This document shows, piece by piece, positions 1 through 64,000 of a stretch of DNA of 64,000 nucleotides; position 1 is the stretch's first letter; each line of letters opens with the position of its first letter. The stretch lies in assembly GCA_035765895.1 (NCBI GenBank), contig DASTWL010000089.1, positions 62,001 to 126,000 of the forward strand, written 5' to 3'. Position numbers and translations under genes: made by a program. The notes below the pieces were generated by a model. That model was not told where the DNA came from and ran no database searches. It worked only from the letters and a program-made list of their open reading frames with translations. The stretch comes from Verrucomicrobiia bacterium. GTDB taxonomy: Bacteria > Verrucomicrobiota > Verrucomicrobiia > Limisphaerales > DSYF01.

Positions 1-175
1 CGTCCACCACGTAAAAATCGTGTGGTTTGTCGAAGTGCTCGCGCAGTTGTTCGACCTCCCGTTCGGAACGACCGCAGCCCAGAACCGTCCAGCCGGCCCG
101 GCTGAATTCATCCACCATGGCGCGGCCAAGACCGCGGGTGGCGCCGGTAATGATGGTGATCCTCCCTCCGGTCAT
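1..175 (-). CDS. short-chain dehydrogenase/reductase (SDR), N-terminal fragment
   Basis: The reverse strand from the ATG at 175 gives MTGGRITIITGATRGLGRAM, which is the opening of a Rossmann fold with the SDR cofactor motif TGxxxGxG (TGATRGLG, about residues 10-17). It continues to an acidic/aromatic 'HDFYVVD' at the window edge, which fits the beta3 strand of an SDR. Only 58 residues are inside the window, so the catalytic YxxxK and the substrate class cannot be seen. It lies 43 bp downstream of the DnaJ-like gene on the same strand and could be co-transcribed with it. NAD(P)-dependent oxidoreductase is a family-level call; substrate unknown. Confidence 0.8.
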   Translation of the reverse strand, partial: MTGGRITIITGATRGLGRAMVDEFSRAGWTVLGCGRSEREVEQLREHFDKPHDFYVVD

Positions 176-218
176 ACGCGTGGCTTCGGCGGCATGTTGG
201 CGGGCAGGCCGGTGAATT

Positions 219-1262
219 TCAAGTGCGCGGACGGAAATGTGATTCGCGCGCCAGTTGCTCCCACAGTTTCCGCTCGCTGTCGGAAACCTTGGCGGGCACT
301 TCGATGGACGTGACCACGATCAAATCCCCGCGCCCCCCGCCGCGCTGCGGCAGACCACGCCCCCGCACGCGCAACTTTTGGCCGCCGGGCGTGCCCGGTG
401 GAATCCGGATGGCCACCTGCCCGTCCAGGGTCGGCACGTCCACGCTCGCTCCAAGCACGGCCTCCCACGGCGCCAGGTCCAGTTCATAAATCAGATTGTG
501 CCCCTCCACCTCAAAATCCGGATGCCGGGCGAGGCGCACGCGCAGGAATAAATCCCCAGCTCCAGCACCGCCCGAACCCGCTTCGCCGCGCCCGGCGAGG
601 CGGAGCTTTTGTCCTTCACCGACACCGGCCGGGATTTTGACCTGATGGGTTTCCGTCTGCTGCACCTGGCCGGCACCGGCGCAAACGTGGCACGTTCGCC
701 CCAGCGTGCGCCCGCTGCCGCCACACTGCTCGCAGGGCACGTTGTGACGCACGGAAACGGAACGAATCGAGCCGCGCATGACTTCATCCAGCGTCACCAT
801 GAGATCACCCTCGATGTCACGACCGCGTTCGGCCATGCCCTCCGGCGCAAAGCCGCCGCTGTTCGGAAAGCCGCCCCGCCCGGTTCGGCCGAACAATTGT
901 TCAAAAAAGTCGCTGAAGCCCGTGCCGCCGAAATGAAATTCAAATCCCTCCGTGCCCGTGCGGCGGCCGCCGCGAAAGCCTTGCGCACCAGCGGCGTGTT
1001 CCCAACCGGGCGGCGGCCGAAACTCCGCGCCGGATTGCCAGTTCGCGCCCAGTTCGTCGTAACGTTTACGCTTCGCCGGATCGCCCAGCACCTCGTAGGC
1101 TTCGTTGATTTCCTTGAACTTTTCCTCGGCCCTTTTTTTGTCCTTGGCCACGTCGGGATGATGTTCGCGGGCCAGCTTGCGAAAGGCTTTTTTGATCTCG
1201 GCCTCGCTGGCGGTGCGCGGCACCCCAAGAATCTGGTAGTAGTCTTTGTATTGCACAGCCAT
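219..1262 (-). CDS. DnaJ-family co-chaperone (CbpA-like) with reduced zinc finger
   Basis: Cytoplasmic J-domain protein that would stimulate DnaK ATPase and bind unfolded clients. The J domain spans about residues 5-70, with the HPD tripeptide at 35-37. A Gly/Phe-rich linker (about 75-145) follows, then the two beta-barrel substrate-binding domains of DnaJ proteins. Between them only two CxxCxGxG motifs are present (C177/C180 and C191/C194) instead of the four of type I DnaJ. The protein therefore sits between DnaJ and CbpA. I chose the ATG at 1262 ([14 protein letters not shown]), the usual start of such proteins; an in-frame ATG at 1274 is also possible. It lies downstream of the HtrA protease on the same strand, a proteostasis pairing. 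Confidence 0.9.
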
Positions 1263-1387
1263 TTTGCGGGGCATGATAGCCCAGCCGCGCCGGTTCTCAA
1301 TGCGAACCGGACAAAAAACCCCGGGGCGACCTGACGGCCGGCCCCGAGGCAACCACACCCAACCAACCCAACCAATTTATCAAGCGG

Positions 1388-2899
<1,512 letters not shown>

Positions 2900-3031
2900 A
2901 ATTGATTTGTCCTTGTTCGGTGCGCACCGACCGTGCGCGACTCACGAAGGAATGGACAACGGACTTGTAAAAATGTTCAACCGTGATGCCCGGCGGCGCA
3001 TCCAGGCACGCGCCTGCGGTGAGAATCTTCG

Positions 3032-3832
3032 CTAGCTCTTTTGAATGCAGGCGTAGGCGTTGTGGTTGTGGATGCTTTCAAAGTTTTCCGCCTCCACCTT
3101 CCACCACGTGATCTCCGGATGCGCCTTCAACTTCAACGCGACGTTGCGCACGAGATCCTCGACAAACACGGGATTTTCGTAGGCGCGCTCGGTGACGGAC
3201 TTCTCATCCTCGCGCTTCAGCAGCGCATACAATTCGGAGCTGCCGGACGCCTCCACCAGGGCAATCACATCCTCAATCCACACGACACTCCGCGAACGCA
3301 GCGTCACGGTCACTTCGCCACGCTGATTGTGCGCGCCGTATTTCGCGATGGCCTTGGAGCACGGGCACAACGTGGTGACGTTCACCTTCACAGTCATGAC
3401 CAGATCCGCCTCGTTGCCGCAGGCCGTCGCGTCAAAGCGCACGTTGTAATCCATCACGCCGTCCTTGCCGGAAACGGGCGCCTGTTTCGTCATGAAATAA
3501 GGAAATTCAATCTCCAGGTGCGACGTCGCCGCCTTCAGCTTCGCCTGCAGCGCGAACAGGATGCCCTCGATGTTTTCAACGTGGATCACGTTGCCGTGCG
3601 CGTTGAGCACCTCGATGAACCGGCTCATGTGGGTGCCTTTGAATTCCTTGGGCAAATCCACAAACATCCCAATGGTGGCCACGGTGTTCTGGTGCACCCG
3701 CGTCTTGTCCATGACCTGGATGGGAAAACGCAAACCGCGCACGCCGACCTTGTCAATGTGCAGCTCACGGTGATCCCGCTCGCTCTGCTTGTCGTGAAGT
3801 TTGGTTGCGGCCGGTTCGGACGTCTTTGACAT
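3032..3832 (-). CDS. folE2: GTP cyclohydrolase I type IB (FolE2)
   Basis: Converts GTP to 7,8-dihydroneopterin triphosphate, the first step toward tetrahydrofolate and queuosine precursors. This is the type IB enzyme, structurally related to FolE and known to work with metals other than zinc. The 266-residue length matches the family. Visible signatures include 'SRFIEVLN' near residue 70, 'PYFMTKQAPVSG' near 111-122 and 'TTLCPCSK' at 153-160, which holds the metal-binding cysteine region. The ATG at 3832 was chosen because the upstream extension is low-complexity, Cys/Arg-rich and absent from family members. It is downstream of frr on the same strand, separated by a strong terminator. Confidence 0.95.
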   Translation of the reverse strand: MSKTSEPAATKLHDKQSERDHRELHIDKVGVRGLRFPIQVMDKTRVHQNTVATIGMFVDLPKEFKGTHMSRFIEVLNAHGNVIHVENIEGILFALQAKLKAATSHLEIEFPYFMTKQAPVSGKDGVMDYNVRFDATACGNEADLVMTVKVNVTTLCPCSKAIAKYGAHNQRGEVTVTLRSRSVVWIEDVIALVEASGSSELYALLKREDEKSVTERAYENPVFVEDLVRNVALKLKAHPEITWWKVEAENFESIHNHNAYACIQKS

Positions 3833-3885
3833 GCGCGAAAAGTAGCAGCAACGGGCGGATTTGCAAAAAGCGGTTTTCGGCCGGC

Positions 3886-3915
3886 AACAAAAAGGCCGGC
3901 GGTTGCCCGCCGGCC
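3886..3915 (-). terminator. Rho-independent terminator after frr
   Basis: On the reverse strand a 9-bp perfect G+C stem (GGCCGGCGG/CCGCCGGCC, arms 3907-3915 and 3894-3902, 4-nt loop) is followed by TTTTTGTTG. It begins about 25 bp after the frr stop codon and ends before the folE2 start, so folE2 probably has its own promoter or depends on read-through. Confidence 0.85.
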
Positions 3916-3939
3916 GTCGTTCAAATTGGGCAAAGGTCG

Positions 3940-4500
3940 TCAAACCGTCATGATTTCCTTTTCCTTGCTGACCACGTGGCCGTCGATCTTGGCGATGTAA
4001 TCATCCGTCAGCTTTTGCAGTTCCTTCTCCGCGTGCTTTTCCTCGTCCTCGGGAATCTTGCCCGCGGCTTTTTCCTTCTTAAGCGTTTCCATGGCATCCC
4101 GGCGCACATGGCGGATGGCCACACGCCCTTCCTCCGCCAGTTTTTTAACCAGTTTGACGAATTCCTGCCGGCGTTCTTCGCTGAGTTCCGGCAACACCAG
4201 CCGGATGAGCTTGCCTTGAATGGTTGGGTTCATGCCGATGTTGGCCTTTTGAATGGCCTTCTCGATTGGGTGCAATGAGCCGACGTCCCACGGCTGGATC
4301 ACCAGCATGCGCGGCTCGGGCGTGGTGATGCTGGCCAGTTCGCGGATGCGCATTATTGAACCGTAAACCTCCGCCTGGATGTTTTCGACCAGGGCCGGGG
4401 AAGCCTTGCTGGTGCGCACGCCCGCAAACTCGCGCTGCACGACTTCCTCGGATTTCATCATCTTCTCTTCCGCTTCCAACAAAATCTCGTCGCTTGGCAT
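3940..4500 (-). CDS. frr: ribosome recycling factor
   Basis: A 186-residue cytoplasmic protein, the usual RRF length (about 185). With EF-G it splits post-termination ribosomes. Recognisable blocks are 'REFAGVRTSKASPALVENIQAEVYGS' near the N-terminus (given here as a family landmark at about residues 22-48), 'LASITTPEPRMLVIQPWD', and the C-terminal helical 'RHVRRDAMETLKK...EDEEKHAEKELQKLTD'. The start at 4500 matches the family N-terminus; the upstream in-frame extension is Arg/Ser-rich and not conserved. In most bacteria frr follows pyrH; here it follows a double-SIS protein instead. Confidence 0.97.
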   Translation of the reverse strand: MPSDEILLEAEEKMMKSEEVVQREFAGVRTSKASPALVENIQAEVYGSIMRIRELASITTPEPRMLVIQPWDVGSLHPIEKAIQKANIGMNPTIQGKLIRLVLPELSEERRQEFVKLVKKLAEEGRVAIRHVRRDAMETLKKEKAAGKIPEDEEKHAEKELQKLTDDYIAKIDGHVVSKEKEIMTV

Positions 4501-4588
4501 AAGTGGGGGGACGCTAGCAGAACCGGTCCGAAGTGTATAGCGGCAACTGACAACCGCAAAACCCGGCCGCCCGGAAACGCCGGACCGT

Positions 4589-6412
4589 TCAGACACCTTC
4601 CCCCGCCAGCTCCGCCATCAACCGTCGCTCGGCTTCCTCGTTGCCAAGCCCCTGCCGCGCGCGCAGCACCGAGACGCCGACGACTGGCGGATAGGCCTGA
4701 TCGGCCTTCATGCGCGGCTCGACGTATTCGATGACCTCGAACAGCAACTGATTGGCCGCCACATAATCCAGTTTCGCCAGCCGGGCAATGTAGCGCGTGG
4801 CGCGGTCGATGAGTTTCAGATTGCTGGGCACCACCCAGATCATCGTGTTCCCCATCACGCGACCCAGCCGGACCATGGTGCAGGTGGACAGTGCGTTGAG
4901 CAGCAGCTTCAGCCCCACCCGCATCACGCCATCCAGCAGAAAATCCGTGGTCGGAACCGCCAGCCGCACCATGACGCAATCAGGATTCCATCCCGCCGCA
5001 AACTCGCCAACTTCGCGGCCGGCCGCCGCGCTGCCGACGAAAATCAATCCCGTCCGCGCGCCGGCCTTGTGCGCCGCCTCCAATTGCGTCCGCTGGAAAC
5101 CGTCCGGCGCGAGCACGGCCTCTTTCTCAGCCTCCGTCACCAGCGCGACCGCGCTGTCGCCGGCACCCAACGGACGGTTGGGCAAACCGTCCAGCCCGAT
5201 GCGAAAGCGCATCAATTCGCCGTAGCCGATCTTGCCGATGATCTCTTCCGTGCGGGCCAGCTTGTCCTCCGGCACGAGCCCGCGAACAGCTTCGGCCGGC
5301 CAGTCCACGCAGCGTGGCACGCGCTTGCAGATGCGCTCCCACGCCGTCGGCGAATCCGGATAAGGCACGTAGAGAAACGCCCAGGATTCGGTCGCCGTTG
5401 TGTCGTCAAACTTGCGGAACGGCGGCGTGCAATACGTTGGCGAGCGTTCGGTGGTGTCGGTGAGCATGTCGATCCCCACCCGGTCCGCAAAGTAATTGTT
5501 CTTGCGGCCCGCGCGATAGGCGGATTCCTCAAGCGCGACCAGCCGGGCCAGCTGCGACCGCAGTTCGGCGGACTTCAATACGGCCTGCACCGCGGCCAGT
5601 TGGGCGGCAAACTGCGCCGGAACGGCGTCCACCTCCTCGTGCCCCGTCAACTGACGCGCCACCATTTCCAGCACCGTCGCCAGCACCGCGAGCTGGATGC
5701 TCGTGGCCTGCATGCGCGTGGAGCCCGTGATGGCCATGGGACCGGTCGTGAGGTTAAGTTTCTCGATGCGGGCGTCCTGGATCACTTCCCGGCTGCGCTG
5801 GACGTGCTCGCACAGGATGTCATCCGGGTTGTTGTAAACGAAATACACCTTGGCGCCGGCTTCAACGCCCTGCCACGCCGTGCCGATGACGAAGGACGTC
5901 TCGCCGCCTTCGGTGATGGCAAACACCACATCGCCCGACGCCACGCCCAGGTCGGCCAGTTGTTTTTTGCCGAAGGCGGTGAAATCCTCGAAACCTTCCA
6001 CCGCCTTGATCAGCGCGTAATCCCCGCCCGCCATCACGGCGAACGCGCGGTTCTCCCAGTCGGCCTGACCGCGCTGCTGCCAAAAGTCCCGCCAGATGGA
6101 AACCAGTTGAATGCTCAGCCGGCCGGTGGAGCCGCAACCCGTGAAGAAAATTTTGCCGCCTGCCCGCAGCGCCCGGCTCACCGTGTCCGCCATCGCCCCC
6201 AAGCGCCCATCAGCCGCCACTTCGCGATACTTCCGCACGACGTCGTCGTCCACCTCGAACAACTGCCCCAAAGCCGCCGCAATATCGCGCCGGGCGGTTT
6301 CGCTCAACTTCGCCGTGACCGGATGGGATGATTCCGTGACGAGCTCGCCGAGCCTGAACTGGTCGGCGACTTTCAAAAACTCCGCGGAACGTTTCAGTGA
6401 ACTTTCACTCAT
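4589..6412 (-). CDS. double-SIS-domain protein related to MurQ etherase / glucokinase regulatory protein
   Basis: A 607-residue protein with two sugar-isomerase (SIS) domains, about twice the length of MurQ. The first SIS domain shows 'FTGCGSTGRLSI' (about 90-101), 'AGGDYALIKAVEGFED' (128-143) and the GCKR-family signature 'GPMAITGSTRMQATSIQL' (224-241). These align with MurQ's GAGTSGRLG, IAGGxxAxxxAVEGAED and GSSRMKAGTAQ blocks. The ASECPPT segment that holds one of MurQ's two catalytic glutamates is not visible; the sequence there is IQLVSIWRDFWQQ. A second SIS-like half with 'ERSPTYCTPPFRKFDD' follows. The family binds phosphorylated sugars; it could be a MurNAc-6-P etherase, another sugar-phosphate enzyme or a regulator. 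The start was set at the ATG at 6412, after a hydrophobic but unconserved extension. Confidence 0.8.
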   Translation of the reverse strand: MSESSLKRSAEFLKVADQFRLGELVTESSHPVTAKLSETARRDIAAALGQLFEVDDDVVRKYREVAADGRLGAMADTVSRALRAGGKIFFTGCGSTGRLSIQLVSIWRDFWQQRGQADWENRAFAVMAGGDYALIKAVEGFEDFTAFGKKQLADLGVASGDVVFAITEGGETSFVIGTAWQGVEAGAKVYFVYNNPDDILCEHVQRSREVIQDARIEKLNLTTGPMAITGSTRMQATSIQLAVLATVLEMVARQLTGHEEVDAVPAQFAAQLAAVQAVLKSAELRSQLARLVALEESAYRAGRKNNYFADRVGIDMLTDTTERSPTYCTPPFRKFDDTTATESWAFLYVPYPDSPTAWERICKRVPRCVDWPAEAVRGLVPEDKLARTEEIIGKIGYGELMRFRIGLDGLPNRPLGAGDSAVALVTEAEKEAVLAPDGFQRTQLEAAHKAGARTGLIFVGSAAAGREVGEFAAGWNPDCVMVRLAVPTTDFLLDGVMRVGLKLLLNALSTCTMVRLGRVMGNTMIWVVPSNLKLIDRATRYIARLAKLDYVAANQLLFEVIEYVEPRMKADQAYPPVVGVSVLRARQGLGNEEAERRLMAELAGEGV

Positions 6413-6422
6413 GGTTTGATGA

Positions 6423-6680
6423 TTAGGATTGCCTGCGCCGGCCAAGGGAAACCAACGCGAGACCAAAAGCCAATCCACAAAAAGTGCCGGTGCTCAGCCA
6501 GATCCACGCCGCGCCCAGGTCCGGCACTTCCGCAATCCAGTTCAGTTCATGCGCCAGCAGCAGGACGACCTTGGCCAGCCCAAACAGGCCGACGCCGAGG
6601 ATGGCGCCCGCAAACGTGAAGGCGCCAAGCAAGGCCCGCTCCGGGCGGCGTCGGGGTGAGTTGAGCGGAGGAGTTGGCAT
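6423..6680 (-). CDS. small two-helix membrane protein, function unknown
   Basis: An 85-residue protein with a Pro/Arg-rich N-terminus and two hydrophobic segments (about residues 18-43 and 57-79), ending in Arg-Arg-Arg-Gln-Ser. This predicts a small inner-membrane protein with both ends in the cytoplasm. Its ATG directly follows the stop codon of thpR (TGA-ATG), and it ends 10 bp before the double-SIS gene start, so it sits in a tight three-gene run. I recognise no family. The coupling to neighbours and the clear hydrophobic pattern are the support for it being real. Confidence 0.6.
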   Translation of the reverse strand: MPTPPLNSPRRRPERALLGAFTFAGAILGVGLFGLAKVVLLLAHELNWIAEVPDLGAAWIWLSTGTFCGLAFGLALVSLGRRRQS

Positions 6681-7280
6681 TCAGCGTAAATCCGGAAGCA
6701 GATTGAGCGTGGCGAGCGTCGTGTATTCGCTGCCACCCGGACCCAGGCGGCTCTGAATCAATTCCACCACGCCCGCACGCCATTCGCCAAAGCGACGCGT
6801 GGCAGCGCCTTCAACGAACCGCGCCAACCGTTCCGCGTCGGCGCGCCGGATTTGCTTGGGACGCGCCAGCGTCACATGACCAACGAAGCGCGCGTCCGCC
6901 GGCTTTTCCGCGAACGGCGCAACCGCAATCTCCACCGCCTGAACAAGGTGGTTTAATTGTTCGTCGGCAGCGTGAACCCAGGCCCAGACCACGCGCGGGA
7001 AACGCAGGTCGGGAAAACAGCCGAGGCGTTCGCACATCAGATTCAGTTCGCCCTGCTCGCGCAACCCGGCGCGCAGACGTTGTTCCAGTTCCGGCACGCG
7101 CGCGGCGTTCACGGCGCCGAGAAAACGCAACGTGAGATGCAGGCCGCCCGGCTTCACCCACGCCGTCGAGTGGGGCGGCAACACGTCCCGCAATTCCCGC
7201 TGCACCGCGATCAACTGCGTCACCAGTTCCGCGGGCAGCGGCAGCGCGACAAACAGGCGAAGGCTTGGCACAGCGTCCAT
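6681..7280 (-). CDS. thpR: RNA 2',3'-cyclic phosphodiesterase (LigT/ThpR family)
   Basis: A 199-residue member of the 2H phosphoesterase superfamily. The two signature tetrapeptides are present: 'HLTL' within 'GLHLTLRFLG' (about residue 48) and 'HVTL' within 'GHVTLARP' (about 133). The opening 'SLRLFVALPLPAE' is typical of the family. Such enzymes open 2',3'-cyclic phosphate ends of RNA and were first noticed as tRNA ligases of half molecules. Its substrate in this organism is unknown. It is immediately followed by the small membrane protein gene on the same strand. Confidence 0.93.
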   Translation of the reverse strand: MDAVPSLRLFVALPLPAELVTQLIAVQRELRDVLPPHSTAWVKPGGLHLTLRFLGAVNAARVPELEQRLRAGLREQGELNLMCERLGCFPDLRFPRVVWAWVHAADEQLNHLVQAVEIAVAPFAEKPADARFVGHVTLARPKQIRRADAERLARFVEGAATRRFGEWRAGVVELIQSRLGPGGSEYTTLATLNLLPDLR

Positions 7281-7304
7281 GACGCGATTCGGGATCGACC
7301 GGCT

Positions 7305-8249
7305 TTACGGCAACGGCTCGCCCCGCGCGGCGACGAAGAGCCGATACCATTCTTCGCGGGTCAATTCCAGGTCCGCCGCCTTCGCGGCTTCGCGGATGCG
7401 CCCGGGGTTGGCCGAACCCACGATCGGCACGATTCCGCTGGGATGTTTCATCAGCCAGGCAAGGGCGATAACCGTCCGGCTGACGCCGCGCGCCGTGGCA
7501 ATTTCCTCCAACACCGGCAGCAACGTGTCCAGCTTGTAGGCGCGCTGCGCGGGCAGCAGTTTGGTCGCCCCGTCACCGATCAATCCGCCCGCCAGCGGAC
7601 TCCAGGCCAGCGGCGTCATCTGCTCGGCGAGGCACTGGTCCAGCGCGCCATCCGTGAACGGCGCCAGCCGGGCGAGACTGATTTCCAACTGGTGCGTGAC
7701 CACCGGCTGGCGGCAGAACTTGAGCAGCGCGGCGACGAAGGTCGGGCGGAAATTGCTCAGGCCGAACCAGCGCACCTTGCCGGCGCGATGCAACCGGTCA
7801 AACGTGGCCGCAATTTCCGCCGGATCGCCCAGGAAGTCCTCGCGATGGATCATGTAGAGGTCCACCGTTTCCAGCCCCAGCCGGCGCAAGGAGGCTTCGC
7901 ACGCGCGTTCAAGATGTTCCGCTGAAGAATCGTAGCGGTGGGGGGAATCGGGATTCGGTTCGCCCGGCCGGCAGATGCCGCCCTTCGTCGCCACGATCAC
8001 GCGCTCGCGCATCCCCGACGCTTCGCGGAGTGCCTGACCAAGAATTCGCTCGCACACGCCACCGGTGTAAATGTCGGCGTTGTCGAAAAACGTGAAGCCC
8101 GCGTCGTAGGCGGCGTGGATGGCGCGCCGTCCGGCGGCCTCGACGTCGGGGGTGACTTCGCCAGGGCTCCACGTGCCGGCCACGCGCCAGCAACCGTAGG
8201 CCAGCGCGCTCGGGCACAGACCGCTTTTGCCAAGTTCAATGGTTTTCAT
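7305..8249 (-). CDS. aldo/keto reductase
   Basis: A 314-residue cytoplasmic NADPH-dependent oxidoreductase with the AKR (beta/alpha)8 barrel. The expected tetrad is visible: Asp in 'FDNADIY', Tyr in the same stretch, Lys in 'VIVATKGG' and His in 'YMIHRED'. The cofactor-binding C-terminal signature 'IVPIVGSANPGRIREA' is also there. The N-terminus MKTIELGKSGLCPSALAYG is that of the YdhF-like subgroup. The start at 8249 fits this; the upstream extension is antisense to the HAD gene. It is divergent from the HAD-like gene with a 46-bp gap. Substrate cannot be inferred. Confidence 0.93.
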   Translation of the reverse strand: MKTIELGKSGLCPSALAYGCWRVAGTWSPGEVTPDVEAAGRRAIHAAYDAGFTFFDNADIYTGGVCERILGQALREASGMRERVIVATKGGICRPGEPNPDSPHRYDSSAEHLERACEASLRRLGLETVDLYMIHREDFLGDPAEIAATFDRLHRAGKVRWFGLSNFRPTFVAALLKFCRQPVVTHQLEISLARLAPFTDGALDQCLAEQMTPLAWSPLAGGLIGDGATKLLPAQRAYKLDTLLPVLEEIATARGVSRTVIALAWLMKHPSGIVPIVGSANPGRIREAAKAADLELTREEWYRLFVAARGEPLP

Positions 8250-8295
8250 GTTCGCCGCCCGCAAGGGTAAGCGGGACGGGGCCGCCGTGAAAACC

Positions 8296-8955
8296 ATGAA
8301 ACGCATGCGCTTGGCGGGCTTGTCAACCGCCGCCGTTCTCCGCCAGCATGCGGGCGTGAGCGACGTCCCCGCCCCTGCCCCCGACGATCTCGCGGTCCCG
8401 CTGTGCGTGGACCTCGACGGCACCCTGCTCAACACGGACATGCTGTGGGAGTCGTTGAAGGACGTGGCGCGGCGGCGCCCGTGGGTGTTGCTGCTCGTGC
8501 CGGTGTGGTTTGTGCAGGGACGCGCGCGCTTGAAACGCAGACTCGCCGCCCGGGCCCGGGTGGATCTCGCCACGCTGCCGTTCCATCACGGATTCGTGGC
8601 ATTTTTGCGGGCGGAAAAGGCGCGCGGGCGCCGGCTCGTTCTGGCCACGGCTTCCGACCAGGCATTGGCCGAGCGCATTGCGGAGCGGTTCGGCCTGTTC
8701 GCAGAGGTGTTGGGCAGCGATGGCCGGCGGAATCTGCGTGGCCGCGCCAAGGCGGCGGTGCTCACCGAACGCTTCGGTTTGAGGGGGTTTGATTACGCGG
8801 GCAACTCGGCGATGGACCTGAATGTGTGGGTCGCGGCGCGCCAGGCCATCGTGGTAAACGCCTCCGCGGAACTCCTCGCACAAGCGCGACAGCGGGCCAC
8901 GGTCGCACGGGTGTTCCCCGAAGAACCGGGCAACCCCTGCCGCACGCCCTGGTAA
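8296..8955 (+). CDS. HAD-superfamily hydrolase resembling the N-terminal half of HAD-UbiA fusions
   Basis: A 219-residue protein with HAD motif I 'DLDGTLLNTD' (about residues 28-37), motif II in 'LVLATASD' and motif III/IV in 'FDYAGNSAMDLNVW'. The order and wording closely match the soluble N-terminal domain that precedes a UbiA prenyltransferase in many bacterial fusions ('CVDLDGTLLNTDMLWES', 'GSDGRRNLRG'). No membrane domain follows: translation stops 42 bp before the next gene. It could be a stand-alone phosphatase or a remnant of a split fusion. The start is uncertain: ATG at 8296 or 8305, or GTG at 8356. Confidence 0.85.
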   Translation: MKRMRLAGLSTAAVLRQHAGVSDVPAPAPDDLAVPLCVDLDGTLLNTDMLWESLKDVARRRPWVLLLVPVWFVQGRARLKRRLAARARVDLATLPFHHGFVAFLRAEKARGRRLVLATASDQALAERIAERFGLFAEVLGSDGRRNLRGRAKAAVLTERFGLRGFDYAGNSAMDLNVWVAARQAIVVNASAELLAQARQRATVARVFPEEPGNPCRTPW

Positions 8956-8997
8956 ATTCCCACCCTTGCGCGCGGCCAGTTCCGGTTCAGGAAACGC

Positions 8998-9417
8998 TCA
9001 ACGGTGTTCCAGATGGACCGGCTGCCCCCCCTCAAAGCGGACCTGCCAGAACTTTCCCTTCCGTTCGCCGACCATGACAAAGTCCAGCGCAAACGCATCG
9101 CCCGCCGTCTGCCCCAGCAGATTGAGCGCGGCGAACCGCAGCCGGCCACGCCACAGGCTGGGGTTCAGGCGCGCCGCAAAGTCGAGCCCGGATTCCACCT
9201 TGGCCTCCAGGCCGGACAGCAAACTGCGCGCGAACGCCACCCGGGTGGAACTGGGATGATACTTCGCCCCGGGCAGGAAAACCTTGACGTGATAATTGCG
9301 GAACGCGAATTCACCGCACCATTCACCGTCGGTTTCGCTGACCAGCACCCCCAGCAGGCCGTCGCGATATTCCGGGGCCGGTTCCGGGGCCGTGAAGCGT
9401 TTGAGAATGCCAAGCAT
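8998..9417 (-). CDS. hypothetical protein
   Basis: A 139-residue protein with no signal peptide or membrane segment. It is rich in aromatic residues and alternating hydrophobic strands ('WCGEFAFRNYHVKVFLPGA', 'FWQVRFEGGQPVHLEHR'), suggesting a small beta-rich fold. No family was recognised. It lies 30 bp downstream of miaE on the same strand and converges with the HAD gene. Support comes from the sensible composition, the ATG start and its place in the pdxJ-miaE run. Confidence 0.6.
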   Translation of the reverse strand: MLGILKRFTAPEPAPEYRDGLLGVLVSETDGEWCGEFAFRNYHVKVFLPGAKYHPSSTRVAFARSLLSGLEAKVESGLDFAARLNPSLWRGRLRFAALNLLGQTAGDAFALDFVMVGERKGKFWQVRFEGGQPVHLEHR

Positions 9418-9447
9418 GCATGGGTTGATGCTAATCCCGTTCCATTC

Positions 9448-10020
9448 TCAATGGAGAATGGGATGCCCATGCGGTTGCCGGACCAGCACCGCATCCAGGT
9501 CCAGGTAAAAATCCAGCCGCTGCTGGGTTTCCGACTCGTCAATGTGCCGCGCCATGATGAGATAGGTGGCGTAGTGATTGCCCTCGGATTCGACCAGACT
9601 TGCATAAAATCTGGACAATCCGGGGTCCGTCTGCTCCAGCGCCGCCGCGAGCACTTGAAACTTCTCGCAGCTGCGCCCCTCGATCAACGCCGCACAAATC
9701 AAATGATCGATGGCCTGATGCCGGCTGCCGTTGCGCACCGCCCGCATCAACCCACTGATCCACGGACTCGGATGGGTGTTGTGAAACGGAATCCCGCGTT
9801 CGCGCAACAGCCCGAGCACCAGTTCGAAGTGCTGCAGCTCCTCGATCGCAATCGCGTTCAGTTCATGCACGCGATCATGCAGGTCGGGATACTTCTCAAG
9901 ATTGAGCGCGGAGGTGGCCGCTTTGCGCTCGAGCTGCGCGTGGTCCACCAGCACCGCCGGCAGATGCGCCAGCATGCGTGGCAGCCAGTCGGCGGGAATT
10001 TTTTCGCGAAAGAGGAGCAT
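9448..10020 (-). CDS. miaE: tRNA-(ms2io6A37) hydroxylase, MiaE family
   Basis: A 190-residue ferritin-like diiron protein. Predicted iron ligands appear in pairs typical of MiaE: Glu in 'DHAQLERKAA', ExxH in 'EELQHFE', Glu in 'ALIEGRSCEKFQVLA', and Glu/His in 'LVESEGNHY'. MiaE hydroxylates the isopentenyl side chain of ms2i6A at tRNA position 37, so it implies MiaA/MiaB elsewhere. The ATG at 10020 gives MLLFREKIPADWLP; an in-frame TTG at 10056 would extend it to just 4 bp from the pdxJ stop. It is downstream of pdxJ and likely co-transcribed. Confidence 0.9.
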   Translation of the reverse strand: MLLFREKIPADWLPRMLAHLPAVLVDHAQLERKAATSALNLEKYPDLHDRVHELNAIAIEELQHFELVLGLLRERGIPFHNTHPSPWISGLMRAVRNGSRHQAIDHLICAALIEGRSCEKFQVLAAALEQTDPGLSRFYASLVESEGNHYATYLIMARHIDESETQQRLDFYLDLDAVLVRQPHGHPILH

Positions 10021-10060
10021 GACAGCAAAAGCAAACTCCGGCGTAGCGCGGAACAAACCG

Positions 10061-10801
10061 TCAGCCGGCGTAACCCGCCATCGCAGCGAGCATGTCCTGC
10101 ACGGCCTGCGTCAAGCCGGTGAACACCGCGCGGCTCACGATGCTGTGGCCGATGTTCAATTCGACGAGGTGCGGCACCTGTTTGAGCACGGCGAGGTTCT
10201 CGTAATTCAGGCCGTGGCCGGCGTTCACCCGCAGCCCGGCGGCCTGCGCCTCGCGCGCCGCGGTGATCAGGCGGCGCAATTCCCTATCCCGCGCCGCGGC
10301 GTCGCCGAAATGCTCGGCAAACTGGCCGGTGTGCAATTCGACAAATTGCGCGCCGATTTTGGCCGCGGCCGCCACTTGCGCCACGTCGGGCGCGATGAAC
10401 AGGCTGACCTCGATGCCGGCGTCGTTCATGCGGCGCCGCGTCTCGGTCAACGAATACAAATGCCCCACCGCATCCAACCCGCCTTCGGTGGTGACCTCCT
10501 GCCGGCGCTCGGGGACGATGCAGACGATGTCCGGCTTCAGCCCCAGCGCGAGGTTGACGATTTCGGGCGCGTTGGCCATTTCCAGATTGAACCGGGTCCG
10601 AATCACTTCGCGGAGCTTGCGGACGTCGCGATCCTGGATGTGCCGCCGGTCCTCGCGCAAATGCGCGGTGATGCCGTGTGCGCCGGCGGCTTCGCATTGC
10701 CGCGCCGCCGCCACCGGATCGGGCTCGCCAGCCACCCGCCCGCGGTAGCGCGCTTCGCGCACCGTCGCCACATGGTCAATGTTGACACCCAGCTTCAGCA
10801 T
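10061..10801 (-). CDS. pdxJ: pyridoxine 5'-phosphate synthase
   Basis: A 246-residue TIM-barrel enzyme that condenses 1-deoxy-D-xylulose 5-phosphate with 3-amino-1-hydroxyacetone phosphate in de novo vitamin B6 synthesis. The N-terminal signature 'LGVNIDHVATVREAR', 'GITAHLREDRRHI', 'ELHTGQFAEHF' and 'NAGHGLNYEN' are all present and in order. The start at 10801 gives the family-typical MLKLGVNID; a short upstream extension is not conserved. It is the first gene of a run pdxJ-miaE-hypothetical. Confidence 0.97.
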   Translation of the reverse strand: MLKLGVNIDHVATVREARYRGRVAGEPDPVAAARQCEAAGAHGITAHLREDRRHIQDRDVRKLREVIRTRFNLEMANAPEIVNLALGLKPDIVCIVPERRQEVTTEGGLDAVGHLYSLTETRRRMNDAGIEVSLFIAPDVAQVAAAAKIGAQFVELHTGQFAEHFGDAAARDRELRRLITAAREAQAAGLRVNAGHGLNYENLAVLKQVPHLVELNIGHSIVSRAVFTGLTQAVQDMLAAMAGYAG

Positions 10802-11001
10802 GAGCGGCGTTGGTCTGCCATAATGCGCGTGCGGCGTCACGCGGGAAGTTCACCGCAGCAAGGCTTGGGACGGCATGCCGGCACCGGCCGGGCGAACGTC
10901 ATCTTTATCCCGGGCGCCGCGCCGAGGATAATTTCTGCAAACTAGACCAAGATGCCCCTTGCTTCGGGGGCGCGCACTCTGATAGGTTCTGCGTCCCGGA
11001 A

Positions 11002-11078
<77 letters not shown>

Positions 11079-11083
11079 ATTTC

Positions 11084-11119
11084 AAACGGCCCTGAAATCG
11101 TTTTCAGGGCCGTTTTTTT
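11084..11119 (+). terminator. Rho-independent terminator after tRNA-fMet
   Basis: An inverted repeat AACGGCCCTGAAA / TTTTCAGGGCCGTT (arms about 11085-11097 and 11101-11114) is followed by TTTTTT. It starts about 6 nt after the tRNA CCA, so it ends the tRNA transcript. Confidence 0.9.
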
Positions 11120-11215
11120 ATTGGTTATTGGCTCTTCCCGTCACGGGCTCCATCGTTACTTCAACGGCCCCGGCCATTTGACGCGGGCCTTTGCGATCGG
11201 GAAAGCAAACACGCA

Positions 11216-12829
11216 TCATTTTTGCGCCAGAATGGAGCGCAGCCAGTCGGCCACGGCGCCGGGCCAGGCGCGTGCGTCCTTTTCGCAGCGCAACCCGTAG
11301 CCGTGCCCGCCCGTGGCGTAGAGCACGAATTGGTTGGGAACCTGCGCCGCGTCCAGCGCCGCGTGATACAGCTTGCTGCCGGCAACAAACGTCGGGTCGT
11401 CCTCGTTATGGATGATCAACGTGGGCGGAATGTCTGCGGAAAGATTCAGGTCGGGGGACAGGTGACCCGCGCCATCGTCCAGGTAAGCCGGGTAAACCAG
11501 CACGGTAAAGTCGGGCCGGCAACTTTGCTCGTCCACCGCGTCAATGACCGGATAGCGGCGCGCACCAAATTGCGTGCTGGCCCTCGCAGCGAGGTTTCCG
11601 CCCGCGGAAAAACCAATGACGCCAAGCCGCCGGGGATCAATGTTCCACTCCGCCGCGCGCGCCCGGGCGAGGCTCAAGGCGCGCTGGACATCCTGCAGCG
11701 CGCCTTCCCGGTTGTGGGGAACACGGTATTTCAAAACCAGCGCGCCCATGCCCAGCGAGTTCAACCAGCTCGCGATCTCGGTGCCCTCCTTGTCCATCAC
11801 CACATACTTATACGCGCCGCCGGGGCAGACAATGAGCGTCGGCGAATGCGGCCGTGGTCCAGGAAAAACCGTCAACGTGGGGTGGCTCACGTTGGTGATG
11901 CGCCGGGCATCGGTTTTTTCCGGCGAGAAAAACGACTCCGGTTCCCCCGCCCCGCGACCGGGCATCCGGCCCGCCGGCCAGACCTCGACCACGGCCACCA
12001 CGGATGCGAGTTGCGATTGATCATCGAGCAGGTGTCGCATCGCCGCGGCATAACGTTCACCAAGCGCCTTGGCGGCCGCGGCGGAGAAATGCAGATGGTC
12101 CCCCTTGTCGCCCAGCCCGGCTGAATCGGCGTAGCCCAAGTCGTCCAGCACCGTGGGAACGTGCTGGAGGGCGGCGCGCACGACGGGCGCATACGGATGT
12201 TCTTTCGGGCTCAGAAATTCTCCCAACTGTCCGACCACAATGGGCAGATGCGGTTGGTCCAAATCCGCCCGCAGGTCCTTGAACATCTGCGTCAGCCGCG
12301 CCTCATAGGTTTTCGCGTTTTCCTCCTGATCGCTGTCCGATTCGCCCTGATGCCAGAGCACGCCCTTGATGACACCCGATTGCGCCGCACTTCGGGCCAG
12401 CGTCAGTGCTCGCTCGTATAGATCGCCGCCTTTGACCCAACGGCGGAGGGCCGTGCCGCCCACCGCACACGGCACGAGGCCGATGGTGAGGTTCGTGTCA
12501 GCGGCGAGCATTTTGAGCGCGAACGGAATCCCCGGTCCGGCACCGGGCTGGATGCGCCCGCGTTGGGGAAAAATTGGATCGTGTGCGACCACCCACCGCC
12601 CCCGCTCATCGAGCGCAAGGACGCGAGGATTATCTAACTGCGACGCCAGCGCGCGGGTGTCCCGGCCGGCCATGTTCGACTGGCCCATCAACAGGTAGAT
12701 GTGAAAGTGCTCCCGGGCCGGCGGCGTAACCACCGCACGGGCGGCATGGTTCGTCCCGGACGGCTCCGCGCACAACGAAGCGCAGCAAACAACGGCAAGC
12801 AAGCCGATGGCAAATGAACAGGTTCTCAT
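11216..12829 (-). CDS. two-domain secreted esterase: SASA domain + alpha/beta hydrolase
   Basis: A 537-residue exported protein (signal peptide about residues 1-21). The N-terminal half is a SASA/SGNH-like carbohydrate esterase with 'LLMGQSNMAGRD' (nucleophile S51) and 'GVLWHQGESDS'. The C-terminal half (about 290-537) is an alpha/beta hydrolase of the dienelactone/esterase type, with 'VCPGGAYKYVVMDKEG', the elbow 'GFSAGGNLA', Asp in 'HNEDDPTF' and His in 'GGHGYGL'. Both halves suggest removal of acetyl or other acyl groups from sugars. Last gene of the GH3-GH31-unknown-GH2 block, 79 bp after the GH2 gene. Both active sites appear intact, so it may be bifunctional. Confidence 0.88.
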   Translation of the reverse strand: MRTCSFAIGLLAVVCCASLCAEPSGTNHAARAVVTPPAREHFHIYLLMGQSNMAGRDTRALASQLDNPRVLALDERGRWVVAHDPIFPQRGRIQPGAGPGIPFALKMLAADTNLTIGLVPCAVGGTALRRWVKGGDLYERALTLARSAAQSGVIKGVLWHQGESDSDQEENAKTYEARLTQMFKDLRADLDQPHLPIVVGQLGEFLSPKEHPYAPVVRAALQHVPTVLDDLGYADSAGLGDKGDHLHFSAAAAKALGERYAAAMRHLLDDQSQLASVVAVVEVWPAGRMPGRGAGEPESFFSPEKTDARRITNVSHPTLTVFPGPRPHSPTLIVCPGGAYKYVVMDKEGTEIASWLNSLGMGALVLKYRVPHNREGALQDVQRALSLARARAAEWNIDPRRLGVIGFSAGGNLAARASTQFGARRYPVIDAVDEQSCRPDFTVLVYPAYLDDGAGHLSPDLNLSADIPPTLIIHNEDDPTFVAGSKLYHAALDAAQVPNQFVLYATGGHGYGLRCEKDARAWPGAVADWLRSILAQK

Positions 12830-12908
12830 GAATGCAGTGGTAAACGGACCGCCGGGCTTTGGCCCCGGCCGGCGCAAATGCGACGCGTGGTTTGCATCAG
12901 GCCACGAC

Positions 12909-15548
12909 TCATTGAAGCCCGTTGCGGCCGGCGCTTTCATCCGGCGCCTCCGCCGACACCTGAACCACCGCGGGATTCAAACCAGAACGGGACGCCGTCA
13001 AAGTAATCACGCCCGGCGTCAGCGTGGAACGGATGGCGACGCGATTGATGCCGCATTCGGTGTCGAGCCAGAGGTGGTTCACAGAATTGGTTTTGCCGCT
13101 GTTGTAACCGCCGCGCCAGATCGCCGGACCAACGAGTTTAAAATCCACCCGCGCCTCGTCGGTCGGACAACGGCAGCCCTGCGCATCCACAACCTCCACG
13201 TCGAAGAACGCAACATCGGAGCCGTCCGCGCGCAGGCCCGCCGGCGAAACGTGCGGGGTGAGCTGCAGCCGCTGCGGCGCGCCGGCGGTTTCGATTTCGT
13301 CCCGCGCGACAATCTTTCCACCCGCCTTCGCCACGGCAGCAATTTGGCCGGGCGCGAATTTAACGTTCGGAAACGCGTAGATAAAGCCGGTGTTGCCCAG
13401 GTTCTTGTCACGCCCCCCGAACGTGTCGGTAAACTCGCATGCGCGGTTGGTGGTGCCGACGCTCCGGCCATTGACGAACAGTTCGACCGCGTCGCAATGG
13501 TTGGCGGCCACGTAAACCGTCTTCACAGTATTCATCGGATAATTCCAGTGGCCGATAAGGTGAATATCGGGCACGGGACTTTGCATCACACGATACACAT
13601 AATACGCCTGCTTGGGGAGGCGCACGGCATCCACCTTGCCGCTGACGCGGCAGACTTCGCTGCTCTCCTGCCGACCGTCGGCGTTCGCATCCGACCAATA
13701 GATCGAGGCGTAGCCCGACCACCTGGCGTGCGCGGGGTCTGCGTTCGTGATGATGTTCCTCACGTAATCGTGATAACGCACCGCCGCGGCCAGGCAGAAC
13801 GTTTCCGAGTTCCAGTGATAGGTGTCATCCGGGCCCGGTTTGAAGCCGAAATGCGGCGGTGAAAAATCATCCCAGAAACGGCGCGCCGCCTCGTCACGAA
13901 AATCCTCGGCCTCGAGCAACGGCGCACGGTCCCGCCGCTGGGCGCTGTAGGCACGGAACATGTCGGCCGGCCCGGTCAGCGCGTCGGTGCGCGGATCCTG
14001 GCCCACCATCACGCCATAGTATTCGGCCACCGGCGTCAGCACGGTGTTGGCAGCGTTGTCGCTGTTGCCGCGATAGCCCATCACGCGGCCGCCGTCCGGA
14101 TCAAACTGCCGCCGCAACGCCACCATTTCCGCCATGTGCTCCGGCGTGATGACGTTGTTGCCCGCCTCCCAGAAAAGAATGCTCGGCGCGTTGCGGAAAT
14201 AGATGATCGCATTGCGCATCACCTCCGTGCGTTGTTCCCACTGGCGCCCGGTCACGTCCTTCTCCTTGTCGCCGGCCGGGCACACCTCAATGATCCCGGC
14301 CCGGTCGCACGCGCGCACGTCCACGGGCTGCGGCGCAATGTGCATCCAGCGAAGGTAATTGGCGTGCGTGCTGCGAATAAGCTGCGCGTCGAAGTCGTGC
14401 ATCCAGTCCGGGTAGGCTTGCCCAAGCCCGGCCCAACTGTTGGCGGAGCGCTGCGCATAACCGGTGAGCCAGACAAACTGGTCGTTCAGATAAACCCCGC
14501 CCGTGCCGGCGCCGCCCTTGAATTCCGTCTTGCGAAAGCCAGTCCGCGTTTTGCACACATCCACCGTTTTTCCAGCCACGGTCAGAATCGTATAAACGTC
14601 GTAAAGGTTCGGCGACGTGTCGCTCCAGAACTTCGCACCCGTCAGCCGGCCGCCGGCCTTGAACACATCCTTTTCGCCGTCCACCAAGTCGGACGTGCCC
14701 CCCGCGAACCGCGCGCACACGTTGCCCTGCGCATCCACCACCACCGCCGTGAGCATGATGGCCTGCGAATCGCCGGACTCGTTGGACACATGCGATTCGA
14801 CGGTGACATCGCATGTCTGGTTCCGGATGTCGAAGTTCGCGGCGTGAATGTAAATGCCGGTTGTCTTGAGATTTTCGTAAAGGGGCAGCGTTTGATAGAC
14901 ACCGCCGGTGAGATGCAGCCACAGGTCACGGTTCAGACCGCCGTAATTTGGATTGAACGCGCGGCCCATCCACTCGAAACCGGTATCCGTCCCCTCTTCC
15001 CGGTAATCATCGCGGTTGTCCACCTTCACCGCGATGACGTTCCCGTCGCGGCCGAAGTGGACGAAGCCCGTCAGGTCGAGTCCGAACGGCGTCACGCCGT
15101 TTTCGGATTGGCCGGCGAATTTGCCGTTCACCCAGAAACGCCCGGCCTGCTTGAGTCCTTCGCATTCGAGGAACACCTTGCCCCGCTGCGCGCCGGTCGG
15201 CAGCGTGAAATGCTTCCGATACCACACGACGCCCGCGAAGGTCCGCCGGTCGCCGCCACTGTGGCTGATGAGGTGCGCGTAAGCATCCACGTCGTTGTAA
15301 GTGTGCGGCGCGGAAACGTCCTCCCACCGGGAATCATCAAAATCGACGCGCGCCGCGTTCGTCAGGTCACCTTTGAAAAATTTCCAGCCGCGGTTGAAGC
15401 TGACGACGACGCGTGGTGAGGCCGGGGGAACGAAGGGGGGCGCTGCGCTCGCCGCGACGGTGACACAAAACGAGAGGGCCAGCAACCAGCCCCGGAACGC
15501 AGCCAGACCAAACCCGGGCCGCAACGGCTCCGCGCCTCGCAAAGTCAT
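12909..15548 (-). CDS. secreted glycoside hydrolase family 2 protein
   Basis: An 879-residue exported protein (hydrophobic segment about 20-36, ending ASAAP). It has the GH2 order: sugar-binding jelly roll ('FNRGWKFFKGD...WEDVSAPHTYND', 'VWYRKHFTLP'), immunoglobulin-like sandwich, TIM barrel, then Ig-like/DUF4982-like C-terminal domains. In the acid/base position of GH2 (normally 'GNE' after a hydrophobic strand) the sequence reads 'ILFWEAGNNVI', so Asn (N465) replaces the usual Glu. A candidate nucleophile region is 'APLLEAEDFRDE'. Beta-galactosidase-like is the closest call but activity is uncertain. ATG at 15548 preferred over a GTG at 15578. It is separated from the upstream gene by about 390 bp. 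Confidence 0.85.
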   Translation of the reverse strand: MTLRGAEPLRPGFGLAAFRGWLLALSFCVTVAASAAPPFVPPASPRVVVSFNRGWKFFKGDLTNAARVDFDDSRWEDVSAPHTYNDVDAYAHLISHSGGDRRTFAGVVWYRKHFTLPTGAQRGKVFLECEGLKQAGRFWVNGKFAGQSENGVTPFGLDLTGFVHFGRDGNVIAVKVDNRDDYREEGTDTGFEWMGRAFNPNYGGLNRDLWLHLTGGVYQTLPLYENLKTTGIYIHAANFDIRNQTCDVTVESHVSNESGDSQAIMLTAVVVDAQGNVCARFAGGTSDLVDGEKDVFKAGGRLTGAKFWSDTSPNLYDVYTILTVAGKTVDVCKTRTGFRKTEFKGGAGTGGVYLNDQFVWLTGYAQRSANSWAGLGQAYPDWMHDFDAQLIRSTHANYLRWMHIAPQPVDVRACDRAGIIEVCPAGDKEKDVTGRQWEQRTEVMRNAIIYFRNAPSILFWEAGNNVITPEHMAEMVALRRQFDPDGGRVMGYRGNSDNAANTVLTPVAEYYGVMVGQDPRTDALTGPADMFRAYSAQRRDRAPLLEAEDFRDEAARRFWDDFSPPHFGFKPGPDDTYHWNSETFCLAAAVRYHDYVRNIITNADPAHARWSGYASIYWSDANADGRQESSEVCRVSGKVDAVRLPKQAYYVYRVMQSPVPDIHLIGHWNYPMNTVKTVYVAANHCDAVELFVNGRSVGTTNRACEFTDTFGGRDKNLGNTGFIYAFPNVKFAPGQIAAVAKAGGKIVARDEIETAGAPQRLQLTPHVSPAGLRADGSDVAFFDVEVVDAQGCRCPTDEARVDFKLVGPAIWRGGYNSGKTNSVNHLWLDTECGINRVAIRSTLTPGVITLTASRSGLNPAVVQVSAEAPDESAGRNGLQ

Positions 15549-15937
15549 TGGGCGTAGATTGAGCACAAGGATTGACACGACCGCAGCTGGATTTCACTCC
15601 CGGATCACTCCCGAGCAGTAGCTCCAAGCCGTGCGCGGGAAGCATAAGTCGGCGGCCGGGCCGTGACCAGCGACATCGCCGGCCGCTGGCGGCTTCGCTT
15701 CAAACGTGAAAACCCGCGATGAGATGGGGACAAGCTGTCATTAAAGCCCGCCGGGCCGGCGGCTTTGTGAGCTGGGAAAAATTGACGAGCGAGTTTGAAC
15801 CGGCCCCAAGTTCACTGACGGACCAACGTGCCGCGAGCGAACGAGGAGTGCTGCCGGTGGGCAATGTGTTCCCCCTGATGGCGCAGGAACTCGAGCCCAG
15901 CCCGCGTTTCAAGACCACTGCCATCCGAAGCACTGGT
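15549..15937. other. intergenic region, no supported gene
   Basis: About 390 bp between the unknown glycosidase-like gene and GH2. Short open frames on both strands have no recognisable protein features. The only structure I see is a G+C-rich hairpin at 15743-15766. The part nearest 15,600 would be the GH2 leader and may hold its promoter. Confidence 0.5.
15743..15766 (-). terminator. G+C-rich hairpin, possible weak terminator
   Basis: AAAGCC-(C)-GCC / GGC-GGCTTT with a GGGCC loop, one bulged base. On the reverse strand it ends in TTT then AATG, so the U tract is short. It lies about 170 bp downstream of the unknown glycosidase-like gene and could mark the end of the GH3-GH31 transcript. Confidence 0.3.
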
Positions 15938-17875
15938 TCACCGTTCGGCCGCCAGCACGCCCGCTTCCGCCGCAAATGCCGCGTAGCTGTGCGGCAGCAA
16001 ACGCACTTTGAAGATTGTCTGCGCGGCGTTTGAACGTCTGCGGCGATGGTCGCCCGCCGGTTGCACGGCGCCGATGAGTTCGCCCGTGGCGAGGTTGCGC
16101 AGCCGGGTGAACTTGCCCGCCACTGCGATGGTCACCTCAACCGGCTCGGAGCGAAAAGACTGCGCGATGAAGGTGTTATTGTCGTAGGCGAACAACGCGA
16201 TCTGGCTTGGGCCATCCACCCGCACCGGGAAACCGGCCATGAGGTAATTCTTCAGTTCGGTTGTCACGTCCGGCGGCAGGCGGTAGAGGTCGTTGAAGTT
16301 GTCAGGCATGGTCCAGACGTAAAGCACGCCTTTGCCGTAGCGTTCCATCAGCAGCAGTGGATACCCGCGGCCATTGGCCAGCGCGCGAATGACCGGCCAG
16401 GCGTCGTTCGTGAGGAAGCGAATGTCTGGGAAAAGAATGTCGCCGTCGGCCGGGCTCCCGAGGCTGGCCCCGTCGCCCGCGCCAAAGCCGCCCAGAAACT
16501 CGCGCGCGGAAATCTTCCGGTCCGTGTAGCGCAGTTCCACGATGTCCTCGATCCCCTTCCCTTGCAGCGCGCGCAGGAGGCCGGAGGTGATCACGACCGT
16601 CTTGCCGGCGCGCAACCGGCCTTTGATCTGTGCGACAACGTCCGGATCAAAACTCGCGGACTCCGTCAACAGCACGGTATCCGCGTTGGTCGGGAATGTC
16701 GGCTGCAGATTAATCGGAATGCCGATCATGCCAAAATAGTTATGCAGGAAATCCTCGCCCACGGCGTGCGGCGGACGATAGCTGGCAATGCCGATGGGGT
16801 CGCCGAGCTTGCCCAGCAACGCGTCCACCTGTTCCAACGAGTAACCCGCGACGCGCGCGATGGTCGGAGCCGCGGCAGACGCGGAAAGATCGTTCCCTGA
16901 TTTCATCACCTCATCGAGGTTGAAACTGGTTGGCAATTTCTCCCACGCCGAGCGGTCGCCCGGAACGATGGGCTGCGTCATGGCCGACCATTCGAACAGC
17001 GTGATTTCGGGCGCCTTCGCGAACAGCGTGTCCCAAAGTTGTTCGGCATAACGATCAATGTAGCGGATGCTGTAAGTGTCCACCCAGCCACCGCCGTTGC
17101 GGCCGGGCTTGATGTTCTCAAAGTAACGAAAGATCTGGTAGCTCTCGTATTGCTGGAGATTCTGGTCCGTGATTTCCGGGTCGCGCGTCTCCGTGCCGGT
17201 GTAAATGCCGTCGAAAAGTTTCGGCTCCTTGTCGAGGTCGTAGCCGGAGCCCGCGAAATGTTCATACCAGTTCGGGAACTTGATCACCATCTTCACCTTC
17301 GGATTCACCGCGCGCGCCGGCTTGAGCAACAGGTTCTCGGCCGCGTCGTTCATCAGGTCGAGACGGAATTGCGTCCAGCTCCGGTCGCCCTTCGCGGCAA
17401 GGTCGGAATCGAACTTCGTCGTGACGAAAAAGAAATCATCCTGAATCACCTCGTCAAAATGCCCGGCCGCGCGCTCGACGGCCCGCTGGATGAAGGCGCG
17501 ATCTTCCGGGTCCGTGTAGCAGAATGACCGGAACTGTCCGGCACCGCCGTCGGACAACGCCATGCCGCCCGCGACCTGAACGCCGCGCTGGGTGAAGAAC
17601 GATTTCACCTGCTCGATCAATTCGTCGCTCGCCAGCGTGCGGTCACGCTGCACTTCCAGGTAAACCTTGTCCACCTTGAGTTGCGCGTGGATGCGCTCCC
17701 AATCCTCCGCCAGCTTTGCCGGATTTTGGAACCCGAGCATGACACTGACCGGGATGTAAATGGCCGTGCTGAAGTTGGTGTATTGACCGGCGCCGGCCGG
17801 CGTCGCGAAACAAACAACCGCCAGCAACAGCGTTGCACAGGCTCGGCGAAGCGACGGTGGGAAAAGTGGTTTCAT
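15938..17875 (-). CDS. secreted glycosidase-like protein of unrecognised family
   Basis: A 645-residue exported protein (signal peptide about 1-28, ...VCFATPAGAG). Residues about 35-420 read like a TIM barrel, with strand-end acidic residues in 'DEVIQDDFFFVTT', 'VKMVIKFPNWYEHF', 'GIYTGTETRDPE' and 'ITLFEWSAM'. Residues about 430-560 resemble a beta-galactosidase-trimerisation/glutamine-amidotransferase-like Rossmann domain ('ADTVLLTESASFDPDVVAQ', 'GKTVVITSGLL'). A beta-rich C-terminal domain follows. It starts 7 bp after the GH31 stop, so it is surely in the same transcript. I cannot assign a GH family. The ATG at 17875 is the only start giving a signal peptide. Confidence 0.75.
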   Translation of the reverse strand: MKPLFPPSLRRACATLLLAVVCFATPAGAGQYTNFSTAIYIPVSVMLGFQNPAKLAEDWERIHAQLKVDKVYLEVQRDRTLASDELIEQVKSFFTQRGVQVAGGMALSDGGAGQFRSFCYTDPEDRAFIQRAVERAAGHFDEVIQDDFFFVTTKFDSDLAAKGDRSWTQFRLDLMNDAAENLLLKPARAVNPKVKMVIKFPNWYEHFAGSGYDLDKEPKLFDGIYTGTETRDPEITDQNLQQYESYQIFRYFENIKPGRNGGGWVDTYSIRYIDRYAEQLWDTLFAKAPEITLFEWSAMTQPIVPGDRSAWEKLPTSFNLDEVMKSGNDLSASAAAPTIARVAGYSLEQVDALLGKLGDPIGIASYRPPHAVGEDFLHNYFGMIGIPINLQPTFPTNADTVLLTESASFDPDVVAQIKGRLRAGKTVVITSGLLRALQGKGIEDIVELRYTDRKISAREFLGGFGAGDGASLGSPADGDILFPDIRFLTNDAWPVIRALANGRGYPLLLMERYGKGVLYVWTMPDNFNDLYRLPPDVTTELKNYLMAGFPVRVDGPSQIALFAYDNNTFIAQSFRSEPVEVTIAVAGKFTRLRNLATGELIGAVQPAGDHRRRRSNAAQTIFKVRLLPHSYAAFAAEAGVLAAER

Positions 17876-17882
17876 GAGCAGA

Positions 17883-20408
17883 TCAGTTTTGAGCGGGCGG
17901 ACGCAGGGCCGCCGCAAGTTTAACAGCGAACGGCTGGTTTGCAGACTTCCACGCATCACCCGACTTGGTGAGCGTGACGGTCTCCAGTTGATTGTCGGCC
18001 GGCAGGCAAACCTGCCCACTGGCCGTGGTCGCCTCCTTGGCAAACACGACGAGTTCCAGCTTCGACCAGTCCATTTGCGTCGTGGACTGCGCGAGCGGCA
18101 ATTGCGGGATCGCCGCGCCGTCGCGCACCATGATGACCGCGCGGACCGGGCCGGCCTCAATCTGCCGCCAGCCGCCCGTGTAGGAATTGCCGCTTTGGTA
18201 ATCAATCCAGTTGCCCGGCGGCAGATACACCGCGCGGCTGCGTTCACCCTCGTGCATCAGCGGCGCGACCAGCATATCCGAGCCAAAGCAAAATTCATCA
18301 TCCACCTGCCACGCGCCGGGATCGTCAGGAAATTCAAGGAACAACGCGCGCAGCATCGGGAATCCGTGTTCGGAGGATGCCTTCGCCTGCGCGTAAATGT
18401 ATGGCATCAACTTGTAGCGCATTTCAACCGTGCGGCGGAATTGATCCATGAACGCCGGGCCGTATTCCCAAGGTTCCTTCGGGGCAGTCCCGTGGCAGCG
18501 TGTGTGCGAACTGAAGATGCCGAACGCGAGCCAGCGCAAATACAAATCCTCGCTCGCCCGCGCCGTGAATCCACCCACGTCATGGCTCCAGAACGTGAAC
18601 CCGCTCAGGCCAAACGACAGTCCGCCGCGCAATTCTGCGGCCATGCCCTGGTCCGTGCTCTCGGCATCGCCGCCCCAATGCAACGGATACCGCTGGCTGC
18701 CGGCCCACGCGCTGCGCGCCCAGATGATGCTCTCACCGGTCGTCTTCTTCGTGATGTCCGCGACGGCTTTGTTGTAGCGCAAGGGAAACAAATTGTGTTC
18801 ATAGAAACCGGAGCGGCCCGACGCAAACAAGCCATCTACGGGCGCGGCCTCGCCGAAGTCCACCTTGATCGCGCCGACACCAAGCTTGAGCAGGTTGGCC
18901 AGCTTGCCCTGATACCACGCGACGGTTTCAGGATTCGAGAAATCCAGCACCGCATCCTCGTAAGGCAGATTTCCTTTCGCGTCGCGCACGACGAGGTTCT
19001 TCTCGACGAGCTCATCGAAGAGCGTGTTCTTCGGAACGAAATACGGCAGTTGCCAGAGCGAGATGTGAAAGCCTTCGTCCTTCAGATCGCTGATCATCTT
19101 GGCCGGATCGGTGAAACGCGACTTCGAGAATTGGTAATCGCAGCGCCAGTCCTTCTCGAACCAGCCGGTGTCGAGATGCAGCACATCACAGGGAATCCTG
19201 TTCTCGCGCAGCTTGTCGGCGACCTCGCGCGTCTGTTTCTCGCTGAAATAGGTGCAACGGCTCATCCACAGCCCGAACGACCACAGCGGCGGCATCGGCG
19301 ATTTGCCGGTCAGCTTCGTGTATTCATCGAGGATGTCCTTGGGCTGACCGAGGAAGACGAACAGATCCAGTTCGTCGTCGCCGATCATCAGCGAATTGAT
19401 GCCGCTGAAGTAGCTGCCGAAGTCGCAGGTCACGGGCGACGAGGTGTGAATGAACATCCCGTAACCACGGCTGCTCATGAAAAACGGAATCGGCTTATAC
19501 ATTTCGCGCGACTGCACGCCGTTCGCGTCGTCGGTCCAAAGCACGATTTTCTGCCCGCGTTTGTCGAAGCCGGTGAAGGATTCGCCGCAACCGAAGATTT
19601 TCTCGCCGGGCGACAGCGTGAACACCGCATCCATGCTGCGCGAGTAATCCGTTGTCCGCCGCACAAACGAGAACGGCAGAATCGGCGTGTAACTCGTCTT
19701 GTTATCTTCGGCGTGATCAGTTTGCGTGAGCAGCTTGCCCGCTGCGTCGCGAATCTCGATGTGCCACGGCTTCTCGATGACCGTCACCGAACCGAATTCG
19801 CTCTTGTAACGATGGCCGTTGGGGAGCTTTTCGTATTTCCACGAGTTGTCCTTCGGCACTGGTCCGGCGAGCATGAGTTCATCGGCGGGCTTGTGAAACT
19901 GCGGCCCGCTGGTGGCGCGGATGCGAATCGTGCGCGGCGAGACGAATTCAATCGAGAACGGCAGTTCCGGATCGGCGGCGTATTCGTTGGCGGGAAACTC
20001 GTTCGGTTTCACCGGCGTGATGACGCCCAGCATGTTGTCAAACGCCTGCCGGGTTTGGTATTCCGCGCGCTGCCAGGAAATCATGCCGGACGCGGTCGCC
20101 GGGTCGAAATGAGTGACCTGATCCGCGAGGTAATAGCTGTTGGCGAAATCGCGGAAATCGCCGCTGACGTCCACAGGCTCGTTCAGCAGGCGAGGGGCAG
20201 GATTTGCGGCAAAGCCGCCAACCGTGGCGAGTAATAGCGCGACGCCGGCGCAAAGTGGCGTAACGCCCGCCCTCACCCTGCCCCTCTCCCCCAAGGAGAG
20301 GGAAAAACCTTTGTAAGCCGCAGTCCTTTCTGAAGATCGTCCGGCCAATCCCCTCGCATCTTCAGAACTGTTTTTGATTTTGTTCCTCACGATAAAATTC
20401 CTTTTCAT
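17883..20408 (-). CDS. secreted GH31 glycosidase (alpha-xylosidase/alpha-glucosidase type)
   Basis: An 841-residue GH31 retaining glycosidase. Nucleophile D517 lies in 'IKVDFGE' and acid/base D581 in 'HWGGDAEST'. '[17 protein letters not shown]' is the wording of YicI-type alpha-xylosidases. It would remove alpha-xylosyl units from xyloglucan oligosaccharides. Its ATG overlaps the GH3 stop (ATGA), implying translational coupling. The first about 45 residues are encoded by an odd segment holding the palindrome at 20282-20302. A GTG at 20276 would give a conventional signal peptide ([20 protein letters not shown]...AA). The annotated start is therefore uncertain. Confidence 0.92.
20282..20302. 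repeat. REP-like palindrome inside the GH31 5' end
   Basis: Perfect 8-bp arms CCCTCTCC / GGAGAGGG with a 5-nt loop, inside a CT-rich stretch. It is read in frame as [13 protein letters not shown] on the reverse strand. The sequence style matches dispersed intergenic palindromes of bacterial genomes. A second hairpin lies at 20329-20366. Confidence 0.65.
20329..20366. repeat. inverted repeat in the GH31 5' end
   Basis: 9-bp perfect arms TCTGAAGAT (20329-20337) and ATCTTCAGA (20358-20366) with a 20-nt loop. It lies between the upstream ATG (20408) and the alternative GTG (20276) of the GH31 gene, so it could be a leader hairpin rather than coding sequence. Confidence 0.6.
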
Positions 20409-22219
20409 TTCCAGGTCAGCCCGTAACCGCGTTGGAAGAGTGGCTTTGTGTCGGGATCGTCGCTGCGCAGGTGCGCGTTGCTGGCGGGCCAGAGGCGCGG
20501 CAGTTTGCCGGTGGGTTTGAAGTCGCCGAACAGGACGTCAGCTACGCCCTGCCCTTCCGTCCCCGGCAGCCATGCGGCGATGAATGCCCGGCTGTTCTCC
20601 AACGCAGGACCCAAAATCAACGGACGGCCCGAAAGCAGAAGGGTCACCACCGGCGCGCCGCCGGCCTTCGCCTTCGCAATCAACGCCACATTATCAGCGG
20701 ACAGATAAAGCCCCGCACGATCGCCGTTCCCCTCCGCGTAAGGCGGTTCGCCGATGACTGCAATCACCGCATCGGCATCCTGCACATCACTCGCATCTGG
20801 CGAAAAGGTCACCTTCGTTTCCGGCGACACCCTGTTGCGAATAGCCGCAAGAATCGTCGTTCCGCCGTGCGTCACATTGCCGTGCCTGCCCTGCCAGTCC
20901 ACCGTCCAGCCACCACACTGCACGCCGAGATCGTCCGCCGCCGACCCCGCCACCACGAGGTGTTTGAGGTCCTTCGCCAGCGGCAACGTGTGCTTCTCGT
21001 TCTTGAGCACCACCAGCGATTCGCGCACGCATTGGCGCGCAATCGCGCGATGTTCTGGCGAACCGATGCTCGCCCTGAGCGCCGGGTCCACTGCGGTGCT
21101 GTCGAACAATCCCATCTCGTATTTGATCCGCAGAATGCGCAGCACGGCGTCGTCAATCCGCGATAGCGGCACCTTCCCTTCCGCCACCAGCTCCTTGAGG
21201 TCCGTGATGAACTCGACGTAGCTGTTCTTTTTGCCCGGCCCGTTCGGAATCATGATCATGTCGAGCCCGGCATTGATCGAGCGTTCGATGCAATGCTTGT
21301 AGTTGTTGGTCTCGATCTGATCAATCGCCGCCCAGTCGGACACGAGGAAACCGCGAAAGCCCAGCTCTCCTTTGAGCACATCGGTCAGAAGATGTTTCTG
21401 CCCGTGCAGTTTCTCGCCGTTCCAACTGTTGTAGGAAACCATGATTGAGCCCACGCCCGCTGCGATGGCCGCGCGATACGGCGGCAAATGGACTCGGCGC
21501 AGCATCGCTTCGTCGCAGATGGTGTTGCCCTGATCATCGCCATTCACGGTTCCGCCGTCGCCGAGGAAATGTTTCGCGCACGCGAGCACAGACGATGGAT
21601 CGGCGGACAGCACTTTACCCTGAAAGCCGATCGTTGCCGCCACCCCGAGTTCGGAAACCAAATTTGGCTCGTCGCCGTAGCCTTCGTAGGTGCGGCCCCA
21701 GCGCGGATCTTGCGGGACGGTGACGCACGGCGCGAAGGCCCAGCGCATCCCGGTGCCGGCGCATTCCTCCGCGGTCACATGCTCGGCCTGCTCGACCAGC
21801 TTGGGATCATGTGTCGCGCCGAGCCCGATGTGATGCGGGAAAACCGTCGCGCCATCCACGTTGTTGTGGCCGTGAACGGCGTCAATGCCGTAAAGGATCG
21901 GAATCTTGAGCCGCGTTTGCAGCGCCTGCGCCTGGAACTCATTGACGAATTTCAGCCAGTCCTGCGCCGTGTTGCCGCTGGCTGGATCAGACGAACCGCC
22001 GCTGAGAACCGAGCCGAGAAAATATTTTTTCACATCGGCCCGGTCCTTCAGCGCCGACGAATCCACCTGCACCATCTGGCCGATTTTTTCCTCGAGCGTC
22101 ATCCGCGACAGCAGCGCGGCGGCGGCGGCTTCGTGTTCGGAAAACTGCGGCGCTCCGTGAGCGTTAATGGCGGAAATCAATACGACGACGGCGGCGGAGA
22201 GGAGCAAGGTTTGATTCAT
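20405..22219 (-). CDS. secreted GH3 beta-glucosidase-type enzyme
   Basis: A 604-residue exported protein (signal peptide about 1-22). The GH3 TIM barrel carries '[16 protein letters not shown]' and the nucleophile D295 in '[10 protein letters not shown]', followed by '[12 protein letters not shown]'. The alpha/beta-sandwich C-terminal domain contains '[18 protein letters not shown]'. It lacks the FnIII-like third domain of BglX. Expected role: release of glucose from beta-glucosides such as cello- or xyloglucan oligosaccharides. First gene of a minus-strand block; the next gene (GH31) overlaps its stop. Confidence 0.94.
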
Positions 22220-22768
22220 GGTTGGCGCAAGACGCGCAAATTTATTTTGGCGAGCATAGCGGCGCCCCTTCAGCCGGTCATGTCGTCAAAAGAAACGATG
22301 TCGGGGACCGGACCGCGGGAGTGATCGGCTTCAGACGAGCGGAAGGTGCGGATGGGATTACCAAGCGAAAGCGAACCGCAAGCATGCCCGCAGGCATCGG
22401 CCACGAGGTTGCCCGTGGTGCGCCGCGCGGCGGAAAGGCCGCGGAACTGGTGACGTGTCAGGGATGCCTTGGCGGGCGTCATTGGTCGTGCAGCGGGGCG
22501 GATTTTCGGCGGTGGGCGTGTCGTCAAAAGTAGTGATGGCGGCCCGCTGCGGGCCGGTTTCAACGGCTTGCGGCCGCATCATTAGTTTTAGCGAGATGAC
22601 GGACGGCGGCGTTTCTCCTAATCGTTGACCACGCATCCACCTCTGGCATCGCCCGGCAAAGAAACGGGGCAATGCCTGCGGTGGAGCCAGTCAGTCCACA
22701 CAATCAAACCAATAGATGACCGCACCTGACCGCAGACGGTGTCCGCACAACCAAACGATCCCAGCATT
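22220..22768. other. divergent intergenic region
   Basis: About 550 bp between the GH3 gene (minus) and the LamG/PKD gene (plus), expected to hold both promoters. No convincing gene: open frames are short and of random-like composition. I note a tight hairpin GGCCCG-CTG-CGGGCC at 22541-22555, a near repeat of 'GTCGTCAAAAG' (about 22277 and 22519), and TAGTTTTAGCGA at 22583, also seen with one change upstream of a GH2 gene (51322). Confidence 0.5.
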
Positions 22769-25700
22769 ATGAAAACCTCCAGCAACCTCATGGCCACCGT
22801 GTCGGTGTTTGCCGCCGGGCTCGCGCTCCTCGGCAGCCCGCGCGCCAACGCCCTCCCCGTCGGACCTGATCCCACTCAGGCCATCGGAATCAATTTTGTT
22901 AACACCAACCTCAGCAGCATCCACGGCGTCGGCATTGACGACCGTCCCAACGCACTGCTGCCGTCGGAAGTGGCGGGCGCCTACCCGCAGGCCAACTGGA
23001 ACAACGCCGGATCCTTCGGTGGGGGCAGCTTCGTAGTCACGAATAACTTGGGCAGTCCCGTGACGCTCACACTGAACTGGGACAGCGCTTTCTCGGATGC
23101 AACGGGCGCGGGCGCGGGTTTGGGCACGCCGGACGGCAAGCTGATGGATGGATTTCTCTCCACTTGGGGGCCGGGCACAAACACCGCCCTTGCCAATTCA
23201 GTTTACGGCTGCACGGTCAACAACAAACCGCTTGTTTACATCAAGGGGCTCCAGTCCTGGTATGGCGGCATCAGCGGCGCGGAAGGCTACGCGGTGGTGC
23301 TCTACACCAAGGGCTATAGTTACTGGCAATTGAACGAGGGCTGGGTTCAGTCCGTCAGCGGAGATCCGTTGTCCAGCACCATGGTCGAGGGCGGCAGCCT
23401 CACTCCGCATTTGTTCCGGCGGGACAACGACGCGTTTGTTGGGACCTTTGCGCCCATCACGTCCACCGATCCCAACAATCCCACCTACAACGCAAACTAC
23501 ATGTTCTTCAGCGGCCTCACGAATGACGCCGTGCTGCTCCGCATTCAAAGCCCGCAGCCGAATTACACTTCCAGCTTGAACGGCTTTCAACTCATCCCGG
23601 TTTACCCGGCGCCCCCAACGGCCGCCACGCCGACGTTCGCTCCCAGCGACACCATTTACGCCGGCGAAACCACGACGCTCAGCGAGGTCGCGACGGGCGA
23701 CCCCTTCCACCCGCAACTTTGGTATCAGTGGCAGACGGACAACGGCAGCGGCGGCGAGCCCAACAGCGATCTCCTCAATGAAACCAACACGACTTTGAAC
23801 ATCGCCCCTCCGCCCACGAACACCATCCCCATCACCATCAACTATCGGGTCATCGTCACCAACATCCACGGCGCTTCGACCAGTTCCGTCGTCACCCTCA
23901 ACATCAACCCGGCTGTCAAGCCCTACATCACGCAGGACACGACTCCCGGCATGGGCAATGGAGTCTCCGCGGCGTATGCCTACGCCGGCGGCAGCATCAG
24001 CTTCAAAGCCGCCTTCGGCGGACCGCAACCCATCACCTACAACTGGCAGACCAACGATGTAAATCTGGCGGGCGAAACGAACACCACCCTGACCGTGACC
24101 AATCTACAACTGTCGTCGGCCGCGAACTACCAGCTGGAGGCCGTGAATTTCATGGGCAGCACCACGAGCACGCCCACCCCGCTCGCCATCCTGGCGGCGC
24201 CCCCCGTGCCGACCGCGGACACGGCGTATCCGTATGACGTGTTCACCAACGGGCCGGTGGCCTACTGGCGTTTGAACGAGACCTTGGACAACGTCGGCAG
24301 TTCCCTTCAGACCTACGACTACAGCGGTCACAATTTGAACGGCACCTGGGGCACGGGCGGCAGTGACTATCAATCGGCGCCCCTGGCGCCGGACTTCCCC
24401 GGTTTCGAGGCCGCCAACGTGGGCGCGTATTTCGTCAAAAACGTGAGCAACTCGTTCGTCACCGTGCCGCCGCTGAACCTGAACACGAACACGGTGACCA
24501 TCACCGCGTGGATCAACCCGGCCATCGCCCAAGGCGCAGGCACCGGCTTGCTCATGTGGAACAACGGCGGGAACAAGGCCGGCCTTAACTTTGGCAGCAA
24601 TACGGATACGAACACCACGATGGCAGAACTCGGTTACCTGTGGAATTCCAGCAGCGAGAGTTCCGGCTTCCACTCCGGACTCTATCCCCCCGCCGGCCAA
24701 TGGTCGTTCGTCGCGCTGACGATCAGGCCAACGAACAGCACGCTCTATCTCTACTACGTTGACGCGGGCATGGGCACCACCAACCTGCTCCGGGCAACAC
24801 AGACTGTCAGCAATGCGCCGGCCGCCTTCAGTGGCGGGACCACCTGGCTTGGCAGCGACACTTCCATCGACCGCAATTTCTACGGCAGCATGGATGAAGT
24901 CGCCGTCTTCAACAAGGCGTTTAGCGAAGCGCAAATCCAGGACCTGTTCCTCAAGGCCATCGGCGTGTCCGCCATTGCGCCGAGCATCACCAAGCAGCCG
25001 GTCAGCGTCATCGGCCCGATGTTTCCGTGGCAGGAAGCTCAGATCACGGGCGAGGCCGGCGGCGCGCCCTCGCCCAGCGTCAAATGGCAGTGGAGCCAGC
25101 CGGGCGTTGGCGTTTTCACCGACCTCGTCAATGGTGACGGCGTGGCGGGAGCGAACGCCTCGACGCTCTTGCTGTCCGGCAACGGACTCGCGAGTTCCAA
25201 GGATTACCGCATGGTGGCTTTCAACCCTTCGGGATCCGCCACCAGCATGGTTTCCTCCATCATGCTGACCCCGGTGCCGACCAACGGCCTCTGGACCGCG
25301 CGTTATCAGTTTACAAACAGCAGTGGCTACCTGTGGTATGATGCCTACGGATCAGGCAGCTATTCCGGGCGGGGAATTCTTGGCAAGGGCAACTTCTGGA
25401 ATCCGATTCCTGGCCACGGGCAGTGGAACGGAGGAAACTTCACCTCCGCTTCCGATTACGCGGATGATGGATCCACGCATTCCGGCGTCTCCTGCTACAT
25501 CAACAACGCCGGCTTCTCCATTGCCGCGGCTCCCCAGGTCTATTCCGCCACGGATCGCCGGGGATTGTTGACTCAATTCGCCTACTATCTCCCGGGCGCC
25601 GGAGTCACGGTTTCAAATGCCATCGTCCTGCATGTTCCCAATGGCACTTACAACCTCGCCCTGCATGGCGACAATGCGACTTGGTCGGATCGCGGAACCC

Positions 25701-26401
25701 TGTTCACCGTCCATGGGGCGAATGGAGACCAAAGCGACATGACCACCAATACGACGCAGTTCAGCTACTTCGTAAATGGCGACAGCTCGGTGGTAGTCAC
25801 AAATGTGCAGGTTACCAATGGGGTGTTGAACGTGGATGCCGCGCCCACGCCATCGGTGCCCAATCACGCCACCAACAGTGAATTCGCCATCAACGCCGTG
25901 GAGGTTCAACTCGTCAGCTACTCGGCCCCCACGGCCGGATTCCGCGGTTCGCCGACGAATGCATTTGTCGGCCAGAGCGTGACCTTCACAGACACGTCAA
26001 GCCCGGTCACCAACGTGTTCTGGAACTTCGGTGACGGCAACACGCTCAACGCGCCCAACGGCAACGTGACGCACGCGTATGCCGCACCCGGCTCCTACAC
26101 CGTCAGCCAGACCGTCTCGGGTCCGGGAGGCTCGGCCTCCGTGACCAACACGGCCTACGTCTCGGTCGTGCCCAAACCGACGATTGGCGGCGCGGCCATG
26201 ACAGCCGGCGGACTGGTTCTCAGCGGGACGACTGGAATCGAGGGCACACCATACCGGATTTTGTCCTCCACCAACGTCGCGTTGCCGCTGGCAAACTGGA
26301 CCCCCGTGTGGACGAACGTGTTCGGGGCGGGCGGCACTTACAGCTATACCAATTCGCCCACGACGAACGGCGCCGCCTTCTTCATTCTCGTTTCGCCATG
26401 A
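22769..26401 (+). CDS. large secreted LamG/Ig-like/PKD protein
   Basis: A 1,210-residue exported protein (signal peptide about 1-28, ...PRANA). Order seen: an N-terminal beta-rich domain of unknown type (about 30-280), Ig-like repeats (about 285-475), a LamG/concanavalin-like jelly roll (about 485-735; 'GPVAYWRLNETLDN', 'ITAWINPA', 'SMDEVAVFNKAFSEAQIQ'), another Ig-like repeat, a beta-rich domain (about 845-1045), a PKD domain ('FGDGNTLNAPNGNVTHAYAAPGSYTV'; given as landmark about 1,085-1,115) and a short C-terminal module ending 'AAFFILVSP'. No catalytic motif; likely carbohydrate binding or surface adhesion. It is followed by a pseudopilin gene 110 bp downstream. Confidence 0.85.
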   Translation: MKTSSNLMATVSVFAAGLALLGSPRANALPVGPDPTQAIGINFVNTNLSSIHGVGIDDRPNALLPSEVAGAYPQANWNNAGSFGGGSFVVTNNLGSPVTLTLNWDSAFSDATGAGAGLGTPDGKLMDGFLSTWGPGTNTALANSVYGCTVNNKPLVYIKGLQSWYGGISGAEGYAVVLYTKGYSYWQLNEGWVQSVSGDPLSSTMVEGGSLTPHLFRRDNDAFVGTFAPITSTDPNNPTYNANYMFFSGLTNDAVLLRIQSPQPNYTSSLNGFQLIPVYPAPPTAATPTFAPSDTIYAGETTTLSEVATGDPFHPQLWYQWQTDNGSGGEPNSDLLNETNTTLNIAPPPTNTIPITINYRVIVTNIHGASTSSVVTLNINPAVKPYITQDTTPGMGNGVSAAYAYAGGSISFKAAFGGPQPITYNWQTNDVNLAGETNTTLTVTNLQLSSAANYQLEAVNFMGSTTSTPTPLAILAAPPVPTADTAYPYDVFTNGPVAYWRLNETLDNVGSSLQTYDYSGHNLNGTWGTGGSDYQSAPLAPDFPGFEAANVGAYFVKNVSNSFVTVPPLNLNTNTVTITAWINPAIAQGAGTGLLMWNNGGNKAGLNFGSNTDTNTTMAELGYLWNSSSESSGFHSGLYPPAGQWSFVALTIRPTNSTLYLYYVDAGMGTTNLLRATQTVSNAPAAFSGGTTWLGSDTSIDRNFYGSMDEVAVFNKAFSEAQIQDLFLKAIGVSAIAPSITKQPVSVIGPMFPWQEAQITGEAGGAPSPSVKWQWSQPGVGVFTDLVNGDGVAGANASTLLLSGNGLASSKDYRMVAFNPSGSATSMVSSIMLTPVPTNGLWTARYQFTNSSGYLWYDAYGSGSYSGRGILGKGNFWNPIPGHGQWNGGNFTSASDYADDGSTHSGVSCYINNAGFSIAAAPQVYSATDRRGLLTQFAYYLPGAGVTVSNAIVLHVPNGTYNLALHGDNATWSDRGTLFTVHGANGDQSDMTTNTTQFSYFVNGDSSVVVTNVQVTNGVLNVDAAPTPSVPNHATNSEFAINAVEVQLVSYSAPTAGFRGSPTNAFVGQSVTFTDTSSPVTNVFWNFGDGNTLNAPNGNVTHAYAAPGSYTVSQTVSGPGGSASVTNTAYVSVVPKPTIGGAAMTAGGLVLSGTTGIEGTPYRILSSTNVALPLANWTPVWTNVFGAGGTYSYTNSPTTNGAAFFILVSP

Positions 26402-26452
26402 GGTGACCGCGGGTGGGCGATGCCGGAAACGGCATTGGCCTGAACCGCATGC

Positions 26453-26483
26453 GAGCGGGGCCGGCGTCAAGCCGGCCCCGCTC
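26453..26483. repeat. strong G+C inverted repeat downstream of the LamG/PKD gene
   Basis: 13-bp perfect arms GAGCGGGGCCGGC / GCCGGCCCCGCTC with a 5-nt loop. On the plus strand it is followed by an A run, not a T run, so it is not a canonical intrinsic terminator for the upstream gene. It sits 29 bp before the pseudopilin start and may act as a transcript stabiliser or a weak attenuator. Confidence 0.7.
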
Positions 26484-26511
26484 TCCGAAAAAAAGTCGAG
26501 GTCATTGAGAA

Positions 26512-27291
26512 ATGAAAAAGCACAATTCCCACAAAGAAGCGTTCACTCTGATTGAACTGCTCGTCGTCATTGCCATCATTGCGATCCTGGCCGCCATGCT
26601 CCTGCCGGCGCTGAGCCGGGCCAAGGTCAAGGCCGAGGGCATCCGCTGCGTGAACAACTCCCGCCAGTTCTTGCTCGCCTGGATGATGTATTCGAGCGAC
26701 AACGATGAGAAACTCGTGCTCAACGGCGGCGGCCGGACCAACGTGGCCTGGGCGGCCGGCAACATGCAGAACCCCGCTGAAGCCAACGATCCCGCGCTCA
26801 TCCGCGACGCCCTGCTCTTCCCCTACACCAAAAGCATCGAGCTCTACAAATGCTCCGGCAACAAACGGAAAAACATGCTCCGCGGCGTTTCCATGAATAC
26901 GGTCATGGGCTCGTGCGACGCCTACGGCCGCTATGTCAAACCGAGCTGGTCCGGCGCCGACTGGCACTATTATGGCAAGATTACGAGCATCCAGCGCGCG
27001 GCGTTCGATTTCGTGATCATCGATGAGGATGACAACAGCATCAACGACGCCTTCATGCGGGTGGATTACGCCCCAACGCCCCAAGGATTCCGCCTCAACG
27101 ACATTCCCGCGGTTTACCATGGCGGCGCCAGCGGGGTTGGCTTTGCCGACGGCCATTCCGAACTGCACAAATGGAGATCCCTCAAAGTGCCCGTCCTTGG
27201 CTGGTCAGATCCGAACGGCGGCGCACCCGGCTGGGGCTTGAAGAACACCGAGGATGCGCAATGGCTGTTGGAACACACGGGAGAGAAGTGA
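26512..27291 (+). CDS. pseudopilin-like protein with H-X9-DG motif
   Basis: A 259-residue protein with a type IV prepilin-like N-terminus: short charged leader, '[20 protein letters not shown]' (hydrophobic helix, Glu at +5) and 'LLPALSRAK'. The cleavage site has Ala, not Gly, before the Phe. The C-terminal '[12 protein letters not shown]' matches H-x9-DG, a feature of pseudopilin-like proteins amplified in Planctomycetes and Verrucomicrobia. The globular part is soluble. It should be processed by a prepilin peptidase and sit in the inner membrane or in a T2SS-like pseudopilus. It follows the LamG/PKD gene and may be co-transcribed. Confidence 0.9.
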
Positions 27292-27382
27292 ACGAGGGCT
27301 GATGGAGCAACCGGTTACAGGGGTTGCACGGCGCACCGGCTGCACTCGTCCCTCATGAAACCCACGTAACCAATGCGGCCAG

Positions 27383-28096
27383 TTACTTTTTCCCGCCGCC
27401 CACGTTTCCCACGCCCGGAAACTGCGCAAACTTCGCCACCGCCTGCGCCCGCGAACGGACGTGCAACTTCTCGTAGATGTGGCGGGTGTGCGTGTTGACC
27501 GTCGGCACGCTCAGGCGCAGCGCGTCGGCGATTTCCTTGTAGAGATAACCGCGCGCCAGCAGTTCCAAAACTTCCCGCTCGCGCGGTGAAAGATCATCCG
27601 TCTCAGACTTCTGCGTGCCCATCTGCTGGAACGCCACAACGACCTTGCGCGCGATGTTGCTCGTCATGGGCGAGCCGCCGGCATGAACATCGCGCAACGC
27701 GGAGAACAAGTCCTCGCGCAAGGTGTTCTTCAGGAGATAACCGCTCGCGCCCGCCATCAACGCACTGAAAATGTGGTCCGAATCCTCATAGACCGTCAGC
27801 ATCACGAACTGCGTCGCGGGCAGTTGCAACTTGAGCCGGCGCACCCCCTCGATGCCGCTCAGACCGGGGAGATTGATGTCCATCAACGCAACCGCGGGTT
27901 TTTCCTCCGGCAGTTTGGCCAATGCCTCCTCCACGCTCGCGTGCGCGCCGACGCATTCAAAGCCCGGTTCTGAATCGATCCACTCCAGCATGATTTCGCG
28001 CGCCGGCGTGTCGTCTTCAACGATGGACACCCTGATGTTCACTTCGTCCTTTCTTTTAACTCGGCTCATTGTATCGCGATAGTCGTTAGTTCTCAT
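27383..28096 (-). CDS. NarL/FixJ-type response regulator
   Basis: A 237-residue two-domain regulator. The receiver domain (about 20-140) has the acidic pair 'VEDD', phospho-acceptor Asp in 'ALMDINLPG', Thr/Ser switch in 'VMLTVYED' and Lys in 'YLLKNT'. The LuxR-type HTH (about 165-225) has 'LSPREREVLELLARGYLYKEIADALRLSVPTVNTHTRHIYEKL'-type landmarks (shown by key residues E-R-V-L, G, I-A, V-x-T-H). Its ATG overlaps the stop of the sensor kinase (ATGA), so the two are a coupled pair. Likely targets are the flanking glycan-degradation genes, by position only. Confidence 0.94.
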   Translation of the reverse strand: MRTNDYRDTMSRVKRKDEVNIRVSIVEDDTPAREIMLEWIDSEPGFECVGAHASVEEALAKLPEEKPAVALMDINLPGLSGIEGVRRLKLQLPATQFVMLTVYEDSDHIFSALMAGASGYLLKNTLREDLFSALRDVHAGGSPMTSNIARKVVVAFQQMGTQKSETDDLSPREREVLELLARGYLYKEIADALRLSVPTVNTHTRHIYEKLHVRSRAQAVAKFAQFPGVGNVGGGKK

Positions 28097-31000
28097 GATG
28101 GCGGCGACTGCAGACGCACCGTGAACCGCACCTTGGTTCCCCGGCCCGGCGCGCTTTCGACTTCACAGTCACCGCCGACCTCGGTCATCCGCCGGCGCAT
28201 GTTCGCAATGCCGTTGCCCGCGGCATAACGGCCCGGCTCCGCGCCGGACGCTGCGTGGAGGGCGGACGGATTGAACCCCTGCCCATCATCTTCAATCTCC
28301 CACGTGAACTGGTCGCTTCCAAGGCTCAACGCGATGTGCACCTCCGTCGCCGCCGCGTGTTTGAGGATGTTGTTCAGGGCTTCCTTGACGGCCAGAAACA
28401 GGTTGTGCCGCACCTCGGAGGTGAGCGCCCAGGCGGGCGGGCGCATCGGCACATCGAGCCGGCACCGCACCTGCGCCCCACGCAAATAATCCTGCGCAAA
28501 CTTGCCGAGGTAATTCGCCAGGCTCTCCAGCGTGTCGTGCCGCGGGTTCACCGCCCACACGATTTCGTCCATGGCCCGGGTCAATTCGCGCGCAATGCCG
28601 AGAATCTGTCCCAGGCTCGCCACCGCCCGGGCCGGGTCCGGCCGGCTGGGTGACAACTGGCTCAACATGGTGATGCGTGTGAGACTCGCGCCGAGATCAT
28701 CGTGAATGTCCCGCGCGATGCGGGCCCGCTCGCGTTCGAGCGCGCGCTGGCGTTCGAGCCGTTCAAGCTTGCGCCGCATCCGGCGACGGGTATCAAACCA
28801 GACTGCGCCGCTGGCCGCCAGCACCACCGTCAGGCCCGCCAGTGAGCGAAACCACAGCGTCTGCCAGAAATGCGGCAGCACCGTGAACGCGAGCTGCGTC
28901 CCCGGTTCGTTCCAAACCCCGTCGTTGTTGCAGGCCGTCACGTGAAAGACGTAGTCGCCGGGCGGAACAAAATTGTAGTTCACCGACCGCCGCACGCCAA
29001 CTTCGGCCCCTTTTTCCTCCAGCCCCTCGAGCCAGCAACGGAAGCGCACGCGCTCAGGGGAAACAAAGCTCAAGGCGGTGTATTGAAAGTCAAACCGCTG
29101 GTGCCCGGGCGGAACCAGCAGGCGCCCGGCGCCACCCTTCGTGGCCACGCGGCCGTCCACGCGGAATTCCTCGATGACCACCGGCGGCTCCAGCCGGTTG
29201 GTTCTGACGCTGGCGGGATCGAGGACCACGAGCCCTTTGCTGGTTGGAAACCACAGCCGTCCATCCGCAGTGCGGCAGCCCGCCGGCTGCAAACCGCCCG
29301 AGCATTCCAGCGTTGGCAGGCCATCCCCCTTCCCATAGGCCAGGCAGTGCAGCTCCGAAATTTCCCCGTCCGCACAGGCGTTTAGCTCGATCTTCCCGAC
29401 GCGGAAAATGCCGCCATAGGAACTCATCCAGAAGTTGCCGTCGCGGTCGTCCTCAATGTGGCAGATCACATTGTTTGGCAAGCCCTGCTCGACGCCCACG
29501 GTCGCGAACCGGCCATCCTTCAGCCGATTCAATCCGCCGCCGGAGGTTCCGATCCAGAGCGTGCCGTCCGGATCGAGGTGCAGACATTGCACAAAATCGC
29601 TCGCGAGGCCGTCCGCCTTTTTAAACTGCCGCAGTTGCCCATCCCGCAGCCGCCCCAGACCGCCGCCATACATGCCGAACCAAACCGTGCCATCCGCAGC
29701 TTCCTGCACGGAATGAACGTCGGAGAGTTCGTGACCCGGCCCGCGGCCAAACCATTCGAGGCGGTCGGATTGGCAACGCGCCAGCCCGGCGCCCGAGCCG
29801 ATCCACAATCCGCCCCCCGCGGCTGGCAACAGCGCCGGAATGGGCGTGCTGATTTCGCGGAACGGTTCCACCCGTTGAAAGGCATCGCCCCGCTTCACGT
29901 ATAATCCGCCGCCCCAGGTGCCCGCCCAGATGGCGCCGTCCGCGTCTTCAACGACGGACCACACGAACGGGTTGTTTGGGCCCGCGCTGTCATAACCAAA
30001 ACGCGTCCACGCCCCCGAGTTCAGGTGATAAACCCCCGCGCCTTCGGTTCCGACCCATACGCTGCCATCGCGCGCGGCGGTCACGGACAGAACGGCCCGG
30101 CCCTGCCACCCGTCGGGCGGCGAAAGGGAAACGGCGTTTCCCGGCCGCAACATGTTCAGCCCCGTCCCGGTTCCCGCCCAGAGATTCCCCTCGCGATCCT
30201 CGCAGAGGCAGCGGACCCAATCGTGTGAGAGCCCGTTGGTCCGGCTGAAGTGCAGCGCCCCATCATTCGGGGAAATCAGAAACAAACCGTCGGTGGCCGT
30301 CCCCGCGGCGAGCAGGCCGTCCTTTGATTCCAAAAAGGAGACCAGCGGGTTGAAGCCCCAGGGCGCCGCGCCCAAATCCCGGGTCCAGTGCTGCCCATCC
30401 CATTTCCGGATGCGCCCCTCGCTGACCACCCACAGGCCGCCGTCGCGACTGGCGCAAATGCCCTGCACATAGCTGTTCGTGGTTTCGTCGGGAAAATCCA
30501 GCGGCTGGATCAGGCCCGAGGCCAGGACCGAAACCTTGCCGTTGCGCGCCAGCCACAGTTTGCCCCGCCGGTCACTCGCCATTTCCACCACGGCCGTGGC
30601 GCCACCCGACGGCGGCGTCAGCACCTTGCCGCCCCGCAACCGCGCCACCAGTCCCGCCGCGTTCACCAGCCAGACATCGCCCGCATCGTCCGCATTCAGC
30701 CCGATGATTTTGCCGCGCCCCCAATCCGCCGTCACCGGCACCGGCTCGAACCGGCCCGCGCGGAACCGCGTCACGTCGCCGGTCTCGTGCCCGATCCACA
30801 ACGTGCCGTTCGCCTCCGCGAACAGGCTCGTGATGCGGTTGTTCTTCAGCGCCGGCGTGTTGTTGTCGTTGAACACCACAAAACGCACGCCATCGAACCG
30901 CACCAGCCCCGTGTAGGTGCCGATCCACAGATACCCGTCGCGCGTCTGGACCACGGCCGTGACGGCGTTTTGTGGCAGACCATCCTCGGCATACCATGAG

Positions 31001-31137
31001 CGGACAATGAAGTTTGGCGGCGTCGCCAACAGGTTGATGACGGGAAGGAGAAAGCCGAAAACGGCTCCAACCCGTCGCCACAGCGGAGCCGGGCCGCGGA
31101 ACGGATTCAGGCTGGAACGACAGGGAACCACAGCCAC
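28093..31137 (-). CDS. propeller-type sensor histidine kinase
   Basis: A 1,014-residue membrane kinase. After an N-terminal hydrophobic segment (about 23-40), a periplasmic double beta-propeller is built from about a dozen repeats with 'DGxLWIGTxxGGLxRL' wording (residues about 50-680). A Y_Y_Y-like domain (about 695-760; 'NYNFVPPGDYVFHVTACNNDG' landmark), a transmembrane helix (about 775-792) and a HisKA_3 domain with H812 in 'RDIHDDLG' follow. The HATPase_c domain has N-box 'VKEALNNILKHA' and 'DDGQGF'. This is the layout of BT-type polysaccharide sensors, but without a fused regulator. GTG start at 31137 is uncertain. Divergent from GH39. Confidence 0.92.
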   Translation of the reverse strand: MAVVPCRSSLNPFRGPAPLWRRVGAVFGFLLPVINLLATPPNFIVRSWYAEDGLPQNAVTAVVQTRDGYLWIGTYTGLVRFDGVRFVVFNDNNTPALKNNRITSLFAEANGTLWIGHETGDVTRFRAGRFEPVPVTADWGRGKIIGLNADDAGDVWLVNAAGLVARLRGGKVLTPPSGGATAVVEMASDRRGKLWLARNGKVSVLASGLIQPLDFPDETTNSYVQGICASRDGGLWVVSEGRIRKWDGQHWTRDLGAAPWGFNPLVSFLESKDGLLAAGTATDGLFLISPNDGALHFSRTNGLSHDWVRCLCEDREGNLWAGTGTGLNMLRPGNAVSLSPPDGWQGRAVLSVTAARDGSVWVGTEGAGVYHLNSGAWTRFGYDSAGPNNPFVWSVVEDADGAIWAGTWGGGLYVKRGDAFQRVEPFREISTPIPALLPAAGGGLWIGSGAGLARCQSDRLEWFGRGPGHELSDVHSVQEAADGTVWFGMYGGGLGRLRDGQLRQFKKADGLASDFVQCLHLDPDGTLWIGTSGGGLNRLKDGRFATVGVEQGLPNNVICHIEDDRDGNFWMSSYGGIFRVGKIELNACADGEISELHCLAYGKGDGLPTLECSGGLQPAGCRTADGRLWFPTSKGLVVLDPASVRTNRLEPPVVIEEFRVDGRVATKGGAGRLLVPPGHQRFDFQYTALSFVSPERVRFRCWLEGLEEKGAEVGVRRSVNYNFVPPGDYVFHVTACNNDGVWNEPGTQLAFTVLPHFWQTLWFRSLAGLTVVLAASGAVWFDTRRRMRRKLERLERQRALERERARIARDIHDDLGASLTRITMLSQLSPSRPDPARAVASLGQILGIARELTRAMDEIVWAVNPRHDTLESLANYLGKFAQDYLRGAQVRCRLDVPMRPPAWALTSEVRHNLFLAVKEALNNILKHAAATEVHIALSLGSDQFTWEIEDDGQGFNPSALHAASGAEPGRYAAGNGIANMRRRMTEVGGDCEVESAPGRGTKVRFTVRLQSPPS

Positions 31138-31616
31138 AGTCTGCCCACCGGGTTTGACGGACGCAAGACTGCCGGAATCGGCGTCCCGTTCCAGTTGCGC
31201 GCGACTTCGTCCGCGTGGAAATTGCCTCTCTCGCCGTGCCAGTCAGTGACGCGCGGATACGGTCCGCCAACCAAAAACCCGGCCGTCTTGACGGCGACCA
31301 ACACAAGCGTCGCAAGATTTGCGGGCCGGCTTCATTAATGTCGGCCGCCCACGCTCCGCGCATCGTGAATTCACACGATATGACAGTGAACAGCCAATCC
31401 GGTATGCTGCTCCTTCATCGCAACAATGCGTCCGGCTGCTGCAACACGACAACCAACCATTCCCGCGCGCCAACCCCACCATTCGTCTGACAATCGACTC
31501 GCCCGGTCGTCACCAACCAGGCGGTCTGCGACGCATCCGAAATCTGCGCGCCCGCAACAAATGCCGCCCGGCTTTTATCGTGCAGTTTGGAACAATCCGT
31601 AAATGCAAAATTGAAA
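31138..31616. other. divergent control region between sensor kinase and GH39
   Basis: About 480 bp with no supported gene. It must contain promoters for the kinase/regulator pair (minus) and GH39 (plus). The clearest structure is ATCGTGAATTCACACGAT at 31362-31379, which contains a perfect 10-bp palindrome (GTGAATTCAC) and 6-bp outer arms. A second weak repeat GGCCG..CGGCC lies at about 31323-31347. Confidence 0.5.
31362..31379. promoter_or_regulatory. candidate operator palindrome
   Basis: ATCGTG-AATTCA-CACGAT: 6-bp perfect inverted arms around a 6-bp centre, also holding GTGAATTCAC. Position, about 240 bp from each flanking start codon, fits a regulator site. No second copy was noticed in the window, so this is only a candidate. 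Confidence 0.35.
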
Positions 31617-33200
31617 ATGAAATCAAATCTGTGCCGGTTCGTCCTCACGCTTGCGGTCTGGCTCACCGCCGTTGAATCGTCGCCAGCCGGCAACAACGCC
31701 CCCGTGCGGCTCATCACCGCCGATTTGCAACGAACCAATGGTCCGCTCAACACCATGTTCAAACGTTGTGTCGGCGCCGGCCGCGCGAATGAAGGCCTGC
31801 GCGCCGACTGGCAGCGCCAACTGACAATCGCGCACCGCGAGTGCGGCTTCGAATACATCCGCATGCACGGATTGTTCACCGATGACATGGGGGTTTACCG
31901 GGATTACAACGGCAAGCCGGAATACAACTGGCAATACATTGACGAGTTGTTCGACTTTCTGCACGGCATCGGCATGAAGCCGTTCGTGGAACTGGGCTTC
32001 ATGCCGCAGGGACTGGCCAGCGGTTCCAAGACGATTTTCTGGTGGAAGGGCAATGTGACCCCGCCCAAAGACATGAAGAAGTGGGAGGACTTCATCCGCG
32101 CCTTCACGCTGCATGTGCAGGAACGTTACGGCCACGACGAGGTAAAGACGTGGTATTTCGAGGTCTGGAACGAGCCGAACCTCGATGGCTTCTGGGCGGG
32201 CACGCAACAGCAATATTTCGGTCTCTACGCCACGACGGCCCGCGCCATCAAAAGCGTTTCTCCCGACTACAAGGTCGGCGGCCCGGCCACGGCGGGCTGC
32301 GGCTGGATCAAGGAGTTTCTGAAATTCTGCGAGACCAACCAGTCGCCGGTGGATTTCGTCTCCACGCACACCTACGGCGTGGAAAGCGGTTATCTCGATG
32401 AGACTGCCACGCACGGCACGGCCTTGTCCAAAAATCCAAACTCCATCGTCGGCGAGGTCAAGTGGGTGCGTCAGCTGATCAACGATTCCGCCTTTCCAAA
32501 TCTGGAACTGCACTTCACCGAATGGAGCAGTTCCTACACGCCCGCCGATCCGTTCCACGACAGCTACCACAGCGCGGCCTACATCATTGACAAGCTCAGG
32601 AACTGCGGCGATGCGCCCAATTCCATGTCCTACTGGACCTTCACGGACATCTTTGAAGAGCCCGGCCCGCGTTGGGAAGCGTTCCACGGCGGTTTCGGGT
32701 TGATGAATTATCAGGACATCAAGAAATCGGCGTATTACACGTATCAATTCCTGAACCGCCTCGGCCCGACAGAACTCAAGAGCAACGACCGTTCCTCCTG
32801 GATTTGCACTGACAAAGACGGCGGCGTGCAGGCGTTGGTCTGGGATTTCACCAACACTTTCCCGGGCACGAACATGATCAATCAGGTCTTTTACAAACGC
32901 GATCTGCCCGCGCAGCCGAAAGGCAAAGTCGCACTCAACCTGTCGCATCTGCGCAAAGGCAAATACACGATGGAAGTTTACAAGGTCGGCTATCGCGTCA
33001 ACGATGCCTATGCCACCTACCGCGACCTCGGCGCGCCCAATCAACTCACCAGGGCGCAAGTCGCCGAAATCAAGGCAAGGAACAGTGGCGCCCCATTGGA
33101 AACCCGCACCGTGAAGATTGGCCGCGATGGAAAGTTCACCGACCAATTTGACATCCGCGAAAACGACGTCGTGTTTATCACGCTTAAGCCGCAGCGGTGA
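31617..33200 (+). CDS. secreted GH39 glycosidase (beta-xylosidase type)
   Basis: A 527-residue exported protein (signal peptide about 1-24). The GH39 barrel has acid/base E186 in 'FEVWNEPNLDGFW' and nucleophile E302 in 'LHFTEWSSSY', with 'YIRMHGLFTDDMGVY' near residue 80 and 'DFVSTHTYG' near 247. A C-terminal beta-sandwich follows the barrel. Family members are beta-xylosidases or alpha-L-iduronidases and relatives; the wording here favours beta-xylosidase. It is the only plus-strand glycosidase and shares its upstream region with the sensor kinase. The ATG at 31617 fits the signal peptide; no clear Shine-Dalgarno was seen. Confidence 0.92.
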   Translation: MKSNLCRFVLTLAVWLTAVESSPAGNNAPVRLITADLQRTNGPLNTMFKRCVGAGRANEGLRADWQRQLTIAHRECGFEYIRMHGLFTDDMGVYRDYNGKPEYNWQYIDELFDFLHGIGMKPFVELGFMPQGLASGSKTIFWWKGNVTPPKDMKKWEDFIRAFTLHVQERYGHDEVKTWYFEVWNEPNLDGFWAGTQQQYFGLYATTARAIKSVSPDYKVGGPATAGCGWIKEFLKFCETNQSPVDFVSTHTYGVESGYLDETATHGTALSKNPNSIVGEVKWVRQLINDSAFPNLELHFTEWSSSYTPADPFHDSYHSAAYIIDKLRNCGDAPNSMSYWTFTDIFEEPGPRWEAFHGGFGLMNYQDIKKSAYYTYQFLNRLGPTELKSNDRSSWICTDKDGGVQALVWDFTNTFPGTNMINQVFYKRDLPAQPKGKVALNLSHLRKGKYTMEVYKVGYRVNDAYATYRDLGAPNQLTRAQVAEIKARNSGAPLETRTVKIGRDGKFTDQFDIRENDVVFITLKPQR

Positions 33201-33279
33201 AGTGGTGTCGAGCTTACGAGAATGCAAACGGGCTTCCAACAGCCCGGGCTCCGGGCGTTTCACCCCGGCAAGGACAAGC

Positions 33280-34029
33280 TCACCTCAACATGCAAACAAC
33301 CCGCTCGCGAATCAGACCGCCAAGCTTTTGATAGCCATCGTGATTCGGATGCACGCCATCGGCGAACAGCGCGGCGTTCACGCTTCCGTCCGGATTCCGA
33401 AACGAGGGGCCGAAATCCCGGTAACAAATCCAGGAGACTTTACCCAGCTTGGTCTGGAGAATTTGATTCACCCGGTCCGTCATCACGGGACGCGGCGGAA
33501 CTTCATCACGCCGTGGCAAGATGCCCAACAGAAGAATTTTCGCGCGCGGCTGCGCTTCATGCGCGCCCTCACATATGGCTTCGATACCGGCAGCAATATC
33601 CTCGGCGCTGTTGAGGCCGGTGTTGTTCGTGCCGATTTTGATGATGATTAACTTGGGCGAGATGCCATTCAGTTCGCCGTGCTCAATCCGCCAGAGAACA
33701 TTCTCGGTGCGATCCCATCCAAACCCGAGATTTTCCACGGACCAGTTGGCGAAGGTGCGATTCCAAACGTCGGGAGCCCACGCCTTGGGCGCCGCCGGTT
33801 CGCCGCCCCAATAGTGGATGATCGAATCGCCAATGATCACAATCTCGGGTTTGTGCGTGCGATTGAATTCAAGCACGGCGGCATGACGGCTGGGCCATTC
33901 ATAAATGGCATGATCCCGGTTCTGCGTCAGCGGCGTGGTGGTGACCAGTCCTTCACGAATTTTGAGATCGGAAGCGCAGCCCGTCAAAGCCAGCACGGCG
34001 ACCGCAACGGATGTGTTGAAAATGTTCAT
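33280..34029 (-). CDS. SGNH/GDSL-type hydrolase lipoprotein (acetylhydrolase-like)
   Basis: A 249-residue lipoprotein candidate: the lipobox LTGC (Cys18) follows a short hydrophobic segment. SGNH blocks are present: block I 'IVIIGDSIIHYWGG' (Ser), block III 'IKIGTNNTG' (Asn), and block V 'DGVHPNHDGY' (Asp/His). Relatives include acetylxylan and rhamnogalacturonan acetylesterases and platelet-activating-factor acetylhydrolase-like proteins. Last gene of the nine-gene minus-strand run, 21 bp after the ThuA-like gene, and converging with GH39 (79 bp apart). Confidence 0.88.
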   Translation of the reverse strand: MNIFNTSVAVAVLALTGCASDLKIREGLVTTTPLTQNRDHAIYEWPSRHAAVLEFNRTHKPEIVIIGDSIIHYWGGEPAAPKAWAPDVWNRTFANWSVENLGFGWDRTENVLWRIEHGELNGISPKLIIIKIGTNNTGLNSAEDIAAGIEAICEGAHEAQPRAKILLLGILPRRDEVPPRPVMTDRVNQILQTKLGKVSWICYRDFGPSFRNPDGSVNAALFADGVHPNHDGYQKLGGLIRERVVCMLR

Positions 34030-34050
34030 TTGAATTTCAGATGCTCTCGA

Positions 34051-34977
34051 TTATTGCCGTAGCGAAATGGCGTCCGCCGTGGGAAAATCCGCCGGCGCAA
34101 TGTTTTCCACCGGTCGCTTGGCCAGCCATTTCAAGGCGCGCACCATGATCGTCTGAAAGGCCGCGCACCTCATGCCCTTCGGATCTTTCTGATCGGCCCA
34201 GACGTGCCCGTAGGTGGAGACGAACACCCGGCCCGCGCCGTATTGCACCGTCCACTCAATGGGAAACTGCAAGTGCGTCTTCGCGTCAGCTGCATACGCG
34301 AGCACGGTCAGATTCGTCGCCGGACCGCGCGCGTAGCAATACACCTCAATATCCGCGGCTTTCCACGCGCGAGGCAAACCCGCATGAATGGGATGCTCCC
34401 CAAGCTGATGCACGACGACATCCGACCGGTTGCCGTGCCCGGTGTCGCTGCCTTCGCCCGGTGGTATGATGTGCAGCGATTCATCCGGCCGCACGATGAT
34501 GGCCGAGCCGAAACCCTTCTTGCGCCAGCCCAGCCCGATCATCCGGTTATATTCTGGCCATTCGGCAAAGGAGTTGTTCGCCTCGTGATAAACGTAAAAG
34601 CCGCCACCGCCATGAACGCAATTTTCAAAAGCCCGCTGAACTTCCTTCGGCCACTGTGGCTTCCCGCCCAGGTTGTTGTAGCCGGACAACACGACGTCAT
34701 ACTTGGAAAAGTCCGGCCGCCACGTCGCCCACGCCGGATCATCCGGAGCGGAAGGCGTGATTGAAACAGTCACCGCGAACGATCCATCGTGCGCCAGAAT
34801 CTCCCGCACCAACGCGAGCCGATGCTGCCAATCGTGATTGCTCGCGCCCTCGATGATGAGCAGCTTGATTTTGGCGGGCCGCTTGGCAGCCATCGTCGTG
34901 AAGAAAACCAACAGCGAACCTGCCAGCACCCACAGCCAAAAGCCGGCACGCATCGGATGGAGCGGAAACAGTTTCAT
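34051..34977 (-). CDS. ThuA-like domain protein
   Basis: A 308-residue protein with an N-terminal signal or anchor (about residues 12-28). The ThuA-like fold is indicated by 'IKLLIIEGASNHDWQHR', 'YDVVLSGYNNLGG', 'VHGGGGFYVYHEANNSF', 'HPIHAGLPRAW' and 'YGAGRVFVSTYGHVW'. The fold resembles class I glutamine amidotransferases without their catalytic triad. ThuA proteins often accompany sugar catabolism genes in Verrucomicrobia, Planctomycetes and Bacteroidetes; the reaction is unclear. It is 35 bp downstream of the GH29 gene. Confidence 0.88.
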   Translation of the reverse strand: MKLFPLHPMRAGFWLWVLAGSLLVFFTTMAAKRPAKIKLLIIEGASNHDWQHRLALVREILAHDGSFAVTVSITPSAPDDPAWATWRPDFSKYDVVLSGYNNLGGKPQWPKEVQRAFENCVHGGGGFYVYHEANNSFAEWPEYNRMIGLGWRKKGFGSAIIVRPDESLHIIPPGEGSDTGHGNRSDVVVHQLGEHPIHAGLPRAWKAADIEVYCYARGPATNLTVLAYAADAKTHLQFPIEWTVQYGAGRVFVSTYGHVWADQKDPKGMRCAAFQTIMVRALKWLAKRPVENIAPADFPTADAISLRQ

Positions 34978-35012
34978 GATCTCATTCTAAACATGCGCCT
35001 CGTTTGAGGCCG

Positions 35013-37346
35013 TTAATCGGCACTTCCAGCAGCCGGAAGCACTGAAATTTCCGCCGCGCAGGTCCAGCCGCTGTTCCAGATGGCGCGCAGGCTGGTGAAG
35101 CGGAAATAACGGGCGCTGACTGGCGCAAAGCTTACTTCCTGAAGCGACGGGTTGTTCTGAATGTTAGCGAACGAACCGTCGGCGATGGCCGTCGTCCAAA
35201 TCGCGCCGTCAACGCTCGTTTCAAAACGATATTTTTCCACCACGCCATTGAGCACCCCATCCTGACGCGGCAAATACGTGAAGCCGGCGATGCGATTTGT
35301 TTTGCCCATGTCCACGGTGATCGTGTGCGGCTGATGCTGGTCGGCGTTCCAGCGGGTGTGCCAGAACGTGGAAGAGTCGCCGTCAATGGCGTGGGCGGCG
35401 GAGTTGTCCGCCCCGACGGTCTCCTCGCTGTCCACGCTCACCACTTTCCAGCCAATCGACATCAAGCCGGCGAAGACGCGTGAACCAGCGATGCCGAGTT
35501 TGCCGTCGGACAGCAAACTCGCGACGCGCACCGTTACGCGGCGGTCTTGAGGCAGCGCGATGGGCGCGGCGTAAACCGTCGAGTGAATCGTCGGCACGCT
35601 GCCGTCCACAGTGTAAACCATTTTGTGACCCGCCAGATTACTGAGGCTCACCTCGCCATTGGCGCTGCGGTCGGAAATCGTCGGCGGCAGCGTGTTGACA
35701 GATTGCTTGAAGAAGCCGATTTCGGCGAGCGTCGGTTCGAGGCGCGCGCCGGTGATGCGGACGCGCACTTGATCAGTCGTAACCGGCGTTTTCAAGCGGA
35801 TGAGCCGCCGATGGCCGACGGTGGTGAGTTGATCGGACGAAACGTGTTCGGGCGCAGTCCAGCCGGAACCGTCGCGGGTTTCGATGATAAACGATTCAAT
35901 CCGCTGCCCGCGATCGTCCACCGCTTCCTGCAATGAGACGACGTCGAACGTCACCGGCTTCGGCAACGTGAGCGTCACCGTGCCGTTGGTGTTGCCCGGC
36001 GCGGCTTCCCACCAGGTGTCGAGATTGCCATCCAAAACGAGCGACGGCCGGTTCGCGGCGTTGAAACTTTCCGCCGTGACCTTGCCGTCCTTCGCCAGAT
36101 CGGTGGCTAAGGTTTCATTAATGATCTGCGCCGCTTTGCTTAACGCATCCAGTTGATTATCTGGCACGAGTCCGCGTTTATCGGGCGACAGGTTCAGGAG
36201 GAGATTTCCATTGCGCCCGACGGAGGTGTAGAAGATGTCCACCAGTTGCGTCACCGTGCGCGGCTGTTTGTTGCGCGCCCAGAACCACGCGTTGTTCTGA
36301 AGCATGGTGGCGTTCACTTCCGCCGGATACCACCAGAGATGCGAACCGGGCTTGAGCTTCGCGCGACCGCCGAGATCGCCGCCGGTCCAATCCGGCCAGG
36401 TGAAGTTCTCGGGCGCAGCCGGCAACGGAATCACGCTCCATTCCGTGGCGCGCCCAACCCCGCTTTCATTGCCCACCCAGCGCACGTCCGGTCCTTTGCC
36501 CATGATCACGGCGTTCGGTTGCAGATGCCGGATCAAGTCATACCACGCGTTGTAATCGTAAGTCTCGTGAACGCTCGGGTCGGGATTTGCGCCGTCGAAC
36601 CACACCTCGCCGATCGGCCCGTATTCCGTCAGCAACTCATAAAGCTGATTCAGGAAGTAACGATTGTAGTCGTCCACGACGTAAGTGTAATTCGTGAAGC
36701 CCGGCGTCGGCGCGCGGCCCTTCGATGGATTGCTCTTGAAGCTCGCCGGATCGGTGGGGATGACCGAGGGCACGTTGCTGCTGCCGTTGCCGTAGTAGCC
36801 GGCCGGATTTTTCGGATTTGTCCGAAGCTGATACAGGTCGGCCGGCGAAAGGTAAACCGCCAGCTTCACACCGCGTGTGCGCGCGGCATCCGCCACTTCG
36901 CGCACTTCGTCGCCCTTGCCGTCGCGCCACGGACTCGCCGCCACCGAATGATCCGTGTATCGCGACGGCCAATAGCAAAAGCCATCGTGATGTTTGCAAA
37001 CGAGCACGATCATCTTGCCGCCAAAATTCGTCACGGCATCCAGCCACTGGTTCGCGTCCAGCGCGGTCGGATTAAAAATGGACGCGTCTTCGCGGCCCGT
37101 GCCCCATTCGACTTCGTTGAACGTGTTCACGCCGAAATGGAGAAAGAACGTCCGCTCCAGCCGCATCCATTCCGTTTGATTCGGACGCGGCAGAACATGC
37201 GCCGCCTTGTCAGCGATGACGTCGGGCGAATCGCCTTCAGCGATCACCTGCATCGTCGAATACGGGATTGGCTCCGCTACGACGCCGAGGCTCATGAGCG
37301 AGCAGCCCAGTGCCAAAAAGCTCCGCCTCATTCTCTTGGGCATCAT
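35013..37346 (-). CDS. secreted GH29 alpha-L-fucosidase with discoidin-like domains
   Basis: A 777-residue exported protein (signal peptide about 1-24). GH29 landmarks: 'FFLHFGVNTFNEVEWGTG' (67-84), 'IVLVCKHHDGFCYWPS' (113-128) and nucleophile D251 in 'GEVWFDGANPD'. 'GNGGNLLLNLSPD'-like ending of the barrel follows. Two F5/8 type C (CBM32-like) domains are suggested: one at about 425-560 ('DVVSLQEAVDDRGQRIESF') and one at the C-terminus (about 640-777; 'HAIDGDSSTFWHTRW'). It releases alpha-L-fucose from glycans. It begins 4 bp after the GH97 stop. Confidence 0.93.
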   Translation of the reverse strand: MMPKRMRRSFLALGCSLMSLGVVAEPIPYSTMQVIAEGDSPDVIADKAAHVLPRPNQTEWMRLERTFFLHFGVNTFNEVEWGTGREDASIFNPTALDANQWLDAVTNFGGKMIVLVCKHHDGFCYWPSRYTDHSVAASPWRDGKGDEVREVADAARTRGVKLAVYLSPADLYQLRTNPKNPAGYYGNGSSNVPSVIPTDPASFKSNPSKGRAPTPGFTNYTYVVDDYNRYFLNQLYELLTEYGPIGEVWFDGANPDPSVHETYDYNAWYDLIRHLQPNAVIMGKGPDVRWVGNESGVGRATEWSVIPLPAAPENFTWPDWTGGDLGGRAKLKPGSHLWWYPAEVNATMLQNNAWFWARNKQPRTVTQLVDIFYTSVGRNGNLLLNLSPDKRGLVPDNQLDALSKAAQIINETLATDLAKDGKVTAESFNAANRPSLVLDGNLDTWWEAAPGNTNGTVTLTLPKPVTFDVVSLQEAVDDRGQRIESFIIETRDGSGWTAPEHVSSDQLTTVGHRRLIRLKTPVTTDQVRVRITGARLEPTLAEIGFFKQSVNTLPPTISDRSANGEVSLSNLAGHKMVYTVDGSVPTIHSTVYAAPIALPQDRRVTVRVASLLSDGKLGIAGSRVFAGLMSIGWKVVSVDSEETVGADNSAAHAIDGDSSTFWHTRWNADQHQPHTITVDMGKTNRIAGFTYLPRQDGVLNGVVEKYRFETSVDGAIWTTAIADGSFANIQNNPSLQEVSFAPVSARYFRFTSLRAIWNSGWTCAAEISVLPAAGSAD

Positions 37347-37350
37347 AAAT

Positions 37351-39603
37351 TCACTGGCCCTTGCTGAGAATTCCGACGAACCCGCCGCCGGGAGCGAGTG
37401 AAAGCGTCAACACACCTTTGGAATCCACCCTGGAGGTGGATTCCACCACCGCCTGATAATCAGAAAACTTTGGATCGTCCGCAAAACTGCGCAGCGTCCA
37501 TTTTTTTCCGAGCAAAAACTTCAACGGCACGTTCAGCGAGGCGGCGGCATCGCCGTTCATCGCGGCGAGATACCAGCATTCACCCGAACGACGGGCAATG
37601 ACGGTGAATTTGCCCACCTCGGCCTTCAGCACCACGGTTTCATCCCAAACCGTTGGCATTCCGCGCAGAAATTCAATCCCCGGCTGGTCGCGATAGTTTT
37701 TCGGGCTGTCACACAACACCAGCAGCGGGCTCGGATAAATCACCGTCATTGCAAGCTGCCGTGCGCGCGTGCCCATGACCTGCGTCGGCGAGGTGATTTT
37801 GAAATCCTTCGGCGCGCGATTGAGAAAACCGCCCGGCGTGAAATCCATCGGCCCGAGCAACGCGCGGGTGAACGCCAGATTGATGGTGTGCTGCGGCGTG
37901 ACGACGCCCCTGCCAAACTTGTTGTATTCGTTGCCGAGCACGCCCTCCTGCGTGATGAAGTTCGGATAGGTGCGCGCCAGTCCCGTGGGTTTGTATGTGC
38001 CGTGGAAGTCTATCAACAAATGATACTTCGCGGCGGTCGCGAGAACTTTCTCGCACCATTGGACGGTCTCCTGCGACTGGCTGTTGAGGAAATCAATTTT
38101 AACTCCGGCGAATCCTTGTTCCGCAAGATACTTCAGCGCCGCTTCCACCCCAAACGTCTCGATGTCGAGCGAGTGCGCCCAGATGAGCAGCCGGACGTTC
38201 TTCGACTTCGCATACGCCATCAGTTCGGGAATGTTCACTTCCGGAACGGGCTTCCGGAAATCTCCGTGCTGCGGGTTGGGCGGCGAGTGAAGCGATTTCA
38301 TGTAACTCGTCATTCCTTCATACCAATACCAATCCATCAACTGATACGGCCAGCCCATCTCGGCTGCGAAATCAATGTATTCCTTGTGCGACGGCGTCGT
38401 GCCACGCGCCTCCACTTTGCGGTGCGCGGGGTTGGCATCGTAGGGATTGACCCCCGTCCACCAAGCATCCCACGCGCACGCGCCGGGCTTGATCCATGAG
38501 ATGTCTGGCAACCGGCAGGGCGTTGCCAGCGTGGCGATCAGGTCCGAACCGGCCAACTCTTCAGCCGTCCGGCCAAACATCAACACGCGCCACGGGCTGA
38601 CGCGCGGAGCGGATGACATCACCAATCCTTTGCCATCCGAACGGCTGTCGAGCACGGCTTTTACGGCGGGCGTTCCCGTGCCGGCCAGTGACATGCCCGC
38701 CCAATCGAGCACATCGGATTCCGCGATGGCGAAATAGCCGGCGGGTGTTTCGAGCGCCAACGGCAGGACACTGCGATACGGACGGCCCGGCTGACCGCTG
38801 GGAATGGCGCTCAACTTCGTTTCGGGATATTCATTCTCCGCGCATTCCGATTCCCCGCCCACCCAGCAACGGTAATCATCCGCAAAGCGAAACTCCGTCA
38901 ATTCATTCGTCAGAACGAACTGCCCCAGGCCGGAACTTTCCGGCAGATCGTAACGAAACGCCACGCCGTTGTCATAAGCGCGCACAATCAAACCAAACGT
39001 GCGGTCCGGCGTGCCGCGCTCCTCCAACCTCAGCCGCAGTTCACGCCAGTGGTCGGGAACCATGCGGCGGTTGCCAAAAGGATTTTTCCATTCGCCGTTG
39101 TGCCGGGCTTTCGCGCCCTTCCGAATGACGGCCGCCGGGCCAAGTTTCGTGCCATCCTGAAATTCCAGGCCAAGGGGCGAGTTTGTGACGATTGTTTTGC
39201 CATTCGCCTCAACGCGGTAATTCAACCCGCCAGCGTCGGAGACAATCACCTTCAGTTCGCCGTCGGGGGAGACGGCCTGGCGTTCGGCGGCCGCGCCGTG
39301 AAATGATGCGGCGGCCACGCCAAGAATCACGCCCAGGAAGATTCGCGCGGCTTGCGTGATAGGATCACCGAGCACGGCTATGCTTCTAGCCAGCCGCAGC
39401 AGACTCGAACCAGCTGCGGCTGGCCGGCGACACAGCCGCGCTTTGACTCCGAAGTTCAAAGCGCGAATCGAGATTGGGAAAAGTCTCTCCCCGCCCGTGG
39501 AAACACCGGGAGTCGAAGCGGCGTGAACGCCGCGTTCCGATTGCATAGGTTGCGTGTCGCTCTGTTGCGCGAGGCTCAACAATTGGATGTCATTCATGGC
39601 CAT
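37351..39603 (-). CDS. secreted GH97 glycosidase
   Basis: A 750-residue protein. GH97 landmarks: N-terminal beta-sandwich with 'AVSPDGELKVIVSDAGGLNYRV'-type opening (landmark at about 109-130), 'YDLPESSGLGQFVLTNELTEF', barrel 'WAWDAWWTGVN'-like 'ACAWDAWWTG', 'MGWPYQLMDWYWYEGM', 'GVKIDFLNSQSQETV' and 'LIDFHGTYKPTG'. The 'KIDF' Asp is where retaining (alpha-galactosidase-type) members carry the nucleophile, so alpha-galactosidase is favoured over the inverting alpha-glucosidase SusB. The first about 75 residues are encoded by a multi-palindrome segment. A GTG at 39375 would give a normal signal peptide, but the ATG at 39603 has a good GGGAG 8 nt upstream. Confidence 0.9.
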   Translation of the reverse strand: MAMNDIQLLSLAQQSDTQPMQSERGVHAASTPGVSTGGERLFPISIRALNFGVKARLCRRPAAAGSSLLRLARSIAVLGDPITQAARIFLGVILGVAAASFHGAAAERQAVSPDGELKVIVSDAGGLNYRVEANGKTIVTNSPLGLEFQDGTKLGPAAVIRKGAKARHNGEWKNPFGNRRMVPDHWRELRLRLEERGTPDRTFGLIVRAYDNGVAFRYDLPESSGLGQFVLTNELTEFRFADDYRCWVGGESECAENEYPETKLSAIPSGQPGRPYRSVLPLALETPAGYFAIAESDVLDWAGMSLAGTGTPAVKAVLDSRSDGKGLVMSSAPRVSPWRVLMFGRTAEELAGSDLIATLATPCRLPDISWIKPGACAWDAWWTGVNPYDANPAHRKVEARGTTPSHKEYIDFAAEMGWPYQLMDWYWYEGMTSYMKSLHSPPNPQHGDFRKPVPEVNIPELMAYAKSKNVRLLIWAHSLDIETFGVEAALKYLAEQGFAGVKIDFLNSQSQETVQWCEKVLATAAKYHLLIDFHGTYKPTGLARTYPNFITQEGVLGNEYNKFGRGVVTPQHTINLAFTRALLGPMDFTPGGFLNRAPKDFKITSPTQVMGTRARQLAMTVIYPSPLLVLCDSPKNYRDQPGIEFLRGMPTVWDETVVLKAEVGKFTVIARRSGECWYLAAMNGDAAASLNVPLKFLLGKKWTLRSFADDPKFSDYQAVVESTSRVDSKGVLTLSLAPGGGFVGILSKGQ
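39389..39533. repeat. compound palindromic element embedded in the GH97 5' end
   Basis: Three perfect hairpins in tandem: GCCAGCCGCAGC/GCTGCGGCTGGC (39389-39400, 39413-39424), CGCGCTTTGA/TCAAAGCGCG (39437-39446, 39456-39465), and the self-complementary GCGGCGT-GA-ACGCCGC (39518-39533). No stop codon interrupts the GH97 frame across it. The last palindrome recurs exactly at 45034-45049. Confidence 0.8.
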
Positions 39604-39611
39604 TTCTAAAA

Positions 39612-39616
39612 CTCCC
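39612..39616 (-). promoter_or_regulatory. ribosome binding site bearing on the GH97 start
   Basis: GGGAG on the reverse strand, 8 nt before the ATG at 39603. It supports translation from the upstream ATG even though that places about 75 non-signal residues before the signal peptide. Confidence 0.5.
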
Positions 39617-39617
39617 G

Positions 39618-42506
39618 TCAGCGTGTCTTCAGAATAACTGTCGCCGGCTTCAGGCCATCGGCTTCGGCCTTGAGTTGGATTTTTTCCGCGCCGCCATTGG
39701 GACGCAGGATCGCAATGCAGCGCCCTTCGTAAGTCTTGCGCAGCGGCAAGCGGAAGCTGGATGCATCGTTCGGCGCGCCGCTGCCCGTGGCCGCAAGTTC
39801 CCCTGCTCCGCTGATGGTGAAACGGATGGGAATCGTCGCGTTCGGAACACGGTTGCCCTTTGCGTCCACGACTTCAACCGTTACATACGAAAGGTCATTG
39901 CGATCCGCGCGGATGACCGAACGGTCGGCAGTGAGCCGGATTCTATGCGGTTCGCCGGCGGTTTTCAGCGTGGTCTTCGCGACTTCTTTCCCATTAACCA
40001 ACCCGATGGCGCACAACTCACCCGGCTGGTAAGGCACATTGAACTTCGCCGTGAGTTTCGTCGCGGCGGAGACCGGTTTCTCACCAATGACTTTGCCGTT
40101 CAGTTCGAGGCGAACCGTGTCGCACCGGGAATAGACATTGACCTGCAAGGGCTTTCCTTCGTGGCCCGGCCAGTTCCAACTGCGCGTCTCGTCCGGCCAG
40201 CCCCAGCCGCTGACGTTCTCGTGAATCCCTTCGGGAACGGGCGTGTGAACGGCCATCTCGATCGGACTGCGACGCCAGACCACGTCGCGAGAGTAGGATT
40301 GCGGCTTCTTGAACCCACACACGTCAATGTCGCCGCACCACGCATTATACCACGGCCACGGTTTGAGGAAGCTGTCCTTCTCGTTGCTTAACCAGGTATG
40401 GCCGATCCCCGATTCGCCGAAGTAATCCATCGCCGTCCAAACGAAGTCGCCGATGATGTAAGGATGCTTTTCCACGAGTGTCCAGTAGTCGAACAGGTCC
40501 TTCGGATACGATTCGCTGGCAAACATCACGCGCTTTGGATTTCGCGCATGATCAGATTCGTATTTGTCCGGGAGATAATTATAGCCGCCAATGTCGAGAT
40601 GTGTGAATGCCACATCGGAAAGCTGATTCCAATTCCGGCTCACGTTGCCCCAATCCGAGCAGATCGCCTGCGTGATCGGCCGCGTTGGGTCGTGTGAGAG
40701 GACAGCTTTACGCAGCAGCTTCTGCGTCGCCTCGGCGCGGAACTGTTCGGGGATTTCGTTGCCGATGGACCACACCACGACGCAGGGATGATTACGGTCG
40801 CGGCGGACCATCGCCGCAATGTCGCGCTCTGCCCAATCCTTGAAATGGAGGTGATAGTCCTGTGGATTCTTGGCTTCGTTCCAGCCGTCGAACGCCTCGT
40901 CTATCACGAGAATTCCCAGCCGGTCGCACGCATCGAGAAATGCCGGAGACGGCGGATTGTGGCTGGTGCGAATGGCGTTGAAGCCATTCGCCTTCATCAG
41001 CTCGACGCGGCGCTCCTCGGCGCGATCAATTGTCGCCGATCCGAGCGGGCCGTTGTCGTGGTGCAGGCAACCGCCCTTGAGTTTGAGCATCTGGCCGTTG
41101 AGCCGGAACCCGTGCTCGGCGTCCACTTCGATTTTGCGGATGCCGAAATGCGTCGAAGTCTTGTCGAGCGTCTTGCCGTCTGCCGCGATTTCGATTTCCG
41201 CCGAATACAATTCCGGCGAATCCGGCGACCACAGCTGCGGCGAGCGGACTTGCATCGGCTGCTCCATGGTATTGGTTCCATTTGCGGGCAGATGCAATTT
41301 GCTCTCGCTCGTTTGAACCACTTTGCCTTTGGCATTCAACACGCGCGTGCGGACGACCACATCGGCGTCAGCGCCTCCGTCATTGCAAACTTCCGTCGCG
41401 ATCTTCACGACCGCCTTGTCTTTCGAAACCTCTGGCGTCGTCACAAATACGCCCCAGGTCGGCACATGAATCGGATCAGTGACGGTCAACCATGTGTGAC
41501 GGTAGATACCCGAACCGGAATACCAGCGGCTGTTCTTGCCTTCATTGCGGACGCGGACGGCGATGAGGTTTTCCACCCCCGCCGGTTTCAGATACGGCGT
41601 CAGGTCGAATTCGAAGCTTGTGTAGCCGTAAGGATGATTGCCGAGGTGCTGACCATTGATCCAGAAATCGGCATTCATGTAAACGCCGTCCAAGCGCACG
41701 ACCACCCGCTTGCCCTTGTTCGCCGGTGACAGTGTGAAGTGCTTCCGATACCAACCCGTGCCACCGACCACGTGCCCGGTGGACGCGCCGCCTTTGCTTT
41801 TGGCGGTGTCGAACGGACCGACGCGGATGGATTCCGCGCCGGCTTCATTGATACCGCCGTTGCCGCTGCCATCAAACACACGCACGGCGAGCACATCCGA
41901 GCCATCCCCGCGCACAAGCGCAGCGGGAACGCGATAACGCCGCTGAGTATCCCAAGCCGTGCGGTAGTCGGGCGGGAACGATCCCGTGCCGCCGATGCGT
42001 TCGCCGTTCAGGAACGTCTCGTCCACATCATCAACACAGCCAAGCAACAGGTCGAAATCCTTGCCTTTGCACTCGGCGGGAATTCCGATGCGCCGGCGAA
42101 ACCAGCCATAGACATTGTCGTTGGTATAATTCGAATGATGCTCCCAATTGTCCGGCAGAGCGACCGGCTGCCAGGAGCCGTCGTCTAACTCGCGCCCCTT
42201 CCACGCAGCGTCGTCGCCTTTATGAAATTGCCATTTGCCAGGCACAACTGACAGCTCCGCAACCGAGGATTCGCCCGGCGGCAAATCCTCAATGCTCCAG
42301 TCATGCGGCACGTCGAGCACACGCCACGTGGAGTCGTCGAACGTCACCGCTTCTGCGCCCGGCGCATCCGCGCGCAGGAAACGCCAGCCGGAATCGAAGG
42401 AGCAATCTCGACCATTGCCGGCGGGCGCCGCCCAAACGCCGCAGCACCATCCGGCCAGCACTGCCGCAAAAACGCATGTAACGACACGCTTGGCCATCAT
42501 GCTCAT
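39618..42506 (-). CDS. secreted GH2 beta-galactosidase-type enzyme
   Basis: A 962-residue exported protein (signal peptide about 1-27, ...CCGVWAAPAG). Acid/base E584 lies in 'VVVWSIGNEIPEQF' and the nucleophile is probably the Glu of 'MFASESYPKDLF'. 'FNAIRTSHNPPSPAFLDACDRLG' is the usual GH2 barrel strand. The N-terminal jelly roll is interrupted: after 'WRVLDVPHDWSIEDLP' a second galactose-binding-like domain (about 88-240; 'VPGKWQFHKGDDAAW', 'VDETFLNGERIGG') is inserted before 'GGTGWYRKHFTLSP'. C-terminal DUF4982-like and Ig domains follow. Start at 42506 chosen; 42500 and 42497 are also possible. It is 13 bp after the CE1-GH29 gene. Confidence 0.93.
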   Translation of the reverse strand: MSMMAKRVVTCVFAAVLAGWCCGVWAAPAGNGRDCSFDSGWRFLRADAPGAEAVTFDDSTWRVLDVPHDWSIEDLPPGESSVAELSVVPGKWQFHKGDDAAWKGRELDDGSWQPVALPDNWEHHSNYTNDNVYGWFRRRIGIPAECKGKDFDLLLGCVDDVDETFLNGERIGGTGSFPPDYRTAWDTQRRYRVPAALVRGDGSDVLAVRVFDGSGNGGINEAGAESIRVGPFDTAKSKGGASTGHVVGGTGWYRKHFTLSPANKGKRVVVRLDGVYMNADFWINGQHLGNHPYGYTSFEFDLTPYLKPAGVENLIAVRVRNEGKNSRWYSGSGIYRHTWLTVTDPIHVPTWGVFVTTPEVSKDKAVVKIATEVCNDGGADADVVVRTRVLNAKGKVVQTSESKLHLPANGTNTMEQPMQVRSPQLWSPDSPELYSAEIEIAADGKTLDKTSTHFGIRKIEVDAEHGFRLNGQMLKLKGGCLHHDNGPLGSATIDRAEERRVELMKANGFNAIRTSHNPPSPAFLDACDRLGILVIDEAFDGWNEAKNPQDYHLHFKDWAERDIAAMVRRDRNHPCVVVWSIGNEIPEQFRAEATQKLLRKAVLSHDPTRPITQAICSDWGNVSRNWNQLSDVAFTHLDIGGYNYLPDKYESDHARNPKRVMFASESYPKDLFDYWTLVEKHPYIIGDFVWTAMDYFGESGIGHTWLSNEKDSFLKPWPWYNAWCGDIDVCGFKKPQSYSRDVVWRRSPIEMAVHTPVPEGIHENVSGWGWPDETRSWNWPGHEGKPLQVNVYSRCDTVRLELNGKVIGEKPVSAATKLTAKFNVPYQPGELCAIGLVNGKEVAKTTLKTAGEPHRIRLTADRSVIRADRNDLSYVTVEVVDAKGNRVPNATIPIRFTISGAGELAATGSGAPNDASSFRLPLRKTYEGRCIAILRPNGGAEKIQLKAEADGLKPATVILKTR

Positions 42507-42519
42507 GACGAACAAGAAA

Positions 42520-45108
42520 TCAGGAACAAATCCTGAGTGCCAGAGCGATCTTGCCGTCAAACTTCTCCGGCAGCGAGACGTGCAGCCCGCTTGCGTCGTG
42601 CGTGAACTTGAGCTTCCCGCCGCCGAGCAACCGGACGCTGCGGACCCTGCCCGGCCAGCTTTCTGCTTTTGTTGCCAGCGATTTGACGGTGACCTTCCCG
42701 TCTTTCGGAATTTCCAGCACAATGGCGTAAAGTGATTTTCCGTCTTTCGACTGCGTGAAACGGATGTCTTCCGCCGTGAACGGTTTGTCGGACACGTCTT
42801 TCTGGCCATCGAACGTGCCCTTCTCGGCGACCTCGGTGGAAGGGCCTTCCCCGTATACTTTCCAGGGGCGGGTCGCGTAGATGGCCTCGCCGTTCACCTT
42901 CAACCACGCGCCGATTTGTTTGACGATTTCAATTTCCTGTTCGTCGGGCTGGCCGTCGCGGCGCAACGGCACGCTCAGCATCAGATTGCCGTTCTTGCTG
43001 ACGATGTCGGCGAGCATCCGCACGACCGACGCGGCGGGCGTGTAGCCTTTCCGTTCGTAAATTCCGCGGTCGTAATGCCACGAGCCGATGCAGGTGTCGG
43101 TCTGCCACGGCTGCGGCAAAATGCCGTTTGCCCGCCCGCGCTCAAGGTCATACACCAGCGCGCGGCGCTGCAATTCGTTCAACCATTTGCCGTTCATCAC
43201 GGCTTCGGTGCGGCCGTGTTTGTCGAGGCGTGTGTTGTAAAAATGCGCGGCGAGCTTCAGGCCGATTTCATCGGTGACGCCATGAAACGGCAGCACAGTG
43301 TCGTCGAAATAAATCTGATCCGGATGATAATCGTCCCACAGCTGCTGCGTGCGCTTGAAGAATTTCTCCATGTAGGCGGCGTCAGGAATGCTGCTGCCCT
43401 TCATGCCATCCCATTCCCATTGCAACGTGCTGCCCGGCGCGTGACTTTGCGCATACAGATCCTGCGGATCGAGGCCTTCCCACCATTGGCCCTTGCCGTC
43501 GGCCTTCGTCAGTTTGCCGTCGTAAGGCACGCCGGCCAGCGGGCCCCTCTTGTCCGCACCCTGGGCAACTTCATACCACGACCACGCGCGCGACGCGTGA
43601 ACACTCACACCGAAGCGCAGGCCGATCTTGCGGGCCGCCTTTGCCCAACCGCCGATCAAATCCTTGTGCGGCCCGATGGCGACGGAATTCCAGGGCTGAT
43701 ACTTGGAATTGAAATTGTCGAAGTTGTCGTGGTGGCTGGCCAGCGCCATGAAATACTTCGCGCCATTTTCCTTGTAGAACTTCAGCAGCTTGTCGGGGTC
43801 GAAGTGCTCCGCCTTCCAGACGTGGATCACATCCTTGAAGCCGTTGGTCGACGGGTGGCCGTATTCCTTGAGGTGCAAATTGTATTGCCAGCCGCCCTCC
43901 TGATACATGCCGCGCGCATACCAGTCGCCGTGCTCGGGCTGACATTGCGGTCCCCAATGCGCCCAGATGCCGAACTTCGCGTCACGAAACCATTCGGGTG
44001 TCTGGTAATTCGTCAGCGAATTCCAGTCCGGCTTGAACGGTCCGGCAGCGATGGGCGGCAGTTGCAGCGAATCGGCTTCCGCCGGTGCCTGGAAAATGCG
44101 TTGCGCGAAATGGTAGAGATTGTTCGCCCACGTCCCACGGTCGTGGGGTTGGTCATCCACGTTCCAGACATGCGGCACGTCATGCTGTTTCAGATAGACG
44201 TGGACGCGTTGGGAAATGTTGATGAGGCCGTCCTTGTTGCCGCAGGAAAGGTAAAGCAGCTTCAACTGCCTCCGCGCCGCGGCCGGATCGGGCACGAGTT
44301 CGACGGGCGGTTTGGTGTTCGGTGCGGAGGAAAATCCGCCGACCCACGCGAACTTGTCGAGGTGACCCAGCCCGAAATTGAGCGACTGGCCGCCGCCCAT
44401 TGAAAGCCCGGCAATCGCGCGCTGCTCGCGATTCGTGGCCGCGGAATATTTCGCCTGCATGGCAGGAATCAAACAGCCGATCAGATCGCGCTCGAACTTC
44501 GCAAATCCTTCCGCGTTTTCCGGCGAGAAGGTTTTGTCCGGTGGCGGCACGCTGTCGTCCGAAAGCGCGCGGCCGTTCGGCATCACGACGATCATCGGCA
44601 CCGCCTTCCCGTCGGTGATGAGATTGTCCACAATCGCATCAGCATGGACGTAGCCGCTCCATTCCCATTCGTTGCCGCCAATGCCGTGCAACAGACAGAG
44701 GACGGGATATTTCCGACCGTCCGAGTAGTCCGGCGGAAGGTAAACGACCGCCTTCCGCTTCCCGCCGGTGACGGTGGAATCGTATTCAAACACTTCGGTG
44801 TGACCTGCGATTTTGCCGGTGCGGGGCTTGTCGAAACCAGCGGGCGCATCCGGAAAGGCGCGCACGTCATCCACCGCAAGCACGACGGGGCGGCCGAAGT
44901 TGGCGCGGGCGCGTCCGGACGAAACCTGTTCCGGCTTTTTCTGCGCCAGCAATGCACCGGGCGAAGCTGCAAGCAGCAGGAGCACGGTCAGGCAAAAAAC
45001 CTGCACAAGATGCGACCGATCGCAGGCCGGACTGCGGCGTTCACGCCGCCGGGCCGAAACCATGGCAGTCTGGATGGATGAATTTGTCATAGAAATTGTG
45101 ATCCGCAT
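42520..45108 (-). CDS. bifunctional secreted CE1-type esterase fused to GH29 alpha-L-fucosidase
   Basis: An 862-residue exported protein. After a long basic leader (about 1-33) and signal peptide (about 34-55), residues about 95-340 form a CE1/feruloyl-esterase-like alpha/beta hydrolase: 'YPVLCLLHGIGGNEWEW', nucleophile S236 in 'AGLSMGGG', probable acid D293 and H322 in 'DQPHDRGTW'. Residues about 358-862 are a GH29 domain: 'DAKFGIWAHWGPQCQPEHGDWYARGMY', 'ALASHHDNFDNFNSKY' and nucleophile candidate D602 in 'PDQIYFDDTVLP'. Both catalytic sets look intact, so deacylation and defucosylation may be coupled. The leader contains the 45034-45049 palindrome. 9 bp after GH5. Confidence 0.92.
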   Translation of the reverse strand: MRITISMTNSSIQTAMVSARRRERRSPACDRSHLVQVFCLTVLLLLAASPGALLAQKKPEQVSSGRARANFGRPVVLAVDDVRAFPDAPAGFDKPRTGKIAGHTEVFEYDSTVTGGKRKAVVYLPPDYSDGRKYPVLCLLHGIGGNEWEWSGYVHADAIVDNLITDGKAVPMIVVMPNGRALSDDSVPPPDKTFSPENAEGFAKFERDLIGCLIPAMQAKYSAATNREQRAIAGLSMGGGQSLNFGLGHLDKFAWVGGFSSAPNTKPPVELVPDPAAARRQLKLLYLSCGNKDGLINISQRVHVYLKQHDVPHVWNVDDQPHDRGTWANNLYHFAQRIFQAPAEADSLQLPPIAAGPFKPDWNSLTNYQTPEWFRDAKFGIWAHWGPQCQPEHGDWYARGMYQEGGWQYNLHLKEYGHPSTNGFKDVIHVWKAEHFDPDKLLKFYKENGAKYFMALASHHDNFDNFNSKYQPWNSVAIGPHKDLIGGWAKAARKIGLRFGVSVHASRAWSWYEVAQGADKRGPLAGVPYDGKLTKADGKGQWWEGLDPQDLYAQSHAPGSTLQWEWDGMKGSSIPDAAYMEKFFKRTQQLWDDYHPDQIYFDDTVLPFHGVTDEIGLKLAAHFYNTRLDKHGRTEAVMNGKWLNELQRRALVYDLERGRANGILPQPWQTDTCIGSWHYDRGIYERKGYTPAASVVRMLADIVSKNGNLMLSVPLRRDGQPDEQEIEIVKQIGAWLKVNGEAIYATRPWKVYGEGPSTEVAEKGTFDGQKDVSDKPFTAEDIRFTQSKDGKSLYAIVLEIPKDGKVTVKSLATKAESWPGRVRSVRLLGGGKLKFTHDASGLHVSLPEKFDGKIALALRICS
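45034..45049. repeat. 16-bp palindrome shared with the GH97 5' element
   Basis: GCGGCGTTCACGCCGC, 7-bp arms and 2-nt centre, located in the leader-coding part of the CE1-GH29 gene. The identical 16-mer, in the opposite orientation, is at 39518-39533. It is flanked by GGCC at both sides. Confidence 0.75.
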
Positions 45109-45117
45109 TCCCCGCTC

Positions 45118-48100
45118 TCAGGGCAGAGGCGGACCGAGTTTAACGCGGTAGAATCGTTGTGGCGCGGTCGAATTCATGTCCGTCCAGATAAACGGCAGCA
45201 CAGGCGAGTTGGTGACGAGCGCCGTGCTCCATTGCGTGAGGTTGGTCGAAGTTTCCACTGCGTAATCCGGTCCGCTCTGGCCGCTGACGCTGAGACTGAA
45301 CCGGCCGCCAGCGACGAAAACATTGCTGACGGTCGGAGCGGAAAGCGGATTCACCACGACGGCGAAAATTTGCGTGGCGCTCAGACTGGGCGACCCGTTG
45401 TCGGATACTTGCAGCATGAAGTGGCTGGTCGCATCGGCCTGCGTGACGAGCGGACGGAATGTGAACGCGCCGCTGTTGGCATTGAGTGTTGCATTCGTCA
45501 CGCCAGCGAGCAGGGCGAAGGTCAGCGTTTGCGACGGTGAGTCAGTGTCGGTTGCGCTGGCGGTGAACGCGACGGTCTGGCCGACGTTCACCGTTTGGTC
45601 TGCAATCGGAGCCAGTGTCGGCGCGGTGTTCACCGGCGCGACAGCGTTCACCGTGAAAGCGATGGTTTGCGTGTGGCTGATCAATCCGGCGGTGGCGACA
45701 ACCATCACGTTTGTTGTGGCGGAGACCGCACTGTTCGAAGCCGTGAGCGTCAGCAGGCTCGTGCCACCGATGTTGGGATTGTTCGTAAACGTGGCGGACA
45801 CACCGCTGGGAAGATCGCTCACGCTCAAGGTGTAGCAGGCGTTCAAGCCATCGTTGGGAGTCACCGTGATGGAGCTCGTGCCATTCGTTCCGCCATCCAC
45901 AGTCAGGCTGGTGGGATTCGCGGTCAGGGCGAAATCGGGCGCGGAAGCCTCATACGAAATGGAGTCAATGTAGCAGGTGCCCGTCCACGCGGCGCTGGTG
46001 AAAAATTGAACACCCAGCTTCTGCATGGGAGTGGGTGCGTTTGCCGGCACCGTCACGGTAATGGTGTTCCATTCGCCGAACGTGAGATTTCCAGATCCAA
46101 TATAGTTGCCGATCCAATTCCAGTTGCGGTCTTGCACGAAAGGCTGAACGGCACCGATCTTGGCGCCGCCCGGAATCCAAACATGGAAGGTAATTGTTGC
46201 GCCAGCGGCTATCGCCACATTGCCGACAGACGGAGTTCCAACATCGGATGATGAGGCATTCATGTTCACGGCGAGCGACTGATTGCCCGCAAAGTGCTGC
46301 GCGGCGGAAGCCGCAATGTCTGAAACCATGCCAACGCCTCCGGTCCAGCCTTGTGAACTGGTTTCAAAGTTGAATTGCGCCACGTCGTTGACGCCGGCAG
46401 TCGGCGCGTGGGCTTCGGGCGAAAAACCTGATGAACCCGAACCATTGACCGCGACGACTTGATAGTAATAGGTTGTGCCGCTGTTGAGGCTCGTATTGGT
46501 GCAGGACGTGCCGGTGATGCCAGTGATGATCGGCGCGGTCTTGCTTTCGCCGCCGCTCTGGCCCGCCCGGTAAAGATTGTAACTCGTCGCGCCGCTGCCA
46601 GCCGTCCAGGACAAAATCACCTGGCCCACGCCTCCTGTTGCAGTGAGATCGGACGCGGCGTAGGGGGCACCATTGGGAGGCGGCGGCGCGGCTCCGCCAG
46701 TCAACGCAGCAACCCTGGCCTGATCGTTGACCGCCCCCGTAGTCCAATCGAACGGGTTGCCGGGAGTGCTCCAATAAAACGGACTCAGTCCGTGGACGCG
46801 GGCGGATTCCGCGACATACTTGTTCCAGTAGAGTGTGGAAGCATTGTTATAGTCCGCTTCCGTTCCGGTCAGAGACGACGAATACGCTCCGAATTCGCCG
46901 ATCATGACCGGAATGCCCTTGCTGACATACAAGTCAGCCAACTGCTGATGGAACGCGTCAATATCGCCTTCTTCACCCCAGGTGGCATTGCGGCCAGGGT
47001 CGCCCGCGTAATGGTAAGCCGGCCCCCAGAAGTAGATCGCGTTGCCCCACGATTGATCGGTGTGAATGATCGTGAACAGCGAAGGCGTGTAGTTATGATA
47101 TTCAACCATCAAGCGGTTGGTGACTGTGTCCGAGGGCAAGGCATTCATCCACGTCGGGTCCGAAACGCTTTGCATCACCAGCCAGCGATTCGTGTTGTTG
47201 CCGCCGACGCCACGCACCGCGTTCACGAACGTTTGGTAATAAAACATCAAGGTCTTCATCTCGTCCGTGTTGTGGACGTTTGGTTCGTTCGCCCCGGCAA
47301 AGAGCAGATGATTGTCGTAACCGGCAAAGGCCGTGGCGATCTGCGTCCAATAGGATTTCATTTTGGCGTTGATCGTCGGATCCACCGTCGGGCCGAGGTT
47401 GTTTTCCAGCCAGCCATCGTCCCAATGATCATTGATGACGACATACATGCCCGCGTCGAGCGCCCAATCAACGGCCTGTTTGACCTGCGCCATGAAGGCG
47501 GGATTGATCGGGTAATTGGTAACACCGCCGCTGACGTTGGTGGTGGAATTGAAATCCCACGCACACGGAATGCGAACGGCATTGAACCCGGCGTTGGCGG
47601 CCGTGTAAAACACCGCCGCGCTCCGATTCGGCACACCCCACGTGGCCTCCAGTGTGTTGCCGAGATTCCATCCGTAGGTCGGCATCGGCCAGGGCATCGA
47701 GGCGGGAATGCTAATCGGCGCGGGTTGCAGACCAAGATCGAACACCGCGTCGAACGTGTGACTGCTGCCTTTGGACACCGCGCCACCATTGATCGGAATG
47801 GTGACGATTTCGCCGCCGGCGTAAGCGTTTGTCGCCACGGCCAGCGCCGCATAGCCGCCGCTGTCCGGCTTGATGCCGAATGTAAACGCATAAGTTCTGT
47901 TCGCCGGCAGCGGCACGTTCAGCCCGCTCCACTTCAGCCAGGCGCCGTCGGTGAAACCGGGGTTGGCAGTCTTGAACTCAATCAGAAAGGTCGCCGTATT
48001 GCCGCTGATCGAATAGATGCGCAGGTAATAGTTCGGCGTGTTTGCCGGCGTGCCGTAGTTCCCGCCGGAATCAAGCCCCGCCGTCTTGATGGCGACCGAC

Positions 48101-48339
48101 GTCAGTCGCATGGCATTCGTTCCCGTGGTGAACGTCTGGCCAACCGGCGGGTTGTTGTCCGTGAAATAATTGATGGTGTCCGGCCAGGTCGTGTTGCCTT
48201 GAGTCGAGATCTGGTAAATGTCGTTCATCCCGAGGGTGGGCGCAGCCGAGCCGAGATTCGTAAGCGTTTGCGCGCACAAACCATCATCGGTCAATACGGC
48301 GAGAAGGAAGCCAAAGAAAATACTGCGACAGAGGCTCAT
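45118..48339 (-). CDS. secreted multidomain GH5 endoglucanase
   Basis: A 1,073-residue exported protein (signal peptide about 1-23). An N-terminal beta-rich domain (about 25-205) is followed by a GH5 barrel (about 215-555): 'YGWNLGNTLEATWG', 'GFNAVRIPCAWD', 'VINDHWDDGW', acid/base E352 in 'FAGANEPN', 'VEYHNYTP' and nucleophile E482 in 'MIGEFGAYS'. The 'WNLGNTLEA' wording is that of GH5_4-like endo-beta-1,4-glucanases, a group that includes xyloglucanases. Then come an FnIII domain (about 575-660), a CBM-like sandwich (about 665-815; 'FNFETSSQGWTGG'), Ig-like domains and a short C-terminal module ending 'RFYRVKLGPPLP'. The only clear endo-acting backbone enzyme in the window. Confidence 0.92.
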   Translation of the reverse strand: MSLCRSIFFGFLLAVLTDDGLCAQTLTNLGSAAPTLGMNDIYQISTQGNTTWPDTINYFTDNNPPVGQTFTTGTNAMRLTSVAIKTAGLDSGGNYGTPANTPNYYLRIYSISGNTATFLIEFKTANPGFTDGAWLKWSGLNVPLPANRTYAFTFGIKPDSGGYAALAVATNAYAGGEIVTIPINGGAVSKGSSHTFDAVFDLGLQPAPISIPASMPWPMPTYGWNLGNTLEATWGVPNRSAAVFYTAANAGFNAVRIPCAWDFNSTTNVSGGVTNYPINPAFMAQVKQAVDWALDAGMYVVINDHWDDGWLENNLGPTVDPTINAKMKSYWTQIATAFAGYDNHLLFAGANEPNVHNTDEMKTLMFYYQTFVNAVRGVGGNNTNRWLVMQSVSDPTWMNALPSDTVTNRLMVEYHNYTPSLFTIIHTDQSWGNAIYFWGPAYHYAGDPGRNATWGEEGDIDAFHQQLADLYVSKGIPVMIGEFGAYSSSLTGTEADYNNASTLYWNKYVAESARVHGLSPFYWSTPGNPFDWTTGAVNDQARVAALTGGAAPPPPNGAPYAASDLTATGGVGQVILSWTAGSGATSYNLYRAGQSGGESKTAPIITGITGTSCTNTSLNSGTTYYYQVVAVNGSGSSGFSPEAHAPTAGVNDVAQFNFETSSQGWTGGVGMVSDIAASAAQHFAGNQSLAVNMNASSSDVGTPSVGNVAIAAGATITFHVWIPGGAKIGAVQPFVQDRNWNWIGNYIGSGNLTFGEWNTITVTVPANAPTPMQKLGVQFFTSAAWTGTCYIDSISYEASAPDFALTANPTSLTVDGGTNGTSSITVTPNDGLNACYTLSVSDLPSGVSATFTNNPNIGGTSLLTLTASNSAVSATTNVMVVATAGLISHTQTIAFTVNAVAPVNTAPTLAPIADQTVNVGQTVAFTASATDTDSPSQTLTFALLAGVTNATLNANSGAFTFRPLVTQADATSHFMLQVSDNGSPSLSATQIFAVVVNPLSAPTVSNVFVAGGRFSLSVSGQSGPDYAVETSTNLTQWSTALVTNSPVLPFIWTDMNSTAPQRFYRVKLGPPLP

Positions 48340-48362
48340 GGTTTTTTAAGGCGGAACTACGC

Positions 48363-51281
48363 TCACGGCACTGATGGCCGCCCGGCGCAGGGTTGGGTTT
48401 TCATGGTGAAAATCGCCGACTTCAATCCATCGGCTATCGCGGTCAGTTTGATTTCGCCGGCCTCGCGCGTGGATTGCACGATGACCTGCGCGAGGCCGTT
48501 GAACAGGCTGCGCGACCATGGCGGCATTTCAGTTTGGCCGACAATCTGCACGTTGACGTTGGGATTCAATCCACCCTGGGCAAAGCCGTTGAACACGCCC
48601 ACGGCAATGACATTGTCGCCGGGGTGGAGGAATTTCTTCACGTCGAACGCCGGCTGCGCCTGCCAGTCGTGCGACTCGCCGACGAACTGGCCGTTCACGA
48701 AATACCAGCCGTCGTCATCGCAGCCGCTGAAGCAAAGAAACACACCGGCGCCGTTCAGATCGTCTTCCGTCACGGTGACGTGCGCGCGATAGATCGCCGA
48801 CGTGTCCGTCGTTTCAATGGTCGGCCCGCCGCCGCTGACGGGTTTCCAGGCGGAATCGTCGAAGTCGCTCGCAAACTCCGGCGCGGCGCTTTTGTTCCGG
48901 AGAATTTTGGCAATCTCCCAACGCCAGTTCTTCACGGAAACGTTCCGCGACGGCGCAGATGGCACATACACATCCGGCTCGTGGCAACTCGGATCACCAT
49001 TGCCGACCCCGAGGATTCTGCCGTCGCCTTCGATGGCGAAATGAACCTTGTTCTGCGCGAGCGGAACAGTTCGGCCCTGCGCGTCCACGGCAGATACGGT
49101 GAACACGCTCACGTCTTCGCCGTCGGCTTTGATGGTTTTGCGATCGGGCGTGAGTTGAATTTGCGTCGCCTCGCCGGTGGTTTCGACTTTCGTTTCAGCG
49201 ATCAGTTTACCAACGGAGTCATAGCCCTTCGCGCTCAATGTTCCCGGCGCGTATTTTACCTGCCAGGTCAACTTCGAGTTTGGCTTCATCGTCTGCCTGC
49301 CGAGCGACGCGCCGTTCAGAAAGAGTTCGACCTGCTTGCAATTGCTGTAAGCGTCCACGCGGATTTCCTGGCCCTCCTTGCCCGGCCAGTTCCAGTGCGG
49401 CAGCAGGTGCAGCACGGGATTCGTCGTCCACCACGATTGGTAATACCAGAAGACGTCCTTCGGAAAACCGCAGGTGTCGAGAATGCCAAAGTGAGAGTTG
49501 ATGCACGGCCACCAATACGGCGTCGGCTCGCCGCGATAATCAAAGCCCGTCCAGACGAAGGCGCCGGAAAGCCACGGACGCTCGGCGAAATAAGTCCACC
49601 AACTTTCCGCCGTATCGCTCCAGCCCTGCCGGCGGATGTCATAGGCCTGGACGTAGCCGCGTTTGGTGTCGTTCTCGTAAATGCCGCGCGTGCTGACGAC
49701 GCTCCCCTGCTCTGTGCCTACGTTCGGCTGATCCGGATGATCGGCGTGATAACGGTCCATTTTCGGGCTGACGTGGTAATTCCAGCCGCGCACTTCGATG
49801 ACGGAATTGATGCCGCGAAATACGTCGTCTTCGGGCGACGCATAAGTGACGGGCCGCGTCGGATCGAGTTGCTTCACGTAATCCTGCATCGTGCGCGCGA
49901 CAGCTCCGGCCTGCGGCGTGTCCTGCACCATGAACTGCTCATTGGCGATGCACCAGATGGCGACGCTCGGATGATTGCGGTCGCGGCGGATTTGGTCGTC
50001 CCACTTTTTCATGTTCAGCGAATCGCTGCCCATTAGCCGGCTCTCGTCCATGATCAACATGCCAAGCCGGTCGCACACATCGAGCAACTCCGGCGTGGGC
50101 GGATTGTGCGAGGTGCGAATGGCGTTGCAGCCGAACTCCTTCAATTTCTTCACGCGGAATTCCTGCAACGCGTCCGGAATCGCCGCGCCGACGCCGGCGT
50201 GATCCTGATGATTGCACGTGCCTTGAATCCGGTAGGGTTTGCCATTCAGCAAAAAGCCGAGGTTCGGATCGAAGCCAACCGTGCGAACGCCGAAGGTGGT
50301 TTCCTTCCGGTCAACGACTTGGCCCGCGACCGAGACCGTCGTGATCAGTTTGTAGAGCTTCGGATCTTCCGGCGACCAAAGAACCGGCGAGGAGAGCGCT
50401 GATTCCAACTTCACGAGGCCGCGAGATTTCCGGTCCACTTCGCCGGGAGCGGAAAACGTCTTCAGCGATTTGCCTTCCGGCGAAATGATTTCGCAGGTCA
50501 CGGTCGCGTTCGCCGCATTCGTGAGCGCGTTCAGCAGATTGACTTCAACCTTGATTTGAGGACTGCCCTGAGGCGTGTTGTTTTCAAATCGCGGCGACAC
50601 GAAAATTCCCTCCGGTGCGATCGCCACCGGCGCGGTTTTGTCCAGCCAGACGTGCCGGTAAATGCCCGCGCCTTCGTAAAACCAGCCTTCGGTCTTCGTC
50701 GCGTCCACACGCACGGCGACCGTGTTCTTTCCGCCGTAATGCACCACGTCCGTGATGTCTTCGCGGAATGGATAGTAGCCGCCTTCGTGATGCCGCACGC
50801 ACCAGCCGTTGACCCAGACGGTCGCGTCGCGGAACACGCCATCGAAGGTCAACCAGATGCGTTTGCCTTCGTCCTCCTTCGCCAGTTCAAACGTGCGCCG
50901 ATACCAGGCGACACTGTTTGTCGGATACTTCACGCCGAGCGTGTGAAAACCGTGACTGCCATCGGCGGCCCAATCGAACGGCAGTTCCACCGCCCAATCG
51001 TGCGGCACGTTGACCGGGCGCCAGAATGTATCGGCGAACTTTTCCGAAGCCGGCCCGCTGCCCGTGCCGGAATTCTCCAGATGAAGCGCATCCGGCCAGT
51101 CGTCGCCGAGATGAAATTTCCAGCCCGCGTCGAGGGAGAGATGTTCGCGCGGCATGGCAGCCGCGGCGAACCGGGACAACAGGAGGGCGGCGCAGGCGCA
51201 GCGCAGTGCCGGTTTGAGCAGAAATCGTCGCGGCCACCCGGCGCGAACGGCCGACCGGCTGTCCCAGTTCAGGAAAATCAT
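48363..51281 (-). CDS. secreted GH2 beta-galactosidase-type enzyme
   Basis: A 972-residue exported protein with a long basic leader and hydrophobic segment (about 24-42). The jelly roll has 'FWRPVNVPHDWAVELPFDW' and 'SVAWYRRTFELAK'. The barrel has 'CNAIRTSHNPPTPELLDVCDRLG', acid/base E448 in 'AIWCIANEQF' and a nucleophile candidate E524 in 'NVGTEQGS'. C-terminal domains include a DUF4982-like part, an Ig-like domain and an additional jelly roll ('DDSAWKPVSGGGPTIETTDTSAIYRAHV'-type; about 815-930). It would remove beta-linked galactose or a related sugar. 23 bp before GH5, 187 bp after the large GH29 gene. Confidence 0.92.
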   Translation of the reverse strand: MIFLNWDSRSAVRAGWPRRFLLKPALRCACAALLLSRFAAAAMPREHLSLDAGWKFHLGDDWPDALHLENSGTGSGPASEKFADTFWRPVNVPHDWAVELPFDWAADGSHGFHTLGVKYPTNSVAWYRRTFELAKEDEGKRIWLTFDGVFRDATVWVNGWCVRHHEGGYYPFREDITDVVHYGGKNTVAVRVDATKTEGWFYEGAGIYRHVWLDKTAPVAIAPEGIFVSPRFENNTPQGSPQIKVEVNLLNALTNAANATVTCEIISPEGKSLKTFSAPGEVDRKSRGLVKLESALSSPVLWSPEDPKLYKLITTVSVAGQVVDRKETTFGVRTVGFDPNLGFLLNGKPYRIQGTCNHQDHAGVGAAIPDALQEFRVKKLKEFGCNAIRTSHNPPTPELLDVCDRLGMLIMDESRLMGSDSLNMKKWDDQIRRDRNHPSVAIWCIANEQFMVQDTPQAGAVARTMQDYVKQLDPTRPVTYASPEDDVFRGINSVIEVRGWNYHVSPKMDRYHADHPDQPNVGTEQGSVVSTRGIYENDTKRGYVQAYDIRRQGWSDTAESWWTYFAERPWLSGAFVWTGFDYRGEPTPYWWPCINSHFGILDTCGFPKDVFWYYQSWWTTNPVLHLLPHWNWPGKEGQEIRVDAYSNCKQVELFLNGASLGRQTMKPNSKLTWQVKYAPGTLSAKGYDSVGKLIAETKVETTGEATQIQLTPDRKTIKADGEDVSVFTVSAVDAQGRTVPLAQNKVHFAIEGDGRILGVGNGDPSCHEPDVYVPSAPSRNVSVKNWRWEIAKILRNKSAAPEFASDFDDSAWKPVSGGGPTIETTDTSAIYRAHVTVTEDDLNGAGVFLCFSGCDDDGWYFVNGQFVGESHDWQAQPAFDVKKFLHPGDNVIAVGVFNGFAQGGLNPNVNVQIVGQTEMPPWSRSLFNGLAQVIVQSTREAGEIKLTAIADGLKSAIFTMKTQPCAGRPSVP

Positions 51282-51321
51282 CCGAGATTGCTATCCCAAT
51301 TAAGCCAGGCCAACCAGTCGC

Positions 51322-51333
51322 TAGTTTTAACGA
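51322..51333 (+). promoter_or_regulatory. short motif shared with 22583-22594
   Basis: TAGTTTTAACGA, 41 bp upstream of the GH2 start at 51281, differs at one position from TAGTTTTAGCGA at 22583 in the GH3/LamG divergent region. Both are in otherwise G+C-rich leaders. A shared regulator site is possible but two copies are weak evidence. Confidence 0.2.
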
Positions 51334-51468
51334 TTCGACCGGCGCCAGGCGCCTGGGCAGGCGAGCCGGACGCGGTGAATGCCTCAGGAAATTGCGCGAC
51401 ACCGAACCGCTCCACGTCGGGAATGCCAATGTGCCCGGCCGGCCGAAGCCGCAGCACCGAAGCGGTCG

Positions 51469-54400
51469 TCACGGACTCGCCAGGCGGAAGAACACCGCGC
51501 CGGCGAACGTCGCCAGCGGGAATGACATTTGATTGGTCAGGATCGAATCCGTAATGGTCATCCAATTCGCCCCGAGACCGGCAAGCAACGAATTGGTCTG
51601 CGTTTGCAGACGCCAGCCGGTGTGATCAGCGGGCCAGGTAAGACGGAACTGGTTTCCCTCCAGTTCACAACCGAACGCGACCGGCGTCGTAGAAACCAGG
51701 GCAGGCGTCCAAGCGACGTTGTCAAACCACGCCTGGCAGAGCGTGCCGTCCAGATGGCTGTTCACCACCAGACCGGCGAGAACGTTGGAAGTCATGTTGA
51801 TGTTGACGGGCGCGCCCACCGCAGTCCAGGCCACGCCATCTGGCGAGCGAAATGCGGCGAACGAATTGCCGGTGCGCGTGAGTCGCACCCAGTGCGGTGC
51901 CGTCACGCCGGGACTTCCGTCTGCGCTCGTGGCACCACCGGTGCTGGTGCGGCGGATGAATTCCACGCCATAAGTGGTGGTCGGCGTCACGTCCACCAGG
52001 GCGTGTTTGGAATCCGTTGCCAGCGTCTCACGGATCATTACCCCGGCCTTCGAGGTGTTCTGGATGTTCTGCACGTAAGGCACGCGCGCGGTGATGGAAC
52101 AATCATTGGTGAGGCTGAGGTAAACAAAATGAAACTCGTCCGCCGCATACCAGACATCCGCGCCAGAACCTTGAATGAAGAAGGAACCCTCGTTCCCACC
52201 GCCATTGCCCAGAGCCCCCACGGCACCAACGTCGGCCTGCCGCCACGGGCCGGGCAAAGTCAACGTGCCCGGCGTCACGTTTGCCTCCGGCGAACCGGCG
52301 CCTTCGGCCAGAGCATTCACCGCCGCCACCACGTAGTAATAGGTCGTGCCGTCGGTCACGCCCGTGTCGAGATAGGTGACTCCCGTGACACCGGACGCAA
52401 TCGTCACGTATGGGCCGCCACTGTTCGTGGCGCGCCTCACCGCATATTCCGTGGCATTGGCAGCCGCCGTCCAGGACAGGCCGACCAGCCCGCTGCCGGC
52501 GGCGGCTTTCAATTCCGAAACCCCTCCGGGCAACTGCGGCTCCGCAATGCTCACATTGTCAAAAACGGCCTGGTTCAGCGTGCCGTCATTGACGCTGCAC
52601 ACGGCGAGGCCGACGTAGTAACTCGCGTTCATGCTGACGATGGTCGAGCCGATCGACGTCCAGTTCGTGCCGTCCGCCGACTGGCAAGCAGCGAAGTTGT
52701 CACCCGCACGAACCAACCGAACCCAACACGGCGCGTTCAAGCCGGTGACGTTGGCGACGCCCGAGGCTGAACCAGCGGTGCTCGCACGCTGTTGCAGTGC
52801 CACGCCGTTTGCGGGCGAGAGGAAGTTGATGACGTATTTGGAATTCGCGTCGAGCGACTCACGCATCATCACGCCGGCCTTCGCCCAAGGCGCGGTGTTC
52901 TGCAGGCTCGTTACCCGCGCCGTCAGCATGAAATTGCCGGCGACCGCCTGAAACACATAGCGAAACGCGTCGGCATCATACCAGATGTCGGCGCCGGAGC
53001 CCTGGATGGTGATTACGCCGTTGTTCTCGCTGAACGCCCCCGTTGCACCGACCGCTCCAATGTCCCGGGTCAACCAGGCGGCGGACGGCGCGCCCGCCAG
53101 CGCGGCGGACGTCTCGTCCGAGTTCGCCGATTCACCCGCCGCATCATTGGCCGTGACCACGTAGAAATAGAGCGTGTCCGGTGAAACGTTGGTGTCGCCA
53201 AAGGTCATGGCCGTCAGGTTCGAGGCGATCGTCGTGTAGCCGCCACCTTGAGTTTGCGAGCGCTTGACGTTGAACGTGGCCGACGCGGACGGACAATACC
53301 AGGCAAGTTGAATCTGGTTCGTCTCCGGCAACGCTTGCAGGCTGGCTGGCACCGCGCTGCCGACGGCGGTGACGGGACCGATTTTGAAGCCGATGGCGGT
53401 TCCCGAGGGAACACTGGGCATCGGCGACGGACAGGTCAGTTCGAGTCCCGTCGAGGTCTGCGACCACGTTACGGATGCCGGGCTGCCGAGCAACGACACC
53501 GAGGTGACTGGCGCGACGAGCAGATTGGACGTGCTGGCGAGCGAGGGAATCGTGAGCTTCGTCCCGGCGGCGGGCGTCCCGAAATAATAGGCGTAGAGCA
53601 AGCCATTCGTGCCAACGGTGAACCGGAAGGATCCATCGGCGGGCTTCACCCACGCACGGCTGCCATAAATGCCCTCACCATGCACCGCCATCCATTGGCC
53701 AACATTCGCGAGCATGTTCGATGCGCCGCTGTCGAGCGAGCCGTCGGGACGGGGCGGAATATTCACCGCCATTGCGCCATCGCGGGAAACTGCCTCCAAC
53801 AGGCGGTAAACGATGGAGCCGCCATTGTCATACCAAATGCCCGGACTCCAAAACCAGTTACCGAGGCCATGCTCGGCAAGCCACGGCTGGTCATCCTTGA
53901 TGGTGGAAGAATAGCCGCCTTCAAACGTGGTGCCAATGTGGTCGCCGTTGTGAAATTTCACAAACGCCGTCGTGTCCAGTTTTCCGTGACGTTCCAACGT
54001 GCGATTAAAATAATGCGCAATCACGCGCTGCATCGCGTCGCATTTGTAACCGGTGCCCGTCATGTAACCGCTGAACGGCTGGGTGGAATTGCCGTCAGTG
54101 TAGATGAAGTCCGGATCGTAATTTTCCACCACGTCGAGAATGCGCAATGCCCATTGCGTGGCATACCAGTGGCAATAATCCAGATCATTCGTGAAAATCC
54201 CCTGCGATGGGTTCCAGTAATACTGGTTGGGGGTGGAGATGCCCTGATACTTGTGCAGATCCTGGTTGTAAAGCCGGCGAACATCGTAATTCTGCCACCA
54301 CGTGCCGGCGCTGTTCGTCGCGGTTACGGCGTCGTAAGGCACGCCGGCAAAAGGGCCCGAACTGTCGCTCAAAAAATCCGGCTGCGTGAACCACCAACTG

Positions 54401-55050
54401 TATTCATGGTGGAACGCCACGCCAAAGTGCATGCCCAGGCTGCGTAGCGCGTTCGTCCACTCCGCCATCGTGTCGCGTCGGGCACCAAAATTTACCATGT
54501 TCCACGGGTTGTAACGCGAGTTCCAGGTGTCGAAATTGTCGTGATGCACGCCCTGCACGAGCACGAAGCGTGCGCCGGCGTTGTAAAAAAGCTGCGCCAA
54601 ACTGGCGGGACTGTAATTCGTGGGGCTCCACGCCTTGATCACGTCCTTGTAACCGTTGGTCGTCGGGTGCCCGAAATCGTTCAGGTGAAAATTGTAGGCA
54701 TCCGACCCCTGCTGATACATGTGCTGCGCCGTCCAGTCGCCGCTCTGGAGATTCGCCTGCGGTCCGTAGTGAAACCAGATGCCGAACTTCGCCTGCCGCA
54801 GCCACGCGGGCGTGCCATTGCCGGGAACATTCGCCGAAATGGACGTCCACGTCGGCTGAAACGGCCCGTTGGTCTCGATGGGGAAATCCATTTTGACCTC
54901 GGGAAAATTTGCCGGATCACCCATCGGCATGGAGTTGGCCGGTGCGGGCGTAACCAGCGGCATGGGCGGCAAGTCCGGCAGCGTGTAGGCGAACAGCGGC
55001 AGGCCGCAGACCAGCACGATTGAGAGCGACAGGAGGCGGGATTTATTCAT
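51469..55050 (-). CDS. secreted modular GH29 alpha-L-fucosidase
   Basis: A 1,193-residue exported protein (signal peptide about 1-22). The GH29 barrel (about 65-500) has 'AKFGIWFHYGPQANLQSGDWTA', 'FVLVQGVHHDNFDTWNSRY', 'FGVAFHHEYSWW' and nucleophile D319 in 'DPDFIYTDGNST'. It is followed by alternating FnIII domains (about 590-670 and 850-930) and two DUF1349-like concanavalin-fold modules ('AWLTRDIGAVGATGAFSE', 'PWRQADVGAVGALGN'; each with 'SKYVINFLSP'/'SKHALVDVTP' and 'GTNWTSIG'/'GVAWTAVG'), then a C-terminal module ending 'VFFRLASP'. It resembles the GH29 half of the CE1 fusion more than the discoidin-bearing GH29. First gene of the long minus-strand run. Confidence 0.92.
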   Translation of the reverse strand: MNKSRLLSLSIVLVCGLPLFAYTLPDLPPMPLVTPAPANSMPMGDPANFPEVKMDFPIETNGPFQPTWTSISANVPGNGTPAWLRQAKFGIWFHYGPQANLQSGDWTAQHMYQQGSDAYNFHLNDFGHPTTNGYKDVIKAWSPTNYSPASLAQLFYNAGARFVLVQGVHHDNFDTWNSRYNPWNMVNFGARRDTMAEWTNALRSLGMHFGVAFHHEYSWWFTQPDFLSDSSGPFAGVPYDAVTATNSAGTWWQNYDVRRLYNQDLHKYQGISTPNQYYWNPSQGIFTNDLDYCHWYATQWALRILDVVENYDPDFIYTDGNSTQPFSGYMTGTGYKCDAMQRVIAHYFNRTLERHGKLDTTAFVKFHNGDHIGTTFEGGYSSTIKDDQPWLAEHGLGNWFWSPGIWYDNGGSIVYRLLEAVSRDGAMAVNIPPRPDGSLDSGASNMLANVGQWMAVHGEGIYGSRAWVKPADGSFRFTVGTNGLLYAYYFGTPAAGTKLTIPSLASTSNLLVAPVTSVSLLGSPASVTWSQTSTGLELTCPSPMPSVPSGTAIGFKIGPVTAVGSAVPASLQALPETNQIQLAWYCPSASATFNVKRSQTQGGGYTTIASNLTAMTFGDTNVSPDTLYFYVVTANDAAGESANSDETSAALAGAPSAAWLTRDIGAVGATGAFSENNGVITIQGSGADIWYDADAFRYVFQAVAGNFMLTARVTSLQNTAPWAKAGVMMRESLDANSKYVINFLSPANGVALQQRASTAGSASGVANVTGLNAPCWVRLVRAGDNFAACQSADGTNWTSIGSTIVSMNASYYVGLAVCSVNDGTLNQAVFDNVSIAEPQLPGGVSELKAAAGSGLVGLSWTAAANATEYAVRRATNSGGPYVTIASGVTGVTYLDTGVTDGTTYYYVVAAVNALAEGAGSPEANVTPGTLTLPGPWRQADVGAVGALGNGGGNEGSFFIQGSGADVWYAADEFHFVYLSLTNDCSITARVPYVQNIQNTSKAGVMIRETLATDSKHALVDVTPTTTYGVEFIRRTSTGGATSADGSPGVTAPHWVRLTRTGNSFAAFRSPDGVAWTAVGAPVNINMTSNVLAGLVVNSHLDGTLCQAWFDNVAWTPALVSTTPVAFGCELEGNQFRLTWPADHTGWRLQTQTNSLLAGLGANWMTITDSILTNQMSFPLATFAGAVFFRLASP

Positions 55051-55077
55051 CAAAACAGAAGTGAGGGGATTGTCATT

Positions 55078-55115
55078 GCGCCGCCGCCGCGCCATTCAAG
55101 CGACCGCGGCGGCGC
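55078..55115. repeat. G+C-rich inverted repeat upstream of the modular GH29 gene
   Basis: 10-bp perfect arms GCGCCGCCGC / GCGGCGGCGC with an 18-nt loop, in the 105-bp gap between the PEP-CTERM gene and GH29. No T run follows on the reverse strand, so it is not a canonical terminator. It may reduce read-through or structure the GH29 leader. Confidence 0.6.
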
Positions 55116-55155
55116 GTGATTTTCAACTTTCCCGTTTGCTCGGAGACAGCCGGCA

Positions 55156-55926
55156 TCAAACGCGGCGACGGAGATTGCAGCCCAACAACACACCGGCACC
55201 GCCGAGCAGCAGTGCAGCCGCGCTGGGCTCCGGAACCGGGGCCGCATAAAGCGTGTAGGCCGCCAGCGTGGTGTCGGCGTTGCCGACCGAATCGGACGCC
55301 TGGATGAAGATGTCCTGATAAGCCGCATCGGCGGTGAAGGTTCCGAACACCATGTAGGCCGAATTTTGGGAAAAGGAGCCCGACGTTCCACCACTGAAGA
55401 CGCCGCCCGAGAAGCTGCTCCAATAGGCCTGATCGCGGTCGGTAAAGCGGGCGTCCGTCGAAAACAGCGAGACCCAGTATTCTTGTCCGATTGTCAGCCC
55501 GGCCAGATGCAGCGTCAACGGCTGGGTCGCATCGCTCGCATTGTTATGCCACAAGTTTCCCTTGAGCGAGTCGGTCCATTCGAGAACATCCGTATCCGCC
55601 GCCAGCATGCTGTTACCCCACTGCGTGCCGGCGTTGTAATAGCCGCTCGTCGGACTCGGAGTCGTCGCCGGCATGGCCGCGTTGCCCAGGCTGGTCCCGC
55701 TGTCACCCGCGAGGCTGATGCTTTGTCCGCCGGCCGTGGTGAATGACTTGGGCCCGCTGCCGTAAGTGACACCCTCCACGAAGGTGCCCCCCGCCAGCCA
55801 CGGTATGTCCAGCACCGAGGTGTTGGTGGCGGCCACCGGTGCCACGAACGAGATGTCTGCCGCGTGCGCGGCTCCAACCATTGCAACGGACGCAGCCAAG
55901 CAAGCTGCTCTTGCCATCATTTTCAT
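55156..55926 (-). CDS. PEP-CTERM sorting-signal protein
   Basis: A 256-residue exported protein (signal peptide about 1-22, ...GAAHAAD). The C-terminus shows a full PEP-CTERM: 'VPEPSAAALLLGGAGVLLG' then CNLRRRV, i.e. the VPEP motif, a hydrophobic helix and a basic end, expected to be processed by an exosortase. The body is beta-rich, with 'LTLHLAGLTIGQEYWVSLFS' and 'YMVFGTFTADAAYQDIFIQ'; the same wording occurs in the middle of the neighbouring LamG giant (57,295-57,860). It lies between that gene and the GH29-led run, all on the minus strand. Role probably extracellular matrix or surface. Confidence 0.92.
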   Translation of the reverse strand: MKMMARAACLAASVAMVGAAHAADISFVAPVAATNTSVLDIPWLAGGTFVEGVTYGSGPKSFTTAGGQSISLAGDSGTSLGNAAMPATTPSPTSGYYNAGTQWGNSMLAADTDVLEWTDSLKGNLWHNNASDATQPLTLHLAGLTIGQEYWVSLFSTDARFTDRDQAYWSSFSGGVFSGGTSGSFSQNSAYMVFGTFTADAAYQDIFIQASDSVGNADTTLAAYTLYAAPVPEPSAAALLLGGAGVLLGCNLRRRV

Positions 55927-56076
55927 GTGTTATTCCTTCTTATATTTGGGTGTTGTTTGGTTTGCTTTTGGGTGCTTCTGACCGGGCTCAAATCAGGGGA
56001 ACCTGTCCCGGCAAGCTGAGCGGCAACTGGGACGGCGGCGGGGGCGCCACCGCCGGTCCCCTCCCCGTCCGATTGA

Positions 56077-59000
56077 TCAGGGCGCCACCGCGCGGAAGAA
56101 TTTCTGCGCGCCGGTGGGTGTGTTCGTGTAAGGCGATGTCGCAACCGCGTTGGTGGTCCAGGGCCCGGTGAGCGCATCCGCTTCGAGGAGGTGACCAGCA
56201 GACCAGGTCAGCACGAGCGCCGTGCCACTCCGCTCGATGGTCAGTTCCGGCGGGGCCGTCATCCCGGCCAGCGTCAGCACTTCGCTCTGGCTGAGCGCCC
56301 GATTGAACACCGTCACCTCGTCAATCTTCCCGTTGAAGGTGGTGGCCACGGAATTATCGCTGCCGATGCGGATGTTGGACTGGCTGCCGCCCCACGACAT
56401 GCTCGTGTGGGCGGTGAAGTTCGTGGCCGTTTGCAGCCCGTTGGTGTTGTAGAGATACAAGATGGCCTGCGTGGGCTCGACCACCACGGCGACGTAGGAC
56501 CAGACGTTTGTCGGGATCAAGAGCCCGCTGTTGAACGACCAGGTGGAATTCCCGTCGTTGTTCCACTTGTAGCCCAAACGGTCGTTGTTGTAGTAGCCGA
56601 GGCCGGCGACCGTGCCGCTGTTGCGGTTCACCAACAACCCCACTGCGGATGGCTGAATCCCGTCGGGATAAATCCACATGCCAATGGTCGCCGTGTTGGT
56701 GTTCAGATTCAGCGCCGGCGTCGTGGCCCAGCTCTGATCCGTGTTGCCCGTGCTTTGCAACGCGCCTTGATTCGTGGCAAATGCGGCATAGCCGTCCGCG
56801 GGCTGCACGCCCACGACGCCGTTCGCGGCGTTCTGGGCGGCCGTAAGATAGGTTCCATCGTGCGCCCCTGCGGCGTCATAGACGCCCTGCCCGCCCAGTG
56901 CCGGATCGTTCGTTTCATTCAACGGCCAGTAGGCAACCGGGCCGAGGGCGAGCACCGAACTTGCAACCGAACCCGACATGGGCGGAGCGGGAACAACCGT
57001 CAACTGCGCCGCCAGGGTCGTCGCGCTGCCATCCGGATTGGATACCATTGCCCGGAACTCGCTCCCGTCGTAGCCCGTTGCGTCGCTCAGGGCCAGCACG
57101 TTCGAGGTGGCGCCGGAGATGACACCCCCATCAGCCAAATTGGTGTATGGCCCGCCCGCCGGACCGTTCTGCCATCGCCAGGTCGGAACGACATAGCTGT
57201 CCGCCGCCGCCGTAAAGCTCAAGGGATGGCCGGCGAAGACCGTCTTCGCTTGCGGATCCTGCGTAATGACCGGAGGCTGGTTGGTCGGCGTGAATGACAA
57301 CGCGCGCAGCACCAGCGCGTTCATGTTGCCGTTGTTGCCGGTCGGAAGATTCTCCTGAATGCTCTCGACCGAACTGGATGCCGTGAACGTGCCGACGATG
57401 TAAGCGTTGTCCCCCATTTTGAAGGTCGGGGAAACGTCAGCTTCATCGAAAACATCCTGAAAGCTGGCCAGCCGGTTGGATTCACCCGCCCCGGTGTCGC
57501 GGTTGTCCAGCGCAAACAACTGAACCGAATACTGCTCGCCCACCTGAAGGTTGTAGAGAGTGATCGTCTTGGGACCGCCGTCCCAGTTGAACTGGTTCAA
57601 GACCGCGTCGAAATCGGCATTGCTGGTGGTCAGGCCCGTGCCCGCGGGATACGCGCCTGTGGCCGTGCCGTTGCCCGTGACGGTGGCCACGGAGCCGTCG
57701 GACTTGAAGTTGATGATCCGGCCATTGCCGAGGGTGACCGCCCGGGCGGTGTTGCCAAAAACCGCCGCGCCGACCACGGAACCGGAAACGTTGGTCAGAA
57801 TCTCATCGGCCGCCCGGCCGACGATTGAAATCGGCGCCGACCAATGAAACTTGGCGGTGGAACTGTCGTTGACCACCAACGTTGCGCCCGAGCTGACGTT
57901 CCCGCCGATGGCATTGGTTGCCGCCAGCCGATACATGCCCGCATCATCAAATTGAAGATTGGTGAGGGCCAGTGACGTGTTCGTCTGGCCCGCGAGATTG
58001 AACCAATCCACCCCGCCGTTGGTGCTCATCTGCCACTGATTGGTCAGCGGATGGTTGCCTTCAAAACCGGCGCTGAAGGTGATCTCGCCGCCCGTGTATC
58101 GCGCGGCATAGTTCGGTGTCGTGTCCACCGTCACCGTCGGCGCACTGGCGGGATTCACCGTGAGGGTGACGACGTCGCTTGTCACCGACGAACTGCTGTT
58201 TGTGGCGACGAACCGGTATTGGAACTGGTAACCCGCTGAGAGGCCGGTGGTATCCTGCGTGTAGGTCAAACTGTTGGCGCCACTGATCGGCGTGAACGAC
58301 GCGCCCGCGGAACCGTTGTCCCATTCCCAGTAATGGCCCGTGGCCGGCCCCGACACACCACAGGAAAGCACCACGGATTCGCCATCGTAAACCGCATTGG
58401 TGGGCGAGAATTGCGGCACCCCGACGGTGATGGTCGGAATGCTGTCCGGCCCCGCCGCATCATTCGCGGCGATATCCGATTCGCTTAACACCCCGCTGTA
58501 AACACGGAACTCGCTGATCGCCCCCTTCAGGTAAGGGTCGCCGGAATTGGCCCAAGGCGACCGGCCCAGCGTGAACACCGTCTGCGGATAGCTGCTCAAG
58601 GCGGCCAGCGTTCCGTTGTAACTGGACGACAGAACCCCGTTCACGTAGATCGCCTTCACGCCACCCGCGGGATCATAGATTAGCGTCACGTGATTCGTGA
58701 CCGCCTGCGGCAACACCGAGCCGCCGTGGAGAACATTGCCGCCCCACGAGATGATGCCTTCAAAGTAGTTCGTGCCGCCATGGCTGGCGCCGCTGTCATA
58801 GACATTGTAACGCAGGTAGCTGCCTCCCGACCCGGTCCCACCTCCGTTATCAATGGAGAAAAGATGCACGTTGTTGTTCGGCACCGTGTAGGTAAACCAG
58901 GCGTCAATCGTCAGCGCCGTCAACCCGCTCAATTGCGCCGGTGGCAGGCTGACATACGTTCCGCTGGTCCCGTCCAGAACCACGCTGCCCGAGCCGTCAA

Positions 59001-59277
59001 AGGCCGCCGCCCCGCGCAACGTGCCCGTGTAGCCACCCACCGAGTCCACCACGTTGGTTCCATTGGTCCCGCTAAAGCTGTAGCGACTGACCAGCGTCGC
59101 CGCCGTGGCCGAGAGGCACGTCAATGCGAACGCGGCACAACCCAGCGCGGCATTCAAAAACGATGCCCGGGTCGGTTGGCGCCGGCGGCCCCGGTTCTGC
59201 CGGGCAGCGCGGCGGAATGTTGCGTGGGCAAATGCGGATATCCGGGGGAGAACATCAGTGGCAGGTCGGTGATTCAT
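56077..59277 (-). CDS. large secreted protein with two LamG-like domains and Ig-like repeats
   Basis: A 1,066-residue exported protein (long basic leader, hydrophobic segment about 42-60). Order seen: LamG-like jelly roll (about 62-250; 'LTIDAWFTY', 'GAISEFRVYSGVLSESDIAAN'), Ig-like repeats (about 255-455), a domain shared with the PEP-CTERM neighbour (about 460-655; 'ITLYNLQVGEQYSVQLFALDNRD', 'AYIVGTFTASSS'), another Ig-like repeat, a second LamG-like domain (about 750-985; 'GPVAYWPLNETNDP', 'KIDEVTVFNRALSQSEV') and a short C-terminal module ending 'QKFFRAVAP'. No catalytic site. Probably a glycan-binding or surface-associated protein. It is related in layout to the plus-strand giant at 22,769. 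Confidence 0.87.
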   Translation of the reverse strand: MNHRPATDVLPRISAFAHATFRRAARQNRGRRRQPTRASFLNAALGCAAFALTCLSATAATLVSRYSFSGTNGTNVVDSVGGYTGTLRGAAAFDGSGSVVLDGTSGTYVSLPPAQLSGLTALTIDAWFTYTVPNNNVHLFSIDNGGGTGSGGSYLRYNVYDSGASHGGTNYFEGIISWGGNVLHGGSVLPQAVTNHVTLIYDPAGGVKAIYVNGVLSSSYNGTLAALSSYPQTVFTLGRSPWANSGDPYLKGAISEFRVYSGVLSESDIAANDAAGPDSIPTITVGVPQFSPTNAVYDGESVVLSCGVSGPATGHYWEWDNGSAGASFTPISGANSLTYTQDTTGLSAGYQFQYRFVATNSSSSVTSDVVTLTVNPASAPTVTVDTTPNYAARYTGGEITFSAGFEGNHPLTNQWQMSTNGGVDWFNLAGQTNTSLALTNLQFDDAGMYRLAATNAIGGNVSSGATLVVNDSSTAKFHWSAPISIVGRAADEILTNVSGSVVGAAVFGNTARAVTLGNGRIINFKSDGSVATVTGNGTATGAYPAGTGLTTSNADFDAVLNQFNWDGGPKTITLYNLQVGEQYSVQLFALDNRDTGAGESNRLASFQDVFDEADVSPTFKMGDNAYIVGTFTASSSVESIQENLPTGNNGNMNALVLRALSFTPTNQPPVITQDPQAKTVFAGHPLSFTAAADSYVVPTWRWQNGPAGGPYTNLADGGVISGATSNVLALSDATGYDGSEFRAMVSNPDGSATTLAAQLTVVPAPPMSGSVASSVLALGPVAYWPLNETNDPALGGQGVYDAAGAHDGTYLTAAQNAANGVVGVQPADGYAAFATNQGALQSTGNTDQSWATTPALNLNTNTATIGMWIYPDGIQPSAVGLLVNRNSGTVAGLGYYNNDRLGYKWNNDGNSTWSFNSGLLIPTNVWSYVAVVVEPTQAILYLYNTNGLQTATNFTAHTSMSWGGSQSNIRIGSDNSVATTFNGKIDEVTVFNRALSQSEVLTLAGMTAPPELTIERSGTALVLTWSAGHLLEADALTGPWTTNAVATSPYTNTPTGAQKFFRAVAP

Positions 59278-59499
59278 GGTTGCATGCGGTTGGTTGTCGG
59301 AGATGCCGGTTGAATCAAACCATTCAACGACATTTCCGGGTTCTTCCATGCACGCGCCATTCCGGGGACAAAACCTGCCAGAATTTTTCAGGGACGGTCA
59401 GCCTCGGGAAAGTGAAACGGTCCGGTGCGCCAGTGCACAGCCCTCCAATCCGGCAGCGGCGTTTCGGCCGGCGCGCACGAAGGCAGGGAGCGCGAAGCT

Positions 59500-59539
59500 A
59501 AAAACAAGGCGGAAGCCATCTCCCCAGATGACTTCCGCC
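59500..59539 (-). terminator. Rho-independent terminator after the frameshifted small gene
   Basis: Near-perfect 14-bp stem (arms 59526-59539 and 59508-59521, one G:T mismatch, CCCC-type loop) followed on the reverse strand by TTGTTTTT. It lies 35 bp after the stop codon of the frameshifted reading frame at 59574, which supports that frame as a once-real gene end. Confidence 0.85.
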
Positions 59540-59573
59540 ATTCCCCCACCAACCCAAAACTTGTGCCTCCGGA

Positions 59574-59776
59574 TTACGCGTCCGCCCCCACCGGCGCCAC
59601 CACCGAACCGGCCGCCCGGTTCTGCGCCCGCCCTTTGCGCCAATTGGCGCGGTGATGCAACACCCATTCCACCAACGCCGACCCGAAGCCGATGTCGCGG
59701 CCCGCCTTTTCCGACTCCAGCCATTGTGCCGGAGGCTTTCCTCACGCTCCGCCTGCCATTCCTCATACAGGCGCAT
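59574..59776 (-). pseudogene. small conserved-looking protein split by a one-base frameshift
   Basis: From the ATG at 59776 the first frame gives MRLYEEWQAEREESLRH, then runs into low-quality Arg/Gly/Trp sequence. Moving by one base at the following AA, the next frame reads QWLESEKAGRDIGFGSALV, then EWVLHHRANWRKGRAQ, and stops at TAA (59574-59576). Joined, this gives a coherent, charged, helix-rich protein of about 67 residues. A lost base in what was probably a Lys codon (RHKWLESEKAGRDIG) explains it. It could be a recent mutation or a sequencing error. I have seen similar small proteins as genome hypotheticals but give no function. A good terminator follows the second frame. Confidence 0.6.
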
Positions 59777-59979
59777 CGGCGACGCCAGGCCGCCCGCCTT
59801 TGCGTTCGCGGCGCGACCCAAAAGTGACGCCTTCAGGTTCCGATGAAGGACTGCCCTGACGGCATGTGCCCTTGCGGCCAGAAGGCCGCCCTGAAGCATT
59901 TCCGCCGTTCACGCATGGGAAGCCACCATAGCCGGTTTCCCGCCGTGGCGGACGTCATGAAAGTTAACGATGCCTGCCC

Positions 59980-62175
59980 TTATGGAGCCGGAGCGGTCGC
60001 GGGAGGATTTTCAACCAATTTCGTTGCTTCGCCCAGAAGGATGCGGGCGAAGACCCAGTCATACCACATGCCAACTCCTGGCATGCCGCGATCCAGACCA
60101 CTTTGAAATTCCCGCTCAACGAGCTGCCGACCTTCGGTCAGCTGCTCACGGGCTTCGGCCAGCTGGCCGTTCCGGCAGGACGCCATCGCCAGAATCAATC
60201 GAACGGTCGCAGTCCGCACGGTCGCCTCCTTCGGATTCATGCCTTGACGGCAATACGCCTCGGATTCCTCGAACTGGCCGTTGCGATATTTCCACAGCGC
60301 GATGGGAATGGCCGCCCAACCGGTGCGGACCGAGGCGGGCTGCGCATCCGTCCATTGCTGCACCAGACTTCCGAGCGGCTGCAATTGCGCCAGCGTGCTT
60401 TCGTGCACGGGCGGCAGGAGGCACGTTTTCAAAATCCGCCCCGCCGCGTCGCCGTTGGTCTCGCTCATGAAGCGCGCCACGGCTTCTTCCCGGAAGCGCT
60501 CGTAGCCGTCCAGGTTTCCGCTCTCGACCAACACCACGCCGCAGGACTGGTAATCCAACGTGACCGGGCCCCACGGATCGAGCTTGTCAATCTCCATCAG
60601 CGCCGAAAAGCGATCGGCCGACTCGCGCCACCGGCCCTGGAGCGCAAGCCATTCACCGACGGAACGCAACGCCGCCACGCCGTCAAGGCTCGGCCGCTTC
60701 GGCGGCGTCTTCATCGCCTCGACCAGCCGCGCCGCACCGGCAAAATCGCCCTGGTTCACCAGCATCACGGCCTCGGTCAGCTTCTCGCGCGCCTCCGCCT
60801 GCCGGCGCAACTGGGCTTCGTTGGCCCGCGCTTCCTCCGCCTTGAAGAACATCCAGGTCGCGGTTCCCAGCCCCGCAATCAATGCCAGCGCCACCGCCGT
60901 GCCCGCCGCAAAAACCACCTTGTTCCGGCTCACGAGCTTTTGGAAGCGATACAGCCGGCTGGGCGGACGCGCCGCGACGGGCTCGTTGTTCAGGTAGCGT
61001 TCCACGTCCAGCGCGAGTCCGTTCGCCGTGTCGTAACGGCGCGCGCGATCCTTCTCCAGCGCCTTCATCACGATCCAGTCCAAATCCCCCTTGAGCAGCG
61101 AGATCAACTGGGGCGGCTCCTCGTGGCGATGTTCAGCGGTGGCCCTCAGTTCCGTGCCGTGCAGCGTGGTCAGAACCAGCGACGGCCGTTGCGGCTCCTT
61201 TTCGCGCAACGTGCGGCGGAATTCGTCGAGGCCGGAACGCATCAGCGTGGTGCCGTCAAAGGGTGTCTTGCCGGTGAGCAATTCGTATAGCAGCACGCCC
61301 AGGCTGTAGATGTCGCTGCGCGTGTCCACGTCCAGCGCGCAGAACTCCGCCTGCTCGGGGCTCATGTAAGCCGGCGTCCCGATGAGCTGCTCGTGGGGTG
61401 TAAACAACGTCTGGTCTGTCAGCCGTCCTTCGATGGCCTTGGCGATGCCGAAATCAATCACCTTTGGGAGCGGCTTCCCATCGTTCAGGGTGACCAGGAT
61501 GTTCGACGGCTTAATGTCGCGGTGAATGATGCCCTTCTGGTGTGCGTGCTGGATCGCATGGCAGACCTGGATGAACAACTCCAGCCGCTGCCGGGTGTTG
61601 TGATTGTTTGCGTCGCAAAACTCGGTGATCTTCGTCCCGCGCACCAGTTCCATCACGAAATACGGCCGGCCCGTTCCGGTCGCGCCGGCGTCCAGCACGC
61701 GCGCGATGTTGGGATGATCCATCAGTGCCAGCGCCTGCCGTTCGGCGTCGAACCGCGCGATGACGCTCTTGGTGTCCAGGCCGAGCTTGATGATCTTGAG
61801 CGCCACGCGCCGGCGCACGGGCGCCTCCTGTTCGGCCAGGTAAACCACGCCGCAGCCGCCTTCGCCGATCCGTTGCAGAATCTTGTAACGGTCAATCCGG
61901 GCGCCAATCCATTCATCCGGCAAAGGTTCGCCGGACTTCGCGGCCGCCGCCGCCTCTCTCGGAAGTTCTTCTGCCGTCAGGGCAATTGCCGACCGCCCCC
62001 GGCTGAGCAAACGGTCCGCGTCTTCCTGTGACGCGAGCATCTCGTCCACGACGGAACGCAACTGCGGATTGCCCGCACAGGACTGGTCCAGATAGGCGCG
62101 GCGCTGCTCCGGGTCGGTCATGTGAATCGCCGTGAAGAAGATGGCGTCCTCGAGTTGTTTGCTGCCGCTCGTCAC
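59980..62175 (-). CDS. transmembrane Ser/Thr protein kinase
   Basis: A 731-residue eukaryotic-like kinase. The catalytic domain (about 97-365) has P-loop 'IGEGGCGVVYLAE' (103-115), K127 in 'VALKII', HRD at 218-220 in 'IIHRDIKPSNIL', DFG at 241-243, and 'GTPAYMSPEQ'. A single membrane helix (about 425-448) separates it from an extracytoplasmic C-terminal region of helical, TPR-like repeats (about 455-731). An N-terminal segment (about 1-85) with 'DPEQRRAYLDQSCAGNPQLR' is typical of planctomycete/verrucomicrobial kinases. GTG start at 62175. It follows an ECF sigma factor gene by 142 bp. Confidence 0.92.
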   Translation of the reverse strand: MTSGSKQLEDAIFFTAIHMTDPEQRRAYLDQSCAGNPQLRSVVDEMLASQEDADRLLSRGRSAIALTAEELPREAAAAAKSGEPLPDEWIGARIDRYKILQRIGEGGCGVVYLAEQEAPVRRRVALKIIKLGLDTKSVIARFDAERQALALMDHPNIARVLDAGATGTGRPYFVMELVRGTKITEFCDANNHNTRQRLELFIQVCHAIQHAHQKGIIHRDIKPSNILVTLNDGKPLPKVIDFGIAKAIEGRLTDQTLFTPHEQLIGTPAYMSPEQAEFCALDVDTRSDIYSLGVLLYELLTGKTPFDGTTLMRSGLDEFRRTLREKEPQRPSLVLTTLHGTELRATAEHRHEEPPQLISLLKGDLDWIVMKALEKDRARRYDTANGLALDVERYLNNEPVAARPPSRLYRFQKLVSRNKVVFAAGTAVALALIAGLGTATWMFFKAEEARANEAQLRRQAEAREKLTEAVMLVNQGDFAGAARLVEAMKTPPKRPSLDGVAALRSVGEWLALQGRWRESADRFSALMEIDKLDPWGPVTLDYQSCGVVLVESGNLDGYERFREEAVARFMSETNGDAAGRILKTCLLPPVHESTLAQLQPLGSLVQQWTDAQPASVRTGWAAIPIALWKYRNGQFEESEAYCRQGMNPKEATVRTATVRLILAMASCRNGQLAEAREQLTEGRQLVEREFQSGLDRGMPGVGMWYDWVFARILLGEATKLVENPPATAPAP

Positions 62176-62317
62176 AATCGTTCAACCTCATCACGCGTCA
62201 CCGGGCGTGGAAAACCTGCCAGAAAAACGCCCGGCCGGACCCGGTTCGCCACACGGGAACTGATTCACGGCCGAAGCATGACCCAAGCGCGCCGCCAGAC
62301 AATGGTTAAGCGGGCTC

Positions 62318-62875
62318 TCACTCCTGCGCCTTCACCCACCGAAACAACCTCGCCTTGGCGCAAACCCACTGGCGGTAAACGGTGCGTTCGCTGATGCCGA
62401 GATTCTGCGCCACTTCCTCGTTGGTCAGGCCGCCAAAGAACTTCAGCACCACGACCCGCGCCTGCTCCGGATCTTCCTGTTCGAGCCGTTCGAGGGCCTC
62501 GTTGATCCGGAGCACGTCACCGTCCGGCGTGCTCTCGGCAACCTCAACGTCGGCCAGGTCCACCCGCACCTGATCCCCGCCGCGCTTGAGGCGGGATTTG
62601 CGGCGCGCCTTGTCCACGAGAATGCGCCGCATCGCATCCGCCGCCGCCCCGAAGAAATGGGCCCGATTCGCCCACGAACGGCTCCCCTCGCCGACGAGTT
62701 GCAACCACGCCTCGTGGACCAGCGCGGTTGGCTGGAGCGTGTGCCCGGCAGACTCACGCGCCATGCGCGCCGCCGCGAGCTGGCGCAGTTCGTCATACAC
62801 CAGCGGCAGCAGCTCCTCGGACGCCTGCTTTTCGCCGCGCCCGACGGCCTGCAAGACCAGGGTGATGTCGCTCAT
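62318..62875 (-). CDS. ECF-type RNA polymerase sigma factor
   Basis: A 185-residue sigma-70 family protein with region 2 ('LVYDELRQLAAARMARESAGHTLQPTALVHEAWLQLVG'-type wording, about 25-65; then 'RAHFFGAAADAMRRILVDKARR') and region 4 ('EQARVVVLKFFGGLTNEEVAQNLGISERTVYRQWVCAKARL', about 140-180). This wording marks the ECF subgroup found in Acidobacteria, Planctomycetes and Verrucomicrobia and often encoded next to Ser/Thr kinases, as here. The kinase may control its activity, by family precedent. No anti-sigma gene is seen. Start at 62875 gives MSDITLVLQAVGRGE. Confidence 0.93.
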   Translation of the reverse strand: MSDITLVLQAVGRGEKQASEELLPLVYDELRQLAAARMARESAGHTLQPTALVHEAWLQLVGEGSRSWANRAHFFGAAADAMRRILVDKARRKSRLKRGGDQVRVDLADVEVAESTPDGDVLRINEALERLEQEDPEQARVVVLKFFGGLTNEEVAQNLGISERTVYRQWVCAKARLFRWVKAQE

Positions 62876-63115
62876 GGATGAGCCATGTTGGCCGCCGCAC
62901 GGGGCTTTGGCAACTTCCCAACCGCCGGGCAAATTTGCGGCCCCGCCCGCTCCTCGCCTCAGGCCACTGGGGTGGTCGCGGGCGAGCTGCAAGACTGCGG
63001 ATTCTCGGATAACTCCAGGATTTCTGGAGCCACTCAAAATCCAGCAAGACTGTTTTGAAGACAAAAGGGTGGTCGAACTTGAACTGACCAAGAGGCTGAG
63101 TTCGAGAAGATAAAA

Positions 63116-63191
<76 letters not shown>

Positions 63192-63255
63192 AACCAAGGC
63201 CGCGTAGAATCATCGGCCCTTGGCGATTTGTCAATCCCGCGGTTTGAAAACGGGC

Positions 63256-64000
63256 TCAGAGATTTTCCGGCGCCTGCAAGAGGTCGGACACCCGCTTCAG
63301 CAAACGGCCCGCCGCCCCGCCATCCAGCACGCGATGATCGAAGCTCAAGGTCAAATAGGCCTCCGTCACCGGCACAAACTGGCCTTTGGCTTCATCCCAG
63401 CTCGGCACCTTGCGCCCGGCTCCGATGCCGAGCACGAGCGTTTGTTCCGGCAGCGGAATCGGCGTCGCCCAGATCAGACCGAACGTGCCGAAGTTCGTCA
63501 CGGTGGCAATGGAACCGCCGGTCGCGTCGAGCGGCAGCTTCCGCTGATGCGCCAGACGGATGAGTTCATCGTAACGCGCCACCAGCTCGGCCAGCGGCTT
63601 CTTGTCCACGTCACGCAGCACCGGCACCAGCACGCCGTCCTCGGCTTCAACTGCGAAGCCGATGTCGATGGCGGGCGGATGAACGATTTTGGAGCCGATC
63701 AAACGGCCCGCCGGCGCGCTGTTTTCGCGCAGTGCAATCGCCAGCGCCCGCAGCGCATACAGCGCGGGACCGGGCTTGGGATTGGACGCCTTGCGATGCG
63801 CGAGCAAGGCCTCAAAGCACGCGGGCAATCCGACCGTCGCCAGGGGCCGCGTCCAGCTGCGCCGCATGGCGTCGGCCACGGCCACCCGCATGGAGGAGGC
63901 CGGGCTCATGCGCAGCTTTTCGAGGTTCGCGATGAATTTTTCCAGATCCTCGATGGTGACCCGGTTGGCCGCCCCGCTGCCGGCAATGCCGGCGACATCG
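63256..64000 (-). CDS. dihydrolipoamide acyltransferase (E2) catalytic part, N-terminus off window
   Basis: The reading frame enters at the right edge with 'DVAGIAGSGAANRVTIEDLEKF', the end of a peripheral subunit-binding domain that docks E3/E1. It continues through a linker into the CoA-dependent acyltransferase domain: 'GFAVEAEDGVLVPVLRDVDKK', 'ATVTNFGTFGLIWATPIP' and the catalytic 'LSFDHRVLDGGAAG' with His and Asp. It is the E2 core of a 2-oxo acid dehydrogenase complex (pyruvate, 2-oxoglutarate or branched-chain); the visible part does not decide which. The internal ATG at 63909 is not the start. The lipoyl domain would lie beyond 64,000. Confidence 0.93.
   Translation of the reverse strand, partial: DVAGIAGSGAANRVTIEDLEKFIANLEKLRMSPASSMRVAVADAMRRSWTRPLATVGLPACFEALLAHRKASNPKPGPALYALRALAIALRENSAPAGRLIGSKIVHPPAIDIGFAVEAEDGVLVPVLRDVDKKPLAELVARYDELIRLAHQRKLPLDATGGSIATVTNFGTFGLIWATPIPLPEQTLVLGIGAGRKVPSWDEAKGQFVPVTEAYLTLSFDHRVLDGGAAGRLLKRVSDLLQAPENL

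Follow-up and report, generated by a model that had tools for sequence, protein, structure and literature searches.

The window, a stretch of 64,000 nucleotides from a Verrucomicrobiia bacterium analysed here at its full length, encodes a secreted protein of 645 residues (the target) whose family is a founding candidate for a new family of glycoside hydrolases (GHs), as judged against Pfam, NCBIfam and the sequences of the PDB. The gene is conserved in distant bacteria, a set of residues in its predicted barrel is invariant, and in relatives it is linked to genes of xyloglucan-degrading enzymes; its fold is that of a model, and the target is very probably an active glycosidase. Taken as a whole, our reading, which we hold to be plausible if somewhat short of an even chance, is that of a secreted exo-acting GH of an undescribed family that would remove a side-chain sugar from xyloglucan, most likely as a retaining alpha-L-fucosidase using D146 and E229.

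An earlier note, made from the sequence of the window, had described a secreted protein of this length lying 7 bp from a GH31 gene, and both points were confirmed. The target ORF lies on the minus strand, the note having given no strand; it was read as opening with a classical signal peptide (MKPLFPPSLRRACATLLLAVVCFATPAGAG) and lies exactly 7 bp from the GH31 stop codon. On inspection the reading frame was found to stay open upstream, into GH31, and a start at 17875 is one option, preferred because the signal peptide follows it directly. The target belongs to a minus-strand run with the order GH3, GH31, target, GH2 and esterase (Table 1), in which the GH31 resembles YicI, an alpha-xylosidase. 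GH2 comes after the target, across a gap of 359 bp in which a promoter and terminator scan found neither element. No endoxyloglucanase adjoins the target in the window itself. The esterase is a single ORF in which a SASA acetylesterase domain is fused to a BD-FAE-like alpha/beta-hydrolase domain, possibly a bifunctional deacetylase acting on xyloglucan. Elsewhere in the window, ~14 kb from the target, a GH39 gene (31617-33197, plus strand) shared 81% identity with the GH39 located immediately after the target at the homologous locus L010. The window also holds three genes of the alpha-L-fucosidase family GH29 (~36129-37085, 42886-44049 and 53674-54873 (-)), out of ten in the genome, which suggests a large region concerned with fucose-related glycans, and fucose-isomerase-like matches in this genome scored near the curated cut-off.

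Table 1. Features of the target and its cluster (positions in the window), with the gene orders found at homologous loci.
Feature	Position	Strand	Basis
Target ORF, candidate new GH family	15938..17875	(-)	645 codons, ORF call
Putative catalytic barrel, residues 31-345	16841..17785	(-)	Separate model of residues 30-345, pLDDT 88.7
Rossmann domain, GH42-type middle domain, residues ~341-550	16226..16855	(-)	DSSP of model; whole-length match to GH42/GH164/GH151; profile match of region to GHL6
C-terminal beta-sandwich, residues 551-645	15941..16225	(-)	DSSP of model
D146-D147 codons, end of strand 4, DDFFF motif	17435..17440	(-)	Invariant 70/70 and 34/34
E229 codon, end of strand 6, GTETR motif	17189..17191	(-)	Invariant 70/70 and 34/34
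D266 codon, end of strand 7, GGWVD motif	17078..17080	(-)	Invariant 70/70 and 34/34
GH3	20405..22219	(-)	Pfam; GH3 stop overlaps GH31 start (ATGA)
GH31, YicI-like (alpha-xylosidase type)	17883..20408	(-)	Pfam; top PDB matches 5f7c and YicI
GH2, beta-galactosidase type	12909..15578	(-)	Pfam; top PDB match 6hpd, E 3.6e-162
Two-domain esterase, SASA acetylesterase and alpha/beta hydrolase	11216..12940	(-)	Pfam
L001: GH31-GH2-GH74-target			
L002: GH31-GH74-paralogue-GH74-target-GH2			
L005: GH31-GH74-paralogue-GH2-target			
L010: GH31-GH74-target-GH39-GH3			
L011: GH31-GH3-GH74-target			
L012: GH74-target			
L013, L014: GH31-target-GH39			
L015, L061: GH31-target-GH2			
L030, L003: GH31-target			
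L056 (Bacteroidales): GH31-GH9-target-GH51			

Searches with the target protein gave no match in Pfam (E<=1) or NCBIfam and none among PDB sequences, where one chance hit (E 0.66) was returned. A core set of 70 members, comprising the window protein and 69 homologues, was used as a profile against the PDB without a convincing match, and the members searched singly against Pfam and NCBIfam gave only weak and scattered matches, which were dismissed as such: DUF5988 (Pfam, E 0.002, 11 members), GtaA_6_Hairpin (Pfam, E 6.6e-4, one member) and the NCBIfam matches of single homologues. A literature search for a described family, a characterised member or a new xyloglucan GH found none. Homologues were nevertheless present at 79 loci, mostly in MAGs, with 41-69% identity, which is far beyond chance. 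They occur in Verrucomicrobiota, Acidobacteriota, Bacteroidota (including Tannerellaceae), Planctomycetota, Ignavibacteria and Proteobacteria, and the family was carried by 7 of 240 sampled Verrucomicrobiota genomes, by 8 of 395 from the phylum to which a Bacteroidales genome (G308) belongs and by 14 of 297 in that of a Granulicella genome (G309); a plasmid collection contained no homologue of the target. A widened set of 34 widely spread members was also assembled. The distant relatives were L085 (544 aa), L086 and L087 (~390 aa) and L168-L171 (618-642 aa). L086 (1237-2421) and L087 (1234-2391) have no Rossmann domain, suggesting that the barrel can work alone, and one of them adjoins a gene that reads, by its sequence, as alpha-L-rhamnosidase-like. 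L085 (1390-3021) has no signal peptide and lies next to what reads as a GntR/LacI-type regulator and to an MFS-like transporter, probably a cytoplasmic gene set for oligosaccharide use. Tandem paralogues of the target were seen within L002 (4952-6838), L005 (5459-6886) and L029 (8045-9730), the L002 and L005 copies placing near the Bacteroidota/Ignavibacteria branch; a CKCxxC motif follows DDFFF in the L002 copy and in most Bacteroidota members and is absent from the window protein.

Gene neighbourhoods were analysed by tblastn of the cluster proteins over all loci, because longest-ORF calls in GC-rich MAGs sometimes fall on the wrong strand (as in L061, 12173-14707). Within Limisphaerales, and also in a single Bacteroidales genome, the partners of the target were YicI-like GH31, GH74 endoxyloglucanase, GH2, GH3, GH39, GH9 or GH51 (Table 1). 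In the tree, the clade of the window has 19 rows, and 12 of them carry GH31 and/or GH74 beside or near the target; some of the other rows end at a contig edge. The GH74 assignment was firm, its matches being xyloglucan hydrolases in the PDB (best 7kn8, E 1.5e-211), and the GH31 of the relatives' clusters was also YicI-like. Judged by their sequences, the co-localised alpha-xylosidase, endoxyloglucanase, galactosidase and glucosidase constitute a xyloglucan utilisation locus, as seen in L001 and L010. The GH31 and GH74 genes next to homologues thus support the link to xyloglucan proposed in the earlier note, more strongly than the window alone showed, and xyloglucan or its oligosaccharide is probably the substrate in the GH31-linked clade, although it may differ elsewhere in the family. 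The fixed place between GH31 and GH2 claimed from the window held only in part, as linkage to GH31 is frequent among Limisphaerales, but the order of the genes is variable and no such linkage was seen in Acidobacteriota. In Acidobacteriaceae the neighbours were lactonase-like propellers and an acyltransferase instead of enzymes for xyloglucan; tandem genes of ~400-455 aa lie upstream of the target in L035, L036, L038 and L043, those of L038 being lactonase-like beta-propellers. GH9 accompanied the target in L055, L068 and L070, and GH9-type proteins with an N-terminal extension of ~265 aa lie directly upstream of it in these Bacteroidota (L055, 274-2802; L068, 470-2953; L070, 7458-9941). SusD was found near the target in L057 and L074.

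The AlphaFold model of the target (mean pLDDT 89.5, pTM 0.89) contained both the TIM-barrel-like pattern and the Rossmann domain noticed beforehand, the barrel strands being residues 36-41, 70-77, 100-106, 142-145, 195-200, 223-228, 260-266 and 290-294. A Foldseek search with the whole model gave GH164 as the best match (E 6e-20) followed by GH42 (E 1e-19). VIA-align of the whole model gave Cwp19 (Z 22.8, 275 residues, 3.3 A), GH42 5e9a (Z 21.4, 520 residues, 4.2 A), GH164 (Z 20.4, 517 residues, 3.6 A), PgaB (Z 19.8, 272 residues, 3.7 A) and GH151 6tvk (Z 18.7, 526 residues, 4.5 A), while the barrel modelled alone gave Z scores of 21.2 for Cwp19, 19.7 for GH42, 19.3 for GH164, 18.6 for PgaB and 18.0 for GH151. 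The nearest folds are thus GH42, GH164 and GH151 over the whole length, and Cwp19/GHL10 and PgaB/GH153 for the barrel; among these relatives the modelled structure alone does not decide. The candidacy as a new GH family draws on the lack of Pfam, NCBIfam and PDB sequence matches beyond the weak, scattered ones, on the glycosidase fold returned by structure prediction and on the invariant acid cluster. It does not extend to the fold, which in the model is of the already known GH42/GH151/GH164 type, whereas the family is not known.

Four barrel acids, D146, D147, E229 and D266, were invariant in the 70 core members, and the residues invariant in both the core and the 34 widened members were D146, D147, K199, P201, W203, E229, R231, G262, W264 and D266. 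K199 ends strand 5 of the modelled barrel, and E74, on strand 2, never varies in the core family, most distant members having Asp or Glu there. Thus, of the acidic motifs singled out from the sequence, DEVIQDDFFF (D146, D147) and GTETRDPE (E229) were retained in 70/70 members, but E295 of ITLFEWSAM is Glu in only 23/70; E295 and E234 (conserved in 8/70) were ruled out as catalytic, since residues so poorly conserved are unlikely to serve. Invariance over very distant members is the pattern of a catalytic site. Activity is known for no member of the family, and the target could be envisaged as a relative that has lost catalysis and binds glycans at the surface or in the periplasm, but this is very improbable, as the four acids, the Lys and the Arg of the barrel are unchanged even in the members of ~390 aa that lack the Rossmann domain.

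The GH42 beta-galactosidases share the three-domain plan of the target (Z 21 over ~520 residues), and the GH164 beta-mannosidase Bs164 (6t5o) was the top Foldseek match of the whole model. The catalytic residues of GH164 are glutamates. As these top whole-length matches are clan GH-A-type exo-enzymes, the target could instead remove a different side-chain sugar of xyloglucan, as a beta-galactosidase, alpha-L-arabinosidase, alpha-L-galactosidase or galacturonosidase, using a GH-A-like pair in which D147 on strand 4 is the acid/base and D266 on strand 7 the nucleophile. Invariant D147 and D266 occupy the strand-4 and strand-7 positions of the two GH42 glutamates (PMC5765458). The clusters of L010 and L013 showed no GH2, so that the target could equally serve as the beta-galactosidase there, and GH51 is also present in L056. 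However, GH-A enzymes have Glu at both positions where the target has Asp; strand 4 of GH42 carries Asn-Glu and its strand 7 Glu (PMC5765458), against Asp-Asp and Asp in the target. PF02449 (GH42) was unmatched in all 70 members (E<=1), hhalign of the barrel alone against GH42 gave a probability of 1-14%, and a GH2 beta-galactosidase is already present in the window. Similarly, GH164 was only 8-10% identical, differs from the Asp-Asp of the target at strand 4, and 6t5o was not matched by the family profile (A1) at E<=10. The D147/D266 pair is kept as a serious alternative, somewhat less likely than the preferred reading.

The barrels closest to that of the target were those of GHL10 (Cwp19, 5oq2/5oq3), the best solved match (Z 21.2), and GH153 (PgaB). 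The strand-4 position is Asp-Asp in GHL10, His-Asp in GH153 and Asp-Asp in the target, whose DDFFF motif, with its invariant DD, aligns with DDYFY of GHL10 as an Asp-Asp-aromatic ending of strand 4. Since the Asp at the position of D147 is the key residue in both Cwp19 and PgaB, an endo-acting or lytic enzyme of GHL10/GH153 type can be considered, in which D147 would be the single key acid and the backbone, not a terminal sugar, would be cleaved. Such an activity is improbable: the three-domain plan of GH42/GH151, missing from the single-barrel GHL10 and GH153 proteins that have no Rossmann/beta-sandwich arrangement, is otherwise known from exo-enzymes, the clusters already contain the endo-enzymes GH74 or GH9, and E229 and D266 would be left without an explained role. 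Cwp19 has Gly at the strand-7 position. Furthermore, the profile probability of the barrel alone to GHL10 was only 5-22%, PF02638 (GHL10) matched no member, and PgaB in the PDB was not matched by the family profile at E<=10.

The preferred D146/E229 pairing comes from GH151 (ALfuk2, PDB 6tvk), part of Pfam GHL6 (PF14871). GH151 has a three-domain plan with the nucleophile D154 ending strand 4 and the acid/base E235 ending strand 6 (PMC10154630); an alignment read with this paper places these at residues 183 and 264 of the 6tvk chain. The target has the same barrel, Rossmann and C-terminal beta domains with matching boundaries, and an Asp and a Glu ending strands 4 and 6, 83 residues apart against 81 in GH151. 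It differs in its low identity (10-11%), in the second Asp, D147, beside the nucleophile position within DDFFF, and in the absence from the window protein of the RQVHLDFHTS and CHHG motifs conserved in 6tvk and in GH151 proper. Two sets of GHL6 sequences were made within the same bacterial class: GH151 proper (A5, matching 6tvk at E 9e-225) and a wider set (A6, matching 6tvk at E 2e-144 and also GH42 and GH29). Profile A1 did not match 6tvk (E<=10), hhalign of A1 against A5 gave a probability of 6.6 in the Rossmann and C-terminal part only, and the barrel alone gave ~1% against GH151 proper; thus, by sequence, the target is not a member of GH151. Against A6 (the GHL6/GH151 superfamily), the widened family gave 90% over 516 columns and the family with more distant members 85%, and the barrel alone gave 77% against GHL6, the best among the families tested, although the barrel-only values vary with the member set. 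As the hhalign E-values are those of a single comparison, the GHL6 link is a lead, not proof, and GHL6 has strong links of its own to GH29, GH42 and GHL10. Aligning globally with hhalign against GHL10, GH42, GH151 and GH29 was uninformative. In the local profile alignment D146 was aligned with the strand-4 Asp of GHL6, the reported nucleophile in 6tvk, while the invariant E229 lies at the end of strand 6 but aligns weakly with the GH151/GHL6 Glu. The D146/E229 pairing is drawn from topology and a weak profile alignment.

We infer that the secreted target would be an enzyme that works alongside the GH31 alpha-xylosidase, the GH2 beta-galactosidase, the GH3 beta-glucosidase and the acetylesterase, trimming a side-chain sugar from xyloglucan oligosaccharides. 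By analogy with GH151, it would be a retaining enzyme in which D146, ending strand 4, acts as the nucleophile and E229, ending strand 6, as the acid/base, the -1 pocket being shaped by D147, K199, W203, Y204, R231, W264 and D266, and its Rossmann domain may build an oligomer as in GH42/GH151. If so, a family that occurs in a few percent of the Bacteroidota, Acidobacteriota and Verrucomicrobiota genomes sampled, and that no family model yet covers, would gain a predicted role in debranching xyloglucan, with its catalytic residues named. The family would then bridge the GH42/GH151/GHL6 and GHL10/GH153 barrels and allow hemicellulose use to be better annotated in bacteria of peat and soil.

The breakdown of xyloglucan oligosaccharides requires fucose, galactose, arabinose, xylose, acetate and the glucose backbone all to be removed. 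The clusters provide GH31, GH2, GH3 and sometimes GH51, with the esterase in the window, while L053 was the only locus with a GH29 close to the target, and GH95 did not appear in a tally covering the 25 most frequent families among the cluster genes; the fucosidase slot thus often appears unfilled. This, with the GH151-like plan, makes alpha-L-fucosidase the leading guess, to be held tentatively, as a fucosidase is not obviously missing given the GH29 gene in L053 and the ten in the window's genome. Mfuc3, a GHL6/GH151 enzyme, is a proven fucosidase (PMC4723247). No direct sequence link to GH29 was found (hhalign barrel probability <1%; no family member matched PF01120), and membership by sequence in GH42, GHL10 or GH29 was in each case tested and not found. 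Whether the target founds a new CAZy family seems to us evenly balanced: with Asp-Asp on strand 4, an invariant Lys on strand 5, Glu on strand 6 and Asp on strand 7, its active site would be unlike any of the characterised families, and, widespread among Verrucomicrobiota and Acidobacteriota of soil and peat and among Bacteroidota of the gut, it might offer an alternative to the GH95/GH29 fucosidases in xyloglucan breakdown, or act on a side-chain linkage without a known enzyme. The xyloglucan locus of Xanthomonas combines GH74, GH31, GH35, a GH95 fucosidase and CE20 (PMC8245568). Its GH95 enzyme would be the functional analogue of the target, filling the same slot beside GH74, GH31, beta-galactosidase and acetylesterase, but with an (alpha/alpha)6 barrel whose fold is unrelated to that of the target.
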